Origin: Anaerocolumna cellulosilytica
GTDB taxonomy: Bacteria > Bacillota > Clostridia > Lachnospirales > Lachnospiraceae
DNA length: 64,000 nt
Direction: 5' to 3'
Assembly: GCF_014218335.1 (NCBI RefSeq)
Contig: NZ_AP023367.1
Location: forward strand, 2,047,501 to 2,111,500
Positions 1 to 64,000 of the stretch are shown in pieces. Every line of letters begins with the position of its first letter. The first letter of the stretch is position 1. Position numbers and translations under genes: made by a program. The notes beneath the pieces are model-generated. The model did no database searches. It was not told the DNA's origin and was given only the letters and a program-made list of their open reading frames with translations.

Positions 1-111
1 GAAAAGAAAAATGATATCATAGAGCTTGATTATCATTTGTATAAGGAACTAAGAACTTATGGGCAATATAAATTAATGACTTATCGAAACATTCTTAGAG
101 GTGGTATGTGA
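1..111 (+). CDS. C-terminal end of an unidentified protein (partial)
   Basis: An open frame runs in from the left edge and ends at TGA 109-111, giving 36 residues that finish RNILRGGM. The fragment is Tyr/Leu/Lys rich and too short to assign to a family. It lies 54 bases before the strong ribosome-binding site of the next small ORF and points the same way as the biosynthetic genes, so the cluster may extend further upstream. That last point is inference; the frame itself is seen directly. Confidence 0.5.
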   Translation, partial: EKKNDIIELDYHLYKELRTYGQYKLMTYRNILRGGM

Positions 112-165
112 AATACATATTACTATTGCGTATAGATCCTTGTCATGAGAAAGGAGGTGAGAACT

Positions 166-222
166 ATGAAAAAAATCGAACTTGGTGTATTAAGTGCAGC
201 AGCAGTTAAGGCACTTACCTAA
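166..222 (+). CDS. 18-aa leader-type peptide ORF at the head of the cluster
   Basis: ATG 166 to TAA 220-222 encodes MKKIELGVLSAAAVKALT. An essentially perfect Shine-Dalgarno, AAGGAGGTGA at 151-160, sits 5 bases upstream and is the strongest in this half of the window. A stable hairpin (239-280) begins 16 bases after the stop, followed by the carrier protein gene. The layout resembles a leader-peptide attenuator, although no amino acid is conspicuously repeated apart from three Ala. It could instead be a signalling peptide or a substrate peptide. Translation is likely from the ribosome-binding site; function is unknown. Confidence 0.5.
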   Translation: MKKIELGVLSAAAVKALT

Positions 223-238
223 TTAGTCAGAAATGAAG

Positions 239-280
239 GAAGTGGCAAGACTCTGTTTATATAAGGAGTTTTGCCACTTC
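239..280 (+). terminator. Hairpin after the 18-aa ORF: attenuator or terminator
   Basis: Arms 239-254 and 265-280 pair over 16 positions. The outer ten pairs, GAAGTGGCAA with TTGCCACTTC, are perfect; the inner six include two G.U pairs. The loop is about 10 nt. The 3' side runs into a moderately T-rich TCATTTTCTT. Its position between the small ORF and the first carrier protein suggests conditional read-through into the cluster. Confidence 0.65.
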
Positions 281-329
281 TCATTTTCTTAGTAAAGCGA
301 TTTGAAAACGATTGTAAGGAGAAAAAATT

Positions 330-578
330 ATGAGCAATATAACAAATTATACAAGCAGTATATTAAAAATAATTGCAAATGTGATGGATATAGAAGAAAG
401 TACGATTTCACTTGACAAGACTTTTGAAGAGATTGGCTTGGGATCGTTAGGCTTTATAAATATTATTGTTCAGTGTGAAACAGAATTCGACATCGAGTTT
501 GGTGAAGATAAGTTCTTGATATCGGAGTTTCCACAAATAACTGATTTTGTATCCTATGTAGAATCATTAATACAATGA
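330..578 (+). CDS. Acyl carrier protein (discrete)
   Basis: This 82-residue protein has the ACP/PCP four-helix pattern. Ser39 in GLGSLGF is the probable phosphopantetheine site (usual DSL is here GSL), followed by the acidic helix 2/3 region. A ribosome-binding site AAGGAG precedes ATG 330. Its stop overlaps the first possible ATG of the C45-type gene, and the split transketolase follows, so it may carry an acyl or ketol unit for these enzymes. The ACP fold is a confident call; its substrate is inference. A second discrete carrier protein is at 12460. Confidence 0.88.
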   Translation: MSNITNYTSSILKIIANVMDIEESTISLDKTFEEIGLGSLGFINIIVQCETEFDIEFGEDKFLISEFPQITDFVSYVESLIQ

Positions 579-592
579 AGGGGAATATTAAA

Positions 593-1669
593 ATGGAGTC
601 CAAGATTCCTTATATAAAAGTGGTGGGAAGCTATAAAGAAAGAGGATTTAGTCATGGCAGTCAATGTGCTGAAATGATTAAGAAAAACATCGAATTATGT
701 AAATCTTTATGCTGTATCTTAAGAAAATCAAGTTGGGAAATGTTATTACGTGATACGAAACGTTTTGTAAAATCAATCCGTAAATATGATTTGGATTTAT
801 ATATAGAAATGGAAGCAATCGCCGCTGGTGCCGGAGTGACCACTGAAGAAATTATTTTTCTAAATGTACACACCGAACTTTTGAACCCAATCTGGAATAA
901 AGCCTCTGTAAATGAAGGCTGTACAAGTATATACGTCGGACGTAAACGAACGGCTGGAAATAAGATATACCTTGCACAAACTTGGGATTGGATTCATGAC
1001 TTTAAAGAAGTGTTGATTATTCTACATTCAGATGACCAAGAGGGGCATCAATTTATAACAATTACAGAAGCAGGAATTATCGGAAATATGGGTATCAATA
1101 ATAAGGGGATTGTTGTTTTACTTAATTTTTTACCCATTAATGAACTAAATGTTGACGGGGTACCATACCATCTGCTACTAAGAAGAGTTTTAGAATCTAA
1201 AACCGTATTAGATGCCCAGTGTAATGTTATTCGTTCCCCGATTGCATTTGCATTAAACATAATTGTTGCTGATTCTTCTGATGAGGTTATTGATATTGAG
1301 CTCACAGCAAAAGGAATTGACTTACACTTTCCTGAAAATGACCGTTTAGTACATACAAATCATTTATTAAGTCGCAGGTTGAAGGTTAGAGAAGGAAAAA
1401 GTACATTTGAGTCGTCTGTTATGAGATTAGAAACTGCAATTGAAACACTTGATGAAGCAGAAATAATTGGAATAGATCATATAAAGCAGCTTTATTCTGT
1501 ACACAAAAAAAAGGCACATGAGATATGCAGTCATTTAGTAGGTGACATTAGATCTTGTACTTTATTTACTGTAATTTTTGAGCAAATGGAGCAGGAGCTT
1601 TATATATCATTTGGACTGCCCTGTGAAAACGAATTTGTTAAGTATGATTTGAAGCAGTTATTTAATTAA
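593..1669 (+). CDS. C45 / penicillin acyltransferase-like Ntn hydrolase
   Basis: About 358 residues similar to acyl-CoA:6-aminopenicillanate acyltransferase / peptidase C45. Members self-cleave before a Cys that becomes the N-terminal nucleophile, then hydrolyse or form amides. The motif EGCTSIYV places that Cys at residue 110 of the chosen start, and the downstream LAQTWDW is typical of the family. The start is set at ATG 593 because AAGGGG lies 10 bases upstream; an earlier in-frame ATG at 575 overlaps the ACP stop but has no Shine-Dalgarno. Tight coupling to the ACP suggests acyl transfer or release of the cluster product, or removal of a protecting acyl group. The family is fairly secure, the role is inferred. 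Confidence 0.75.
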   Translation: MESKIPYIKVVGSYKERGFSHGSQCAEMIKKNIELCKSLCCILRKSSWEMLLRDTKRFVKSIRKYDLDLYIEMEAIAAGAGVTTEEIIFLNVHTELLNPIWNKASVNEGCTSIYVGRKRTAGNKIYLAQTWDWIHDFKEVLIILHSDDQEGHQFITITEAGIIGNMGINNKGIVVLLNFLPINELNVDGVPYHLLLRRVLESKTVLDAQCNVIRSPIAFALNIIVADSSDEVIDIELTAKGIDLHFPENDRLVHTNHLLSRRLKVREGKSTFESSVMRLETAIETLDEAEIIGIDHIKQLYSVHKKKAHEICSHLVGDIRSCTLFTVIFEQMEQELYISFGLPCENEFVKYDLKQLFN

Positions 1670-1682
1670 AATGAGGTTAATA

Positions 1683-2510
1683 ATGAAAGAGGAAAATATA
1701 TTCAAAATCAAAAAGTTTGCCATGAGTATGAGGCAGATAGCATTAGAAATGTCATTGAATGCAGGAACAGACCGTGTCCATTTTGGCGGAGGTATATCTA
1801 CCATCGATATATTAGCGGCTCTCTATGGAGAGGTGATGAAATTTAGAAAAGAAAATCCAACGTGGGAGGAAAGAGATCGTTTTATATTAAGTAAGGGACA
1901 TGGGGTATTGGCATATTATGCGGCATTAAGCGAAGCGGGAATTATTTCAAAAGAAGAACTGCTGACCTTTAAAAAAAATCAAAGTGACTTATTAGGTCAC
2001 CCAGTAATTAATAGAGAAAAGGGTATAGAATTTACAACGGGCAGTCTGGGTATGGGACTTTCACTAGGAATCGGAATAGCATTAGCTTTTCAGAAACAAA
2101 AGAAGAATAATAAGATATATGTTTTAATGGGTGATGGAGAATGTAACGAAGGTTCGGTATGGGAAGGATTTATGTCTGCATCACAGTTTCAACTGGATAA
2201 TATAACAGTAATTATTGACAGAAACGGTTATCAACAAACCGGGAATACAAAAGATGTGATGGATGTTGGAGATATAGCTTTAAAACTAAAAAGTTTTGGT
2301 TGGGAAACAACCGAAATTGATGGACACAATGTCGAACAGATTCTTTCGGCATTGAAAAAGAAGCCAATACCTAATACACCACGAGCTATTATTGCAAAAA
2401 CTGTAAAAGGTAAAGGTTTTTCTTTTTCAGAGAATAATATTACATGGCATGACGCTGTACTAACAAAGGAGCATTATAATATAGCACTTGAAGAGTTGAA
2501 TGGAGACTAG
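1683..2510 (+). CDS. Transketolase-like, N-terminal (TPP-binding) subunit
   Basis: 276 residues covering the thiamin-diphosphate pyrophosphate domain of a split transketolase. The substrate-side His region (SKGHGVLAYYAAL) and the Mg/TPP motif GDGECNEGSVWEG are present. ATG 1683 is preferred over 1671 because GAGG lies correctly before it. The partner half follows 2 bases downstream, as in other split transketolases. Transketolases move a two-carbon ketol unit. Next to a discrete ACP, this pair may deliver such a unit to a carrier-bound substrate rather than serve the pentose phosphate pathway; that is inference. Confidence 0.88.
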   Translation: MKEENIFKIKKFAMSMRQIALEMSLNAGTDRVHFGGGISTIDILAALYGEVMKFRKENPTWEERDRFILSKGHGVLAYYAALSEAGIISKEELLTFKKNQSDLLGHPVINREKGIEFTTGSLGMGLSLGIGIALAFQKQKKNNKIYVLMGDGECNEGSVWEGFMSASQFQLDNITVIIDRNGYQQTGNTKDVMDVGDIALKLKSFGWETTEIDGHNVEQILSALKKKPIPNTPRAIIAKTVKGKGFSFSENNITWHDAVLTKEHYNIALEELNGD

Positions 2511-2512
2511 AT

Positions 2513-3490
2513 ATGGAGATTACAAAAATAAATGCAAAGGTATGGTCTAGAATTGGTCAGCGTGAAACATTTGGTATGGCATTACTAGAACTAGCAAAAG
2601 AAAATAAAAATCTTATGGCCCTTACTGCAGATGTCTCGTCATCAGCTGGTCTAAACAATTTTATTAAATCATTGCCGGAGCAATTCATTGATGTTGGTAT
2701 TGCAGAACAAAATATGATGGGGATTGCTGCCGGGCTTGCGAGTGAAGGATATGACGTTGTAACAACTACTTTTGCACCATTTCAGACAATGCGCTGTTTT
2801 GAGCAGATAAGAGTAAACTTGGGTTATATGCAAAACAAAGTATGTATGGTCGGATTGGCAAGTGGACTTTCCTTAGGAAACCTAGGAAGTACGCACTGTT
2901 GTTTTGAAGATATGGCAATTATGAGAGCAATACCAAACATTGCAGTTGTTTCACCTGCTGACTGTGGTGAAGTTGTTAAGGCATTGGAGCAAGCCGTTAA
3001 ATATGACACCTCTGTATATATACGTTTGATGGGAAGGGAAAAAACACCTATTGTATATAAGGACGAGTATGAGTTCGAAATTGGTAAAGGAGTGTTACTT
3101 CGCGAAGGTAATGATCTTACTATTTTTTGCATAGGTACAATGGTTTCCCAAAGCTTGCAGGCTGCAGAAATATTGGAAGAGTATGGATACAAGCCTCGGG
3201 TTGTTAATATGCATACTGTGAAACCAATTGACCAGAATATGATTTTAAAAGCATGCGAGGAAACAAGATTGATTGTTACAGTAGAAGAACATAATATTGT
3301 CGGGGGATTAGGAAGTGCTGTTGCAGAATATAAATCGACATTACTTGATACTCCACCTCATTTATTCCTAGGAATACCTGATATCTACCCAAAAGGTGCT
3401 GGATATGAGGAATTGTTAAATCATTTTGAACTTACCGCAGACCAGATTGCTCGGAGAATCTTAAGTCAACTTGAAAGTGGGGGAATATAA
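2513..3490 (+). CDS. Transketolase-like, C-terminal (Pyr and C) subunit
   Basis: 325 residues making up the pyrimidine-binding and C-terminal domains of the split transketolase. DVGIAEQNMMGIAAGLA contains the conserved Glu that activates the TPP aminopyrimidine, and TFAPFQTMR follows as in the family. It starts 2 bases after the N-half with GGAG upstream, and its stop overlaps the ATG of the next gene, indicating one operon. The pair should form a heterotetramer. It could also be the housekeeping split transketolase, but the setting between an ACP and a radical SAM gene favours a pathway-specific role. Confidence 0.88.
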   Translation: MEITKINAKVWSRIGQRETFGMALLELAKENKNLMALTADVSSSAGLNNFIKSLPEQFIDVGIAEQNMMGIAAGLASEGYDVVTTTFAPFQTMRCFEQIRVNLGYMQNKVCMVGLASGLSLGNLGSTHCCFEDMAIMRAIPNIAVVSPADCGEVVKALEQAVKYDTSVYIRLMGREKTPIVYKDEYEFEIGKGVLLREGNDLTIFCIGTMVSQSLQAAEILEEYGYKPRVVNMHTVKPIDQNMILKACEETRLIVTVEEHNIVGGLGSAVAEYKSTLLDTPPHLFLGIPDIYPKGAGYEELLNHFELTADQIARRILSQLESGGI

Positions 3491-4791
3491 TGCTGTTTAT
3501 CGAGAAAGTAATGAAAGAGATATGGAAGCCATATGCTGACGTATACAAAGATAAGTTGAAAGAATATAGTAAATACGACGAAGAAACACTGAAAGACATT
3601 ATAAAAAAAGGAATCGATAATTATAAGTATCCTGCCAACACAAACCAGATTGTACGGATGACCAGTATGATATCATGTGGGTGCCCCCATTGGCGTGGTA
3701 ATCATGCGTTAGGTGGTTGTAGTTTTTGTGATTTTTTTACACAGACATTTGAGGTGTTTATTTTGGCAGAGGCTTTAAAAAGAAAAAATGTAGCTTCCTA
3801 TGCTGAAATGGTTCGTTATAGTTTTCAAGTACAAAGAGGCGAAAAGGTGAATCCACTGCCAATTGAGTTTATTACTGTTTTTGATACCATGAACGAAAAT
3901 GAATTTGGCAATATCGTATTTAATGAACTTTTCTCAGATCCCCCATTGTATAATCAAGAAATAAGGACCTTAGTTTGTGAAACAAGAATTAATAGTATTA
4001 CGGAAGAAGCTGTTCTGTTATGGAAATCTAAGGCAAGAGATGACTTAGTCATTGAAAGCGGCATAGAGGTGGGAAATGAGTGGTTACGAAATCATTGGTT
4101 AAATAAGAAAATTACAGATGTAGAAATGTATCAGGCATGGGATATTATACATAAAGCGGGATGCTCAGTAAACAGTGATATACTTTTTGGAATTCCGGGC
4201 ATAACCGAAAGGCAATCGATTGAGTTATTTAAGTACACTTATAAAAAATTAACGGATTCAAATTCCTTTGTTGTGTCTCCTTTGCTCTGCAAAGGAAATG
4301 ATTTACAGAGCAATATAATAAAACATTTTTCTGAAGATAAAGAAATGATTAGAATAGGAGTAATAAAAAAGGAATTATCAGGTATGCCACATATTCTTTC
4401 TTTATTAACTGCTTTTCATGAGTTATTTACTGAGGATGAAACATTAATAAAAAAATTAGGTTTAGCGCAGAGGCATTTTAGTGAATACTATTCAAAAATT
4501 ATATATCGATTTCGGAAGAGTGAATATTATCCCCTAGTAGATTCTATTATTCAAGTTCTAACTAATATGTGTTTAACACAAAATATTGATGATCTAAGAG
4601 ATTTGTATGATAAAATCATAAGAACCGATTTTTATCACAGATACTTAGAACAACTAAGCCTGGAATATGGTATGGAACAATTAAATGAAACATTACACAT
4701 AGTAGCAAAAAAATTATCCAATGTATATTCGAATGAGGAAGGCTTTAAAGAATTTGAGAAAGAATTATCTGACTTTAATTTTCAGTACTAA
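3490..4791 (+). CDS. Radical SAM-type protein with unusual cysteine spacing
   Basis: 433 residues. Near residue 63 there is a cluster CGCPHWRGN then GGCSFCDF, giving Cys63, Cys65, Cys77 and Cys80. The terminal CxxC with aromatic spacer is like a radical SAM [4Fe-4S] site, but the canonical Cx3Cx2C is absent; the spacing is closer to archaeosine-synthase-type variants (Cx(n)Cx2C). Further on, VIESGIEVGNEW resembles the SAM-binding GIES region of Elp3/MiaB-like proteins. The ATG overlaps the stop of the transketolase subunit. A SAM-radical step is likely; the reaction is unknown. Confidence 0.65.
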   Translation: MLFIEKVMKEIWKPYADVYKDKLKEYSKYDEETLKDIIKKGIDNYKYPANTNQIVRMTSMISCGCPHWRGNHALGGCSFCDFFTQTFEVFILAEALKRKNVASYAEMVRYSFQVQRGEKVNPLPIEFITVFDTMNENEFGNIVFNELFSDPPLYNQEIRTLVCETRINSITEEAVLLWKSKARDDLVIESGIEVGNEWLRNHWLNKKITDVEMYQAWDIIHKAGCSVNSDILFGIPGITERQSIELFKYTYKKLTDSNSFVVSPLLCKGNDLQSNIIKHFSEDKEMIRIGVIKKELSGMPHILSLLTAFHELFTEDETLIKKLGLAQRHFSEYYSKIIYRFRKSEYYPLVDSIIQVLTNMCLTQNIDDLRDLYDKIIRTDFYHRYLEQLSLEYGMEQLNETLHIVAKKLSNVYSNEEGFKEFEKELSDFNFQY

Positions 4792-4812
4792 AGTGTACAG
4801 ATGGGAGAAACT

Positions 4813-5553
4813 ATGAATTATCAAATACATGGGTATGATAAAGACTCAAAGTGGATTTCGGATATTCAAAGAATTAATGATAAATCATGGCCTAAATTCA
4901 TGCAAGGTGAAAATGTAATGAGAAGTTACTGGGGCTTCTTGCTTAGCAGCTTCCATAAATATCAACATGTATTAGCAATTGACGATTTAATAGTTGCTGT
5001 AGTTAATTCTGCACCATTTAAACTTGGAGCAGATATATACAAATTACACGAAAATGGTATTTATTGGGGGTTGAAACAAATTTCTCATAATTATTATAAC
5101 GAAGTGGAACCAGATACCCTAATGGCTTTACAAATTGTAGTAAATCCTGATTTCCAAGGGAAAAAGATTAGCTATGAATGTTTAAATCTTCTCAAATCAC
5201 TTGCATATGAACAAGGTTTTGATAAAGTCGTAATCCCGATAAGACCTTCATTAAAACATTTATATCCTCTAATGGATATGACAGAATATATTGGTCTAAA
5301 AGATAAGGATGGATTTCCGTATGATCCCTGGCTGAGAGTACATATGAAAGCAGGGGGAAAAATAGTGAAACAATGTAGAGGAATATCAATACAGGCTTCC
5401 GTTTCGGAGTGGGAAGAGTGGACTGGATTACACTTTGGATTCTCAGGAGAATACGTAGTACCTGGGGCTTTAAAACCTGTATATGTAGATTTGCATAAAA
5501 ATTTGGTTACGTATAGTCAGGACAATGTATGGGTAGCCCATTTTGTGAAATAA
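4813..5553 (+). CDS. GNAT-family acyltransferase-like protein
   Basis: About 246 residues. The segment ALQIVVNPDFQGKKIS has the GNAT motif A pattern (beta-4, then Q-x-x-G-x acyl-CoA pyrophosphate loop). ATG 4813 is chosen because GGGAG lies 6 bases upstream; an earlier in-frame ATG at 4801 has no Shine-Dalgarno. In hybrid PKS/NRPS clusters, GNAT-like domains can load or decarboxylate acyl starters, or N-acylate amines. This gene could supply an acyl starter to one of the carrier proteins, since no acyltransferase domain is seen elsewhere. Fold call is good; substrate unknown. Confidence 0.7.
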   Translation: MNYQIHGYDKDSKWISDIQRINDKSWPKFMQGENVMRSYWGFLLSSFHKYQHVLAIDDLIVAVVNSAPFKLGADIYKLHENGIYWGLKQISHNYYNEVEPDTLMALQIVVNPDFQGKKISYECLNLLKSLAYEQGFDKVVIPIRPSLKHLYPLMDMTEYIGLKDKDGFPYDPWLRVHMKAGGKIVKQCRGISIQASVSEWEEWTGLHFGFSGEYVVPGALKPVYVDLHKNLVTYSQDNVWVAHFVK

Positions 5554-5565
5554 CGGAGGTTTATT

Positions 5566-6543
5566 ATGATTCAAATAGAACCTTTAAGTAATGAAGGGGA
5601 GGATTGTTATAAAGACATATTGGCTTCGGTAACGTGTAAGTATAGCAGTCAATATCTATTAATGTATAGTCAGGCGTGGTTCTTTGATTTTGATATTAAT
5701 AAAAAAGAACCCCGATTAGGTGAAGCATTAATATATGATTGGGGAAATATAGAATTATTAATGGAGCAGCTGACAGGTATCAAAGCGAGAGAGGAATTAA
5801 TTTCTCATGCAGAGGAGGCTTATAAACGTATTCATGAGAAGCTAGAGGAAGGATTGGTAGTTTCTTTTGTTATTAACATGAAGCAATGTTACTGGCATTC
5901 ATGGAGTAAATTAAAGGATAAAGGACGAAATATACATATTATAACAGCATATGGAAAGGAAGAGAATTCTATCATATGTATGGATTGTCAGCCACCTATG
6001 AAGAATATAGTTATTTCGAAACAATTGTTTGTGGAAGGTTATGAGGGGAAATTAGTTACTTTTGAAAAATTATGCGACAAAGTAGAAAACATTAATTACT
6101 TTGAGTTAATGAGAAAACAGATTAACCGCCAGAATCAAAGCAAGTGGTTCTACAATTCTTTTTGTGCGATGCATGAATTTGCAGATTGTCTTAAAGATAT
6201 AAAATTAGAAAATGAGTGTGTTGATGAAAATGAAGACGACTTTTTTTTCAGTCCAATATTTCATAACTTAAATACTTTAGCTATAGGACGAAAACAGTTC
6301 GGACGTTGTGTCTCCTATATTGATGAAGAATCGGAAATACTTGGACTTAATCATTGTGTTAATCAATTGTTTGAATGCAGTAATAACATATTACTAGTTA
6401 GAAGCTGGCTCATAAAAGCCCGTATTTCAGGTAGAACCAATGTACTGATTGAAAAAGCTTCTGATTTGCTGCATAAAACGGCAAATATTGAAAAAAAAAT
6501 CGCTTCAGAGATTACAATGTGTTTAGGTGACAGGGGGATATAG
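5566..6543 (+). CDS. BtrH-like cysteine-peptidase-fold protein (copy 1)
   Basis: 325 residues. The N-terminal third resembles the BtrH N-terminal / papain-like fold: Cys14 in GEDCYKDI, a strand VVSFVIN near residue 106, then His124 in NIHIITAYG and an Asp in ICMDCQP. Two other proteins of the cluster (21481-22470 and 31589-32518) share the length and the spacing of these positions. BtrH in butirosin biosynthesis moves an acyl group from an ACP to an amine, so this protein may form an amide from a carrier-bound intermediate. GGAGG precedes ATG 5566. Homology is my hand alignment; the C-terminal half is unassigned. Confidence 0.55.
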   Translation: MIQIEPLSNEGEDCYKDILASVTCKYSSQYLLMYSQAWFFDFDINKKEPRLGEALIYDWGNIELLMEQLTGIKAREELISHAEEAYKRIHEKLEEGLVVSFVINMKQCYWHSWSKLKDKGRNIHIITAYGKEENSIICMDCQPPMKNIVISKQLFVEGYEGKLVTFEKLCDKVENINYFELMRKQINRQNQSKWFYNSFCAMHEFADCLKDIKLENECVDENEDDFFFSPIFHNLNTLAIGRKQFGRCVSYIDEESEILGLNHCVNQLFECSNNILLVRSWLIKARISGRTNVLIEKASDLLHKTANIEKKIASEITMCLGDRGI

Positions 6544-6545
6544 GA

Positions 6546-7598
6546 GTGGATAGTAGATTACACATCATAAATAATTTAAATTACGATATACTATATCAAT
6601 GTTACGATGATGTTTATCGTTATATAAAGAACCATAAAAGTATAGCGAAAGGAAAAAGGATTGCGATAAAACTGAATCTTGTAGGACCTCATAAACCAGA
6701 AGCGGCGGCAACAACTCATCCGGAGGTAGTAAGTCTAATTGTAGATATACTTATTTCTTTGGAATGTGAGGTAATGCTTTGTGAGGATATTGATGGTATA
6801 TCCATTCTTGAGGAAACAAAAATATTACCTATATTAAAAAAGTATGGGCTCTCCTTTTATAATTTAAGAGAATATGGTTATAAGAGCATCGAAGCTTTTG
6901 GAGAAACATATCAATACTCTGAATTAATTGACACATGTGATGTATTTATTGAAATACCAAAGTTTAAGACGCATATGTTAACACACTATACTGGAGCAAT
7001 AAAGAATTTATATGGTTGTATTAAAAGAAAACAGAGAAAAGATTTACATAAAAATATTGATGAGGATGATTTTGCTAAGATTATTTGTTCTGTTTATTCT
7101 ATCAGAAAACCGGATATTGTTATTATGGATGCAATAACAGCTATGGAAGGATGGGGTCCTTCCTTAGGACAACCAAAATATCTAGGAAAACTAGTTTTAA
7201 GTACAGATGGAGTCCTGGTTGATTATTATCTTGTTCTAACAGCAGGTTTTAAACCAGAGCAACTAAAAACCTTGCAGAATGCTATAAAAAGACATCTTAG
7301 TGAATTCGCGTCTGAAGAAGATATTTTTCAGTACTGTAGTCCTTATGTGAAGGAAGAAAAATTTAATAGACTTCCAGTATATTTTGGCAGACAACGTGAA
7401 AAATATATTGAGATTTTACGAAGATCCTTGCATATCAACCAGGATGAATGTATACATTGCGGAAAATGTAAAGATGCTTGTCCTTTCAATGCAATCGACA
7501 TGGAAAGTAATATGTATCAATGTAATTCTGAAAAGTGCAATTTATGTACCTGTTGTCTGGAATTATGTCCGGTGGGAGCAATTCGGCTCAGACTATAA
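6546..7598 (+). CDS. DUF362 protein with C-terminal ferredoxin domain
   Basis: 350 residues starting at GTG 6546, with AGGGGG 8 bases upstream. The first 270 residues match DUF362 (KLNLVGPHKPEAAATTHPEV; EIPKFKTHMLTHYTGAIKNLYG). The C terminus has two four-cysteine [4Fe-4S] motifs, CIHCGKCKDACP and CNLCTCCLELCP. DUF362-ferredoxins are uncharacterised iron-sulfur proteins of anaerobes, thought to act in electron transfer or Fe-S enzyme chemistry. It is coupled to the preceding gene by 2 bases. It could supply electrons to the radical SAM or U32 proteins; that is inference. Confidence 0.82.
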   Translation: MDSRLHIINNLNYDILYQCYDDVYRYIKNHKSIAKGKRIAIKLNLVGPHKPEAAATTHPEVVSLIVDILISLECEVMLCEDIDGISILEETKILPILKKYGLSFYNLREYGYKSIEAFGETYQYSELIDTCDVFIEIPKFKTHMLTHYTGAIKNLYGCIKRKQRKDLHKNIDEDDFAKIICSVYSIRKPDIVIMDAITAMEGWGPSLGQPKYLGKLVLSTDGVLVDYYLVLTAGFKPEQLKTLQNAIKRHLSEFASEEDIFQYCSPYVKEEKFNRLPVYFGRQREKYIEILRRSLHINQDECIHCGKCKDACPFNAIDMESNMYQCNSEKCNLCTCCLELCPVGAIRLRL

Positions 7599-7666
7599 TA
7601 TTTGATAATATAATTTGATATAGTGAAAAAATGTTTGCCATAAGTTGGAATTAGGTGAAATTTTAC

Positions 7667-7695
7667 TTGAATATTTACAATAAATGAGGTATTAT
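7667..7695 (+). promoter_or_regulatory. Candidate sigma-A promoter for the GyrI-like gene
   Basis: TTGAAT (7667-7672) and TATTAT (7690-7695) are separated by 17 bases, about 60 bases before the ATG at 7755. It lies in the 156-base gap after the DUF362 gene, suggesting that the next two genes form their own transcription unit. Confidence 0.5.
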
Positions 7696-7754
7696 TGGGA
7701 ATATAAGACAAAAATTGGATTATATAAAAAATACATAGTTTGGAGGTTTATTTT

Positions 7755-8246
7755 ATGCAAAAAATGAGTAAGACACCGGAAGCGACTATTGTGATGGTAC
7801 CAGCATTCAGGGCAGTATCCTCAGGTTATCAGGAGATGGGAAGCCTTTTTATGGACGGAGGGTTTTTTCAGAAGGTAAAACCCTTTGAACTCCCGCTCAA
7901 TAATATTATGTTCAATAGTGCAGATTTTTTGTTGTATAGTGACGGAAAATTCAATTGGCTTTGGTCGGTGCAAGACAGTGTAACCGTGAAGGATGTTAAC
8001 TCTTACGAGATAATTGATTTTCCCGGTGGACTCTATGCAACTGCGACTACCATAGATTCCGATATGGAAAGCCGGGATGCAGTCATAGAAAGAATGAAAG
8101 CATGGCTCGAAACCAGCGGTTTTGCCATAGATGACAGTCGTAATCATCAGCAGATGAGTCAAATGATATATTGTCTGGATGAAATTAAGGAAGAACTTGG
8201 TTATGAGCAGTTGCAAATTTATCTTCCTATAAAAAAGAGAATATAG
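7755..8246 (+). CDS. GyrI-like / AraC-type effector-binding domain protein
   Basis: 163 residues without a DNA-binding domain, similar to the GyrI-like small-molecule-binding (bacterial transcription activator effector-binding) fold. The segments YEIIDFPGGLYAT and the C-terminal EQLQIYLPIKK are typical. ATG 7755 is chosen from GGAGGT at 7742-7747; a TTG at 7740 is less likely. It has its own candidate promoter and shares a terminator with the next gene. Stand-alone proteins of this fold can bind or hydrolyse hydrophobic drugs, so it may protect against the cluster product, but it could also be an unrelated passenger. Confidence 0.75.
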   Translation: MQKMSKTPEATIVMVPAFRAVSSGYQEMGSLFMDGGFFQKVKPFELPLNNIMFNSADFLLYSDGKFNWLWSVQDSVTVKDVNSYEIIDFPGGLYATATTIDSDMESRDAVIERMKAWLETSGFAIDDSRNHQQMSQMIYCLDEIKEELGYEQLQIYLPIKKRI

Positions 8247-8259
8247 CAGGTATTGATAA

Positions 8260-8805
8260 ATGAAAACTATTTTGAAAGCAATGCGAATGAAGAAAATTGG
8301 AATACCCGATGATTTGTTGTATATATTTGAAGGCATTATTCAGTCATACAATGGAGACGAGTGCGATGTAAAGTTTATTGAAGCGATGAATCAGCATCTC
8401 ACCGAAGAGCAGCGCTTTCAGCTTTGGGAATCTGACGGAGGCTGCAAAGGGACAGGGTATGATAAAGAACGAAAAGCATTTGCAATTGAGCATGCGGACA
8501 AACCTATATCTGAAAGATTAGAACTATATATTGCACAAATGAAAAAAAACTCTCATAACAAAATCGTCTTAAATGATAATAATACCATCACAGTTAACTT
8601 TACCTGTGATGGGTGTTGCAAAAATGTAGAGAAGGAAACATTTTCGCAAGCACCTGCTTCCTTTTACGGACGGTGTGCAGGAGGACGTTTGTATGAATAC
8701 CAGAAAGCACTAGGGATAAAGCTTAAGATTAAATCAATCGATGTGTCTCCTCTTGGTGTAAATATTGAAAACCCTTGTGTGTTTACGTTTGATATTGTGG
8801 AATAA
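8260..8805 (+). CDS. Conserved-looking hypothetical protein with cysteine motifs
   Basis: 181 residues, 13 bases after the GyrI-like gene and probably co-transcribed. I do not recognise a characterised family; it resembles clostridial hypothetical proteins of the DUF6144 kind. Visible features are GGCKGTGYD near residue 65, CDGCCKN near residue 122 and GRCAGGRLYEY near residue 140, plus an alpha-helical N-terminal half. The cysteines could bind a metal or take part in redox chemistry. No membrane segment or signal peptide is seen. Confidence 0.6.
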   Translation: MKTILKAMRMKKIGIPDDLLYIFEGIIQSYNGDECDVKFIEAMNQHLTEEQRFQLWESDGGCKGTGYDKERKAFAIEHADKPISERLELYIAQMKKNSHNKIVLNDNNTITVNFTCDGCCKNVEKETFSQAPASFYGRCAGGRLYEYQKALGIKLKIKSIDVSPLGVNIENPCVFTFDIVE

Positions 8806-8865
8806 AATACATGTAATCGTAATAAGCACAATCTATATGTTTGATCGAATTAAATAATAATTACT

Positions 8866-8890
8866 AACACTTGACTAATCATCAGGTGTT
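8866..8890 (+). terminator. Intrinsic terminator after the GyrI-like pair
   Basis: AACACTTGA (8866-8874) pairs with TCAGGTGTT (8882-8890) with one G.U, a 7-nt loop and a following run of T. It separates the two-gene unit from the second part of the cluster. Confidence 0.65.
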
Positions 8891-8962
8891 TTTTAATTTA
8901 AGAAAATACAACGAATCACCCATAGTAAAAGGGTTTTAGTAGTAAAGAAAGGAGAATTTGTT

Positions 8963-10015
8963 TTGGATGGAATGAAAAAATATCCAGATTTTGATTTAAG
9001 GATGGAAAGAAGTGATTATAACGATTTTAACAACTTTTATAGTAAGCTGGAGAATAAGAAAGATATATTTTATATGTATTTTACAGCAGGGTTATTGCAT
9101 TGGGTCAAAAAATCGTTATCATTTGTACCAGAATCTGTCAATGTTGTATTGATAGGTGCTGGCTTAGGAGAAGAAGAAAAGGAATGGATATGCGAAAATT
9201 ATGAGTATCCTTATCACAATTTTAACAAGTGGTATTCAGATCACTATGTATGGGAAGTATTATTTTTAATCAATGAATATAGTTTTGGGTGGATTGATAT
9301 AGATTGCTTTATATTCAATCCGGATTATTTCAAGAAAATAACTCAAATTGATAAGCAAACAGGAATAAATACTTTATTTTCATATAAGGATGTTGAGTTC
9401 GGAAATCACATATCTGATACTTTCTTTTTATTTATAAATATTGATGTGCTGCATACAATTTGGGAACAAATACAAGTAAGTCCGGTCGCATCTAAACCAG
9501 ACCAACCAGATGATGGAAGTTTAGGGTTGTTAAAAGTGATACAAGAGGATGAAAATGAAATAATTAAAAAGGTTATGTCATCGGATGAAAATGGATATGC
9601 ATTAACACCAAAATGGAATAATACAATGACAAGATTGAAGTTCTATGATTCTACAATTGTATACCAGTTAACTTTAATTGCCTTAGGTTATGAAATAAAA
9701 AATATAAATGAGTTTTGTAATGAAAAGCAATCTAAACAGGCAATGCATATTGGCGCATCATCGTATTACCGAATCATTGATACCAACAAACCGGCTTTTT
9801 TAAAGCAATATAGGATGACAGCTATTATAAACGGACTGATTCATCAGCAGTTTGTTAACAGTTTGCCAAAAGAGTATAAGCTAAGGGGGCGATTAATTAG
9901 AAATGACTTCATTAAAACAGGATTAAATGAGGAGGAGAGAAAAGAGTTTTTATACAGAATGCGTGATGATTTAAATATAGAACATCAAGCCTTTGAAAGA
10001 CTCATCAATGAATGA
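8963..10015 (+). CDS. Putative GT-A glycosyltransferase
   Basis: 350 residues beginning at TTG 8963, with GGAG 8 bases upstream; an ATG at 8972 is the alternative. The stretch GWIDIDCFIFNP gives Asp112-x-Asp114, a DxD motif after a hydrophobic strand as in metal-dependent GT-A sugar transferases, and HISDTFFLFINIDVLHTIW after it fits the acceptor-side region. The next gene overlaps its stop by 4 bases. A sugar-transfer role in maturing the cluster product is possible. The assignment rests on one motif and local pattern only. Confidence 0.45.
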   Translation: MDGMKKYPDFDLRMERSDYNDFNNFYSKLENKKDIFYMYFTAGLLHWVKKSLSFVPESVNVVLIGAGLGEEEKEWICENYEYPYHNFNKWYSDHYVWEVLFLINEYSFGWIDIDCFIFNPDYFKKITQIDKQTGINTLFSYKDVEFGNHISDTFFLFINIDVLHTIWEQIQVSPVASKPDQPDDGSLGLLKVIQEDENEIIKKVMSSDENGYALTPKWNNTMTRLKFYDSTIVYQLTLIALGYEIKNINEFCNEKQSKQAMHIGASSYYRIIDTNKPAFLKQYRMTAIINGLIHQQFVNSLPKEYKLRGRLIRNDFIKTGLNEEERKEFLYRMRDDLNIEHQAFERLINE

Positions 10016-12435
10016 AAAATAATGTGAACTATCTTTATTCGGGAAAAACCATGTTAATAAATACATTTGCCATTTTGGGTGAATTTGATTGCAATAATTA
10101 TGATCTGTTTTGTACAGAGTTGAATGAAAATATAAAAGAAGCATTGGTAAGTATACGTAATAATCCTGAAAATGCAATGATTCATAACAAAATCACGAAA
10201 CTTCTTTATAGTGAACTGGCTTATTTTGACTTTAATAAGTATATTAGCTTTTATGTAACAATTGAATCCATCCAAACAGAAAAAATCATAATGGATATAG
10301 GGTTTTCTGGTATTTTTAAGATGTGGATAAACCAGGAACCAATCTGTATTGGAATGGAATTTCAACAGCGGAAATTTATCAACTTATTACTTAAAAAGGG
10401 TAAAAATGAAATTATTATTGAGTACATAAATCAAAGAGATAATATATTAGCACATGGCTATATTCAAATATATAATTATGAAACCGTATTAAGAGGTAAA
10501 ATTTTTCCCTCATTAGCTAATAAGGTATTAAATAGTAAAATAGAAGTCATTTCGAAATATGATGCAGATGAAGGAATTCTGGAGTTTATGCTTTTATGTC
10601 CTAAAGATTTAAGCATACAAGCGGAGTATATAAATCTAGATATGGATGAAAGAGAAAAAGTTGAATTAAGAGGGCTTACAAAATATAGAATAGGCTTTGA
10701 ACATTATAAAGAGAGAATATTTCATTTTGGTATCAAATTGAGAGACGAAGATGACTTTATAAGTTTAGCAGTTAATTTGCCAGAAAGAGAGTTATCAATA
10801 CTGTATGATATGGCAGAGACTTATAAATATGAGGAGTATCCACAAAGTGGGATTATGGTTCGAGGGCTTCTTAAAAAATTAGCGAAGACCTATTTACCAA
10901 TGAAGAGGCGATATGATTTAGCCAAACTATTACATAATATTTTGAATAAATATCAGGTACATACAGATAGAAAATATTATCTTTCGGATATTGATTCTTC
11001 TGTACAAGAAGTGATTGTTAAACTGCCGGATGATTACGAGGATACAATTTCTTATCCTTTAGTGTTGTATTTAGTAGATAAAGAAGAAGCTTTCTTCAGC
11101 GAAACTATATCTGATTATACCGGATATATTTTGGCTGATTTTTACTGTGGGGGTATTTTGGGTGGCGGATATATGAGTGAGGCTAGATACCTAGAAGTTT
11201 TAAAATACCTATTTGACAATTACAACATAGATAAGAATAGAATTTATATGATTGGTCAAAGTCATTCTAGTTTTGACCTGTGGTTTTTATTGGAGACTCG
11301 TCCAGATTTAATTGCAGCGGCCTTCATTATATCGGGATCGCCCAAATACGACAACATAAGGAATGTATCAAACCAACACATTACCAATGTTATATCTAAT
11401 TATGATTATAATTACATAAATAATTATGGTGTAATTAAAGATACATTAAAATCAAACAGATATCAAGAAATTGAGTTAAAAGATATTATACATGATTCTT
11501 TGTCTGACTATACTTTATATCCTATCTTGGATTTCTTTCATGGGAAACAAAGAGAAGAGTATCCAAGAGAGATACATTTTAGGACAGAAATGAATCGATA
11601 TTTGAAGTCATATTGGATTCGTGCTTATGGTATTACTTACGGGAAAACTTACTTAAGACTCAGCGCAAAAATTGTATCAAACGATGTGATACAAATAGCA
11701 GCAGAAAACGTAGTGGGTTTTGAAATAAAACTACCTCCAATCGTAAATAAAAAGAAATTTGTTATAGTTGTTAATGAAGAATCATTTGAATTTGCTAACT
11801 ATTGCGAAAAGTCTGTAATATTCTCCTTTGATATTAATAATCAGTATATGAGAGTCAATAGATGGTCATTACCCATTCGTTATCGGAAAGGCTTAGGAAT
11901 TTTAGATGTATTTACGGCTCCACTTAAAATATATATACCAGAAAACCATAGTAGAATAGTATTCGATACCGCAGAAAAATTTTCTTCACCATTAACCTAT
12001 GGAGTTATCAATAAATTTGACATAAAGTATCCGATTGATTCTATAAAGAATTATGATGCCAGCCAATGTAAAAACCATAATATGGTATTTATTGCTGTTA
12101 ATAACAATATTCAAGACATAGAACAATACTTTGGAACGAATATGAGAATACCAATTAAAACGTATTCCGATTATTTTCAATATAAAGATAGAAAATATTT
12201 TGAAGATTACTGTATTCTACAAATCATAGCAAATCCAGATGACAATGAAAGAAGTATTCTTTTTATTCATGCAAATAATGAAAAATTATTGCAACGAAAT
12301 TTATTAACGAGAAATGTTATTATTCCATTTATGTTTAATGGTTTTCATTCTTATTATCATAATGAAGCTGTTGTTATGTATAAAAATAAATATTATGCAA
12401 TTTATGAATGGGGCAATGATTTAACAGAAATATAA
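10012..12435 (+). CDS. Large alpha/beta-hydrolase (esterase-like) protein
   Basis: 807 residues. The middle part (about 330-460) is an alpha/beta-hydrolase: VIVKLPDDYEDTISYPLVLYL opens the fold and GQSHSSFD gives the nucleophile Ser417. The N-terminal 300 residues look like beta-rich accessory domains, and the last 250 residues carry no recognised motif. There is no signal peptide, so it is probably cytoplasmic. Its ATGA overlap with the glycosyltransferase-like gene indicates translational coupling. It could be the product-releasing thioesterase or a tailoring esterase, since no conventional TE domain is present; that is inference. Confidence 0.55.
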   Translation: MKNNVNYLYSGKTMLINTFAILGEFDCNNYDLFCTELNENIKEALVSIRNNPENAMIHNKITKLLYSELAYFDFNKYISFYVTIESIQTEKIIMDIGFSGIFKMWINQEPICIGMEFQQRKFINLLLKKGKNEIIIEYINQRDNILAHGYIQIYNYETVLRGKIFPSLANKVLNSKIEVISKYDADEGILEFMLLCPKDLSIQAEYINLDMDEREKVELRGLTKYRIGFEHYKERIFHFGIKLRDEDDFISLAVNLPERELSILYDMAETYKYEEYPQSGIMVRGLLKKLAKTYLPMKRRYDLAKLLHNILNKYQVHTDRKYYLSDIDSSVQEVIVKLPDDYEDTISYPLVLYLVDKEEAFFSETISDYTGYILADFYCGGILGGGYMSEARYLEVLKYLFDNYNIDKNRIYMIGQSHSSFDLWFLLETRPDLIAAAFIISGSPKYDNIRNVSNQHITNVISNYDYNYINNYGVIKDTLKSNRYQEIELKDIIHDSLSDYTLYPILDFFHGKQREEYPREIHFRTEMNRYLKSYWIRAYGITYGKTYLRLSAKIVSNDVIQIAAENVVGFEIKLPPIVNKKKFVIVVNEESFEFANYCEKSVIFSFDINNQYMRVNRWSLPIRYRKGLGILDVFTAPLKIYIPENHSRIVFDTAEKFSSPLTYGVINKFDIKYPIDSIKNYDASQCKNHNMVFIAVNNNIQDIEQYFGTNMRIPIKTYSDYFQYKDRKYFEDYCILQIIANPDDNERSILFIHANNEKLLQRNLLTRNVIIPFMFNGFHSYYHNEAVVMYKNKYYAIYEWGNDLTEI

Positions 12436-12459
12436 TATACCTAAATAAAGGAGAGGGCG

Positions 12460-12735
12460 ATGGAAAGGGAAGAAATAAAACATTATTTAAAAGATGTTAT
12501 AGAGGAGATACTAGAAATCCAATATGGTGATGATTTATTTAGTCAAGAACTTACTAATTTAAGCTTTAACTCCATCTCATTTATTAAATTAATTGTAAAA
12601 CTTGAAACAGAGTTTGATATAACGTTTGGTGAAGAAATCACTTTGCTCCAAAAGAATACAACTGTATATGATATCGTAAATGCTATCTATGCAAACACAA
12701 TTGAGAATAATGAGAACTTATTGGAGGATAAGTAA
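12460..12735 (+). CDS. Acyl carrier protein (discrete, second copy)
   Basis: 91 residues with the carrier-protein helix pattern. Ser38 in SFNSISF is the likely phosphopantetheine site. AAAGGAGAGGG precedes ATG 12460. Its sequence differs clearly from the first ACP (330-578), arguing for a distinct partner. It sits directly before the B12-type radical SAM gene and the aminotransferase, so these could act on a substrate tethered to it. Confidence 0.85.
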   Translation: MEREEIKHYLKDVIEEILEIQYGDDLFSQELTNLSFNSISFIKLIVKLETEFDITFGEEITLLQKNTTVYDIVNAIYANTIENNENLLEDK

Positions 12736-12773
12736 TAGTTAGAATATATTAAAAGAGCAGGATGGAGACAAGT

Positions 12774-14429
12774 ATGATAATAGATTGTGTATTGATTGGT
12801 TTTAATGATGAAAAAACGGAAGCAACTTTAAAAAAAACGGAGGCATACAAAAATAAGGATGCCGCCCATAATCATGAAATATCAAGGTCTGCCATAGTAG
12901 ATGGACATATAATGAAATACTCGGACTTGGTACGGGAGAGTATTAGTCGTGCAACAAGAATGAAAAGTGATTTATCCATATACCGTATGCCTAATATAGA
13001 TGTACATGATTTACACCATTATTTAAAGAAAAGGAATATACATGCAGCAATCGTAAATGATTTCACATTAGATAAGAAAAAGCTTACATATCTACTTCGA
13101 AATTCAAGTCCTAAATTAGTGGGGATTTCTTCTACCTGTGTTGTTGAAGCAGAGCCAATAAGAGAGATGGTTGATTTTATACGAAATATAAACCCGACTA
13201 TTCCTATTGTAGTTAGAGGTCCGTTTATAAATAATATTAATTATGAATATCAGAATTATAAAAAGATAGCTTTGTTACAAAGGATGGGAGCAGATATTTA
13301 CATACATGAACGACAGGGTGAAAAAACACTGCATAATATATATTTGGAACTATGTAAGGAGAAGCCAGATTTATCCAGAGTACCAAATATATTATATAAA
13401 TCTAATATACAACTATATAATTCTGAACATAAAATTTTAAGAACGATTAAAGTACCTGAAAACATACATCTTGATGATGAGCCTGTGAAGGAGCTTACGT
13501 TTTATGGGAATCATATAAAACCACCTGTTTATATACGAACAGATGTAAGCTGCGTACATAATTGTACGTATTGCCCATATCCAATATCAGGCGATGACGT
13601 TATGTATTCCAGTTTGGATTCCATTGAAAAAAATCTAAATTACATACATAGTCTTGGAGTCAAATATATTATTTTTAGGGATGTTTCATTGAATAAATCT
13701 TTGGAGCGTTTTAAAAGCATTCTTCGAATGATGATAAGAAACAAATATGACTTTAATTGGTTTTCATACTTTATTATTTCCCACTCAGATGATGAAACAT
13801 ATGATTTGATGGAACATTCTGGCTGCAAAGGGGTAATCCTGGACATAGACTCTGGTGTGGATACAATACTAAAAAATATGGACAAGCAGGTTACAAGGAA
13901 GAAGTTAGCTTGGGGAATTAAGAAGCTAAAAGAGCATAATATTATTAGCTATGCTTCTTGCACTATAGGATTTCCTGGTGAAACGGTTGAAACTGCAAAG
14001 GAGACAATACAATTTATTGAAGACTACCGTCCTACATTTTATGATTTGCAATGCTGGTTTTATGATAATACCAGTCCAATAGCAAAAGAAAAAATATATT
14101 ATAACTTAGAGGGTTCTGGTTACACATGGTCACATAAAGATATGGATAGCAGTTTAGCAAGTGACATTGTTTTTCATGGTATAAAAAAAATAACCAATTC
14201 GTATTTTATGCCATCAACATCTTTTAATCTTTGGTCGCTTGTGTATTATCTTTCACAAGGAGCAGAATTAGAGGAATTTTTTGAATTTTCAAAGATTTAT
14301 AAACAAGTAATTGGCTATGAAAAAGCGGATTTGGATAAAAAATATATAGATAATATCAATGAAATAATGGGAGTATTTAAAAATAATATAAAATTATATG
14401 AGAATCTAATGATGCGCAATAAACAATAA
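12774..14429 (+). CDS. B12-binding-type radical SAM enzyme
   Basis: About 551 residues. An N-terminal cobalamin-binding-like Rossmann part (AIVNDFTLDKKKLTYLL; KLVGISSTCVVEAEP; IPIVVRGP) precedes a classical radical SAM core with Cys260-x3-Cys264-x2-Cys267 (DVSCVHNCTYCPY). LDIDSGVDTILKNM and GFPGETVETAKETI fit later core strands. ATG 12774 is preferred (GGAG 6 bases before) over 12762. The family includes class B methylases and ring- or carbon-rearranging enzymes. The common DxHxxG lower-ligand motif was not evident, which is frequent in B12-radical SAM proteins. Substrate unknown; it may act on an ACP-bound intermediate. Confidence 0.82.
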   Translation: MIIDCVLIGFNDEKTEATLKKTEAYKNKDAAHNHEISRSAIVDGHIMKYSDLVRESISRATRMKSDLSIYRMPNIDVHDLHHYLKKRNIHAAIVNDFTLDKKKLTYLLRNSSPKLVGISSTCVVEAEPIREMVDFIRNINPTIPIVVRGPFINNINYEYQNYKKIALLQRMGADIYIHERQGEKTLHNIYLELCKEKPDLSRVPNILYKSNIQLYNSEHKILRTIKVPENIHLDDEPVKELTFYGNHIKPPVYIRTDVSCVHNCTYCPYPISGDDVMYSSLDSIEKNLNYIHSLGVKYIIFRDVSLNKSLERFKSILRMMIRNKYDFNWFSYFIISHSDDETYDLMEHSGCKGVILDIDSGVDTILKNMDKQVTRKKLAWGIKKLKEHNIISYASCTIGFPGETVETAKETIQFIEDYRPTFYDLQCWFYDNTSPIAKEKIYYNLEGSGYTWSHKDMDSSLASDIVFHGIKKITNSYFMPSTSFNLWSLVYYLSQGAELEEFFEFSKIYKQVIGYEKADLDKKYIDNINEIMGVFKNNIKLYENLMMRNKQ

Positions 14430-14488
14430 AATTGTGGGGAGTATATTTCAAGAGGTCATCTAAAAGACAGAAGCCAGGAGGTTTTATA

Positions 14489-15631
14489 ATGAGTAAGTTT
14501 CATGATTTAGCATTGCTTGATGACAACGAAACGAATATTAACTTGTTTTATCCTTATATATCGGAGTCATGTTTAGAAGAGATACAAGATACCTTAAAAT
14601 CAAGGTGGATAGGGCAAGGTCCCAAGGTAGACCAGTTTGAAACATCATTTTCAAGAAAAATTGTTAATAATAAAGAGTGTGTAGCAGTTGGAGCAGGCAC
14701 GGATGCACTTCATTTAGCATATGTTTTAGCGGGAATAAAAGCAGGAGATGAGGTTATTTGTCCGGTTTTTACCTGTACTGCAACCAATATTCCCTTATTG
14801 TATCAAAATGCAAAGGTTATATTTGCTGATATACAAAAGGAGAGTTTGAATATTGACCCAAATCATGTTAAGAAATTGGTATCTGAGAAAACAAAAGCAA
14901 TTGTTTGTGTTGATTATGGGGGTTTGCCTGCTGATTTAGATGAATTAAAGGAGATTGCTAATGAATATAATATTCCATTAATTGAAGATAGCTGCCAAGC
15001 AATGGGAGCAACATACAAAGGTCAGCCAATTGGTACAATAGCTGATTATACTGTGTTTTCTTTTCAAGCAATAAAGCATATAACTTCAGGAGATGGAGGT
15101 ATGTTGGTTTGTAAAAATAAGGAGGCAGCAGTTAAAGCAAAACGATTAAGATGGTTTGGAATTGATCGTAAAGCGAAGCAAAATGGAACTTGGGATAATG
15201 ATATTACAGAAGTAGGATATAAATATCAAATGACAGACTTAGGAGCTTCATTGCTTATCCCTGCTTTAAATGAGTTTGATTCATTATTAAAACATAGGAA
15301 AAAGTTATTCAATATGTATGTGGATGAGTTAGAAGCAATTCAGGGTATAGACGTAGTTGGAAAAGACAAAACGGATAGATCAAATGCAGCCTGGGCATGT
15401 ACTGTATCCGTTGAAAACGCTAAGGAATTACAAAGAAAATTACGAGAGTATAATATTGAATCAAATCAAGTTCATTACCGAAATGATCGATATTCTATTT
15501 TTGCTAATTCTTGTGGAGAATTTCCCAATATGGATTATATGGAAGAACGATATTTATTATTGCCCTTGCATCATAAAATCACAGAAGAGAATATTGTGAA
15601 AATATGCAGTATTATTAAAATGGGATGGTAA
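14489..15631 (+). CDS. DegT/DnrJ/EryC1 PLP-dependent aminotransferase
   Basis: 380 residues of the DegT/EryC1 sugar-aminotransferase family. VGAGTDALHLAY, EDSCQAMGA and the PLP-lysine segment FQAIKHITSGDGG are all present. ATG 14489 is chosen because AGGAGG lies 6-7 bases upstream; the frame remains open further upstream without a ribosome-binding site. Such enzymes convert a keto group of a nucleotide-sugar, cyclitol or related substrate to an amine. Here it could aminate the ketol product formed by the transketolase pair, or a sugar moved by the glycosyltransferase-like protein; both are inference. Confidence 0.9.
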   Translation: MSKFHDLALLDDNETNINLFYPYISESCLEEIQDTLKSRWIGQGPKVDQFETSFSRKIVNNKECVAVGAGTDALHLAYVLAGIKAGDEVICPVFTCTATNIPLLYQNAKVIFADIQKESLNIDPNHVKKLVSEKTKAIVCVDYGGLPADLDELKEIANEYNIPLIEDSCQAMGATYKGQPIGTIADYTVFSFQAIKHITSGDGGMLVCKNKEAAVKAKRLRWFGIDRKAKQNGTWDNDITEVGYKYQMTDLGASLLIPALNEFDSLLKHRKKLFNMYVDELEAIQGIDVVGKDKTDRSNAAWACTVSVENAKELQRKLREYNIESNQVHYRNDRYSIFANSCGEFPNMDYMEERYLLLPLHHKITEENIVKICSIIKMGW

Positions 15632-15675
15632 AGTCTTTGCAGGAGTCTAAATTTTATTGAGAGGAGGTCATTTTT

Positions 15676-18414
15676 TTGAATCGTGAAGTCAAATACAATA
15701 TTCTCAAAACAAGCCATAAGTTTCATAAGCAAAGACGGTACTGGGAAAATAAAATAAATAACATATGCATAAATGACGGATATACAGTAAAGCAAAAAGG
15801 TGACAATCAGGAGTCTAAAAAAAGTACATATTCTTTTAAAATAGAGAAAGAGCTGTATAGGAGAATATATGAACTTTCCAATAATGATTGGAATAGTGTA
15901 TTTGCTATCCTATTATCAGGTATTGTATTTGTATGGGGGAAATGTTTTGGAAAAAAAACCTTTTCTGCAGGTACACCAGTTTTTAGCAAGCATAATCAAT
16001 CAATTAGTGATTTATTGATTATTTATATACTTTTTGATTTAAATAAAACATTTAAAGAATTTTTATATCATATACGTCAGGAATTAATTGATACATATGT
16101 GAATTCATCGTATCCAATAAATGAATTATTAAATGAGAAACCAAATAATATCTTTGATATTTTTGTAGAATTTACGAATATTCACAAAGTACCTCATAGG
16201 GCGGATTATAGAACCAATTTGTTTTTTTCCTTTAACGCAGATCAAGAGAAAGAAGAAATCACCGGAGAGATACAATATAATCAATCCCTTTTTCCAAAGG
16301 ATATGATTAAAAGTGTTACACGTATAATAATAAATTTTATAGATCAAGTAACCCACAATAAAGACATATCTTTAAGAGATATAGAACTAATGAGTTTAGA
16401 AGAGAAAAATAGTCAGTTAAAATTATTAAATACAGCAAAGAGTGTCAATTTACCTGATGGTTCCTTATACTCATTAATTGAAAATAAAATGCTTCAATCG
16501 TGTACGAAAAATGCCCTTATATTTGGCGATGATAAGATGAGTTATAAACAGTTGGGAGAAAGAGTAAATGAAACGTACATTACCTTAAAACAAACAGGGG
16601 TTAAAAAGGGGTCGGTTGTAGTTATCAATATAAGCAGAGGTTTTGATTTAATTACTACAATACTATCCGTATTAAAATGTGAAGCAATTTGTTTGCCAAT
16701 AGACAATAAAACGCCAGAAGCCAGAATGAAATACATGATAGAAAATGCTAGTGCAGATTTTATAGTGCATAATAAGGAAGGCGTAGTAGAGTGCAGCAAA
16801 TGTATAGTAAACTCAATAAAACAGGTACACAATGAATGTATTTATATAATTTACACTTCAGGATCTTCCGGTACTCCCAAGGGAGTTATGTTAAGTGAAA
16901 AGGGAATAAAGAACCATGCTTTTGCTAAGATAAAAGATTTAGGAATAACCTCTTTAGATAGGGTTGCTTTTAATTTTAGTATAAATTTTGTTGCCTCCAT
17001 CTGGCAGATAATAAGTCCATTACTAGTTGGTGCTGAAATCGTCATATACAATGATGATGTCCTAAAAGATTCCTATGATTTTATGAAAAAAGTTCAACAA
17101 GACAGGGTAACAACTTTGGCACTTGTTCCATCATCACTTCATACTTTTTTATTACATATAGAACATGAAAGTGAACTGATTGATTTACATGATTTGAATA
17201 CATTACTTTTAACAGGTGAAAAAGTGCCAGCAGAATTACCACAACGTTTTTATCGTTATTACAGTACTAAACTTATGAATGGCTATGGGCAAAGTGAGTG
17301 TTGCGATGACACACTGCATTATATAATACCTAATAATCAAATGGATAAAGAAGTACCGATTGGACGTCCCATCACCAATACACGCGTCTATATTTTAGAT
17401 ACCAACAAAAAGATGTTACCCATAGGTTTTCCGGGTGAATTATGTATTACAGGTGATTGTCTGTCTTTTGGATACTTAGACGATAATGAACTAAATAAAA
17501 AACGCTTTATATCTCTGATGGAATACGAAAGAAATAATTTCGTTTACTGCACAGGAGACATCGTGAGATGTTTAGAAGATGGTACTATTGAATATATTGG
17601 GAGAAGAGATAGACAAGTTAAAATCAGAGGGTATCGAATTGAAATCGAAGAAATAGAAGCCAGGCTAAAAAAGCACCCTGAAATTAATGATGCGGCAGTT
17701 ATTGTGAAAGATAGCCAAGATGAAAAATATCTATGTGCATTTATTGTATCATGCTTAAAAGAAATTCAAATTAAAGACAATTTAAAAGAATGGCTACCGG
17801 AATATTTGATTCCTTCTAAAATTGTAGTTGTAAATGAGCTGCCTGTATTACCAAGTGGAAAAATTGATTATTGTTCATTGAATCAGGTAGAATGCAGCCA
17901 TATAACAAACGAATTGCAATTAATTGAAATGACACCTTTTCAAAAAAAGCTGAAAGAAATATTTTGTTATGCATTAAATATCAATGACATTGGTATGGAT
18001 GATAGCTTTTTTGACATGGGGGGAGATTCTCTAAATGTTATTAAAGTTACCTTTCATTTAACAGAATATGCAATTGAAATTCATGCTAAGGATGTTTATA
18101 AGTATTCCACCATAAGAAGCCTAAGTAAATATATTATTGAAACTCATCAAATTGATTCAAAGGAGATTGAATATAAAGTAAGAGAAATATGGATAAAATT
18201 ATTAAAAAAATCCGAAATAGACAATAATATAAACTTTTTTGATTTAGGCGGCTCTTCATTACTTATAACAGAAATGCTAACAATGCTAACAGAAGTATTT
18301 CGAATTGATATAAATATATCAGATATTTTTGCTTATTCTACTATAAAAGACTTATCGGAATATATATATTGTCTGCAATGTAAGAAAGAGAGGATTTTAT
18401 ACGAAAATGTCTAA
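15676..18414 (+). CDS. NRPS: half condensation domain-A-PCP-PCP
   Basis: 912 residues from TTG 15676 (GAGGAGGT upstream). Residues about 30-240 match only the C-terminal half of a C domain; the HHxxxDG half is missing. The A domain (about 255-740) has YTSGSSGTPKG, NGYGQSE, YCTGD and SGKIDY with Lys729. Two tandem carrier domains follow, with Ser785 (GGDSL) and Ser861 (GGSSL). The Asp235 position is Val; my hand-read code is about VAWALTGDDK. Loss of Asp235 means an alpha-amino group is probably not recognised. Val235, Trp239, Asp331 and Lys517 agree with the published beta-alanine code VDWVISLADK as I recall it. PanD in the same cluster fits beta-alanine activation (inference). Confidence 0.88.
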   Translation: MNREVKYNILKTSHKFHKQRRYWENKINNICINDGYTVKQKGDNQESKKSTYSFKIEKELYRRIYELSNNDWNSVFAILLSGIVFVWGKCFGKKTFSAGTPVFSKHNQSISDLLIIYILFDLNKTFKEFLYHIRQELIDTYVNSSYPINELLNEKPNNIFDIFVEFTNIHKVPHRADYRTNLFFSFNADQEKEEITGEIQYNQSLFPKDMIKSVTRIIINFIDQVTHNKDISLRDIELMSLEEKNSQLKLLNTAKSVNLPDGSLYSLIENKMLQSCTKNALIFGDDKMSYKQLGERVNETYITLKQTGVKKGSVVVINISRGFDLITTILSVLKCEAICLPIDNKTPEARMKYMIENASADFIVHNKEGVVECSKCIVNSIKQVHNECIYIIYTSGSSGTPKGVMLSEKGIKNHAFAKIKDLGITSLDRVAFNFSINFVASIWQIISPLLVGAEIVIYNDDVLKDSYDFMKKVQQDRVTTLALVPSSLHTFLLHIEHESELIDLHDLNTLLLTGEKVPAELPQRFYRYYSTKLMNGYGQSECCDDTLHYIIPNNQMDKEVPIGRPITNTRVYILDTNKKMLPIGFPGELCITGDCLSFGYLDDNELNKKRFISLMEYERNNFVYCTGDIVRCLEDGTIEYIGRRDRQVKIRGYRIEIEEIEARLKKHPEINDAAVIVKDSQDEKYLCAFIVSCLKEIQIKDNLKEWLPEYLIPSKIVVVNELPVLPSGKIDYCSLNQVECSHITNELQLIEMTPFQKKLKEIFCYALNINDIGMDDSFFDMGGDSLNVIKVTFHLTEYAIEIHAKDVYKYSTIRSLSKYIIETHQIDSKEIEYKVREIWIKLLKKSEIDNNINFFDLGGSSLLITEMLTMLTEVFRIDINISDIFAYSTIKDLSEYIYCLQCKKERILYENV

Positions 18415-21400
18415 TATTGAAGAAAAGAATACCGAACATAGTAAGCTATATGAGGAAATAGCTGTAATTGGTATTTCAATCAAATTCCCCAAGGCGGATA
18501 CACTCGAGGAATTATGGAGTCTCTTAGAAAAAGGAGAAGATTGTGTCCGGAAAATTCCTCAGCAAAGAAAGAAAGATGCAGATAATTATTTTTATTTCAT
18601 CAATGAACAAGAGAAAGCATCAGAATATATTGAAGCTGCTTATTTAGATCGGATTGATCAGTTTGACTATTCATTTTTTGGGTTATCTCCCAGAGAGGCA
18701 CAGCTTATTGATCCCAATCAAAGATTATTTTTAGAAATAGCATGGAAGGCATTAGAAGATGCACGCATGGTGAATGAAAATAAAAAGACGGTAAATGTGG
18801 GCGTTTACGCTGGATATAGTGGACATAGCAGTTATTCAGAAATGATAAGAAAGGTAGATGCATCGTCAGCGGCAGTTTCATCAGTTGGAAACTGTAATCC
18901 AGTTATACCAGGCAGACTTTCCTATTTCATGAATTTTGAAGGTCCATGTATGATAATAGATACATCTTGTTCTTCTTCTTTAGTGGCAATACACGAGGCC
19001 TGCAAAGGCCTGCATAACCAAGAATGTGAGATTGCAGTAGCAGGTGGGGTACAGGTACATTCAATACCCATTCGAAACGCGGATATTGGAATACAATCTT
19101 CTGACGCAAGGAGTAAATCATTTGACGATGAAGCGGATGGGACAGGCATAGGAGAAGGAGTGGGAGTTGTTGTTTTAAAACCGCTACGAAATGCCTTGCA
19201 AGATCACGATAATATTTATGCAGTAATAAAAGGGAGTGCAATTAATCATGACGGGCGTTCCATGGGAATATCTGCACCAAATCCGGTAGCACAATCAAAG
19301 GTTATACAGAAGGCGTGGATGAATGCAGGAATTGATCCACGTAAAATTTCGTATATTGAGGCACATGGTACAGGTACCAAGCTAGGAGATCCTATTGAAG
19401 TGGATGGTATAAGCAGGGCATTTAGGTTTTATACGGAAGATAAAAATTTCTGTGCAATTAGTTCGATTAAGAGTAATTTCGGTCATTTAGATAGTGCAGC
19501 AGGTATTGCGGGATTTGTTAAAGCAATACTACAATTGCAACATAAAAAAATTGTGCCAACTGTACATTATAGTAAAATCAACCGTAATATACCAATTCAT
19601 GATACACCAGTCTATGTAAATGATAAATTGGCGGATTGGGAATCAATGGATGGAAAAAGGCTATGCGGAGTCAGTTCATTTGGTATCAGCGGTACAAACT
19701 GTCATATTATATTAGAGGAAGGGTCCAGCCACATAAGCAACAATATTCCAAAGCAGATACTTAAGAAAACAAGTTGCTGGCTTAAGCTTCCAGAGGCAGA
19801 CAAAACAAAAGTATCCATGGTATCTGAGAAAAAGAAAGAACCAATCAAAGCATTGTTTGATAATGAAAATATGAAACATCTGGTAGGTAGTATTTTTCAG
19901 GACGTATTGGGTATAGAGCATGTAAATGACAATGAAGATTTCTTTTCACTTGGAGGAGACTCGATATTTGCTATTGAAATGATTCAGAAGATTAATAAAA
20001 AAATAGATGTAGAACTTACCCTTGAAGATTTATATAATCATCTGACAATAAAAGAACTGACAGATGTGATAATGGAGAAAAGAAAGAACAGCAAGCAGTT
20101 CATCCCTCAAATACCAAGAGTAGATGAAGAAAGATATTATCATACTACCTATAATCAAAAACGAATTTATTCTCTATGTAAATTAAATCAAGAGAAAACG
20201 CATTACAATATTTATGCAGTATATAATATTAAGGGGAACTTTGATCCCAATCGATTGAATGAAGCTGTATGTAAAGTAATAGAAAGGCACGAAGTGTTCC
20301 GGACATCATTTCATTTATCAAATGATGTAATCATGCAGAGAATTAATTCTAATATTGATTTTAAGTTACAATATATAGACAACCCAGAAAGTAGTTTGCC
20401 AGAGCTGCTTTCAGAAATCATTCAACCATTTAACCTTGAACACGCACCTTTAATTCGAGTTACATTAATTAAGTGGAAAAATGAAGATTTTACCTTAGTT
20501 ACTGATATGCATCATATGATTTCAGATGGAAAATCATGTGCTGTTTTTACGGATGAATTAATGAACTTATATAATGGAATGCATTTGCCAAAAGTAACAT
20601 TACAATTTAAGGACTTTGCCGAATGGCAACACAACTATTATAAATTAAATAAAGAAAAAATGGAGCAGCACAAGGAGTATTGGTTGAATATGTATAAAGA
20701 AAGACCAGAATTATGTAGGATACCTAGTGATAAGCATACAGATGATTTGTTCGAGTTTACTGGAGAAACATTGTATTTTATGCTGCCCTCAGAGTTAAAA
20801 GATAAGTTGAAAAACTTACATACAGAGCTTAAGGTCACCTTATTTACATTATTTATGTCTGCGTATTTTATACTGCTTCATAAATACACTGGCAAAAATG
20901 ATTTGATGGTGGGGACTGCTTCCATGGGGCGAACACATCAAGAGACGGAATATATAATAGGGTTGTTTGTAAATACCCTCCCCCTACGAACTTTGATTGA
21001 TGAAGATATGCACGTTAATCAATTTATTATGAATGTATCGGCATTAATTATTGATGCCTATACACATCAGGATTACCCGATTAGTGAATTAATTCGTGAA
21101 CTAGAATGGAAACATAAAGAAAAGGAAAATCCTTTATTTAGTACCATGTTTATTAATCAAAGTGCAAAGGAAAACACCTTTAATACGAACGATTTTACAA
21201 TCAGCCAAGTAAACTTTAATAATCAGGACAGTAAGTTTGATATAATGATAAATTATACAAGCAAAGAAGGGGAATGGTGTTTCAGTATTAATTATTCGAC
21301 GAACTTATATAATAAAAACACAATAGAAAATCTGTGGATAGACTATATAAAAATATTACAGAGTATAACAGAAAATGTTCACACACCGATATGTGAAATA

Positions 21401-21466
21401 AACCTCTTGGAAGAAGAATCCTCATCACCTGCTGCTCTGTTTGAAATAGAATTTGATTTTAATTAG
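18407..21466 (+). CDS. KS-PCP-C hybrid PKS/NRPS protein
   Basis: 1019 residues overlapping the end of the NRPS gene by 8 bases. The ketosynthase (about 10-440) has Cys188 in DTSCSSS, His in EAHGTGTKLGDP and His in KSNFGHLDSAAG, so it looks active. A carrier domain follows with Ser519 (GGDSIFAI), then a condensation domain (about 570-1010) with HHMISDG near residue 702. There is no AT, KR, DH or TE, so extension units must be loaded in trans or supplied by another route. Operon position suggests it acts right after the beta-alanine-type NRPS. Confidence 0.92.
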   Translation: MSNIEEKNTEHSKLYEEIAVIGISIKFPKADTLEELWSLLEKGEDCVRKIPQQRKKDADNYFYFINEQEKASEYIEAAYLDRIDQFDYSFFGLSPREAQLIDPNQRLFLEIAWKALEDARMVNENKKTVNVGVYAGYSGHSSYSEMIRKVDASSAAVSSVGNCNPVIPGRLSYFMNFEGPCMIIDTSCSSSLVAIHEACKGLHNQECEIAVAGGVQVHSIPIRNADIGIQSSDARSKSFDDEADGTGIGEGVGVVVLKPLRNALQDHDNIYAVIKGSAINHDGRSMGISAPNPVAQSKVIQKAWMNAGIDPRKISYIEAHGTGTKLGDPIEVDGISRAFRFYTEDKNFCAISSIKSNFGHLDSAAGIAGFVKAILQLQHKKIVPTVHYSKINRNIPIHDTPVYVNDKLADWESMDGKRLCGVSSFGISGTNCHIILEEGSSHISNNIPKQILKKTSCWLKLPEADKTKVSMVSEKKKEPIKALFDNENMKHLVGSIFQDVLGIEHVNDNEDFFSLGGDSIFAIEMIQKINKKIDVELTLEDLYNHLTIKELTDVIMEKRKNSKQFIPQIPRVDEERYYHTTYNQKRIYSLCKLNQEKTHYNIYAVYNIKGNFDPNRLNEAVCKVIERHEVFRTSFHLSNDVIMQRINSNIDFKLQYIDNPESSLPELLSEIIQPFNLEHAPLIRVTLIKWKNEDFTLVTDMHHMISDGKSCAVFTDELMNLYNGMHLPKVTLQFKDFAEWQHNYYKLNKEKMEQHKEYWLNMYKERPELCRIPSDKHTDDLFEFTGETLYFMLPSELKDKLKNLHTELKVTLFTLFMSAYFILLHKYTGKNDLMVGTASMGRTHQETEYIIGLFVNTLPLRTLIDEDMHVNQFIMNVSALIIDAYTHQDYPISELIRELEWKHKEKENPLFSTMFINQSAKENTFNTNDFTISQVNFNNQDSKFDIMINYTSKEGEWCFSINYSTNLYNKNTIENLWIDYIKILQSITENVHTPICEINLLEEESSSPAALFEIEFDFN

Positions 21467-21480
21467 GAAAGGAGAAAAGT

Positions 21481-22470
21481 ATGTCAGATTATTCTTCTGC
21501 ACAAAATAAAATAGGTGCATTACCTTGTTTTTATGCAAATTTAAAACATTTATTAGAAATGCATGAAATCGTATTGACGGAAGCAGACATTTATTTTCTC
21601 TGCGGATACTTCAGCCCGGAAAGCATAGATAATGAATCGAAATATAGATTAAAATATCCGTCATATGCAGTACAATTGCATAATTTTTGTATGCGTACAT
21701 ATATAGACTGCGAAATGAATTTCGACGAAAATAGTAATTATATTTCTTCAGAAATTAATCAAGATCTTTTTCAAGATAGAAAAGTATTATTAGCAGTGGA
21801 TGCAAAAGTATTGGATCATTTAATCATTCAATCCTATGCCAGAAATTGTCACTTTCTTATTTCTACAGGATTAAATCCGAAAAGCCATATCTGTGTTTCG
21901 GATTTTTTTGTTATTGATAGGGAAGGGAAAGTTAACACATATGTAGGTGAATACCAATACAATTGTATTAAGGATGCTCTTTATGGATACATATATATGA
22001 AAAATATAGATAAGAATCTGGTTGACAAAGCGGTTAACAACATGGTGGATTATGTGGTACAAGAATTAGAAAGACTGCTGTATAAGACAGAAGATGGATC
22101 ATTATCAGGACTAGGGCTTCTTGAGAGCCTATTAAATAGAATTGGGAAAGAAAGCTATGAAGACTCATTCATAGAAAAGGAATCCTTTTACAACTTGATT
22201 ATGATACTTATCTCAAGACATATCATTTTTTTTGATTATATTTGCGATTTTATGAATCAATATCAAGTAAAAGATGGTGAGAATATGACACAAAAATTTA
22301 TGAAAATCAAGAATTCATGGGATAAAATAACCAATATGATGGCGATTCAAACATTTGCTTATAATTATAAGAGAAATAAAGCCATCTCATATGAAGCAGG
22401 GGAACTAATAAAGCAACAACAAAATTTACTATTACAGCTAATAACCAACCTTAGAGGAGACAGAATATGA
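21481..22470 (+). CDS. BtrH-like cysteine-peptidase-fold protein (copy 2)
   Basis: 329 residues preceded by AAAGGAG. Cys16 (GALPCFYANL), the strand VLLAVDAKVLDHL, His124 (NCHFLISTGL) and Asp in ICVSDFFVID reproduce the pattern of the BtrH N-terminal domain, including the VDxxxL segment. Copy 1 has Cys14/His124 at matching spacing. The C-terminal 170 residues are helical without known motifs. By analogy with BtrH, and with cysteine-peptidase-fold amide synthases in closthioamide biosynthesis, it may transfer a carrier-bound acyl chain to an amine. The gene overlaps panD by an ATGA. Confidence 0.55.
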   Translation: MSDYSSAQNKIGALPCFYANLKHLLEMHEIVLTEADIYFLCGYFSPESIDNESKYRLKYPSYAVQLHNFCMRTYIDCEMNFDENSNYISSEINQDLFQDRKVLLAVDAKVLDHLIIQSYARNCHFLISTGLNPKSHICVSDFFVIDREGKVNTYVGEYQYNCIKDALYGYIYMKNIDKNLVDKAVNNMVDYVVQELERLLYKTEDGSLSGLGLLESLLNRIGKESYEDSFIEKESFYNLIMILISRHIIFFDYICDFMNQYQVKDGENMTQKFMKIKNSWDKITNMMAIQTFAYNYKRNKAISYEAGELIKQQQNLLLQLITNLRGDRI

Positions 22471-22823
22471 TTGAATTGCTAAAATCGAAAATACACAGAG
22501 CAGTAGTAACAGATGCTAATATTAATTATGAAGGCTCCATCACAATCGGGGAAAGACTTATGGAAAGTGCAAGGATTCTTCCTTATGAAAAAGTAACAGT
22601 AGTAGATATTCAAAATGGGAATCGTTTTACTACTTACGCTATTAAGGGCAAAGAAGATCAATCCATCTGTGTAAATGGAGCAGCTGCCAGATTAGTCAGC
22701 ATCGGAGATCAAATCATTATTATGGCCTATTGTTTCGTTAATGAGACAGATTATAAAAAGAGTTATGAACCTAGGGTTTTATTAGTAGATTCATCGAATC
22801 AAATAATAAAACAAGAGAATTAA
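22467..22823 (+). CDS. panD: Aspartate 1-decarboxylase (pyruvoyl enzyme)
   Basis: 118 residues, full length for PanD. KSKIHRAVVTDANINYEGSI contains the self-cleavage site Gly23-Ser24, which yields the pyruvoyl cofactor, and NGAAARLVSIGDQIIIMAY is a family signature. It converts L-aspartate to beta-alanine. Location matters: it overlaps a BtrH-like gene and is followed by the U32 gene, with no panB or panC nearby. This points to beta-alanine supply for the NRPS rather than pantothenate synthesis, although it could also support phosphopantetheine demand. Confidence 0.95.
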   Translation: MIELLKSKIHRAVVTDANINYEGSITIGERLMESARILPYEKVTVVDIQNGNRFTTYAIKGKEDQSICVNGAAARLVSIGDQIIIMAYCFVNETDYKKSYEPRVLLVDSSNQIIKQEN

Positions 22824-22848
22824 AATAAATTAATACGGGGTGAAATCT

Positions 22849-23919
22849 ATGGTGTCTTATAGTGTGCCTAGTGATTTTTGTAGCAATACGTTAAAAAAGC
22901 TTAATGAAATCAATGGCTTAAAGAGTAAAGGTTTTATATCTGAAGTGTATGGACAAGTAACAGAGGGAACATTTATTGCTTCTGGCAGAATGCCATCATT
23001 ACTTCCTCAAGTAACTATGAAGCAATTAGAGGTATATTTGGAATCGTGTAAGAAATACAATATAAAATTTAATTACACTTTAAATGCATCTTGCATGTCA
23101 AATAAGGAATTAATACATATAAAGGAATTAAAGCAATTCATTTCTGAGCTGTACCAGATGGGAATACGGTCATTTACAGTTACACTGCCAACATTAATGG
23201 ATACTATTAAGAGCATGTATGATGATGTAGAAATAAAAGCCTCAGCCATTTGTGAAATAAACAGCCCAGAAAAGGCTAGTTATTATAAGGAAATGGGTAT
23301 TAGTAGAATCGTTGTAGAACCGGATATAACTAGAAAATTTGACATACTTGAGAAAATATGTAAGGTGTTTGGTGATGGGGTAGAGATTATTGTGAATAAC
23401 ATGTGTCTCAAAGGCTGTCCATATAAGATGTTTCATTATAATTTTGAGTCCCATGGGGAACAAATGAAAGAGCATAGTAACTATTATTATCATAAATGCA
23501 GTTTACAAAAAGCGAATAAAGCATATAACTATATAAAATTAAATTGGATACGACCTGAGGATATATACCGATATTCGAGTATCGGAATCAAATCTTTTAA
23601 GATTCAAGGAAGAAATAATAAAAATGGAGACAATATTAATAAAATTATACAGTATTATCTTGAGGAATCATTTGATGGAAACTTGTTAGACTTATTAACA
23701 CTATTTACGCCATATAATTCATTTCAGCCTTATATAGATAATAAAAAATTAGACGGATTTTTAGAACCATTTTATCAGAATAAAGATTTTTGTACCGGTT
23801 TATGTGATACTTGTTTGTACTGTATGGATTATGCAAAAAAGAGTATGGATGTATCAGAGTTAAAGACATTAAACCAATATGCAACACAATTTTATGAGAA
23901 AGTAAATCGTCTTGATTAG
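22849..23919 (+). CDS. U32-family Fe-S protein (copy 1)
   Basis: About 356 residues of the U32 'peptidase' family, whose members UbiU, UbiV and RlhA are Fe-S proteins used in oxygen-independent hydroxylation. The core cysteines appear in NNMCLKGCPY and YYHKCSLQK, and IRPEDIYRY...FKIQGR is a family signature. A further motif, Cys315-x3-Cys319-x2-Cys322-x2-Cys325, lies near the C terminus and could bind a second cluster. ATG 22849 is preferred over GTG 22840 because GGGGTG precedes it and the start then aligns with copy 2. Family secure; hydroxylase role is inference. Confidence 0.85.
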   Translation: MVSYSVPSDFCSNTLKKLNEINGLKSKGFISEVYGQVTEGTFIASGRMPSLLPQVTMKQLEVYLESCKKYNIKFNYTLNASCMSNKELIHIKELKQFISELYQMGIRSFTVTLPTLMDTIKSMYDDVEIKASAICEINSPEKASYYKEMGISRIVVEPDITRKFDILEKICKVFGDGVEIIVNNMCLKGCPYKMFHYNFESHGEQMKEHSNYYYHKCSLQKANKAYNYIKLNWIRPEDIYRYSSIGIKSFKIQGRNNKNGDNINKIIQYYLEESFDGNLLDLLTLFTPYNSFQPYIDNKKLDGFLEPFYQNKDFCTGLCDTCLYCMDYAKKSMDVSELKTLNQYATQFYEKVNRLD

Positions 23920-23940
23920 TTTGTAAAGAGAGAAGAAATT

Positions 23941-25305
23941 ATGAGAAAAGAAGATATTGCGATTATTGGAATTGCAGTTAAATTAGCAGATATAGAAGAG
24001 TTAAGTGAGTATTGGGAATGTCTTGCGGATAAAAAACATTGTAATAAAGAATTATCTAATCAAAGAATAAGTGATATCAATAAGTATATGAAGTATATCA
24101 ATAAAGATCCAATACATACGTTTCCAAAAGCCGCTTATCTGGATAGGATTGATACCTTTGATTATGATTATTTCAACATTCCATATCATAAGGCAATCAG
24201 CATTGAACCAGCAAATCGTTTATTTATGGAAACAGCTTGCCAATGCCTTGAAGAAGCAGGTTATACAAAAGAATTAATGAAAAATATAAAGACTGGAGTT
24301 TTTACAGGATATGGGAGGGAGCCGGGCTATTATGAGATGTTTAAGGTTAGGCATCCAGATGTAAGAATCAGTTATTTTGCAGAATCTTTTATTGCTTCTT
24401 ATATGATGCATTTTTATAATTTACGAGGACCAATATTGACAATTAATTCTTCTTGTTCTTCATCTTTAGCGGCATTGCACTATGCCTGTCACTCAATCCG
24501 CACGAATGAATGTAAAATGGCGTTAGCAGCAGGGGTGCAGATACATTATTTACCAAATGATAAACAAGAAATAGAGTTGTTAATAGAAAATGGACAATGT
24601 AAACCTTTTGATCAGTTTGCAAAAGGTATGGGATTCGGTGAAGGTGTTTGCGTAATATTATTGAAACGGTTGGAGGATGCAATAAAGGATCAGGATCATA
24701 TATATGCAGTGGTAAAAGGAAGTGCTGTAGGCAGCAATGGCAGTGCTATTGGATTATATGCTCCGAATCCTGGTGCCCAGATAGAAACCATTTTATCGGC
24801 GTGGAATGATGCAGCGATTAACCCAAGAACCATTACCTATATAGAAACACATGGTTCTGGTACACAATTAGGTGATACCATTGAATTTGAAGCAATCAAT
24901 AAAGCATTTCGTAATTCTACAAAGGATAATCTGTTTTGCGCAATTGGTTCTGTTAAATCCAATTTGGGGCATACTGGCTATTGCGCAGGTCTTGCAAGTC
25001 TTATAAAAGCGGTCTTGCAATTGAATAAGAAACAGATTGCAGGAACTGTACATTTTCGTAAACCAAACCAAAACCTAAACCTAAAGGACAGTGCAATTTA
25101 CATAAATAAAGAGCTTAGTTACTGGGAAAGATACGGTAATGAAAAAAGAAGATGCGGAATCAGTTCATTTGGCGTAAGTGGAACAAACTGTCATGTGGTG
25201 TTAGAAGAGTATGACAATGTAAAAATAAATAATCATTTATCCAAGGGGATTTCCTTCAAGAGTAAACGATGCTGGCCAGAATTTTTAGATTACAACGGGA
25301 GGTAA
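23941..25305 (+). CDS. Free-standing ketosynthase
   Basis: 454 residues forming one beta-ketoacyl synthase. Cys172 (NSSCSSS), His in ETHGSGTQLGDT and His in KSNLGHTGYCAG are intact, so Claisen condensation or acyl transfer is possible. The modular-PKS-like linker end (CGISSFGVSGTNCHVVLEE) is present, but no carrier or AT follows. Together with the KS-PCP-C protein, this gives two KS domains and no reductive domains in the cluster. The next gene encodes a free C domain 4 bases later, so the two may act as a split KS/C module. Confidence 0.92.
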   Translation: MRKEDIAIIGIAVKLADIEELSEYWECLADKKHCNKELSNQRISDINKYMKYINKDPIHTFPKAAYLDRIDTFDYDYFNIPYHKAISIEPANRLFMETACQCLEEAGYTKELMKNIKTGVFTGYGREPGYYEMFKVRHPDVRISYFAESFIASYMMHFYNLRGPILTINSSCSSSLAALHYACHSIRTNECKMALAAGVQIHYLPNDKQEIELLIENGQCKPFDQFAKGMGFGEGVCVILLKRLEDAIKDQDHIYAVVKGSAVGSNGSAIGLYAPNPGAQIETILSAWNDAAINPRTITYIETHGSGTQLGDTIEFEAINKAFRNSTKDNLFCAIGSVKSNLGHTGYCAGLASLIKAVLQLNKKQIAGTVHFRKPNQNLNLKDSAIYINKELSYWERYGNEKRRCGISSFGVSGTNCHVVLEEYDNVKINNHLSKGISFKSKRCWPEFLDYNGR

Positions 25306-25309
25306 ATGA

Positions 25310-26626
25310 ATGCAGGCGATTCAATCAATTTCCAGGTTATTGCCAATACAGAAATCCATATTATATACCATGCTTCGTAATAAGGATTCCGATTTTTATC
25401 TAGAGCAATGCTGCTATCGTTTAAAGGGTAAAATTGATATAGAAAAGGTGGAGCATGCATGGCAGTATGTGGTTAATAAACATGATGCATTAAGAGGATA
25501 TTTTGTTTGGCATAAACTTAGGGAGCCGGTATTTGTTATACTAAAAGAAAAGAAGATAAAGTGTATTATTTGTGATATAAGACAGTCAGAAGATATGCAG
25601 GAAGATAAATGCAGGCATGAACGTATACAGGAATGGAATAAAGGGGTTGATATTACAGTCGATCCTATGCGTATCACAATTTTGATCCTATCGGATACAG
25701 AATGTGAAATGATTATTACTTTAAATCATATCTTATTTGATGGCTGGAGTAATGCAATTATTATGAATGATTTTTATCGATATTATTTATACTTAATGGG
25801 GGAAGCTATAATTTTCCATGATAAAACAACAAGTGTAAACTATAGTAATTATATAAAGCATGAGTTAAAAAGAACGGATAATCCACAATGTATTGATTTT
25901 TGGAAAAGGTATTTATCTGATTTATCGGGTAAGGATTATCCGAGTATTTATGGAAAAAAACAGATGGAAGAGGAAAAATTAAAAATTCCTGAAGAAGTTT
26001 TGAATAAAGTAAATAAATATTGCAAATTACATTCGGTTAGCTTTGCTAATCTTTTTTATTTATTATGGGCTTTTATTGAAAGTACTGAGGGTGGCTGTAA
26101 GGATGTTTGGGAGGCTGTCACTCTTTCTGGAAGAGATATGAATGATATGGACTGTTTGAACGGTTTAGTGGGGGTGTTTATTAAAACGATGCCGTTGAGA
26201 ATCAGATGGGACAGTCAATCATCCATGGAGAGCTTGTTTATAAAAATAAAAAAGGAGTTATGGGAAATAGATAAGCATAAATATATTTCTGGTCTAGAAC
26301 TGTTTAACTTGAATCCAAAACTGAACGCAGCCATGAATAAAATTTTGGTGGTTCAAAACTATCCTGTTGATTCCATATTGGTATATAAGGAACGAGTAGT
26401 CTCTATAGAATTGGTATCCTCTTTTTACAAACCCGATGCTGACCTTATCGTATCAAATAGTACATTTAGAGATTCAAATTATATAAAGCTTCTCTATAAC
26501 AACAAGATATATACAGCGAATCATATTAACAAGATTGGTAATAAATTTTTACAGGCGTTTCAATATTTAGCGGATAACAGTGATAAGCAAATAACAGCAG
26601 AGATGATATGTAATTGTATAAAATAA
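25310..26626 (+). CDS. Free-standing condensation domain
   Basis: 438 residues, the size of a single NRPS C domain. The active-site motif reads NHILFDG: the first His of HHxxxDG is Asn139, while the catalytic second His140 and Asp144-Gly145 remain, so activity is plausible. GVFIKTMPLRIRWD matches the second conserved C-domain block. GGGAGG lies 6 bases before ATG 25310. It could complement the half C domain at the start of the 15676-18414 NRPS, or join the product of the free KS to an amine. Confidence 0.88.
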   Translation: MQAIQSISRLLPIQKSILYTMLRNKDSDFYLEQCCYRLKGKIDIEKVEHAWQYVVNKHDALRGYFVWHKLREPVFVILKEKKIKCIICDIRQSEDMQEDKCRHERIQEWNKGVDITVDPMRITILILSDTECEMIITLNHILFDGWSNAIIMNDFYRYYLYLMGEAIIFHDKTTSVNYSNYIKHELKRTDNPQCIDFWKRYLSDLSGKDYPSIYGKKQMEEEKLKIPEEVLNKVNKYCKLHSVSFANLFYLLWAFIESTEGGCKDVWEAVTLSGRDMNDMDCLNGLVGVFIKTMPLRIRWDSQSSMESLFIKIKKELWEIDKHKYISGLELFNLNPKLNAAMNKILVVQNYPVDSILVYKERVVSIELVSSFYKPDADLIVSNSTFRDSNYIKLLYNNKIYTANHINKIGNKFLQAFQYLADNSDKQITAEMICNCIK

Positions 26627-26645
26627 TATGTAAGGAAGTGAAGAG

Positions 26646-27767
26646 ATGAGCTATTTTAGTATTCCTGCTGATTTTAAAATAGAAACAGTAGATAAGTATA
26701 TTGATATAAATGAAAGATATGATGATCAAATTATTGAAACCTATGGTCAGATTAATAGCAAAGATAATTTGTTTGGTTCAGGGAGGCCTTGGGATCTTAT
26801 TCCATTAGTGGGATGGGGAGAATTGGAAAAATATATTTGCTATTCACAAAAAAACAATATTAAATTTAACTATGTACTTAATTCACTTTGTTTGGGAAAT
26901 AAAGAGTTTACTGACGAAGGAGTAGATGAAATCCTTTGTTTTATAAAACAATTGTATTCTATTGGTATTACTTCATTAACCGTTGCAATGCCTTCATTGA
27001 TTGAATTAATAAAATATACAGGTTTACCATTTGAGATAAAGGCTTCTACAATATGTAATATAACCAATAGTGATAGAGCAAAATCATATAAAACAATGGG
27101 TGTAGATCGAATCGTATTGGATGAAAGTATTAATAGAGATTTTAATGAGTTAAGAGCTATACGAAAGGTTTATGGAGAAAAGGTTGAGTTAATTGCAAAT
27201 GTGATTTGCTATAAAAATTGTATCTATCGATTTTATCATCATAATCAAATGTCACATGATTGGGAATATGGCAAGAAGAATAGTATAGATTATTACTCAA
27301 ACAGATGTGCTCTAAAAAGAATGGATAAGCCAGAAAATATACTCAAGATGAATTTTATTCGACCTGAAGATATAACTTATTACGAAGATATAGGAATACA
27401 GTACTTTAAATTACAAGGAAGGCAGGCAGTTATGAAGGGAAATCTGCCGAAAGCAGTTGAATCCTATTTTAAGCGTTCTTATGATGGAGATTTACTGCTG
27501 TTGTTAGATAGTTTTACTCCCACGAATAATTTTCGTCAACCAATACATAACAAATCATTAGACGGATTTATTGAGCCTTTCTATAGAAATAATATATGTT
27601 CTAATAATTGTAGCCAATGTAATTATTGTTCTGAATTCTTTAGCCATAATTTTCTTGTTAAAGATACGATTGAAACAAATAATTTAGCGAAAACATATTA
27701 TTCATCGACGGATTCGTATATAAATAAAATCAAAAAAATTATGGGAGACAAAATAAATGGAGAATAA
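26646..27767 (+). CDS. U32-family Fe-S protein (copy 2)
   Basis: 373 residues, a diverged paralogue of copy 1: both begin SYxxPxDF and share YGQ, a GSGR-like segment and IKFNYxLN in order. Core cysteines are in NVICYKNCIY and NRCALKR, and the C-terminal set is Cys318-x3-Cys322-x2-Cys325-x2-Cys328, the same spacing as copy 1. FIRPEDITYY and FKLQGR are U32 signatures. UbiU and UbiV work as a heterodimer, so this pair may too. The gene overlaps the next large ORF by 11 bases. Confidence 0.85.
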   Translation: MSYFSIPADFKIETVDKYIDINERYDDQIIETYGQINSKDNLFGSGRPWDLIPLVGWGELEKYICYSQKNNIKFNYVLNSLCLGNKEFTDEGVDEILCFIKQLYSIGITSLTVAMPSLIELIKYTGLPFEIKASTICNITNSDRAKSYKTMGVDRIVLDESINRDFNELRAIRKVYGEKVELIANVICYKNCIYRFYHHNQMSHDWEYGKKNSIDYYSNRCALKRMDKPENILKMNFIRPEDITYYEDIGIQYFKLQGRQAVMKGNLPKAVESYFKRSYDGDLLLLLDSFTPTNNFRQPIHNKSLDGFIEPFYRNNICSNNCSQCNYCSEFFSHNFLVKDTIETNNLAKTYYSSTDSYINKIKKIMGDKINGE

Positions 27768-30700
27768 GTTTCAGGATATAAACACTTTATCAAAAGGGGA
27801 TCAAGTAGAGTTACCCCCATTTGATATAAAAGAATTGTTTGAAAAAAGTGTGAAAAAATTTCCAGATAATACCGCTATAATAACTACAGCGGAAGTAAAG
27901 CAAAAAGATATGTTTAGAGGAAATGATATAAATTATAGGATAGAGGATATGCAAGGTTGTTTCCGCTTGCATATCTTTACATTAAGCAGGAAATTGAACT
28001 CACAATATACAGTATGGAGATCATCCGAGAATCATTGTTTGATTTTAAGTAATTCGGCATCTGATATACTTAAGAGAATGGACGGAAGTAAGAGTATTTG
28101 GGAAACTTACTTAGAACTTCAGGATGATTGTAGAGAATTAGTAATTGAATTCATACATATTGACAAACCGGTTTGTGTTGAACATCAATATAATGTAAGG
28201 TATGAATTGCAAGCATCAAAGTATGAGCATATTCATTGGTTAGTAAGCAAATTTTATCAGCTGGGATTTGTTGAAATTGTAAAGAAAAAAATGCATTTAC
28301 AATTAAAAAAACAAATAATTAATTGGAATCAAAATTTGAAAGGTTCTCCGAAAATGATTCTTAGTCAGAAGGAATGCTTGAAAACAGATATATTACTTCT
28401 GGGAGATAAACCGGGAACCGCTGCAGTGGGTTTATTATATTTGGCTTCCTATTTACAGAAAAATAATGTACAGGCCAGGTGTCTATTTGTTAACGAATGG
28501 TGGGAAAATAATAACTTTGAAGACGAATTGTATCAATTACTTGACGCATCACAGCCTAGTTATGTTGGGCTTAGTATGAAGTGGTTTCCGCATATTTATC
28601 GTGTATTACAAATGGCGAAACTTATCAAAAAGCATAATGAATCAATTAAAATTATTATAGGGGGAGATACGGCTTCTTATTTTGCAAAAGAATTTATTAA
28701 AGAGGAAGTAATTGACTATGTTGTGATAGGAGATGGGGAAGAGCCATTATATAAGATATGTCAAGGGTTTGATGATATACCAAATTGCATATATAAACGA
28801 AATAATGAAATAATAACGGGTGGAATTATGTTAGAACATAATTGCAGTGCGGAGTTGTTTCAAATTGATGAAATTGTATTAGATCCCCAAAACATAGTAT
28901 TTACTTCATTATATATACCAACTTCAAGGGGATGTACATATGATTGTATACAATGTGGTGGTACAAAAAAAATACAAAATGAAGTATATCAAAAAAACAA
29001 TTGTTCTTGTTTACGACCTTCTGAATTAGTAAGGAACGACATGATATGTACAATGCCATATACCACTGCTTATATGTTTAGTTTAAGTGGAGATGTTAAC
29101 GAAAACATTGATTATTTTAGAAAGGTATGGGAAGGCCTGGATTTAAGTGATACCTCATTAGCGTTGTTTGGTATTGCTTTGCCGGATGAAAACATATTAC
29201 GATTAGCTTGTGAAACCTTTAAATATGTTCGTTTGGGCATTGATATATGCAGTTTATCACAAAGGCAGCGAGAAAGTATAGCTGCACAAACAAATTGTAA
29301 ACCGCAGCCAACAGATGAAGAAATTATTTGTTTAATAAAAATATGTGAGGAATACCCTAATTGTGAGGTAGATATTCATACAATTGCTGGTATGCCTTAT
29401 TTAATTCCGAGTGATTTTGAAATGGGTAAAATATTTATAAAAAAACTGCTATCCTATAAATCATTTAAAAGTTTACAATGGGGGAAATTACATGCGCAGC
29501 CAGGCACTTCCTTAAGTCTTTCTGCGAGTAATTTTGATATGGATTCGACAGCTAAGACTTATTTGGATTTTTATTACTATAGTAAGCGTAATTATGAATC
29601 ACAAATATATCCTGAACAAGAAAATTATAATTATCCTTATGTTTATTACAAGGATAAGAAGCTAAACGAACAGATAATCCCCTATTTTATCCAATTAAGC
29701 CTGGATTTAGAACATACCATAACAAACAGGACGAAGTTAATATATGAAGAAATAGATTACGCAACTTTACATGAGGCTTCTGACAGAGTTGCAGCTTATT
29801 TAAGCTCAGTAGGAATCACTTCCGAAAACAATGTAATCCTCTTAATCAATCATCGTATTTTATTTGCAATTGGGTTATTAGCCTTAGTAAAATCAGGTAT
29901 TGCGTATATACCTCTTGATGAGCAATTTCACAAGGAAATGCTTCATAAGGTTAAAACAGAGGTAAGCTGTTCTGGAATTTTAAGTGATTGTACGTTAGAA
30001 GAGGGGAATTTAAGCATACCTATCAGTGACATAATAAATTTTGATATTGATATACCAATTATTAATAAAAATTATTATAATCATATTTTATATCGTATTT
30101 ATTCTTCCGGAACAACGAGCAATCTGAAAGTTATATCACTTAAGCAAAAAGGAATAATTAATTATACCTTATGGAGAAATGATAAGTACCGTTTAAAAGA
30201 GGACGATGTGATACTTCAGCTATTGTCAGAAGCATTTGATGGGTTTGGCTCTAATTTCTACTCCGCACTGTTATCTGGTGCAAAACTTTTAATGCCATCT
30301 AAAAAACATAATAAAGATTATATGCTAGTGCGTAATATGCTAATTGAACATAAAGTGACCAATATGAGTTTAGTTCCTATTATGTATGAATTAATGCTTG
30401 AAGTTTCGAAACAGCCATTTAAAAGTTTAAAATCTGTAGTTTTGGCTGGAGAAACAAGCTCACTTAATTGTATCAAACTAAGTAAGGAAATAAATCCCAA
30501 TACGATGTTGATAAGCGAATATGGACCTACAGAAAATAGTATTGCTTCGACAGCATACATCGGATTAGATGAAAAAACATTAAATTGCATTGGTAAACCA
30601 ATACAAAATGTAAATACATATATTATAACGAAGGATGAACATATAGCAGGTTTTGATGAAGAAGGTGAAATTTGCTTATCAGGTATTGGTTTATTGGATG

Positions 30701-31371
30701 GTTTTGAACTGGATTCGTGTGATTCTATTTATATGTATACGGATAGGAATGAACCGCTTTATCGAACAGGTGATTTAGGTATGTGGTGTAAGAATGGTAA
30801 TATAATATTTTTAGGTAGAAAAGACCGAAACATTAAATTGAGTGGAATAAAAATTCATTTAGATGATGTGGAAAGGGCTTTGCTAAGCAATGATGGAATT
30901 AAGGAAGCAGCAGTATTAGCAGCAAATGATAATATGATTGCATATGTTGTATTAAACCCAGATGGCAAACTTCATTACATTAAGCAAGGTTTAGAAACTC
31001 ATCTTGCTGCATACCAAATACCAAATCAATTTATTGTTTTAGATCAGCTTCCAAGATTGCCTGGAGGAAAAATAGATTACCAGCTACTAAAGAAAACATC
31101 AATAAATAGACAGGGAAATATGAATACGGAAATGACAGATACTGAAAAATGGATTTATTCACTTTGGGAACATCAACTTGGTAATAATCAATTTAATCAG
31201 TATGACAGTTTCTTTGATATTGGAGGTAATTCACTAATGATAATGAAAATTTATAATGAAATTAATAAAGATGAGGAAATTGTATCAGTTACAGATTTAT
31301 TTGAATATACCACGATTCAGAAATTAGGAGTTCATATTGATACTATTAAAAAAAATTCCTTCAGTTACTAA
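27757..31371 (+). CDS. Adenylation domain interrupted by PqqD-B12-radical SAM, plus PCP
   Basis: 1204 residues. Residues about 22-45 (KELFEKSVKKFPDNTAII) are a typical adenylation-domain N terminus, but the sequence then leaves the A domain. A PqqD-like stretch (about 60-140), a cobalamin-binding Rossmann domain (about 209-330) and a radical SAM core with Cys393-x3-Cys397-x2-Cys400 follow. The A domain resumes near residue 659 (TKLIYEEIDYATL) with YSSGTTSNLK, SEYGPTE, YRTGDLG and PGGKIDY. A PCP with Ser1159 (GGNSLMI) ends the protein. Asp235 is present (FDGFGS; hand-read code about DGSSVAEIAK), so an alpha-amino acid is expected. The fused radical SAM unit may modify the activated residue; this is inference. 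Confidence 0.88.
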   Translation: MENKFQDINTLSKGDQVELPPFDIKELFEKSVKKFPDNTAIITTAEVKQKDMFRGNDINYRIEDMQGCFRLHIFTLSRKLNSQYTVWRSSENHCLILSNSASDILKRMDGSKSIWETYLELQDDCRELVIEFIHIDKPVCVEHQYNVRYELQASKYEHIHWLVSKFYQLGFVEIVKKKMHLQLKKQIINWNQNLKGSPKMILSQKECLKTDILLLGDKPGTAAVGLLYLASYLQKNNVQARCLFVNEWWENNNFEDELYQLLDASQPSYVGLSMKWFPHIYRVLQMAKLIKKHNESIKIIIGGDTASYFAKEFIKEEVIDYVVIGDGEEPLYKICQGFDDIPNCIYKRNNEIITGGIMLEHNCSAELFQIDEIVLDPQNIVFTSLYIPTSRGCTYDCIQCGGTKKIQNEVYQKNNCSCLRPSELVRNDMICTMPYTTAYMFSLSGDVNENIDYFRKVWEGLDLSDTSLALFGIALPDENILRLACETFKYVRLGIDICSLSQRQRESIAAQTNCKPQPTDEEIICLIKICEEYPNCEVDIHTIAGMPYLIPSDFEMGKIFIKKLLSYKSFKSLQWGKLHAQPGTSLSLSASNFDMDSTAKTYLDFYYYSKRNYESQIYPEQENYNYPYVYYKDKKLNEQIIPYFIQLSLDLEHTITNRTKLIYEEIDYATLHEASDRVAAYLSSVGITSENNVILLINHRILFAIGLLALVKSGIAYIPLDEQFHKEMLHKVKTEVSCSGILSDCTLEEGNLSIPISDIINFDIDIPIINKNYYNHILYRIYSSGTTSNLKVISLKQKGIINYTLWRNDKYRLKEDDVILQLLSEAFDGFGSNFYSALLSGAKLLMPSKKHNKDYMLVRNMLIEHKVTNMSLVPIMYELMLEVSKQPFKSLKSVVLAGETSSLNCIKLSKEINPNTMLISEYGPTENSIASTAYIGLDEKTLNCIGKPIQNVNTYIITKDEHIAGFDEEGEICLSGIGLLDGFELDSCDSIYMYTDRNEPLYRTGDLGMWCKNGNIIFLGRKDRNIKLSGIKIHLDDVERALLSNDGIKEAAVLAANDNMIAYVVLNPDGKLHYIKQGLETHLAAYQIPNQFIVLDQLPRLPGGKIDYQLLKKTSINRQGNMNTEMTDTEKWIYSLWEHQLGNNQFNQYDSFFDIGGNSLMIMKIYNEINKDEEIVSVTDLFEYTTIQKLGVHIDTIKKNSFSY

Positions 31372-31513
31372 TGATGAATGAATTCCTTCATTTGGGTAGA
31401 GCTAACTAACTATTATTTTAATAATCCCAATAAATAGAACGATTGCTTGTTTTATATAATAATTACATAATTTAATATTATTGTAAGCTTTAAAATATTT
31501 GGAGGTAAAGAAT

Positions 31514-31549
31514 TTGACTTTACGGTCTCTGAATATATTCGAATTGTGA
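31514..31549 (+). CDS. 11-codon mini-ORF before BtrH-like copy 3
   Basis: TTG 31514 to TGA 31547-31549 encodes MTLRSLNIFEL. GGAGGT lies 7 bases upstream and the stop overlaps the AAAGGAGG of the next gene, the geometry of translational coupling. No function is recognised. It may be chance, but the ribosome-binding site is good. Confidence 0.3.
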   Translation: MTLRSLNIFEL

Positions 31550-31561
31550 AAGGAGGTGTTA

Positions 31562-31582
31562 ATCTACTGTTTTTTAGTAGAT
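31562..31582 (+). promoter_or_regulatory. Hairpin between Shine-Dalgarno and start codon
   Basis: ATCTACT (31562-31568) pairs perfectly with AGTAGAT (31576-31582) around a 7-nt T-rich loop. It lies between AGGAGG (31551-31556) and ATG 31589. Folding would leave about 11 unpaired bases between Shine-Dalgarno and ATG, making initiation structure-dependent. Confidence 0.4.
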
Positions 31583-31588
31583 AGCCTT

Positions 31589-32518
31589 ATGAAAAGTAAA
31601 TTTATACCATTTAATGATTTTTGGATTAATTGTGTTTCAACGATAACTTATTCAGTACTTTTATCTAGTAAGCAGGTTGATAAATCAATTGTATATAATA
31701 ATAATTATGTATACGATATTGTCACAGATAATATGGAGTCTTCAAATACTTTTAATTCCATTGTTGTTCAGATGAAACATGAGGAAATGAATGCACGAAT
31801 ATTTACGAATGGGTCTATTATTGAATGGACAGATGAATACAGTCTTATAAATACCCTAATATCAAATTTAGATTTAGGAAAGGTAGTTACACCTGGGGTT
31901 GATCTTTATTATTGTATTGATGAAAATATGTATAGAAATAAATTTCACAAAGAACGCTTAGCTTTGTTGAATGGATATGATAAGGAAAAAGAAATATTCT
32001 ATGTTTTTGAAATGGGAAAGTCTGGTTATAGCGAGCATATAGTACCTTATCATGAATTAACTTTAGCTGCATCAAAGTATACTCGTGATTCATTCATAAG
32101 TGACATAGGTGATAATTTAGATGAATTCATGTATCAGTACAGCGATATCCTGCAAAATGCAAATGAAATAATTGCCTCTATGAATCTGGCGATAAATCAA
32201 TTGGACTTAATATGGAATATTGATGCTCTAAATGAATTTGAATTAAATTACTTTGGGAACATTGTTCAAACATATATTTTCAGTATGCAAAACAGGCAAA
32301 AAGCCAATCGATTATTATTTCAAAATGTATTTGCTAATGATGTAAAAAGTGAAGAAAAATTTGTCTTACTTGAAAAAGAGTATGAGAATATGAAGAATTT
32401 AATTATTAGAGATGTCTTTTATAATAAAAAAATAAAAGAAAAGATATTTCAACATAAGGAAAGACTAAAAAGACTATTGCTTGAAGAAAAGTACATATGG
32501 GAATCTAAGTTATCTTAA
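31589..32518 (+). CDS. BtrH-like cysteine-peptidase-fold protein (copy 3)
   Basis: 309 residues from ATG 31589; an in-frame GTG at 31556 overlaps its own Shine-Dalgarno and is unlikely. With this start, Cys15 (FWINCVST) aligns with Cys14 and Cys16 of the other two copies. VDLYYCID and LLNGYDKEKEIFYVFE match the BtrH-type core best of the three. The catalytic His position is Arg123 by my alignment, with a His three residues earlier (His120), so it may be inactive or use a shifted residue. It is the last gene of the cluster and is followed by a terminator. Confidence 0.55.
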   Translation: MKSKFIPFNDFWINCVSTITYSVLLSSKQVDKSIVYNNNYVYDIVTDNMESSNTFNSIVVQMKHEEMNARIFTNGSIIEWTDEYSLINTLISNLDLGKVVTPGVDLYYCIDENMYRNKFHKERLALLNGYDKEKEIFYVFEMGKSGYSEHIVPYHELTLAASKYTRDSFISDIGDNLDEFMYQYSDILQNANEIIASMNLAINQLDLIWNIDALNEFELNYFGNIVQTYIFSMQNRQKANRLLFQNVFANDVKSEEKFVLLEKEYENMKNLIIRDVFYNKKIKEKIFQHKERLKRLLLEEKYIWESKLS

Positions 32519-32561
32519 CTTATAAGACAAAAGGATATATAGTTAACTATAGTTAGAGTAT

Positions 32562-32603
32562 AATGCTCCAATTCATATTTTTGCAAATGTGAGTTGGAGC
32601 ATT
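32562..32603 (+). terminator. Terminator at the end of the biosynthetic cluster
   Basis: AATGCTCCAA (32562-32571) pairs with TTGGAGCATT (32594-32603), with further weak pairing inward, then a T-rich tail. It lies 44 bases after the last BtrH-like gene and marks the cluster's right end. Confidence 0.65.
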
Positions 32604-32722
32604 TGTTTGCATACGACCATTTTTTTAATGTATTACAATACTTTTTGTTAGAATTGCAAGTGTTTAGTTATCTGTATTTAATTTCCATTATTAAATAAAT
32701 TATAAAAGGAGTTGATAACTTT

Positions 32723-34042
32723 TTGAATTCAGAAGATTTTGTTAAATTTACGGTTCAGATAATTATGATGCTTTCCATTAGTCTTATTTTAGGCCAAATA
32801 ATGCGCCGTTTCAAACAACCAACAATTCTAGGTGAATTAATGGGAGGAATTATACTTGGTGTAACAGTTTTTGGATTTATCTTTCCTAACGCCTATAGTT
32901 GGTTATTCCAATCTTCGGAAAATATAGTTATAGTAAGGGATAATTTTATCAAGATGGGGATGTTATTCTTCATGTTTACTGTCGGATTAGAGATAAATAT
33001 ATCTGACTTGCGTGATAGTGGAAAAAGTGCCTTGATAATAGGTCTTGTGGGCACGTTATTACCGATAGCTGCTGGTGTCGGATTGGTTTACCTGATTCCA
33101 AAAGATTTTTGGGGACCAGTAGTTCAGAAGCATTTTTTTATTTTTGCATTGTTCATTGGTATTAATTTGGCTAATTCTGCCAATCCGGTTATTGCGCGGA
33201 TATTAATGGATATTGGTTATATAAAAGATAAGATTGGAACCATTATTATGGCTGCCACAGTCGTGGATGATATAATCAACTGGTTTTTATTTGCATTGAT
33301 TCTGAATGCCATTACTTTGGAGCAATCTACAATTAGTTCTAATTTTAATATGACAATAACAATAATTATAACAATTGCTTTTTTTGTTGTAATATTAATA
33401 GGAAAGAAATTTATCCATAAGTCTCTTGATTGGGTACGTAAACGGGTTGTTTGGCCAAATGGTTTTATCGCTGTTACTGCCTGTGTCATTCTTGTGTCCA
33501 GCAGTCTGACCGAATTTATTGGCATCCATGCCTTTCTAGGAGCTTTTTTAGTTGGGATAGCGGTTGCTGGTAGTAGCGAGGAAGCTCATAAAGCCTTTCA
33601 AGTAATTAAACGTTTTTCTCATGGCTTCTTTGCACCTATTTACTTTGTCTCAATTGGAATGGCAACAAATTTTGCAGCCAACTTCGACTTCGTATTAGTG
33701 ATTACCTTAATTGTAATCGCTTCTATTACTAAATTTGGTTCAGTATTGATTGGTGCTCGTCTTTCTGGATTGAAAATTAATCGTCAGGTCATAGCCATTG
33801 CTTCTGGATTGAATGCACGTGGCGCTACCGGTGTTATATTAGCCGGAGTAGGATTAGAAAACAGTTTGATTGATGACAGAGTTTTTGTTGCCATTTTCAT
33901 CATGGCATTAGCGACTTCATTTATGTCAGGTTCTATGATGAATTTCTTTTTAACCGGAAACATTCGAGTGAAAGAGGATGCCCAGGGCATGAACCATGGA
34001 CAAAACAACAAAAAAATCAAACCCGACCGGGAACTTTTTTAA
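32723..34042 (+). CDS. CPA2-family cation:proton antiporter
   Basis: 439 residues from TTG 32723 (AAAAGGAG upstream). About 12 hydrophobic segments and the sequences FKQPTILGELMGGIILG, FMFTVGLEIN and ATVVDDIINW are typical of KefB/NapA-like antiporters, where the Asp pair in VVDDI carries ions. The regulatory RCK/TrkA-N domain of KefB is absent; the protein ends after a short charged tail. It should exchange Na+ or K+ for protons across the membrane. It follows the cluster terminator, so it is probably an independent gene rather than the product exporter. Confidence 0.88.
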   Translation: MNSEDFVKFTVQIIMMLSISLILGQIMRRFKQPTILGELMGGIILGVTVFGFIFPNAYSWLFQSSENIVIVRDNFIKMGMLFFMFTVGLEINISDLRDSGKSALIIGLVGTLLPIAAGVGLVYLIPKDFWGPVVQKHFFIFALFIGINLANSANPVIARILMDIGYIKDKIGTIIMAATVVDDIINWFLFALILNAITLEQSTISSNFNMTITIIITIAFFVVILIGKKFIHKSLDWVRKRVVWPNGFIAVTACVILVSSSLTEFIGIHAFLGAFLVGIAVAGSSEEAHKAFQVIKRFSHGFFAPIYFVSIGMATNFAANFDFVLVITLIVIASITKFGSVLIGARLSGLKINRQVIAIASGLNARGATGVILAGVGLENSLIDDRVFVAIFIMALATSFMSGSMMNFFLTGNIRVKEDAQGMNHGQNNKKIKPDRELF

Positions 34043-34048
34043 AGATAC

Positions 34049-34615
34049 TTAATATACTGCATCATCCAGTTTATCATAGACTGAAACAATGATTGTGCTG
34101 ATAGTTCTGTTGCCATTACCAACCTTAAGGGAAATACTAACATGGTGCTGCCGATACAAAACAAAATCCACATCATTATCTGAAATAGTTTCTTGCAAGG
34201 TAAACCCCTTGTCTTCCAAGAGCAGTGCTGCTTCATTGAGGTTTTGCCCTTCAGTAATGCCATAAATATGATATGGTACCTGTGTTATGCTGATTTTTGA
34301 AAGTCGGTAGTCGTTACTATCATAGGGATAATTAAAATAAATCCCTTCAACGCCATCTTTTGCGTCTTCTGCAAATTTAGGAAGAATATCAGAAGTTCCT
34401 TGGGACGGCTGGTTTTCCTTGTTATTTGATAATTTAAGCAGCTCTAATCCGCCAAAATCACTGTTTTGATTGATATCTGTTACAAGTTCCAAGGTTGCTT
34501 GGTATTCTTTTTCAGATTTAGTCTTATTGCTATCTGCGATAAAACGGTATCCCAGCAAACATGTAACAATAATGACTGCGGTGAATAGGGCAATTAAAAA
34601 ATATGGTTTCTTCAT
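34049..34615 (-). CDS. Membrane-anchored hypothetical protein
   Basis: 188 residues starting MKKPYFLIALFTAVIIVTCL, a single N-terminal membrane anchor without a lipobox Cys at the usual place. The rest (about 25-188) is polar and probably extracytoplasmic, with no motif I recognise. The gene is convergent with the antiporter, 6 bases apart, with no obvious terminator in the gap. Start ATG 34615 has GGAG upstream on the minus strand. Confidence 0.65.
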   Translation of the reverse strand: MKKPYFLIALFTAVIIVTCLLGYRFIADSNKTKSEKEYQATLELVTDINQNSDFGGLELLKLSNNKENQPSQGTSDILPKFAEDAKDGVEGIYFNYPYDSNDYRLSKISITQVPYHIYGITEGQNLNEAALLLEDKGFTLQETISDNDVDFVLYRQHHVSISLKVGNGNRTISTIIVSVYDKLDDAVY

Positions 34616-35038
34616 ATGTTCTCCTTAATTGGGAGGTCTGAATACTGCTAAAATTGAACGGGCATCACGTTCTATTCTTGCCGATAATATGTCAAGGGAT
34701 ATTTGTTATTGCATTCAGCGGTATGGTATAGCAATATAGTATAGGTAAATTATAGAATATATAAGTAATATTATCAATAAATCATATGAAAATTTTAATT
34801 ATATTTGCATTAACCAGTGCTATCAAGGAAAAGAGAAGGAGTTCGAAATCTTATGGGCAAGGTATATAGTGCCGCGTTTGCTAAAACAATTGAATAATAA
34901 ATGGAACTCCAAAAATCAATCAAAGATTCTTGGAGCTCCATCTGCTTTATTATACGTACACAATCCTATTTAAGCGTTCTTATATGTTCTTTTAGTTAAT
35001 TTCCTCTATAGGTTGTAAGAGAAGACATTACCCGGGGT
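34616..35038. other. 423-base noncoding interval
   Basis: AT-rich gap between two minus-strand genes. It holds the GH5 terminator (34901-34941) and, on the + strand, a 14-codon ORF at 34853-34897 with a possible AAGGAG. I could not support that ORF as a gene. No RNA gene or repeat was recognised. Confidence 0.5.
34901..34941 (-). terminator. Terminator downstream of the GH5 gene
   Basis: ATGGAACTCCAA (34901-34912) pairs with TTGGAGCTCCAT (34930-34941), with one mismatch. On the minus strand it is followed by TTATTATT. It lies about 100 bases beyond the endoglucanase stop. Confidence 0.6.
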
Positions 35039-36715
35039 TTATTTTGTAAATTTTATATTATCTAAAGATAGGTTGTCTGAACTTGAACCAATAAATAATA
35101 TCATATTTCTTACGATACTATCAGTAGAGTCCGCAGCTATCGCTTTGAAGTTAGGACTATCATCAACGGAAATGGTCAACGTTGCCTTATAGGTACCATC
35201 TGATTGCGCTACGAAGTTATTTTTAAAGACACGCACCGCTCTTGTTGGATTTGCCCATCCGCAACTGTTGCTTTGTGGAATAGCTGCGATTGATACATTG
35301 GTTGGTGACGGAGAGATAACATCCATTGTAAGTTTTGTAAATCCATATACATTAATAGAGTGACCCCAGACATCAGCTGAAAGACGGGCATTTGCCCAGA
35401 AGTTACCTTCTGATAAATCATTGCTGCCATGGGTATTAAGACCAGAAAGTTCTAATGCATTGTTGGCATTTTGTATCATTATCGAAGTGATTGGACTATC
35501 TGCATTAATACCAAAACCTTGTGTAGTCCCGTCATTAAAATCCCAGAAGCCAGAAGAAAAATCTAATGGCGGTTGTGGCTTGTTTGGTTCTGGTTCATCT
35601 GGAGTGGCATAATAAACACCTTTAATACGGGCACGTACATATTGTCCTGACTTGGTTAATTCAGCGTCTGTCCATACTTTATCATAACCTGGGTCAAGAT
35701 TTGTAGTACTATTTAATGCAGATGCCACTTCGTTCTTGTTACAGAGTGAAAAATTACACCAGCTAATGTTATTTGCATTAAGAAACTCTAACCATGCATC
35801 CGCTTTTTCAAGGTATGGTCCAGTAGTACCCGTTGCCAGACTGGTTCCCCATTCTGTAGCAAATACAGCAACACCATGTTCAAGTGCATATTTTACATTA
35901 CTCATTGCATTATTTCTATCTGTCTCTACATCTGATACGGGATTGGTGCCACTATAAAAATGAACAGAGTACATTGTATTATTGTCGTCAATTGGATTAT
36001 CTGCTGCCAAATCAGGTCTTTGACTCCAGAAGGGATTGCCAACAATGATGAGATTTTCATTTCCTTTGTTTCTTAATAGTTCTACGATAGGGGTTGCATA
36101 AGCTTTTACCTGTGCCCATCCGGCAGCATCATTTGATACGCCTCCACTTCCATCATTTGGTTCATTGCATAATTCATAAATTAGGTTTTTATTATTTGGA
36201 TATAAATCAGAAATCTCATTAAAGAAGCTTTGTGCTCCTGAATAGATATTGTCATTTGGATTACCTGGATTAATCATATGCCAATCTACAATCACATACA
36301 TATTATTGGCAATTGCATAGTCTATGCCCTTTATAACTTCCTGTTTAACGGATGGATTGGTTGCATACCCATCTTCACCTATATACATAGCAAGGCGGAT
36401 TACATTTGCCTCCCAGTCATTCGAAAGGGCTGAAAAAGCATTCGTATTAACAACCTTAGGAAACCACTGTAATCCATGGGTACTCATACCCCTTAATTGA
36501 ATTGGATTTCCATCTTCACCGCATAGTGTCATTGTGCCGTTTTTAGCAAGTATCTGTAATTTACCTCCGACAGAAGGTTTTTTCACATCAGAATTACCAA
36601 TTAGGTGAGAATAATCTGATGAAGTTGCTGTAACGGTTGCGTTCGGTATGATAGTTATTACCATAGCAATTATTACTGCAAGAGTAATCAATGTTCTTTT
36701 TGCATTTTTAGTCAT
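35039..36715 (-). CDS. Secreted GH5 (subfamily 2-like) endoglucanase with C-terminal CBM-like domain
   Basis: 558 residues. A signal peptide (about 1-32, ending near TVTAT) precedes a GH5 catalytic domain (about 50-370). [11 protein letters not shown] and [14 protein letters not shown] are typical of Cel5-like bacterial endoglucanases. The acid/base Glu185 is in ELCNEPND and the nucleophile Glu288 in FATEWGTS. After a Pro-rich linker ([10 protein letters not shown]), about 170 C-terminal residues look like a beta-sandwich carbohydrate-binding domain ([19 protein letters not shown]). It should cut beta-1,4-glucans outside the cell. The upstream palindrome at 36807-36837 may control it. Confidence 0.93.
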
Positions 36716-36806
36716 GACATTCTCCTTTTCTGTACATTACTCATTTGTTGACTGGTACCAAATTCCATTTATTACTAATACGCCATAATGTTACTGCTAA
36801 ACTATT

Positions 36807-36837
36807 TTTTCGTAAAGTAAAAATTTGTTTACGAAAA
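36807..36837. promoter_or_regulatory. 10-bp-arm palindrome upstream of GH5: candidate operator
   Basis: TTTTCGTAAA (36807-36816) and TTTACGAAAA (36828-36837) are perfect inverted repeats with an 11-base spacer, about 90 bases before the GH5 start codon. No T-run follows, so an operator is more likely than a terminator. Confidence 0.45.
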
Positions 36838-36982
36838 TGTGAAAAGTTTAACAAAAAGTGATATGGATTTTTAAACCATTCGAAATTAGTTAAAATGAAA
36901 CAGAAAAATATTTACAAAATTAGGACTTATTTTCGACAGTATGTTATTAAATTTATAGCCTATTCTGACCGTACTAGAGTAA

Positions 36983-37028
36983 AAAGAAAGTCTAATCGAA
37001 ATTGTAATATCTCGATTAGACTTTCTTT
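36983..37028 (-). terminator. Strong terminator downstream of ohyA
   Basis: AAAGAAAGTCTAATCGA (36983-36999) and TCGATTAGACTTTCTTT (37012-37028) form a perfect 17-bp stem. It lies 50 bases beyond the oleate hydratase stop on the minus strand and may work in both directions. Confidence 0.75.
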
Positions 37029-37077
37029 CTTGGGGCGTTGAAGTTTTATAAATACATTTCTGCTTGCAAAACGATTG

Positions 37078-38853
37078 CTATATTAAGGAATATTCTTTTA
37101 ATAATTTTTCTATATCAGTGCCGGCAATTTTTTTAAGTGTTTCTAGGAACACGGCTTTTATATTTGGGTCAAGATTTAAGTCTGTAAGCTTTTTCCCATC
37201 ACTCAAGGTTGAAGTTGCATTCAGTAAATCGCGAATATCGTAAGTACTTCCCCAAACTTCTGGCACACCGCGGTCAATGTTTAAAAGTGTATAAACACTT
37301 TCCATGGCGGTACGGACGGAGTATTCTATTGTAAAGATTGTATCGCGTGTTGTTTCAGCGAATTGACCAAGGAAAGCAAAGTTAACACTGCCCGTTGGAA
37401 TAACAGCAGGGCGGTCACCTGCTTCACGGGGCATGAAAAATGCAGTTATGTATGGCATCATACAAGGTACAGTGTTAGCACTATTCTCTGCCATATCCTC
37501 AATCTGATTCTCCGGTACGCCAATGTGATACAGCCACTCCATACAGATTTCCTTACCGGTACAATCGCGCATAGGCTTTTTAATATAATTACCGGGTTTG
37601 TCGGTAAATAATCCGTAAATCCAACCCACCAACTGATTCTTGGGCTGATTACGGAAATGAGGCTGGCGGTTAAAAGTCCAGCTAAGCAGCCAGTTTGAAT
37701 CTTTGACCGTTACGATACCGCCTGTAACTATTTTCCCGCTGAAAGGGTCTCGCTTGCAGATGCTCTGAATATAAGGGGGGATACGGTTGTCTAAAGTCGT
37801 CACAGTTGCGGACATCCAGTTGCTTTGCTCTGCATCATAGCAGAATTTATCCGGGTGTCCAAAAGACGAATCCTGGGCTGCAATTTTACGCCACATATCC
37901 CAGCCGCCGCCTTGCTTAATCTCATAGTTGAAAGCAGCGGGAGTGTTTTGGCTGCCGATGGAAGAATTCTCAACACAGCCGCCATTAGTGATAAACACCA
38001 AATCGTCTTCAGTCAGATCGATATGCTCCTTCTGATGATTCCTGATAATATCAATCCGGGTCGCAACTTTCTTATCTTTCTGAGTATCAAATTGTACGTT
38101 CTCCACTTTAGTGCCGTAATGGAATTGAACATTATGAGAATCTAAATACTTAACTAATGGAAGAATCATAGATTCATACTGGTTAAGCTTTGTAAAACGA
38201 ACCGCAGTAAAATCAGGCATACCTCCAATATGATGAACGAACCGTTTAATATACAATTTCATTTCAAGAGCACTATGCCAATTTTCAAAAGCGAACATAG
38301 TACGCCAGTATAACCAGAAGTTAGAATTTAGTACTTCATCGCTGAATACTTCAGAGATGCGTTTATTATACAAAGCTTCATCTGGTGTAAAAAACAGTCT
38401 CATAATCTCTTGTGTACCTTTGTCTGACAAAGTAAACTTGCCGTCAGTATGGGCATCTTCACCGCGATTCACCGTTGCTCGTGTGAGAGAGCTGTTCGGG
38501 TCATGTTTATTGAGCCAATAGAACTCATCCAGTACACTGGCACCTTCGATTTCCAGTGACGGAATGGAATGGAATAAATCCCACAGACACTCATAGCGAT
38601 TGTCTACTTCACGCCCGCCGCGAATTACAAATCCGGTATTGTCATATTCGTAGCCATCGCAGGCACCGCCTGCAAGAGAATCCTTCTCTAAGATGTGGAT
38701 TCTTTTGCCTTCCATCTGTCCGTCACGAACAAGAAAAGCTGCGGCAGCAAGTGAGGCGAGGCCTGAACCGATTAAATAAGCCGATTTAGTATCAACACCT
38801 TTGGGTTTTTCAGGTCGTGCAAGTGATTCATAATTTCCTTTAGAATAATACAT
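37078..38853 (-). CDS. ohyA: Oleate hydratase (FAD-dependent)
   Basis: 591 residues of the oleate hydratase / myosin-cross-reactive-antigen family. The FAD-binding GSGLASLAAAAFLVRDG lies near the N terminus, followed by RGGREVDNRYECLWDLF. The family adds water to the cis double bond of unsaturated fatty acids, detoxifying them. ATG 38853 is chosen from GGAGGT 8 bases upstream; an in-frame ATG 33 bases earlier lacks one. The gene lies downstream of a TetR regulator on the same strand with a palindrome between, so it is probably controlled by that regulator. Confidence 0.95.
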   Translation of the reverse strand: MYYSKGNYESLARPEKPKGVDTKSAYLIGSGLASLAAAAFLVRDGQMEGKRIHILEKDSLAGGACDGYEYDNTGFVIRGGREVDNRYECLWDLFHSIPSLEIEGASVLDEFYWLNKHDPNSSLTRATVNRGEDAHTDGKFTLSDKGTQEIMRLFFTPDEALYNKRISEVFSDEVLNSNFWLYWRTMFAFENWHSALEMKLYIKRFVHHIGGMPDFTAVRFTKLNQYESMILPLVKYLDSHNVQFHYGTKVENVQFDTQKDKKVATRIDIIRNHQKEHIDLTEDDLVFITNGGCVENSSIGSQNTPAAFNYEIKQGGGWDMWRKIAAQDSSFGHPDKFCYDAEQSNWMSATVTTLDNRIPPYIQSICKRDPFSGKIVTGGIVTVKDSNWLLSWTFNRQPHFRNQPKNQLVGWIYGLFTDKPGNYIKKPMRDCTGKEICMEWLYHIGVPENQIEDMAENSANTVPCMMPYITAFFMPREAGDRPAVIPTGSVNFAFLGQFAETTRDTIFTIEYSVRTAMESVYTLLNIDRGVPEVWGSTYDIRDLLNATSTLSDGKKLTDLNLDPNIKAVFLETLKKIAGTDIEKLLKEYSLI

Positions 38854-38890
38854 AGTGATTACCTCCAGTTTTATGATTTCTTTCACTCAC

Positions 38891-38921
38891 TATTGTACTA
38901 TTTACTGAAATTACTACAATA
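38891..38921. promoter_or_regulatory. Imperfect palindrome between tetR-type gene and ohyA: candidate operator
   Basis: TATTGTA (38891-38897) and TACAATA (38915-38921) are perfect 7-bp arms, with additional symmetric bases inside; most of the 31 positions match their reverse complement. It lies 38 bases before ohyA, where a TetR-family repressor would be expected to bind. Confidence 0.5.
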
Positions 38922-38976
38922 AACAATCATTTGACTTTGATAAGTTTTACAACATATGGGCAAAACTGTATATTTT

Positions 38977-39561
38977 TTAATCATTTTTATGTATTTGATT
39001 AGTTTTCTTAACTTGATATTTGTTTAAGGCTCTTGAAACTTCACCGTGAATCAAGGTGCTGAGTTGATTAATGATTAATTGCGGGTCTTCCTGCATATCC
39101 TTTTTAATCCAATCCATAAGCAGACCGACAAAAGCAAAATTATAAAAGTTAGCTATGAACTTTTTATTTGCTTCCGAAACATTCATGCCAATTGCTTTTT
39201 CTTCAATGACTCCAATCAACAAATCATAAGTTATTGCATAGAAGTAATCTTCAATTTTTTCTCTGCTGATAGAATGATAAACATTTGAAATGAATGGTTT
39301 GTTATCAAGAACCATTTGAAATGTTTGCAAAAAACCCTGCTGCCAAGTCTCATATGTTTTTTTACCATTAATTGCTCTTGCCGTTTCTTCCATACAAATC
39401 CATTCAATTAAATCATATATGTCTTTAAAATGATAGTAAAAGGTCATGCGGTTAATTCCGCAATCTGTTGCGATATCTGAAATGGTGATTTTATGAAGTG
39501 GTTTCTGTAATAAAAGATTTTTAAGCGAGGTTTCTAGAGCTCGCTTTGTTATCTGCGACAT
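38977..39561 (-). CDS. TetR-family transcriptional regulator
   Basis: 194 residues. The N-terminal helix-turn-helix (KITISDIATDCGINRMTFYYHF) is typical of TetR regulators of the DhaS/YfiR kind with an early-terminating ligand domain. ATG 39561 is preceded by GGAGG on the minus strand. It lies 123 bases upstream of ohyA in the same orientation and probably represses it; unsaturated fatty acids are a natural inducer guess. Self-regulation cannot be judged because no palindrome was found upstream of its own start. Confidence 0.88.
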   Translation of the reverse strand: MSQITKRALETSLKNLLLQKPLHKITISDIATDCGINRMTFYYHFKDIYDLIEWICMEETARAINGKKTYETWQQGFLQTFQMVLDNKPFISNVYHSISREKIEDYFYAITYDLLIGVIEEKAIGMNVSEANKKFIANFYNFAFVGLLMDWIKKDMQEDPQLIINQLSTLIHGEVSRALNKYQVKKTNQIHKND

Positions 39562-39751
39562 TCAAAAGCCCTCCTAAGTATGATTTTGCTATCAAAAGAT
39601 TAGCATAGGCGAACAAAATATCAGATTAGGTTCGAGTATGCTTCCATGTAATTCCAACGCTTAAATTATAGCATATATTAAAAGATTTGTAGAATAATTT
39701 AATGACCGCTTTGTGTAGACAGCTCATGAAGACGAATGATATATAGGATTT

Positions 39752-39790
39752 AAGCCGATAAATGAGTGAGCAATCACCCATCATCGGCTC
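39752..39790 (-). terminator. Terminator downstream of rsmH
   Basis: AGCCGAT and ATCGGCT arms with inner pairing (ATGAGTGA with TCACCCAT) form a hairpin 20 bases beyond the rsmH stop; the minus-strand continuation is TTAAATCC. The tail is only weakly T-rich. Confidence 0.5.
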
Positions 39791-39810
39791 TTATAAAAGT
39801 AAGCAAAGCA

Positions 39811-40860
39811 TTATGATTTTATGGCCCAGCGCAATTTTGCACACTTGGCACGGCTATTAGTATTACATTCGGCAGCTGATGGGCGAATAGCCTCAGGAGC
39901 TATTTCTCGATAAATTCCTTCACGATAGAATTGTTGAAAAGATTTTTTAACAAGACGATCTTCACCGGAATGAAAGGTAAGGATAGCAACACGTCCACCC
40001 TCAGCCAGTGCAGCAGGAAGTTTTTCTAGAAATTTATATAGAACTTCAAACTCATTGTTCACATCAATTCGTAATGCTTGAAAGCTTCTCTGACAGGATT
40101 TTTTTATTTCATAGCTTCTATCTTTTTCAGGAATGAATTTCAGCGCATCGTTGATAATTTGTTTTAGTTGACTTGTTGTTGTTATCTCAACTCCCTTTCT
40201 TATTGTTGAAATAATAGCACGAGAAATCTCAGCAGAATGAGGTTCATCTGCATTTTCTAACAGCATACCATATAATTCATCTTGTGAAATAGTTTTAAGA
40301 CGTTCCGCCGCAGAGACTCCTTTTGATGGATTTAACCGTAAGTCTAAGGGACCCTCCGTCTTAAAAGAGAATCCTCTTTCAGGATTATCTATTTGCATAG
40401 ATGAGACACCTAAATCTGCCAAAATAAAATTCAATGGCCCCGATTCAGAAGTAATTTCATCGATATTTGAAAAATTTGTTTGCTTAATTGTTAAAATATC
40501 TGAGCCAAATCCTAAACGCTCTAAACGCTCCCTTGTTCGCGGTAATTCGATCGAATCCACATCGGTAGCATACAAATGCCCCTTTGAATTTAAACATTTA
40601 AGCATTTCTAAGGTATGACCACCATAACCCAAAGTTGCATCTAATCCGGTTTGTCCAGGGGCAATTTGTAAGAAATCTAATATTTCTTTCACACAAATGG
40701 AACGATGCATACCTGCAGGAGTATTGCCCTTTTGAATTACTTTTGCAACAGCATCGGCATATAACTCCGGTTGCAGTTCTTTATATTTATCTTTAAAAGC
40801 TTTTGGGTGGGTACCTTTATACCTGGGACGACGCTGGTGTTTTTGTTCTTGATTATCCAT
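39811..40860 (-). CDS. rsmH: 16S rRNA m4C1402 methyltransferase (RsmH/MraW) paralogue
   Basis: 349 residues with RsmH motifs: DATLGYGGHTLEML (SAM), ILADLGVSSMQID, FSFKTEGPLDLRLNP and ILTFHSGEDRLVK. It uses SAM to N4-methylate C1402 of 16S rRNA. A basic N-terminal extension of about 60 residues precedes the usual start of homology. The frame stays open to an ATG at 40935, but ATG 40860 has GGCGG upstream and is preferred. Unlike the usual mraW it is not beside division or cell-wall genes, so it is probably a second copy. Confidence 0.9.
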   Translation of the reverse strand: MDNQEQKHQRRPRYKGTHPKAFKDKYKELQPELYADAVAKVIQKGNTPAGMHRSICVKEILDFLQIAPGQTGLDATLGYGGHTLEMLKCLNSKGHLYATDVDSIELPRTRERLERLGFGSDILTIKQTNFSNIDEITSESGPLNFILADLGVSSMQIDNPERGFSFKTEGPLDLRLNPSKGVSAAERLKTISQDELYGMLLENADEPHSAEISRAIISTIRKGVEITTTSQLKQIINDALKFIPEKDRSYEIKKSCQRSFQALRIDVNNEFEVLYKFLEKLPAALAEGGRVAILTFHSGEDRLVKKSFQQFYREGIYREIAPEAIRPSAAECNTNSRAKCAKLRWAIKS

Positions 40861-41133
40861 TCTTGTTTCCGCCTTTTTAACTATCTTTTTTAATAAATGA
40901 TTCAAAACATCAGCGAAACTGATGATTTTAAACATTACTACAATCTATGATAGCAAATGCATGTCATAATAGCAAATATAAATAAAGAATCGGTATGAAA
41001 ATCAATCGTATCGCCAATGTGTGTAAATGTCCTTTTTTATTGCATTGAACAAGTTACTTATGTAAAATAGGTGGGTACTTAAGAAATTATATTAAAATAA
41101 ATCAATAATTTTTTTATCGTATATACTATTAAT

Positions 41134-41190
41134 TTAGGAGCTTGCAAAACTCTATGTTTAGAGTAAAAAGGTTGTTTTGCAAACACCTAA
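41134..41190 (+). promoter_or_regulatory. Nested hairpin in the dbpA-type leader
   Basis: TTGCAAAAC (41142-41150) pairs with GTTTTGCAA (41174-41182), enclosed by TTAGG/CCTAA (41134-41138, 41186-41190). An alternative inner stem, ACTCTA/TAGAGT, shares two bases with it. It ends about 10 bases before the helicase ribosome-binding site, so switching could affect translation or transcription. Confidence 0.5.
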
Positions 41191-41212
41191 CTTTTGAATG
41201 AGAGGTTTAAAT

Positions 41213-42664
41213 ATGGATAGCAGCAGTTTTTACAAATATAAAATCAGTGAGGATATTATTAAGGCGCTTAATGGCCTGGAATATTATATACCTACAAACG
41301 TTCAGGCCAAAGTCATACCTTCTGCTTTAGAAAAAAATGATCTTATCGTCAAAGCACAGACAGGCAGTGGCAAGACCGGTGCATATGCAATTCCCATATG
41401 TGAACTGATTGAATGGCTTGAAAATAAACCACAAGCCCTAATTTTGACGCCAACAAGGGAACTTGCCGTTCAAATAAAAGAGGATTTTATTAATATAGGC
41501 AGATTTAAGCGAGTAAAAGCAACAGCAATCTATGGCGGACACCCATTTTCGGTGGAGAAAGCAGAGTTGAAGCAGAAAACACATGTTGTTGTTGGTACAC
41601 CGGGGCGTGTTATGGATCATATAAAGAAAGGCACACTAACCTTAAGTAAGATGAATTATTTAGTAATAGATGAAGCAGATAGAATGTTTGATATGGGATT
41701 CGCCAGCCAGGTAGAGGCAATTTTAAAAGAACTGCCGGGGGAACGGATGACTATGTTGTTTTCAGCTACTATGAATGATGAAGTAAAAAGCATATCATCA
41801 AAGCATATGAAAGACCCGATTCATGTAGATGTCAGTGAAACCAGTATCATGACTGCTGGGATTAAACATTTTCTTTATATTACGAATGAAGAAGATAAAT
41901 TTGAGTTGTTAACCGATGTTATGATTATTGAAAAACCGGATAGCTCTATCATTTTTTGCAGTACTAAGGATCGTGTGGATATGGTATGTAGTCGTCTGAA
42001 TGATGCTGGCTATCCCTGTAATAAAATGCATGGCGGTATGGAACAGGACGAGCGAATATCTGCAATGAGGCGTTTTAAAAGGGGGGAGTACCGTTATTTA
42101 ATTGCCACAGATGTAATGGCAAGAGGAATAGATATAGAAAATATTTCTCTGGTTATTAACTATGATATTCCTTTAGATGAAGAAAATTATATTCATCGTA
42201 CAGGAAGAACAGGGCGTGCAGGGCAAAAAGGAAAAGCCATCTCCTTTGTAAATTCAGCACAAACCAGATACTTGCATGCTATAGAAGAACAGATTGGATT
42301 CAAAATTCAGGAATTAACGAAACCTGCCAAAGAAGAAGTATCCATTCAAAAACCTTTTTTTGATGAAAAAATCAATATGGCATCTCAGATAAGAAAAATG
42401 AAAAGTGATCAATTAAATAAAGAAATAATGAAATTACGTTTCAATGGCGGCAGAAATAAGAAACTTAGAGCAACTAATTTTGTCGGAGTCATATCTAATC
42501 TGGAAGGTGTCAGGGCAGAGGACATTGGAATAATATCAATGCAAGATACACTTACCTATATAGAAATACTAAATGGTAAAGGCTCATTGGTACTAGAAGC
42601 AATGAAAAATACAAAGATTTGCGGGAAGCAATTGAAGGTAATCGAGGTAATGGATAAAATTTAA
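41213..42664 (+). CDS. dbpA: DEAD-box RNA helicase, DbpA-like
   Basis: 483 residues. Helicase core motifs are AQTGSGKT, PTRELA, DEADRM, SAT, ARGID and HRTGRTGRAG. The C-terminal 75 residues (TNFVGVISNLEGVRAEDIG) match the DbpA RNA-binding domain that targets 23S rRNA hairpin 92. The enzyme unwinds short RNA duplexes in ATP-dependent large-subunit assembly. ATG 41213 follows GAGAGG; an in-frame ATG at 41198 is less likely. The structured leader just upstream suggests post-transcriptional control, as often seen for cold-induced helicases. Confidence 0.92.
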   Translation: MDSSSFYKYKISEDIIKALNGLEYYIPTNVQAKVIPSALEKNDLIVKAQTGSGKTGAYAIPICELIEWLENKPQALILTPTRELAVQIKEDFINIGRFKRVKATAIYGGHPFSVEKAELKQKTHVVVGTPGRVMDHIKKGTLTLSKMNYLVIDEADRMFDMGFASQVEAILKELPGERMTMLFSATMNDEVKSISSKHMKDPIHVDVSETSIMTAGIKHFLYITNEEDKFELLTDVMIIEKPDSSIIFCSTKDRVDMVCSRLNDAGYPCNKMHGGMEQDERISAMRRFKRGEYRYLIATDVMARGIDIENISLVINYDIPLDEENYIHRTGRTGRAGQKGKAISFVNSAQTRYLHAIEEQIGFKIQELTKPAKEEVSIQKPFFDEKINMASQIRKMKSDQLNKEIMKLRFNGGRNKKLRATNFVGVISNLEGVRAEDIGIISMQDTLTYIEILNGKGSLVLEAMKNTKICGKQLKVIEVMDKI

Positions 42665-42829
42665 AGCCATAGATAATTACTCTGCCTACTATAAATTTCA
42701 ATAAGTCCCAAATTCGAACGAATCAGTTCATTGTGTCAATTGGAAATTTAAGTAAGGTATAAGGGATATACTTTAAAATAAGTATATATTTCTATATAAT
42801 AGGTGATTAACAGAAGCAGGAGGAATTAT

Positions 42830-43069
42830 ATGCCAGATAAGAAATGTAAGGAGGAATACCTTCGAAGAATTCATAAAGTGCAGGATTATATTGAACATCA
42901 TGTAGGACAGTCTCTTACCATCACAGAACTTGCGGGCGTAGCAGGGTTTTCCAAATACCATTTCAGCAGGATTTTTCAGGGGATGCTGCATGAACCGTTA
43001 GCCCATTATGTGAACCGGATTCGAATGGAGAAGGCCATGTTTTTACTGGCACACCGGGCTGGGGACTAA
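42830..43069 (+). pseudogene. AraC-family regulator, truncated by deletion
   Basis: ATG 42830 (AGGAGG upstream) opens an AraC/XylS helix-turn-helix: RIHKVQDYIEHHVGQSLTITELAGVAGFSKYHF. It stops at residue 79, after MEKAMFLLAHRAGD, before the second helix-turn-helix and any effector domain. From about 43048 the DNA instead encodes the end of a beta-lactamase-family protein in another frame. A deletion that joined two genes explains this. The fragment could still bind DNA weakly but is best read as a remnant. Confidence 0.75.
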
Positions 43070-43398
43070 GTTTGTCCACTATGGATATGGCAAGAATAGG
43101 GCAACTATACCTAGAGGGCGGAGTCTTTAAGGGCAAACAAATAGTACCTGCGCAGTGGATAGATGAGAGTACAAAGGAACAAAGTCGATGGGATAAGTTG
43201 TCGTATGGTTATATGTGGTGGATTATAGATGATAAGGAAAAGATCTATGCAGCTATGGGAGATGGAGGAAATGTGATTTATGTTAATACGAAGAAAAAAA
43301 TGGTAATATCCATTGCTTCTCTTTTTATACCACATGCGAAAGATCGATTGAAACTTATCAGGGAGTATATGGAACCTATGTTTGATAGAAACGAATGA
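43048..43398 (+). pseudogene. Beta-lactamase-family serine hydrolase, 3' fragment
   Basis: The frame beginning near 43048 reads GTPGWGLSLSTMDMARIG and continues to TAG-region stop at 43396-43398. This is the C-terminal part of a class C beta-lactamase/PBP-related hydrolase (GLSLSTMDMARIGQLYLEGG; YGYMWWI). The catalytic SxxK and YxN motifs lie in the missing N-terminal part, so it is inactive. It is fused out of frame to the AraC remnant. The nearest internal start, TTG 43072, has no convincing ribosome-binding site. Confidence 0.75.
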
Positions 43399-43636
43399 CC
43401 TAGTATGGATAGGTTGATAATTTAACTAAAAGGTATTAATATTTATAGATATCATTAAAGTATAACAGGCTTGCGGATGAAAGAAATTGTATTTGCTTGT
43501 AATGGATGGTATAATTTAATATATTTGTATTGCTATATTTCATTTATAATTAAAAAATTCAAAAGCATATCTAGAAAATTCTATAAAGACAGGAGAAGGT
43601 TATAGATATATATCATGGCAGATTGGAGTGATAATA

Positions 43637-44239
43637 ATGGGAAATACGGATAAGTTTGAAATGATAGCTAATATGTATGATACACCTGAAAGAATCCAAA
43701 TTGCAAAGGTATCTTCAGAAGCTATCGGTGAATTTTTAGTAGATTCGAATGGAAAGGATGCAATTGATTTTGGCTGTGGTACGGGTCTAGTAGGAATGGA
43801 TTTGTTAAACAAGTTGAATTCCATACTTTTTCTGGATACCTCACAAAATATGATTCATCAAGTAGAGCAAAAAATTACTAGTGCAAATATACAGAATGCA
43901 GCAACGTTATGTTTTGACTTTGAAAAAGATAACCTGTCGGATGTGCATGCGGACTATATTTTTATGGTTCAAGTCTTACTTCATATTAATGATATTGAGT
44001 TAGTATTGTCCAGACTTTATGAGGTTCTTAAAGATAAGGGGCATTTAATCGTCGTAGATTATAACAAAAATGAAAACATAGATTCTGATATGGTTCATAA
44101 TGGATTTAGCCAAACAGAGTTAAATGATAGGATGAGTAATATAGGATATAGAAATATACAATCGAAAACTTTTTATAATGGAAGTAAGATATTCATGGGA
44201 CAAGATGCGTCACTATTTATTCTTGATGCCGAGAAATAA
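43637..44239 (+). CDS. Class I SAM-dependent methyltransferase
   Basis: 200 residues. AIDFGCGTGLVGMDLL is motif I of class I methyltransferases; later segments (CFDFEKDNL; DYIFMVQVLLHI; GHLIVVDYNK) fit motifs II-IV of the UbiE/small-molecule group. ATG 43637 has GGAG 8 bases upstream; a GTG nine bases earlier is the alternative. It stands alone between the deletion scar and the two-component genes, and its substrate cannot be inferred. Confidence 0.85.
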   Translation: MGNTDKFEMIANMYDTPERIQIAKVSSEAIGEFLVDSNGKDAIDFGCGTGLVGMDLLNKLNSILFLDTSQNMIHQVEQKITSANIQNAATLCFDFEKDNLSDVHADYIFMVQVLLHINDIELVLSRLYEVLKDKGHLIVVDYNKNENIDSDMVHNGFSQTELNDRMSNIGYRNIQSKTFYNGSKIFMGQDASLFILDAEK

Positions 44240-44278
44240 TGTTAGAAAAATATATTTGTTCCGAGTGGAGGTAAGGGT

Positions 44279-46216
44279 TTGCCAAAAAGGTTTCTGATGG
44301 TTTTTCTGATAATCTTTGCGTTTATTTCAATGTTATTGTTATCTATGCCGAGCAATAAATTAGGACACGACACCAGCTATCAGGTTGTAAATGGCAGAAT
44401 GAAGCTTCATGGCTGGAATCTGGAGCATATTAAAACGCTTCCTTTGGATGGGGAATGGGAATTTTATTGGGAGCAGCTTTTAACGCCGGCAGACTTTACA
44501 GCCCCAAATAAGAACAAGCCAGAACTTACCGGTTATTTACAGGTACCTGGATTATGGAATGGAAAGGTGTTTGGACAGAATGAAATACCTGTTTTTGGAT
44601 ATGCTACTTATCGTCTGGTCGTTGAAGGCATTCCTTTTCGTGGGGTACTTGGATTAAAAAAGGGCAATGCGCGCTTCTCCAGTAAAGTCTATGTGAATGG
44701 TAAGGAACTGCTATCCGATGGAGTACCGGCAGAGAAGTCAGCAGAGTATAAGTCTGGAAATACTCCTCAGTTGGGGTTTTTTAGTATCGATGGCGGAAGT
44801 GTTGAAATACTTGTACAGGTTGCTAATTATGAATATCTAAATTCAGGAATACCAGTTTCCTTAGAAATCGGTAGTGAAGATGCTATGATGCATGAGTATC
44901 AGAAAAATAATCTACTTTCACTTGCCGTCTTTGCAATATTATGGACAATTGCATTGGTACATTTAATATTCTTTTGTGTTGCCTTTGCAGGGGGGCATAA
45001 AGAATACTTATTACCTCTTTTTTCTCTTTTTTGTTTTCTATTTGCAATCGGCAATGCGCTGGCGGATCAGCGTCCTTTACTTTTATTATTACCGGATATC
45101 TCTTTTACCATAGTTTTTAAAATGAAAGACTTTTTTTTATCAGCTAACTTTATTGTGCTAATCTGGATTTTTCATAAATTTAAGAGTGGACTTTTGTCGG
45201 TACGTGTGGCTAAGTTGATTACATTTACATATGTAGCTAGTTTGGTGACTGTAGTGGTACTTCCGATTTATATATATAATAGAATATATCTGCTTGTGAT
45301 GTCTTGTAACAGCATCATTTTATTGGTTTTGTTAGTAAGGGTAATCCTCTTATATATACGAAGTGGAGAAGGTTTGTTGCTCTTTATTTCCATATTGTCG
45401 GTTAATTTATATTCCGCAGATGCAATTTTATTCTCCTTGGGTTTTAAAACAAGTTCCGGATTTTTGCAAGTGTATATCATGATATTGGCTGTTGCGATGA
45501 TATTAATGTTGTCGATGCAATATTTTTCGGCTTTGAGGAATTTAAAACATTCTGTGAAACGAACGCAGGAGGCAGAGATTGCTTTTCTGCGTTCGCAGAT
45601 AAATCCACATTTTTTGTATAATGCACTCAATTCCATAGCATCATTATGCAGGTCGGAGCCAGAAAAGGCAGAGGATGTGGTGGTAGAGCTTTCACAGTAT
45701 CTACGGCATAGTTTTGATTTTAAAAGGATGGACGCAATGTCTACGTTGGCAAAAGAGCTGGAATTGTTAGACGCTTATTTGTATATTGAAAAAACCCGTT
45801 TTGGTGACCGTCTTAGAGTCGAATATGATATAGACGAAACCTTGCATATTCCGCTTCCGCCCCTAGTGTTGCAGCCCTTGGTAGAAAATGCCGTGAGACA
45901 TGGGCTGATGGGTAATATAGCAGGGGGTACAGTAACAATTTCGATTAAACGCTGTGCACAGGAAGCGGTCTTTAAAATTACTGACAATGGAGTCGGAATG
46001 GATAGCGGTAAACTAGGAGGATTGTTGGTCGACAATACAAAAGAGAGGGGAATCGGTGTTTGGAACATCAATCAGCGTTTGAAAATGCTTTATAATACAG
46101 AAATAATCATAAGCAGCGAAAAGGGAAAAGGAACACAAGTTACGTTTGCCTTACCCCTCAATAACGATAAAATACCAAAGCTTAAACAGGTACGAAAGGG
46201 AGGTATCAACCATTAA
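44279..46216 (+). CDS. 7TM sensor histidine kinase (LytS-type)
   Basis: 645 residues from TTG 44279 (TGGAGG upstream). A membrane anchor (about 5-25) is followed by an extracellular beta-sandwich resembling 7TMR-DISMED domains (about 40-205), seven hydrophobic segments (about 215-415), then a His_kinase domain with the phospho-acceptor His444 in INPHFLYNALNS and an ATPase with LVENAVRHGL and GVGMDSG. It senses an unknown extracellular ligand and should phosphorylate the response regulator encoded just after it, whose start overlaps its stop codon. Confidence 0.9.
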   Translation: MPKRFLMVFLIIFAFISMLLLSMPSNKLGHDTSYQVVNGRMKLHGWNLEHIKTLPLDGEWEFYWEQLLTPADFTAPNKNKPELTGYLQVPGLWNGKVFGQNEIPVFGYATYRLVVEGIPFRGVLGLKKGNARFSSKVYVNGKELLSDGVPAEKSAEYKSGNTPQLGFFSIDGGSVEILVQVANYEYLNSGIPVSLEIGSEDAMMHEYQKNNLLSLAVFAILWTIALVHLIFFCVAFAGGHKEYLLPLFSLFCFLFAIGNALADQRPLLLLLPDISFTIVFKMKDFFLSANFIVLIWIFHKFKSGLLSVRVAKLITFTYVASLVTVVVLPIYIYNRIYLLVMSCNSIILLVLLVRVILLYIRSGEGLLLFISILSVNLYSADAILFSLGFKTSSGFLQVYIMILAVAMILMLSMQYFSALRNLKHSVKRTQEAEIAFLRSQINPHFLYNALNSIASLCRSEPEKAEDVVVELSQYLRHSFDFKRMDAMSTLAKELELLDAYLYIEKTRFGDRLRVEYDIDETLHIPLPPLVLQPLVENAVRHGLMGNIAGGTVTISIKRCAQEAVFKITDNGVGMDSGKLGGLLVDNTKERGIGVWNINQRLKMLYNTEIIISSEKGKGTQVTFALPLNNDKIPKLKQVRKGGINH

Positions 46217-47291
46217 AGCAATTATTGTGGATGATGAAAAACTAGCCAGAGACCGACTTGCAAGTCTGCTAGCAGAGCTTGAGAACATGGAACTATGTAT
46301 TACGTTTGGTGATGCAGCATCAGCTCTAAATTATGTTAAAGAATATCCGGTAGATGTAGTTTTTCTGGATATCAGTATGCCGGAAATGGACGGAATGGAA
46401 TTTGCCAATAATCTTCTTAAGCATGGAAGTTTTGCAAAGGTAGTGTTTGTTACCGGGTATGGAGAATATGCGGTGGAGGCTTTTGAACTGGAGGCAGTGG
46501 ACTATCTGCTAAAACCGGTCAGCCGTGAACGCCTTGTAAAGACTGTGAACAGGCTTATCAAGCCGAAAAAGAGCGAAGAGAAACGTTTGAATGTTACTTG
46601 CTTTGGTGGATTTGCTGTATCGGTTTATGGAGATGGCGGTGAACGCATAAGCTGGCGTTCCCCAAAGGTTGAGGAGCTATTTGCATTTTTAATCTGTAAA
46701 GGCAGCGTTAGTCGCGATGAGATTGCAGATACGCTGTGGGATGGATTTGCACCGGATAAAGCTTTGAAAAATATTAATTCTACCGTCTATTATATCCGAA
46801 AGGCATTGCAACAGTATGGGTTAGAAGAATGCATGGTTACGAATCATAGGCAAATCTCTATAAATACCCAAAAAATGTACTGTGATTTATATGAGTTTGA
46901 GCGGATACAAAAGTCCGCATGGAATACCGTTTCAGGACTTGAGAAATTGAATGAGCTGTATCATGGGGAATTGTTTTACGGAAAAACTTATGAATGGTCA
47001 TTTGCCAAAGCACACACCTTGGAAGAGCGTTTGAATACGAATTTACTTAAAGCTGCAAAGCAATACGAACATCAGGAAGAATATGTAAAAGCACAACCAC
47101 TGTACTGGAGGGTGTTGGAGCTCAACCCCTTCCATGAAGAGGCATGCAGCTACTTAATTGCTAATTATAGGATGACCGGACAGCAGCAAAAGGCCCAACA
47201 GTTGCGACAGCAAATGGAACAGCTTTTACTGGATGAAACAGCGGGGATTTCAATGAATCCATATGCATGGATTTTACAGAAAGGCTCTTAA
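46212..47291 (+). CDS. Response regulator with SARP-type (winged-helix plus BTAD) output
   Basis: About 359 residues. The receiver domain begins KAIIVDDEKLARD and has the phospho-acceptor Asp53 in VFLDISMPEMDG. Residues about 130-225 are an OmpR-like winged helix (WRSPKVEELFAFLICKG) and the rest is a TPR-like BTAD domain (PLYWRVLELNPFHEEACSYL). GGGAGG lies 7 bases before ATT 46212, and starting there gives the full beta-1 strand; ATG/GTG options are either far upstream in the kinase gene or would delete it. ATT initiation is therefore inferred. It probably regulates genes with the adjacent kinase. Confidence 0.85.
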   Translation: MKAIIVDDEKLARDRLASLLAELENMELCITFGDAASALNYVKEYPVDVVFLDISMPEMDGMEFANNLLKHGSFAKVVFVTGYGEYAVEAFELEAVDYLLKPVSRERLVKTVNRLIKPKKSEEKRLNVTCFGGFAVSVYGDGGERISWRSPKVEELFAFLICKGSVSRDEIADTLWDGFAPDKALKNINSTVYYIRKALQQYGLEECMVTNHRQISINTQKMYCDLYEFERIQKSAWNTVSGLEKLNELYHGELFYGKTYEWSFAKAHTLEERLNTNLLKAAKQYEHQEEYVKAQPLYWRVLELNPFHEEACSYLIANYRMTGQQQKAQQLRQQMEQLLLDETAGISMNPYAWILQKGS

Positions 47292-47354
47292 AAAGCCTGT
47301 TATGCAACACTCCCTTTCGTAGAATTCTTGTGAGAAAAAAGAATAATGATAACC

Positions 47355-47386
47355 ATTCGACCCTTTCACTTGTGTTAGGGTCGAAT
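47355..47386 (+). terminator. Terminator after the two-component genes
   Basis: ATTCGACCCT (47355-47364) and AGGGTCGAAT (47377-47386) form a perfect 10-bp stem followed by TTTTGTCTGTTTATTTTTTG. Confidence 0.8.
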
Positions 47387-47505
47387 TTTGTCTGTTTATT
47401 TTTTGTTGAGTCGAAAGTCCTATAATAATACAACAACATAATAGGAAGCGCATCTAAAGAGAAAGCGGCCAATTATCAACATAAAATTACAAGGAGGATA
47501 AAAGT

Positions 47506-50500
47506 ATGAGTAAACGTAAGCTATCTCAGCGACTTTTGGCAATGTTACTAACCGTTGTCATGGTTCTGGGATTAATGCCGATTACAGCATCGGCAGATGT
47601 TTCATCGTTAAGCAGTGATATAATAATTTATGATTTTAAGGGCTTAACGGAAGAAATAGTAAATCAAACCGTGCCTTTTGGTACAACCTTAGAGGCGTTA
47701 AATCTTCCAGACACACTGGAAGTGGTAGTGCAAGAGGTGTTCATGGGAGAGGCAAGAGTTCCTAATCTGTTAAATAAAGAGGAGGAAGATCTTCCTGTTA
47801 CTGTAGAGAGTAATGTAATAGATGAACAGACAAATCAAGGGACTGAGGATACAATCGTAGTTCCAGTAACTTGGAGTGCCGACCCAGAGTATAATGGTGA
47901 ACAAGCAGGCACTTATATATTTACACCAGTACTTCCGGAAGTTTATAGCCTATCTTATGGAGTATATGCACCCGAAATTTGGGTTACTGTACAAGAAAAA
48001 GGTCCGGATACGAATCCTGTTACAGGCAGTATATATACTGTATCTATGGCTCCTACAACAGAAACAAACATAAGTTGGACAGATTTGAGCAATAAATTTG
48101 GGAATGGCACAATAAAAGACGGTGATACATTAAAAATTCTGAATGCAATGCCTTTAATTTCTGATTTGCTCATTCCTGAAACAATATCTGAACTGACGAT
48201 TGAAGGGATAAAGGACATTGTATGGCCGCTACATATTGAAACATATGCTGAGAATATGAAATTAACGCTAAAAGATATTGGTCTTCGTACAACGAGTAAA
48301 GAGGCAATCATATTTAATGCGGATACTGAACTAGTTATTGAAGGTAATGTAATAGTAGAGAGTAGTAAAGTTGCTATTCGATCTGGGTATGGTGTTATTA
48401 TCAGTGGATCTGGAGACATGAATGCTAACTGCATGCAGGGTGCATGGGCTGCTTCTAATGCTTTCACAGGAGAAAGTCTTACTGTAAATAGCACTGGTAC
48501 GCTGATATTTAATGGTGGTGATAGTAAAGACGGAAATGGCTCTACAGGTATTGTTTGTGATAATTTCACACTTGAATCTGGAACTGTTATTGCTAATGGA
48601 GGTGGAAGTGAAGTATCAGGTTCAGGATATACCGGTGGACATGGTATCGATAGTGATATTCTTACAGTCCGAGGCGATAGTACTTTAAAAGCGAATGGAG
48701 GTAACAGCCTATATGGAGGAGGCGGAGATGGTATTTACAGTGCACTAAATGTCACTCTTGAAGCCGGAACCGTTACTGTTAATGGTGGTGATGCAGGTAT
48801 GGGATATGACCATATTCTTAACAATAACGGTCTCTATACTGCTCAACTTATAGTAAATGGAGAAAGCAATCTGACAGCACGAGGCGGTAATGCTACACAA
48901 GGGGTAGGTGGTAATGGTATTATCTGTGACAATATTATACTTGACGGCTCAGGAAATATTCAGGCTTTTGGTGGCAATAACATAAATGTACCCCTTGAAA
49001 AAAGTAAAGGACTTAGTGTCAGTCCTATGGCTGCTGTTACGATAAACGGCACCGGCAGTATCCAGTTTCAGGATGGTATGGAACATATCGTATCTCTCTT
49101 GAATAAGATACGATTTACTACAACATCAGGAAAAACATGGAGTGTGGACCCTGCAAGTAATCTAATTTCAGGTAACTTCTCAAGTGAAGAAATTGTAGTC
49201 AAAGCTTCCACAACTGCGCCTACCACAGTAAAATTGGAAAGTGAAAACAAGCCAATCATTACTATAATAGATAAACGGGAAGATATTACAGTTACAGAAG
49301 GTATGATTCATCAAAATATTTCAGTATGGGCAACCGCATCGGTGCAAACACAGCTTAAATATCAGTGGTTTACCAGTCAAAGCAGAAGCAATATTGAGGG
49401 TATCCCTTTAGTGAGTGAAAAGAGTTCTGTTTTTTATCTTCCGGAAATCTTAGTTGCCGGTGAATATTATATATACTGCGAAATAAGTGCAGAAGGAGCA
49501 GATAGCGTGAAAACGGATGTAGTTAAAGTTACCGTCCTTCCTAAGCAAAACGAGGGTCCTTTTGCAGGCGGAGATGGTTCACCGGAGACGCCGTATCTAA
49601 TAGAAACAGCAGGGCAGTTAGCTAAGCTTGCACAATTAGTAAATAGTAAAGATTCAATGATTTATAGCACGAAATATTATGAGCTTATGAATAATATTGA
49701 CCTATCAGAGTATGCAGATGATGGCGGTTGGATACCGATAGGGAAATCTGGAACCTATATCTTTAGAGGTCATTTTGAGGGTAATGGTCATGTGATTACA
49801 GGGCTGACGATTAATAATTCGAGCGATAATTGCCAAGGATTATTTGGAAGTGTTTATAATGGAACAATACAAAATTTGGGTCTGACAAGTGTAGATATTA
49901 ATGGTGGTGTCCGTGTTGGTGGTTTAGTAGGATATATGGACAAAACCGGAAGTATACAAAATTGTTATGTTACTGGTTCAGTTACTGGTAAAATGAATGT
50001 TGGCGGTCTCGTGGGCTTTATGGTATCATCCGTTACGATTGATACTTGTTATACAACTACCACAGTAAGCGGTTCAATGGAAGTTGGCGGAATTGCGGGT
50101 ACTGTATCTGGCGGAACAATAGAGAATAGCTATGCAATTGGTAATGTTAGCGGTTCAAATAATGATATTGGCGGCATAGCAGGTAGAGTATATAATAATG
50201 GAATGCTGCGAAACTGTGGTGCATACAATTCAACTGTTACTGGTAACGATAGGGTTGGACGTGTATGTGGAAGCACAGAAGAGAGTATTATAAACGGTAA
50301 TTTTGCTGCTGGACATATGGCGGTTATAGTAAACGGAATACCACAGACTATCATAGGTGGGGCGTTAAATCAGCAGCATGGGGAAACGATATCAGCAGAA
50401 CAACTGAGTAAGAAATCAGGCTTTCCATCAACTTTGACACAAAGCCCCTGGGTATATACGGAAGGGGTCTATCCAGTTTTAAGTTATGTAGAAGAGAATC

Positions 50501-53500
50501 TCATCGCTGGTCAGGTGTGGGTTTTTGTTCCTACAGTGGAGATTGACTGGGATAGTCTAAAGGAAACGATAGAAAGTTATAGAGGCGGCATAGGCACATT
50601 TACTGCTGATGTAAATAAAGAAGAAAAGACAGTAACGGTCACCGGTAGTATTAGAGGAGCAAAAAATTATTTAGAGCTTACTATTCCAAAGGATGTTACA
50701 GTAATATGGAAAGCAAAATTAGATGGTGACAATAGTTTTACAGTAGACTTACTTCGTCTGGAAGGCGAGGGTGCTTTTGAGTTAGTCGAAGGCGGCGAGA
50801 TTAGCATGTATGGGGCAAATGAAGGAAATGGGATTTCTGCCCAAGAAAATTTTTCTAATATTATTATAAACGGCGGTAATGTTAGCGTTAACACTGGTCA
50901 GGCTATTATTACGTATGGTCAGGATACTTCTGTTACAGTTCTAAGTGGTAGAGTTGGTGCTACGGACGGAACCGCAATCTACGTTCATGGAAGTAATTCT
51001 GTTGTTTCAGTAAGTGGCGGAGTAGTAGAGGCAACGAGAGGAACCGCAATTAGTTCATATGGAGAGATTTTTTTAAGTGGCGGTATCGTTAGAAATAAGC
51101 AAGGTACAGCAGTCATGTCAGAAGGTAATATAATGGTTTCTGAGAATGCACTAATAACAGCAGCCACAGGTGTTGCAGTTAAAATAAACAGTAAAAATTC
51201 CAAATTTATTTTAAGTGGTGGAATAGTCTTTTCTTATTTTGATATGGGTTCAATAATTCCTATGGGCGTTTATGTATTGCCTAATCTTGGTACTCCTATT
51301 GTTGAAGACACGGGTACAATGGTACAGTGGGAAAAAACCAATGGAGTAAATACATATACGGCGGGAACCTCTAATGATATCATGGTTTTAAAAAGTAATG
51401 CTACCGCTAAATGGGCAATCATAAACAATGTGTCTGGAATTATGGTTAAAAGTAGTACTAACTCAGTATTTATTCCGGTACCGGAAGTTACGCTTGAACC
51501 TGTAGCTGTCACAGTAGAATCCATTCAGATAAAATCAGCACCTGCAAAAACTACCTATCAGGCAGGCGATACACTTAACCTTAGCGGACTTGTAGTAACA
51601 CTTACTATGAGTGATGGCAGCAGTGAAGATGTTTCTTTCTTTGGTTTTGAAAAGAAGGGTATAACAACCAATCCATCACATGGAGATATACTGGATACAG
51701 AATCAACCATAGTTCATATTACATATTCAGACGCATTGGCTTCTCAATTCCTGACAATTAACCAAAAGATTAATAACTATGAAGTTACCTTTAATCATGG
51801 CGGGCTTGAAACGGTTAAAAGAACGGTGGAAGAAGGAACAAGTCTTGGAAGTGACTTATGGCCATCAGATCCTGTAAAAGCAGGCTATATGTTTGGAGGC
51901 TGGTATACTGGTGAGAATGGAACGGGTACTGTATTTATACCGAATACGATTGTAACTGGTGATATAACGGTATATGCAAAATGGTCTGCTATTATTATCA
52001 TTGAGCCAGTGGAAAAAGATTATACTGTTACATTTTCTAATGGAGGCCTTAATGTAACAAAGGTATTAGTAAAAGAAGGAACTGCCATTGGAAGCGATAG
52101 GTGGCCAAGAAATCCTGTAAAAGCAGGATATGCTTTTGGCGGATGGTATCTTGGTGAGAATGGAACTGGTACTGTATTTACTCCAGCCACAATCGTAACT
52201 AGTGATTTTATAGTATATGCAAAGTGGATGGTTGTAAACAGTGATTCAGACGAAGGTAGTTCAGGCAATAATTTAAATACTAATTCTGGAACCTCACCGT
52301 CAACTGGTATCGAGCAGATTACTGCCCAAGTAAAGCAAGGGGATACAGATAGTGTTGCCTCACAAATTATAATTGAAAGAACAACAAAAGAAAATGGTGA
52401 GAAATCGGATAAAGTAACCTTACAAAATGAGAAAGCGATTGAAACGGTTGAAAAGTTAAAAGCAGAAGGAAAAGACATAGCAAGAATTGTAATTCCGGAT
52501 GCCAAGGATGAAGTGGAAGAGACAACGATTCATATACCGGTGACCTCATTAAAGACCTTAACAGCAGGAAATATCAGTCTTCAAATGGATGTAGAAGAAG
52601 CAAAAATCGGTCTGCCAAAAGAGAGTGTTAAGAATGCAAGTCAGGTATTGTTAGATGACCTTTATTTCCGTTTAGTGCCAGTTAAAAACCAAACGGAAAA
52701 AGATATAGTTTCAAAAGAAGCAAGAAAGAATGCGATTCAGGTAAGTAACAACCCAGAATCAACCGTATCTATTATTGGTAATCCAGTTACCATAGAGACC
52801 AATATGCCATCTGCTAAGACGGACATAATTTTACCATTGACAGGCGTTGTTATTCCGTCAAATAAAGCAGAAAAAGAAGCTTTATTAAAGCAATTAGCAG
52901 TGTATATTGAGCATTCAGACGGAGATAAGGTGTTAGTACAAGGCGAGGTTGTAGAATATAAAGAAGATGTGTATGGTATTCGTTTTGCAATAACTAAGTT
53001 TAGCACCTTTACTGTAGTTAAAACAGATGCATTTATAAAATCAGCAGCAAAAGATATCACAAAACTTTCAACTCCAGCAAATGCTGTGATTAAGGGAAGT
53101 ACTGTCACTGCTTCTGTAGCAAATAAAACTAGTAGTTTAACTGTAAAAGCAACAGTAAGCAAGAATGCAGCGTGGACCTTATATCTGGATAAGGATCTGA
53201 AGAAAGAAGTGGTTAATGGTAAGTTAAAACTTACAACCGGTGTTAATACAAGCTATATTAAAGTAACTGCACAGGATAATACAACAAAGGTATATAAGTT
53301 AACCATTACAAGAAATAAATCTTCTAAGGCAGAAGTTACCAAGATAGTAGTACCTGAGAAAGCAGTACGAAAGGGAAGTATCATTTCTGCAACAGTTGCT
53401 AATGAGAAGACATCTCTTACTGCTTCTGTTAAAGTAAGCAGTAAAGCATCTTTTAAAATTTATAGTGATAAAGCCTTAGAGAAGGAAATATTAAATGGTA

Positions 53501-53826
53501 AGCTTAATTTAAAAGAAGGATTAAACACCGTTTACATTAAGGTAACCGCTGAGAATGGCTCAACAAGTAAAGTATATACATTAAAGATTACACGCAAAGC
53601 CCAGCTATATAAGAGTCAAGTCAGCCTTGGTTTAATTGGCAGTAAAGAGTATGCAAACAAAGTTGCAGAAATATTTAGACAGGATTATGATAGTGCCAAT
53701 GTTTTAGTTAATCGTAAGGGTAAATATTATTTAGTTACCATGGACTTTATAGACAAAACAGCAGCGGAAAAGGCTTGCAAGGAGATGGTCAACCGCAAGT
53801 ATATTGTTAATTATTATTTTAATTAA
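47506..53826 (+). CDS. Giant multidomain surface protein
   Basis: 2106 residues after AAGGAGG. A signal peptide (about 1-31) precedes Gly/Asn-rich beta-helix or carbohydrate-binding-like repeats (about 190-530), an Ig-like region (about 590-680), GLUG-type repeats (GGLVGYM; GGLVGFM; about 690-960), and more beta-helix-like sequence (about 1000-1300). An Ig-like domain, two InlB B-type repeats (GYMFGGWYTGENGTG; GYAFGGWYLGENGTG), two cadherin-like beta-sandwich repeats (about 1850-2020) and a SPOR-like C terminus (KVAEIFRQDYDSANVLVNRKGKYYLVTMDF) follow. There is no LPXTG motif, so the SPOR-like domain may anchor it to peptidoglycan. Adhesion is the likely role. Confidence 0.85.
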   Translation: MSKRKLSQRLLAMLLTVVMVLGLMPITASADVSSLSSDIIIYDFKGLTEEIVNQTVPFGTTLEALNLPDTLEVVVQEVFMGEARVPNLLNKEEEDLPVTVESNVIDEQTNQGTEDTIVVPVTWSADPEYNGEQAGTYIFTPVLPEVYSLSYGVYAPEIWVTVQEKGPDTNPVTGSIYTVSMAPTTETNISWTDLSNKFGNGTIKDGDTLKILNAMPLISDLLIPETISELTIEGIKDIVWPLHIETYAENMKLTLKDIGLRTTSKEAIIFNADTELVIEGNVIVESSKVAIRSGYGVIISGSGDMNANCMQGAWAASNAFTGESLTVNSTGTLIFNGGDSKDGNGSTGIVCDNFTLESGTVIANGGGSEVSGSGYTGGHGIDSDILTVRGDSTLKANGGNSLYGGGGDGIYSALNVTLEAGTVTVNGGDAGMGYDHILNNNGLYTAQLIVNGESNLTARGGNATQGVGGNGIICDNIILDGSGNIQAFGGNNINVPLEKSKGLSVSPMAAVTINGTGSIQFQDGMEHIVSLLNKIRFTTTSGKTWSVDPASNLISGNFSSEEIVVKASTTAPTTVKLESENKPIITIIDKREDITVTEGMIHQNISVWATASVQTQLKYQWFTSQSRSNIEGIPLVSEKSSVFYLPEILVAGEYYIYCEISAEGADSVKTDVVKVTVLPKQNEGPFAGGDGSPETPYLIETAGQLAKLAQLVNSKDSMIYSTKYYELMNNIDLSEYADDGGWIPIGKSGTYIFRGHFEGNGHVITGLTINNSSDNCQGLFGSVYNGTIQNLGLTSVDINGGVRVGGLVGYMDKTGSIQNCYVTGSVTGKMNVGGLVGFMVSSVTIDTCYTTTTVSGSMEVGGIAGTVSGGTIENSYAIGNVSGSNNDIGGIAGRVYNNGMLRNCGAYNSTVTGNDRVGRVCGSTEESIINGNFAAGHMAVIVNGIPQTIIGGALNQQHGETISAEQLSKKSGFPSTLTQSPWVYTEGVYPVLSYVEENLIAGQVWVFVPTVEIDWDSLKETIESYRGGIGTFTADVNKEEKTVTVTGSIRGAKNYLELTIPKDVTVIWKAKLDGDNSFTVDLLRLEGEGAFELVEGGEISMYGANEGNGISAQENFSNIIINGGNVSVNTGQAIITYGQDTSVTVLSGRVGATDGTAIYVHGSNSVVSVSGGVVEATRGTAISSYGEIFLSGGIVRNKQGTAVMSEGNIMVSENALITAATGVAVKINSKNSKFILSGGIVFSYFDMGSIIPMGVYVLPNLGTPIVEDTGTMVQWEKTNGVNTYTAGTSNDIMVLKSNATAKWAIINNVSGIMVKSSTNSVFIPVPEVTLEPVAVTVESIQIKSAPAKTTYQAGDTLNLSGLVVTLTMSDGSSEDVSFFGFEKKGITTNPSHGDILDTESTIVHITYSDALASQFLTINQKINNYEVTFNHGGLETVKRTVEEGTSLGSDLWPSDPVKAGYMFGGWYTGENGTGTVFIPNTIVTGDITVYAKWSAIIIIEPVEKDYTVTFSNGGLNVTKVLVKEGTAIGSDRWPRNPVKAGYAFGGWYLGENGTGTVFTPATIVTSDFIVYAKWMVVNSDSDEGSSGNNLNTNSGTSPSTGIEQITAQVKQGDTDSVASQIIIERTTKENGEKSDKVTLQNEKAIETVEKLKAEGKDIARIVIPDAKDEVEETTIHIPVTSLKTLTAGNISLQMDVEEAKIGLPKESVKNASQVLLDDLYFRLVPVKNQTEKDIVSKEARKNAIQVSNNPESTVSIIGNPVTIETNMPSAKTDIILPLTGVVIPSNKAEKEALLKQLAVYIEHSDGDKVLVQGEVVEYKEDVYGIRFAITKFSTFTVVKTDAFIKSAAKDITKLSTPANAVIKGSTVTASVANKTSSLTVKATVSKNAAWTLYLDKDLKKEVVNGKLKLTTGVNTSYIKVTAQDNTTKVYKLTITRNKSSKAEVTKIVVPEKAVRKGSIISATVANEKTSLTASVKVSSKASFKIYSDKALEKEILNGKLNLKEGLNTVYIKVTAENGSTSKVYTLKITRKAQLYKSQVSLGLIGSKEYANKVAEIFRQDYDSANVLVNRKGKYYLVTMDFIDKTAAEKACKEMVNRKYIVNYYFN

Positions 53827-53860
53827 TTAAGAAACAATCCCTAAGATAAAGAGCTTAACA

Positions 53861-53902
53861 ACAAAGCCTATATTCTATTGACATATAGAATATAGGCTTT
53901 GT
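53861..53902. terminator. Bidirectional terminator between convergent genes
   Basis: Arms 53861-53878 and 53885-53902 form a perfect 18-bp stem (ACAAAGCCTATATTCTAT and its complement) with a 6-nt loop. It lies between the surface protein and the minus-strand foldase gene and can serve both. Confidence 0.8.
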
Positions 53903-53963
53903 AATATATTACAAGTTAACCGTCACAGTGAACTGCAATTTTTGCTAGTAATATACGATTTAA

Positions 53964-55172
53964 TTATTTTACTGTTACTATATCTTTCACATATTCCATT
54001 ACTTTTTTCTCGATAAGCTGCTGCATAACATATCCGGTACCTTGCTGCTCTACCTGTGCATCATAACCGCCGGTAGAAGCTTCATCAAAGTATGTGGAGT
54101 AATCATCTTTGGATACGGAAAGCCCTTCTTTTTCATAAATAGCCTGACACAAAAGCGCTTTCTTAGCACGGTCTTTAATTGCTTCTTCTAAAGAATCGTC
54201 GTATTTAGCCTCGGACATTCCTACATAACTTTCAAAGGTAGTGGTTTGATTAGAACCCATAGAAGCATAAAAGTTATTCATGTATTCCACAGACATTTGA
54301 TCCTCATATTTTTTAATTGATTTCAAATGATTAAAATATTCTGTAGGATAGGACTGAACAGTAGTATTATCCATAAGGTATTTCACTAACCAGGTATCAA
54401 AATTCTTATCGTAATTAGTCTGCTTTACATATTCCCTGTATTCAGCAACTGTAGATGCATTATCGGAAAGATTCTCTTTTACAAATTCATCTGTGAATTC
54501 GGGAAGTTTATAAATGCTGTTTATTACAACTTCAAATACAGCGTCTTTTCCGGCAAGGTCTTCACTAGAAGAGTAGTCTACTGGGAAGGTAACATTTACG
54601 GTTACCTTATCACCTGCTTTATGTCCGATTAATTGTGTTTCAAAATCATCTACATAGGTATTGGAGCCGATTTCTAAATCTGCACCGCTACCATTGGTAT
54701 TACCGCCGCTGAATTCTACGCCATCCACAGTTCCGACATAATCTATGTTTATTATGTCACCATCTTTTACTAATGCATTAGTATCTGTTACCAATTCTTT
54801 TTTATTTTTCAGTAAGGTTTTTATATCGTTGTCAATCGATTCATCAGAATATTCTATCTCAGTTAAAGGAGCAGTTATGTTCTTATAATCTACTAAGTCT
54901 AGCAATTCATTAGCAGTAACGTCTTTTATAAGTCCGTTGTCTGTCAGATATGCACTAAAATCACTGCTAGGTTTTATTTTTGTAACATTTCGATAAATAG
55001 AATAGCCAATTATGGTAACAAGACCTACCGCTATTAATGTAACGAGAGAATACGAAATAATTTTGTTTAAGAGTGCATTTCGTTTCGCTCTTTCAATTTC
55101 CCTTTTTTTCTCCAGGCGTTTTTTCTGCCCTAAACTCATAGAAGAGTTCTCGTTTTGTTTATTAACCTTCAT
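53964..55172 (-). CDS. Membrane-anchored trigger-factor-like FKBP peptidyl-prolyl isomerase
   Basis: About 402 residues. A basic, helical N terminus is followed by one membrane segment (about 35-55) and an FKBP-type domain (IINIDYVGTVDGVEFSGG; ETQLIGHKAGDKV). The C-terminal 200 residues resemble the trigger-factor chaperone arm (FTDEFVKENLSDNASTVAEY). The ribosome-binding domain of true trigger factor is absent. It should act outside the membrane as a foldase for secreted proteins, such as the adjacent giant surface protein. ATG 55172 has GGGAG upstream; ATG 55184 is the alternative. Confidence 0.85.
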   Translation of the reverse strand: MKVNKQNENSSMSLGQKKRLEKKREIERAKRNALLNKIISYSLVTLIAVGLVTIIGYSIYRNVTKIKPSSDFSAYLTDNGLIKDVTANELLDLVDYKNITAPLTEIEYSDESIDNDIKTLLKNKKELVTDTNALVKDGDIINIDYVGTVDGVEFSGGNTNGSGADLEIGSNTYVDDFETQLIGHKAGDKVTVNVTFPVDYSSSEDLAGKDAVFEVVINSIYKLPEFTDEFVKENLSDNASTVAEYREYVKQTNYDKNFDTWLVKYLMDNTTVQSYPTEYFNHLKSIKKYEDQMSVEYMNNFYASMGSNQTTTFESYVGMSEAKYDDSLEEAIKDRAKKALLCQAIYEKEGLSVSKDDYSTYFDEASTGGYDAQVEQQGTGYVMQQLIEKKVMEYVKDIVTVK

Positions 55173-55480
55173 CTTAACTCCCATCTGTGTGCTTTAGTGC
55201 TATCTGCACTTGCATACGTACAAATCAAGATGTTGAAAAAACATGGATTCATTTTCTCAACCTAACCTTTCTTTGTTTTAGTGTTTTATAATACAACCTT
55301 CGTCCGAGTGTATCTGTCGTTCTTATTATAATACATCCTTATTGATACTGCAATTCTAAAATATTCAAAAATTATGAACATTTTGTGTATTTAATTGATG
55401 CACCAGCAAAACACAGAGTAAAAGAATATCGAATACTAATAATTCGTTTGGTAACAATAAGACTTGGAGGTGTTTAGATT

Positions 55481-56254
55481 ATGATATCACGAAAATCAGT
55501 CATAACGTTTGGTATGGTAGCAATTCCCATTGGTATGTATACAACCATACAAGATAATGACATTCATTTTAATCAATTGCATAAGGAAGATAACAGCCGT
55601 ATTCGATATAAGAAGACTTGTGCGAATTGCGGTAAAGAGATTTCTGCAGGAGACATTGTAAAGGGCTTCGAGTATGATGATGACAAGTATGTTGTTGTCA
55701 CCGATGAGGATATTGAAAAGATTAAAACAGAAAAAGAGAAATCAATACAAATACTTCATTTCGCGCAGTTAAATCAGATTTCACCGGTCTATTATGAAAA
55801 AACGTATCAAGCTGTGCCTGAGGCCGGAGGCGAAAAAGCCTTTGAACTACTGCGTGCAGCATTGATGAGCGAACAAAAGATAGCCATTGGTAAAACCGTT
55901 ATGGGAACAAAAGATACATTGATGGCAATTATTCCAAGAGAAGAAGGCGTCCTTATTTCTACTATGTTCTATGCAGATGACATTAAAGCACTTCAAAAGC
56001 CATATTCTAAGCCAGAAGTTTCTGAACAGGAGTTAAATATGGCAAAAACCTTGATAAATTCCATGGATACACCATTTGATCCTTCCCAATATAAAGATGA
56101 GTATCAGGAGAGGCTCCGTGCATTAATTGAAACAAAGATATCTGGTAAAGAAGTGGTTGCTCCTGAGTCAGAAGGTGTAGGCAAAGTAATAGATCTTATG
56201 GAAGCTCTCAAAGCCAGCGTTGAGAAAGCAAAGAGGGATAAGGAACCGGCGTAA
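55481..56254 (+). CDS. ku: Ku, nonhomologous end-joining protein
   Basis: 257 residues typical of bacterial Ku: SRKSVITFGMVAIPIGMY at the start, KEDNSRIRYKKTCANCGKEI with a zinc-ribbon-like CxxC, and KDTLMAIIPREEGVLISTMFY. The homodimer binds double-strand DNA ends and recruits LigD. The gene follows GGAGG and lies 48 bases before ligD, so the two form an operon. The 296-base gap upstream, shared with the divergent foldase gene, shows no feature I could name. In spore-formers this system often works during germination. Confidence 0.95.
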   Translation: MISRKSVITFGMVAIPIGMYTTIQDNDIHFNQLHKEDNSRIRYKKTCANCGKEISAGDIVKGFEYDDDKYVVVTDEDIEKIKTEKEKSIQILHFAQLNQISPVYYEKTYQAVPEAGGEKAFELLRAALMSEQKIAIGKTVMGTKDTLMAIIPREEGVLISTMFYADDIKALQKPYSKPEVSEQELNMAKTLINSMDTPFDPSQYKDEYQERLRALIETKISGKEVVAPESEGVGKVIDLMEALKASVEKAKRDKEPA

Positions 56255-56302
56255 CTGTTTAATTGTCAGTCAGCAGGTATTGGAAAGGAAGCGGCTATTA
56301 AT

Positions 56303-58741
56303 ATGACAGTAAACTTAAGTGAGTATAATCAAAAAAGGAATTTTAGCAGAACCTTGGAGCCAGAAGGGGAGATAGAGACTTCAAAAGAAGGTCTGAGATT
56401 CGTTGTCCAACACCATATGGCGCGGAAGGAGCACTATGATTTGCGTCTGGAATGGGAGGGAGTACTTTTAAGCTGGGCGGTTCCTAAGGGGCCATCCTAT
56501 GATACTCATGACAAAAGGTTAGCTGTTAAGGTAGAAGAACACCCCCTGGAATACCGGAATTTTGAGGGAACTATTCCGAAGGGAGAATACGGGGGCGGAG
56601 TAGTTATGCTTTGGGATGAGGGATACTGGGAACCATATAAAAATGTGGATGAAGGACTTTTTAAAGGTGAGTTGAAGTTTGTTCTGAAAGGAAGGCGGCT
56701 TAGGGGAAAGTGGGCTTTGGTCAGGTGGAAAGCAAAAGACGGAGAGTTAAAGGATAATTGGCTTTTACTGAAAGAGAAGGATGAATATGTTAAAACAACC
56801 AATGGCATAACTGAGTTTACGACTAGTATCCGGACTGGTCGTACTATGGCGGAAATCGACGCAGGGAAAGAGGATAAGATTACGAGAAACCCCTTTGAAA
56901 ATACAGATGTACAGCTTGCAAAATTAGTTAATAAGGTTCCTGAGGGAGAGGATTGGCTCTATGAGTTAAAATATGACGGTTACAGAATCTTGTCATATGT
57001 AGAATGCAGCAGTGCACGTTTGATAACAAGGAATGGGAATGATTATACAAGGCGGTTTCATAAAATTGCTTCATCTCTTATTGATTTTGCAGGAGGAAGG
57101 GCAATGGTGTTGGATGGTGAGATGGCAATTACGGATGCTTCGGGTAAGACGGATTTTCAGGCTCTGCAAAACTACATGAAAAATCCAAAGGCTAAAAACC
57201 TAACCTATATTGTTTTTGATCTTCTTGCACTGGATGGAAAGGACTTAAGAGAACAACCTTTAATTAAAAGAAAAGAGAAGCTAAAAGCTTTGTTAAAGGA
57301 TGCACCAAAATGCATTTACTATAGCCGTTATGTTAGAGGAAGCGGTAAGGAAAGTTTTGTTGTAGCTTGTGAGGCAGGTATGGAAGGGATAGTGGGGAAA
57401 AAAGCGGATTCCATCTACAGCGGAACAAGAAACGGTGACTGGATAAAGTTAAAATGTGATAAGAGACAGGAATTCGTTATCGGAGGATATACACTCTCCG
57501 ACAAAAAGGTAAGTGGAGTAAGTTCTCTTCTTCTCGGTGTTTATGAAGGTAGTGATTTTGTTTATGCCGGGCGTGCAGGCACCGGCTTAAGTGAATCAGA
57601 TATAGTACTGCTTGAAAAAAAATTTGCGAATATTATAAGAGCAGACGCTCCTTTTAAAGCCCCGCCAAAGTCTAAATCAAATGAAAAAATTACGTGGCTT
57701 GAACCCGACCTGGTGGCAGAAATCAAATATGCCGAATGGACGGAAGAGAATTTGTTAAGGCAGGCAAGCTTTAAAGGAATCCGTACAGATAAGAACCCTA
57801 GAGATGTAAAAAGGGAAAAAGAGGAGGAAGAAATCGTGACACCGAGTGAAATGGTTCATGAGAAGCTTGCAGAAACAAATAAGAACTCCATAATTGTAAA
57901 CAGTATAAAGATAAGCAATCCGGACAAAGTATTATTTCATGAACCTGAGATTACAAAAGGAGATATTGTAAATTACTATGAAAAGGTTTCAGAGAGAATG
58001 CTCCCGTATCTAAGTAATCGAATCTTAAGTGTTGTCCGTTGTCCAAAAGGAATCTCCCAAACATGTTTTTTTAAAAAGCATCCGGCAGCGGATAGCAAAG
58101 AGGTTTGTACTATTTCAATCATCAATAAAAATGGTGAAGCAGAAGAATACTTCTATATTGAGAATACAACCGGAATCATTTATCAAGTACAGATGGGAAC
58201 TTTAGAATTCCATACTTGGGGAAGTTGTGTTGATGAAATTGAGAAGCCAAATATGATGGTATTTGACCTGGATCCGGATGAGGGAATGGAGCTTGATAGG
58301 GTGCGTCAGGGTGTATTGGATATCAAAAGTATTCTTAACGAACTTTCCTTAAAGTCATACCTAAAGACCAGCGGAGGAAAAGGCTATCATATAGTGGTTC
58401 CGTTAATACCATCTGTGGGTTGGACTGTGTTTCATGATTTTTCAAGAGGAGTGGCTGCTGTTATGGAGCAAAAGTGGCCTGACCGCTATACAAGTAATGT
58501 GAGAAAGGCAAAGCGAACCGGAAAGATTTTTATTGACTGGATAAGAAACGGCAGAGGAGCAACAAGTATAGCTCCTTATTCTATAAGGGCTAGAAAGGGA
58601 GCAAGGGTATCAATGCCCATTGGATGGGATGAGTTAGATAGAATTGCTCCTGATAGTATTGATATGGCCGAAGCAGTCAGAAGAATGAATGGCGGAGATC
58701 CATGGGCGGATTTTTTAAAGAGTAATCAGATGCTTAAATAG
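56303..58741 (+). CDS. ligD: Multifunctional ATP-dependent DNA ligase LigD
   Basis: 812 residues. Domains run phosphoesterase (about 30-170; VQHHMARKEHYDLRLEWEG), ligase (about 205-510; Lys223 in YELKYDGYR is the AMP-accepting residue) and primase-polymerase (about 535-800; MVFDLDPDEG provides metal-binding Asp). The order PE-LIG-POL differs from the POL-PE-LIG of mycobacteria. With Ku it processes, fills and seals double-strand breaks. The start at ATG 56303 has GGAAAGGAAG upstream, and a strong terminator follows the stop. Confidence 0.95.
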   Translation: MTVNLSEYNQKRNFSRTLEPEGEIETSKEGLRFVVQHHMARKEHYDLRLEWEGVLLSWAVPKGPSYDTHDKRLAVKVEEHPLEYRNFEGTIPKGEYGGGVVMLWDEGYWEPYKNVDEGLFKGELKFVLKGRRLRGKWALVRWKAKDGELKDNWLLLKEKDEYVKTTNGITEFTTSIRTGRTMAEIDAGKEDKITRNPFENTDVQLAKLVNKVPEGEDWLYELKYDGYRILSYVECSSARLITRNGNDYTRRFHKIASSLIDFAGGRAMVLDGEMAITDASGKTDFQALQNYMKNPKAKNLTYIVFDLLALDGKDLREQPLIKRKEKLKALLKDAPKCIYYSRYVRGSGKESFVVACEAGMEGIVGKKADSIYSGTRNGDWIKLKCDKRQEFVIGGYTLSDKKVSGVSSLLLGVYEGSDFVYAGRAGTGLSESDIVLLEKKFANIIRADAPFKAPPKSKSNEKITWLEPDLVAEIKYAEWTEENLLRQASFKGIRTDKNPRDVKREKEEEEIVTPSEMVHEKLAETNKNSIIVNSIKISNPDKVLFHEPEITKGDIVNYYEKVSERMLPYLSNRILSVVRCPKGISQTCFFKKHPAADSKEVCTISIINKNGEAEEYFYIENTTGIIYQVQMGTLEFHTWGSCVDEIEKPNMMVFDLDPDEGMELDRVRQGVLDIKSILNELSLKSYLKTSGGKGYHIVVPLIPSVGWTVFHDFSRGVAAVMEQKWPDRYTSNVRKAKRTGKIFIDWIRNGRGATSIAPYSIRARKGARVSMPIGWDELDRIAPDSIDMAEAVRRMNGGDPWADFLKSNQMLK

Positions 58742-58750
58742 GTGGATAGA

Positions 58751-58783
58751 AAAAAGCAACCTTAATTTGGAAGGTTGCTTTTT
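58751..58783 (+). terminator. Terminator of the ku-ligD operon
   Basis: AAAAAGCAACCTT (58751-58763) and AAGGTTGCTTTTT (58771-58783) form a perfect 13-bp stem with a 7-nt loop and T-rich 3' arm. Confidence 0.85.
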
Positions 58784-58918
58784 GAAGATTTTCTATGTTA
58801 TAGTATAGATGGAAAAGTTATCCTATAAGTCTATATATTTAATTTTTATCTGTAATTAATTTAAAGAATTGAACAATCATATAATTGCCATTAATATGGT
58901 GAATCTTGGAGGAAAGTA

Positions 58919-59719
58919 ATGATTCATATAAATTATGTAGGATTCGATGCCTCTCATTCAAAAGACTTTGTATTTGACATACCAGAAGGGCATGATTGCT
59001 GGCTGTTGTTATTAACACAAACACCTGCTATATTTTTTGTAGAGGATAATTATAGGGAATATCCACCTAATTGTGCGATACTTTATAAGCCAAAGCAAAA
59101 AATCTACTATCGTGCAAATGGTGATACCTATTCAAATGACTGGGTGCGGTTTTATACCAATGAAACCTATGTTACTACAACACCTATTCTATGCGGTGTT
59201 CCGTTTAGTCTGCGCGACCCGGTGTATTGTCATAAGATATATCAATTACTTGTTACAGAACATATATTAAATAACGATTTTAAAGATATAACCATAGATA
59301 ATTTATTTCGGATACTGTTTAATAAATTATTGGAATCTTACAATTATAAAGCAGTATCACCTCTTTATAAAAGCTTGAAGGAATTAAAAATGGAGATCTA
59401 TCATCAACCTCACAAGGAATGGACCGTTAAGAAGATGGCAGAAAAATTGAATGTCAGCGTAGGCTATATGCAGGATGTTTATAAGAGCACTTTTGGAGTA
59501 ACGTGTATGGAGGATGTGATTAACAGTAGAATTACTCTGGCAAAAAAATATTTAATATACGAACAGTATTCTATTTCAGAGATTGTAACATTGTGTGGTT
59601 ACCGAAATATAGAACATTTTTTCCGGCAATTTAAGAAGATAGCCGGAGTAACGCCAAATCAATTCCGAAAGCTTCCTCATTCAATTTCCAATCTCGAAGA
59701 CATACATAACGTATATTGA
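58919..59719 (+). CDS. AraC-family transcriptional regulator
   Basis: 266 residues. A cupin-like N-terminal sensing region (about 1-140) is followed by two helix-turn-helix units (VKKMAEKLNVSVGYMQDVYKS; ISEIVTLCGYRNIEHFFRQF) typical of AraC/XylS. GGAGG precedes ATG 58919. It lies upstream of the esterase gene in the same direction, separated by a structured 230-base gap, and may activate it in response to a plant-derived sugar; that is inference. Confidence 0.88.
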   Translation: MIHINYVGFDASHSKDFVFDIPEGHDCWLLLLTQTPAIFFVEDNYREYPPNCAILYKPKQKIYYRANGDTYSNDWVRFYTNETYVTTTPILCGVPFSLRDPVYCHKIYQLLVTEHILNNDFKDITIDNLFRILFNKLLESYNYKAVSPLYKSLKELKMEIYHQPHKEWTVKKMAEKLNVSVGYMQDVYKSTFGVTCMEDVINSRITLAKKYLIYEQYSISEIVTLCGYRNIEHFFRQFKKIAGVTPNQFRKLPHSISNLEDIHNVY

Positions 59720-59776
59720 GTGTTTTTCTTACTAATTCTTATCTTCAGCCACTGATTATGAAAGAGAGCGAGTCCC

Positions 59777-59856
59777 AATAACAAGAGCCTATTTATAACA
59801 ATAGAATATATCAACGAATGGGTTTGATATATCATTGTAAGAAATCTCCTGTTATT
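59777..59856 (+). terminator. Long interrupted hairpin between araC-type gene and esterase
   Basis: Three nested helices share one axis: AATAACAAGAG/CTCCTGTTATT (59777-59787, 59846-59856; one mismatch), ACAAT/ATTGT (59798-59802, 59834-59838) and TATATCAA/TTGATATA (59807-59814, 59824-59831). TTAT follows. It may end the regulator transcript or form part of the esterase leader. Confidence 0.5.
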
Positions 59857-59949
59857 TTATAATACTATATATGTTACATAAGGGTCTCCACCATAGAAAT
59901 TTACATAAAGAGGAATAGGAAGGTAGAATCTGAAAGGAGAAGACATTAA

Positions 59950-62301
59950 ATGAAGAAAGTTGAAAATCAGGCAGTATCCTGCCACCAGTTATTTTTTGAT
60001 CCATTAAATCAAAAGGTTGCATTTAAGAATGGCGGCAGAGACTTAAAGAGTATGCATTATATACCGACGAGACAAGGTGCTAGGGTGTACGATAATAATG
60101 AAGTGGAATTTTGCTATTATGCACCGGGAGCAAAAAAAGTTTCTATAGCTGGAATCAGCGGAAGTATGAGCTGTGAGCCAATTGAATTAGTTTCTGAGGA
60201 AAATGGTTATTTCTCTAGAAGAGTTCAAGGGATTGAGCCTGGATTTCATTATCATAATTGGTTCGTAGATGATGTACAGGTAAGGAATCCTTTCGGTGCT
60301 TTTTGTTATGGCTGCTTTGAACCCATCAACTTCTTTGAAGTACCGGAAGAAGAGGATGATTTCTATTTTTTGAAAGACGTTTCACATGGTGAAGTACGAA
60401 TGGAAGTATACCAATCCAGTGTGAATGGACATCTAAAAAGCTGCTATGTGTATACACCCCCCGAATATCATCAGCAGTGGGAGAAAACATATCCTGTTTT
60501 ATATATTCAACATGGTGTGGGAGAAAGTGAAAGCGGCTGGCTGTGGAATGGTAAGCTTAATTTTATTATGGATAATCTCCTGGCAGAGGGAAAATGTAAG
60601 GAAATGCTAGTAGTTATGTGCAGTGGCTATTCTTTTCAGGAAGGTGAGGATCCGGTCTTTTATCCGGGTGATTTTGACAAAGAATTAATGGAGGATGTGA
60701 TTCCCTTCATCCAGAGCCGTTACCGAACCAAAACAGGACGGGATAATAAAGCTATTGCAGGTCTATCACTAGGCTCAGCGCAAGCCTCCCTTACAGTAGT
60801 AAAACATCCTGGGGTATTCTCAGCATTAGGCGTATTTTCAGGAGTCGCCATTTCTGAATTGGATAACCTTACCATAGGGATGGATAAACGACCTGATTAT
60901 GTGCTATTAGCTGCCGGAGAAGGAGAAGAAAGAATTATATCCCAACAAAAAGAATATCAAGATAAGCTTAGAAATGCAGGGATAGCTTGTGATATGGCTT
61001 CCTTTAAAGGGTTTCATGAGTGGCATGTATGGAGAAAAAGTCTAGCTAGGTTTGTACAAAATATATTTAATAAAGAAAGTACAGATTTATTAACAGAGGA
61101 TACTCGGGCTAGAACAAATCATATAGATACCGTTTGCCAGAGGATTGAAAACACTGAAATTTTTGCCAGGCAGACCTATGAGATGCAACCTTTATTCTTT
61201 GATACCGTTTACAAGGGTGTTATATTTGCAGTGGATGAGAAGGGAAGACCGGCCGGAAGGTATAAGGATATACAGCCTGGAGTCGTAATTAAGGAACAAG
61301 GAGTGGCGGAATTTTATTTTATTGCGCCAAAGGCAAAAAGCGTAGAAGTGCAAATTCTTGGTATGGAGCGGATAGCTCTTCATAAAGCAGCGGGTTCTCT
61401 TGGTGAAGAAGGATACTGGCAGGGAATTGTTAGAGAGATAACACCAGGCTTTCATTACCATGAATATTTTGTAAATGGTATTTCTGTAATCAATCCGTGG
61501 GCTCCTCTTGGGTATGGGTGTTTTAAACCGATAAACTATCTGGAAATGCCGGAGCCGGATTTTGATATCTACTTATTAAGGTCAGTGCCTCACGGCAGTA
61601 TACATATGAATTACTATAAGTCTTCACAAACCGGACGTACAAAAGTGTGTTATGTTTACACGCCACCCGGCTATGAAGAAAATCGGGAGAAAAGATATCC
61701 GGTTCTCTATCTTCAGCACGGGGGAGGTGAAACTGAAATAGGCTGGATTTGGCAAGGTAAAATCTGTAATATTATGGATAATTTATTGGCGCTTCAAAAA
61801 GCAGTGGAAATGATTATTGTAATGAATACAGGCTACAGCTTTCGACCGGATGGAACAAGTCATCCCCTCTTAGGGTCTGTTGATGAAGAAATTGTAAAAG
61901 ATTGCATTCCCTTTATTGACAGTCATTACCGTACGTATACGCAGAAGGAGAAACGTGCAATGGCAGGACTCTCCATGGGCGGTATGCAGACGCAGAAAAC
62001 AGTTTTTCATAACACAGAGCTGTTTGCTTGGGCAGGTATATTTAGCGGAGGACTTGTAATCCAAAATGAGGAGGAGGATTATACTCCTTTACTTAAAGAT
62101 TTGTCGGCATTTCAACAAGCTTTTAAACTTCTTTATATAGCTTGCGGTGAACAGGACGGATTTTATGAGGAAACGTTTGAAACGGTTCAGGATTTAAAAG
62201 CTTGTAACATACCTCTGGTCACGTTCTTTCAAAAGGGCTACCATGATTGGACTTTCTGGAGACATTGTGTGACCGATTTCCTACAAAGATTGTTTTATTA
62301 A
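59950..62301 (+). CDS. Tandem CE1-type esterase (internally duplicated)
   Basis: 783 residues built from two similar halves (about 1-375 and 395-783). Each has a small beta domain (FHYHNWFVDDVQVRNPFGA; FHYHEYFVNGISVINPWAP) followed by an enterochelin-esterase/acetylxylan- or feruloyl-esterase-like hydrolase. Nucleophiles are in AGLSLGSAQ and AGLSMGGMQ; the catalytic His are in FHEWHVWR and YHDWTFWR. No signal peptide is seen, so it probably acts in the cytoplasm, releasing acyl groups from imported plant oligosaccharides. ATG 59950 follows AAAGGAGA. Both halves keep complete triads. Confidence 0.85.
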   Translation: MKKVENQAVSCHQLFFDPLNQKVAFKNGGRDLKSMHYIPTRQGARVYDNNEVEFCYYAPGAKKVSIAGISGSMSCEPIELVSEENGYFSRRVQGIEPGFHYHNWFVDDVQVRNPFGAFCYGCFEPINFFEVPEEEDDFYFLKDVSHGEVRMEVYQSSVNGHLKSCYVYTPPEYHQQWEKTYPVLYIQHGVGESESGWLWNGKLNFIMDNLLAEGKCKEMLVVMCSGYSFQEGEDPVFYPGDFDKELMEDVIPFIQSRYRTKTGRDNKAIAGLSLGSAQASLTVVKHPGVFSALGVFSGVAISELDNLTIGMDKRPDYVLLAAGEGEERIISQQKEYQDKLRNAGIACDMASFKGFHEWHVWRKSLARFVQNIFNKESTDLLTEDTRARTNHIDTVCQRIENTEIFARQTYEMQPLFFDTVYKGVIFAVDEKGRPAGRYKDIQPGVVIKEQGVAEFYFIAPKAKSVEVQILGMERIALHKAAGSLGEEGYWQGIVREITPGFHYHEYFVNGISVINPWAPLGYGCFKPINYLEMPEPDFDIYLLRSVPHGSIHMNYYKSSQTGRTKVCYVYTPPGYEENREKRYPVLYLQHGGGETEIGWIWQGKICNIMDNLLALQKAVEMIIVMNTGYSFRPDGTSHPLLGSVDEEIVKDCIPFIDSHYRTYTQKEKRAMAGLSMGGMQTQKTVFHNTELFAWAGIFSGGLVIQNEEEDYTPLLKDLSAFQQAFKLLYIACGEQDGFYEETFETVQDLKACNIPLVTFFQKGYHDWTFWRHCVTDFLQRLFY

Positions 62302-62330
62302 TGTTTGAGTTTCTCACCGGCACGGTGACA

Positions 62331-62366
62331 AAAGCTCCCCGAATTAAATATCGAGGAGCTTTTTTT
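62331..62366 (+). terminator. Terminator after the tandem esterase
   Basis: AAAGCTCCCCGA (62331-62342) and TCGAGGAGCTTT (62351-62362) pair with one mismatch and are followed by a T run. A small hairpin CACCG/CGGTG (62315-62327) lies just before it. Confidence 0.75.
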
Positions 62367-62385
62367 CATAACGTGTCGAAGAATA

Positions 62386-63756
62386 TTACTCTTTTAGAAG
62401 AGAGTAGATTTCATTGGTTTTTTCAGGTGCGTCTCCATTTATAATAATAATTCTGTCGGAAAGAGTAATAACAAGATAGGGGGAGATGTTCCGATGGACG
62501 TATACGGAGCAATCTCCATATCCCTGTACATTAAATCTACCCACATAAAAACGATCACTATCCCCGCCATTGCGTTTATTCATCTTAGGAAGTTGATCTA
62601 TTTGCACCACTGCTTTCATAGCATCGATCGAAAAAGAATCCCTATACATTGGTGCGCTTATATAAGCTGTATGATTTTTCATTTCAAATTCCACCGTACC
62701 AAAATCAAGTGGCATTACAAACTTTGCAAGTGCTATTATTCCTAATACTACTATAGCCAGGACAATATTTGTCAGTCTTCCAAACGTAGATGCCATGTTA
62801 ACTGTAACTCCATAGCCTAAGCGATTTTCAACCCAGACACGTTTGTCAGTGGGATTTTTGTAATTTCCTGTTGCCCAGTATTGATCTTCATCCGTGTAAA
62901 CTTCCTCAGAAGTAAATAAGAGCAAATTATGTCGTTCATCTCTTACCGTATAATATGCCGATAAAATAGGTGCATAGGTTAAACAAGTTGATATTCCAAG
63001 CAATACCATCATCACAAATAAATCAAGTACATTACACTGAACTAAGAAAAACATAAGCGTATAAAGAATGGTTCCAATATGAGCTTGCAAAATCCAGCAT
63101 TTTGACCATTGATGTCTGTAAATCTGATTCAGGGCAAGATTTATTTCTGTATTTTCTGAATATGTAATAACTCTCTCTTTTGTAACTATCCGATAGGCTA
63201 GGAATCCGATTACTACACTTATAATTGAGCACATTGGAAATATCCAGGAGGAAAGGTGATACTCTTGTTTATGTAACAATAATAGGATGGGAATTAAGGA
63301 AATAATAAAAGCCTGGATAAACCAAAACGGTGAAGCAGGCATTTTCCCTTTTAATCTGCTCACCTCCGTGTCAATACTAAGAATATGTTTTTCACCGACA
63401 TACCATTTGTTTTCTTTTTTCACTGTATATAATATGCTAAAATATCTTTTTTGAATAAGACTATTTACAAAGAAAAGTAAACAGCACCAAGCTAAAATGT
63501 ATAATATACTAATGGATGTGTATTTTGAAATAATGAGAAGAGGGAACATAAGCAAAATGAACACGAAACCTGCTAAAGTATATGATTTATGATATTTTTG
63601 AACGATTTTTTGCACTTCACTATTTTGGAGCTCAAAACGAGGAAGTGATACCCCAAGAAGAATATTGCCATTTGCCTTTTCAGCGGTTTTATTCGTTAAA
63701 ATAAGTGTAATCAAAACCGTCAGTGTAACAAATAAATTAATAACAATAGAAATCAT
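62386..63756 (-). CDS. DUF1648/DUF5808-type multipass membrane protein
   Basis: 456 residues with about nine hydrophobic segments, e.g. the first 22 residues and QAFIISLIPILLLL. The order of membrane segments, an LLGVSLP segment after the first helix, and a soluble C terminus (about 380-456) ending in a PH-like DRIIIINGDAPEKT fit DUF1648/DUF5808 family proteins. These are often paired with a GntR regulator, as here: its ATG overlaps the stop of that gene. Function unknown; possibly cell-envelope stress or antimicrobial response. Confidence 0.65.
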   Translation of the reverse strand: MISIVINLFVTLTVLITLILTNKTAEKANGNILLGVSLPRFELQNSEVQKIVQKYHKSYTLAGFVFILLMFPLLIISKYTSISILYILAWCCLLFFVNSLIQKRYFSILYTVKKENKWYVGEKHILSIDTEVSRLKGKMPASPFWFIQAFIISLIPILLLLHKQEYHLSSWIFPMCSIISVVIGFLAYRIVTKERVITYSENTEINLALNQIYRHQWSKCWILQAHIGTILYTLMFFLVQCNVLDLFVMMVLLGISTCLTYAPILSAYYTVRDERHNLLLFTSEEVYTDEDQYWATGNYKNPTDKRVWVENRLGYGVTVNMASTFGRLTNIVLAIVVLGIIALAKFVMPLDFGTVEFEMKNHTAYISAPMYRDSFSIDAMKAVVQIDQLPKMNKRNGGDSDRFYVGRFNVQGYGDCSVYVHRNISPYLVITLSDRIIIINGDAPEKTNEIYSLLKE

Positions 63757-64000
63757 ATGTTACCTCCTGCAATGCTTGAAATATTCAAACGGTCAAACAT
63801 TTCATCGCACAACTTCAAAAAGTGTTCTTTTTCAATTCCCTTAAGTGATGATTCAGTAATTAGTAAAGCCAATTCACTTTCAATTTTTTCGGTAAAATCT
63901 CCAGTTAAGAGCGCAGTGGGTTTGACTTTAGCTCCGTGACGACGGTCTATTTCAATAAAGCCTTCATTTTTGAGAATCGTATAAGCTTTTGTTACTGTCA
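63753..64000 (-). CDS. GntR-family regulator, C-terminal part (partial)
   Basis: The minus-strand frame entering from the right edge reads VTKAYTILKNEGFIEIDRRHG, the recognition helix and wing of a GntR (YtrA-like) helix-turn-helix, followed by about 55 residues ending at TGA 63755-63753. The short tail places it in the YtrA subgroup. Its stop overlaps the ATG of the membrane protein gene, so the two are co-translated. The N-terminal part lies outside the window. Confidence 0.8.
   Translation of the reverse strand, partial: TVTKAYTILKNEGFIEIDRRHGAKVKPTALLTGDFTEKIESELALLITESSLKGIEKEHFLKLCDEMFDRLNISSIAGGNI

Follow-up and report, generated by a model that had tools for sequence, protein, structure and literature searches.

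Interrupted adenylation (A) domains are a natural model for bifunctional NRPS modules. In TioN, TioS, KtzH, MarQ, McyA, and ColG, a tailoring enzyme lies inside the A domain and a peptidyl carrier protein (PCP) follows. The inserts described in the accessible part of PMC11355689 are methylases, oxidases, and ketoreductases, placed typically between core motifs a8 and a9 and sometimes between a2 and a3. An earlier note on the DNA studied here had named much the same kinds of insert (methyltransferases, monooxygenases, and ketoreductases). Our searches of open-access full texts turned up no description of a B12-radical-SAM insertion in an A domain. The protein reported here likewise has an enzyme within an A domain and a PCP behind it, but the enzyme is of the B12-radical-SAM type and stands before a1; it appears to be a variant beyond the inserts and sites named in that part of PMC11355689.

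The window, as we call the whole analyzed stretch of 64,000 nucleotides, covers positions 2047501 to 2111500 of a one-contig genome of 5.43 Mb (G000:C1). Its open reading frame (ORF) at 27757-31371 (+ strand) is unbroken and encodes 1,204 amino acids. In this protein, a B12-radical-SAM enzyme of about 610 residues splits the A domain just ahead of motif a1, and the chain ends in a PCP. The parts are as follows.

27757..31371, + strand: interrupted A-domain protein, 1,204 amino acids, in the order A domain (N-terminal piece), possible PqqD-like part, B12-binding, radical SAM, A core, A C-terminal subdomain, PCP (ORF, domain matches, models)
27820..27900, + strand: N-terminal A-domain elements, residues about 22-48, with ELFEKSVKKFPDNTAII at 26-42 (profile match; helix and strand in the model)
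27934..28308, + strand: N-terminal part of the insert, residues about 60-184, a possible PqqD-like winged helix (weak matches: PDB profile, TIGR03859)
28393..28791, + strand: B12-binding domain, residues about 213-345 (PF02310; most conserved part)
28909..29706, + strand: radical SAM domain, residues about 385-650, CX3CX2C at 393-400 (TIGR04190; nearest solved folds)
29731..31071, + strand: A-domain core and C-terminal subdomain, residues about 659-1105, code DGSSVAEIA (PF00501, PF13193; GrsA alignment; core motifs)
31150..31329, + strand: PCP, residues 1132-1191, FFDIGGNSL (PF00550)

The profile matches bear out most of what the earlier note had read from the letters. The A domain was said to resume near residue 659, and the Pfam AMP-binding match covers residues 659 to 982 (149.1 bits), followed by AMP-binding_C at 1038 to 1105 and, where a C-terminal PCP had been read, PP-binding at 1132 to 1191. 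Cobalamin-binding and radical SAM sequences were said to lie between the two A-domain halves; B12-binding matches at residues 223 to 331 (44.2 bits) and the NCBIfam B12/radical SAM family TIGR04190 at 224 to 565 (E = 8.8e-24). We put at roughly 0.55 the probability that the protein is a bifunctional NRPS loading unit, which would load an amino acid on its own PCP and modify it there with the B12-radical-SAM unit, probably by C-methylation. One chain would then activate, tether, and radically modify an amino acid, and, if this is true, an insert at a third site brings radical chemistry on unactivated carbon into the module in cis.

Distribution of the architecture

Homologues were sought in four sets of genomes, each count including the genome of the window itself. 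Among 98 genomes of relatives, 19 had some match at E ≤ 1e-5; besides the window protein these were weak (E of 1e-10 or worse). At the level of the order (392 genomes), 17 had a match at E ≤ 1e-10, with one further strong match, in G241 (E = 7.5e-125). Two genomes matched in the class (391 genomes; E ≤ 1e-15), the second being G571, and two in the phylum (398 genomes), where the second match was weak (9.5e-16, in a frame of 577 amino acids). Searches with profile A4 (threshold, E ≤ 1e-40) returned 1 of 22 genomes in the family of G241 (G241 itself), 2 of 11 in the family of G571 (G571 and G1196), 4 of 142 in the class of G1201 (three known genomes and G1318, with ten matches), 1 of 82 in the class of G1202 (itself), and 1 of 177 in the order of G1199 (itself). 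A pattern-limited scan across 84,980 species genomes turned up seven loci, from an uncultured Eubacteriales bacterium, Clostridiales bacterium IMSAG_013, three Candidatus Aminicenantes bacteria, Desulfosporosinus nitroreducens, and a Thermoplasmatales archaeon.

The same insertion, which the earlier note had thought worth seeking in homologues, is present in further genomes: we count 17 copies in 11 genomes of two phyla, Bacillota and Candidatus Aminicenantes (the window, L028, L026, L038, L029, L030, L031, L046, L032, L033, L034, L045, L047, L048, L049, L050, and L052), a count that leaves out the distant stand-alone enzyme of the Thermoplasmatales archaeon (L035). The insert is in frame with A-domain sequence in 16 of the 17 copies and in 10 of the 11 genomes, a recurrence that supports the loading-unit reading. 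In 12 of these 16 copies, A-domain sequence flanks the insert in frame on both sides; L047 has the left flank only, and L046, L048, and L049 have the right flank only, where contig ends or unknown bases cut the sequence short. The frame of L030 is broken late in the A domain, and in L038 the A core behind the insert is down to about 100 residues. The L032 enzyme, from Desulfosporosinus, is a stand-alone protein, and its gene is flanked by a chorismate pyruvate-lyase-like gene and an A-PCP-KS gene. L038 and L032 indicate that the insert can occur with no A activity in cis, which counts against the loading unit; the place of the L032 enzyme beside an A-PCP-KS gene speaks for it, since an adenylating enzyme and a carrier are still paired with it there although nothing is fused.

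The earlier note had also considered that an error might have made one gene of two. Because independent assemblies from both phyla show the same junctions, a gene-joining sequencing error is excluded; nothing was found in favor of an artifact of assembly or sequencing, and the probability that we assign to it is negligible. The insert also offers a sequence handle by which such assembly lines may be traced in Bacillota and Candidatus Aminicenantes.

Insertion site

The insert lies between the first A-domain strand and the a1 region (TYxEL). For the short piece in front of it, the opening 28 columns of six uninterrupted A domains from the studied loci were made into a profile. This was run against 126 long frames of these loci, with E-values set for 139, and against 630 shuffled proteins. 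Residues 26 to 42 of the window protein, within the stretch of about 22 to 45 that had been taken for an A-domain start, matched at 13.6 bits (E = 4.7e-4), and the best of the 630 shuffled proteins reached 3.0 bits. Matches were also obtained in L026 (26.9 bits), L050 (24.8 bits), L033 (24.2 bits), L031 (13.0 bits), and L052 (10.9 bits), so that the piece is picked up in 6 of the 13 copies with an N-terminal flank. In the other seven (L028, L029, L030, L034, L038, L045, and L047), the profile gave nothing above 3 bits, and the N-terminal piece of these copies therefore rests on alignment and position. Behind the insert, a profile beginning at the a1 region matches in 14 of the 15 copies with a right flank, L030 being placed by alignment only. 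In L026, about 650 residues separate the two halves of what is otherwise a textbook A domain (TLFELFEEQVERTPDSIAVCF ... FTYRELNEKANQLARHL).

Structure models were made by AlphaFold2 with 14 sequences. In the model of residues 1 to 1113 (pLDDT, 83.3; pTM, 0.77), residues 21 to 48 are confident, with a helix at 24 to 34 and a strand at 39 to 48; residues 51 to 59 are disordered, and a strand at 659 to 667 takes up the A domain again. From this arrangement, we infer that strands 39-48 and 659-667 pair as the two halves of one hairpin. The earlier note had asked whether residues 20 to 48 pack onto the A-domain core: the secondary structure elements and the resumption of the domain are present in the model, which to that extent favors such packing. 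The whole model matches A domains in Foldseek, in a sequence-order alignment that is blind to the packing of residues 20 to 48. An enzyme of 600 residues is tolerated in the loop before a1, which may be of use as an engineering site.

Adenylation domains

Specificity codes were taken by alignment at GrsA positions 235 to 331. The window protein shares DGSSVAEIA with L029 and L030; L028 has DGSSVAEVA, L034 has DGSSVAEVT, L026 has DGTITAEVA, and L052 has DGTIVAEVM. DLTKAGHIG was read in L033 and L048, DLTKLGHIG in L045, and DLTKVGHIG in L050, and the remaining codes are DAASVGEVT (L031), DSELTAEVC (L049), and DAFSRALVW (L046). We take DGTITAEVA to be a tyrosine code and DLTKVGHIG to be an aspartate code; a literature search for the tyrosine code returned no paper. 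The code of the window protein is near that of L026, and its substrate is therefore probably tyrosine or a close aromatic relative.

The window protein retains K791 of a3, YGPTE of a5, TGD of a7, and K1105 of a10, which we take to be functional A-domain core-motif residues, and their retention is in keeping with a loading unit. Its a3, however, is degenerate (YSSGTTSNLKV versus YTSGTTGxPKG) and its a8 reads IKLSG (versus IKIRG), changes that could impair the domain and that weigh against the loading unit. a3 is more mildly degenerate in L029 and L030, and a8 is also altered in L029. The A domain of the window protein could on these grounds be an inactive scaffold, with a different A domain charging its PCP in trans and the inserted enzyme acting there; other A domains exist in the cluster (window 15676-18414; L021), and the A core of L038 is truncated. 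We consider this quite unlikely, as the window protein keeps the a10 lysine and a readable nine-residue code, and a3, a5, a7, and a10 are usual in L026, L028, L034, and L052.

A tree was computed from 23 A cores, 14 interrupted and 9 uninterrupted, the latter all from the studied loci; four rows (a duplicate and three that were partial or odd) and four short matches were kept out of it. The 14 interrupted cores do not form one clade: the tree needs five changes, of which at least three are forced by supported branches, and a single clade is rejected (AU test, P = 1.05e-7), although 32 of 500 label shuffles need as few changes and the tree has long branches and two rows of odd letter makeup. 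One supported group holds the window, L028, L029, L030, L034, and L031 and a second the four Asp-coded cores, and L026, L052, L049, and L046 are placed among uninterrupted domains. A single origin of the interrupted A domains by descent was rejected on this result. The several clades and differing codes imply that the insert has moved, that A cores have been exchanged behind it, or that it has been lost repeatedly. Exchange of A cores behind a fixed insert, or insert loss, would explain the tree as well as repeated insertion does. We lean slightly toward a portable B12-radical-SAM module, used at one pre-a1 site in several lineages and specificities of two phyla, with activation, holding, and remodeling of the building block in a single chain.

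The inserted enzyme

By its domain order, its CX3CX2C motif, and its predicted fold, the insert is a B12-dependent radical SAM enzyme. C393, C397, and C400 are at the places given in the earlier note and are invariant in the 14 rows of the family alignment. PF02310 is found in 14 of 14 members. The radical SAM family PF04055 proved a poor detector: it is not among the matches of the window protein at E ≤ 0.1 and is found in 5 of 14 members at E ≤ 0.01, missing the other 9 inserts. All 14 members match TIGR04190 (B12_SAM_Ta0216; best E = 9.6e-47). Among curated radical SAM families it also ranks first for the window protein, at 84.0 to 86.8 bits, below the equivalog cutoff of 500; every curated match of this protein falls far below its cutoff. 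Identity to the window protein is 43 to 55% in the B12 part, 32 to 44% in the radical SAM part, 26 to 39% in the A core, and 9 to 20% in the first part of the insert. That the B12 and radical SAM parts are better conserved than the A core is a further point for the loading unit.

The earlier note had called the first part of the insert PqqD-like. Its best PDB profile match is indeed PqqD (5sxy), weak at an E of 0.25 over 28 residues, with a second PqqC/D chain (E = 1.9) among seven weak matches. TIGR03859 (PqqD) matches 2 of 14 members (best E = 0.0079). In Pfam, which is without a PqqD family, PaaA-like_N matches 1 of 14 members, and window positions 27910-28479 have no match at E ≤ 1. The label is possible on these weak matches.

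Modeled alone, the insert has a pLDDT of 86.5 and a pTM of 0.87, which also speaks for the loading unit. The nearest solved fold found by Foldseek is TsrM (E = 1.8e-14; TM score, about 0.5; identity, 14 to 15%), followed by MgmA, OxsB, CysS (E = 3.2e-12), TokK (E = 8.8e-12), MiaB, RimO, and MtaB. Nine of the best 18 PDB matches are B12-radical-SAM methyltransferases (TsrM, MgmA, CysS, and TokK), two are OxsB, and seven are methylthiotransferases (MiaB, RimO, and MtaB). TsrM methylates free tryptophan and, to our knowledge, is not fused to an A domain. CysS and TokK have other substrates and are free-standing; TokK acts on a substrate on a pantetheine arm, and CysS entries 9n1b and 9n1c contain a pantetheinylated substrate, a precedent for carrier-like substrates.

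The methyltransferase matches favor methylation, but fold similarity is no proof of it, as OxsB catalyzes a ring contraction. The unit could instead perform a rearrangement, a cyclization, or other bond-forming chemistry on the tethered residue or the growing chain. OxsB is among the nearest folds, the best curated match reaches only 86.8 of 500 bits, and one insert goes with several A codes, which also makes a single shared amino acid less likely as the substrate of the radical SAM unit and so counts against the loading unit as proposed. With half of the best 18 matches being methyltransferases, we regard this other chemistry as doubtful.

The first place of TsrM raises another alternative, in which the radical SAM unit modifies the amino acid while it is still free, the A domain activates the product, and the fusion only channels it. 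The window code would fit, differing from the presumed tyrosine code as if its pocket had been shaped for a changed residue. L026, however, retains that code unchanged, and the CysS entries point to a carrier-bound substrate. Methylase inserts of interrupted A domains, as described in the accessible part of PMC11355689, act after T-domain loading, on the carrier-bound residue, and this both speaks for the loading unit and leaves modification of the free amino acid unlikely.

In the favored loading-unit reading, the A domain would activate an amino acid, probably tyrosine or a close aromatic relative, and load its own PCP, whose arm would then reach the radical SAM/cobalamin site, with the possibly PqqD-like part perhaps helping to dock the carrier. 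There the tethered residue would be modified, most likely by transfer of a methyl group from methylcobalamin to carbon, and the modified residue would be used by a free-standing condensation (C) domain. A neighboring pair of U32 proteins may add a second iron-sulfur-dependent step.

Gene neighborhood

On the upstream side, the window has genes for KS, C, and PCP, for an aspartate decarboxylase, for two U32 proteins, and for a free-standing C domain, together with one that has a faint BtrH_N match (E = 0.027, below the cutoff). The nearest relevant genes are as follows.

22840..23919, + strand: second U32-family protein, a paralogue of the one below (PF01136)
25310..26626, + strand: free-standing condensation domain (PF00668; tblastn to L030, L022, and L026)
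26646..27767, + strand: U32-family protein immediately upstream, its gene sharing 11 bases with the interrupted A gene (PF01136)

A relative of the free-standing C domain is fused to the interrupted A domain in L026. In seven loci, a U32 gene is upstream of the interrupted A gene: it adjoins the latter in the window, L022/L028 (G241), L030, L031, L034, and L047, and in L046 a PhpK-like gene stands between the two. Paired U32 paralogues occur in the window, L022, and L030. No U32 gene was found in L026/L027, L029, L032, or L033 or in the 4.4 kb upstream in L048, and the flank is too short in L038, L045, L049, L050, and L052, the last three of which lack this stretch.

U32 oxidases hydroxylate without O2, with prephenate implicated as the oxygen source, and have the cysteine motif CX6CX15CX3C, according to the accessible part of PMC11574389. 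The neighboring proteins share PF01136 with UbiU/UbiV, RlhA, and TrhP and form a pair, as UbiU and UbiV do, but that motif is absent from all 10 aligned U32 sequences, two of them from the window. In its place are eight common cysteines, among them C188-X3-C192, C221, and C318-X3-C322-X2-C325-X2-C328, which make up a CX3C, a further Cys, and a C-terminal CX3CX2CX2C. Ordinary O2-free hydroxylation by these proteins is doubtful, as they lack the published motif. The G241 region contains a DAHP synthase gene (PF00793; 250.3 bits), which would fit U32 hydroxylation given the role suggested for prephenate in that part of PMC11574389.

Other genes of the window include a PhpK-family (P-methyltransferase) radical SAM protein at 12762-14429 (557.7 bits, just below the cutoff of 600), to which a protein upstream of the window (L021:8792-10423) is closely similar by eye. 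Aspartate 1-decarboxylase (panD; 22467-22823) lies inside the KS/C gene run and would supply beta-alanine. The A domain at 15676-18414 is preceded by no more than part of a condensation domain and followed by two carrier-protein matches, and its code reads as no usual one. A radical SAM protein at 3490-4791 is distantly like RaSEA/MnmL, and L029 and L030 carry relatives of it downstream of their interrupted A gene. At 6546-7598, the window encodes a DUF362 protein that has 4Fe-4S motifs.

In the Candidatus Aminicenantes locus L031, a second A domain (2342-5101) is interrupted further in, the AMP-binding profile resuming at position 151 and the insertion lying between a2 and a3 by eye. Its insert has radical SAM before B12-binding, opposite to the usual order and resembling a circular permutation. 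Another copy, at L031:19124-21330, comprises the A start and the radical SAM part and runs off the end of the locus. A ThiF (E1-like) domain (172.8 bits) is found at L033:12650-14800 inside a second A-domain-like sequence after the interrupted A domain, and the same arrangement is seen by eye in L045 and L048; the interrupted A domains of all three are Asp-coded.
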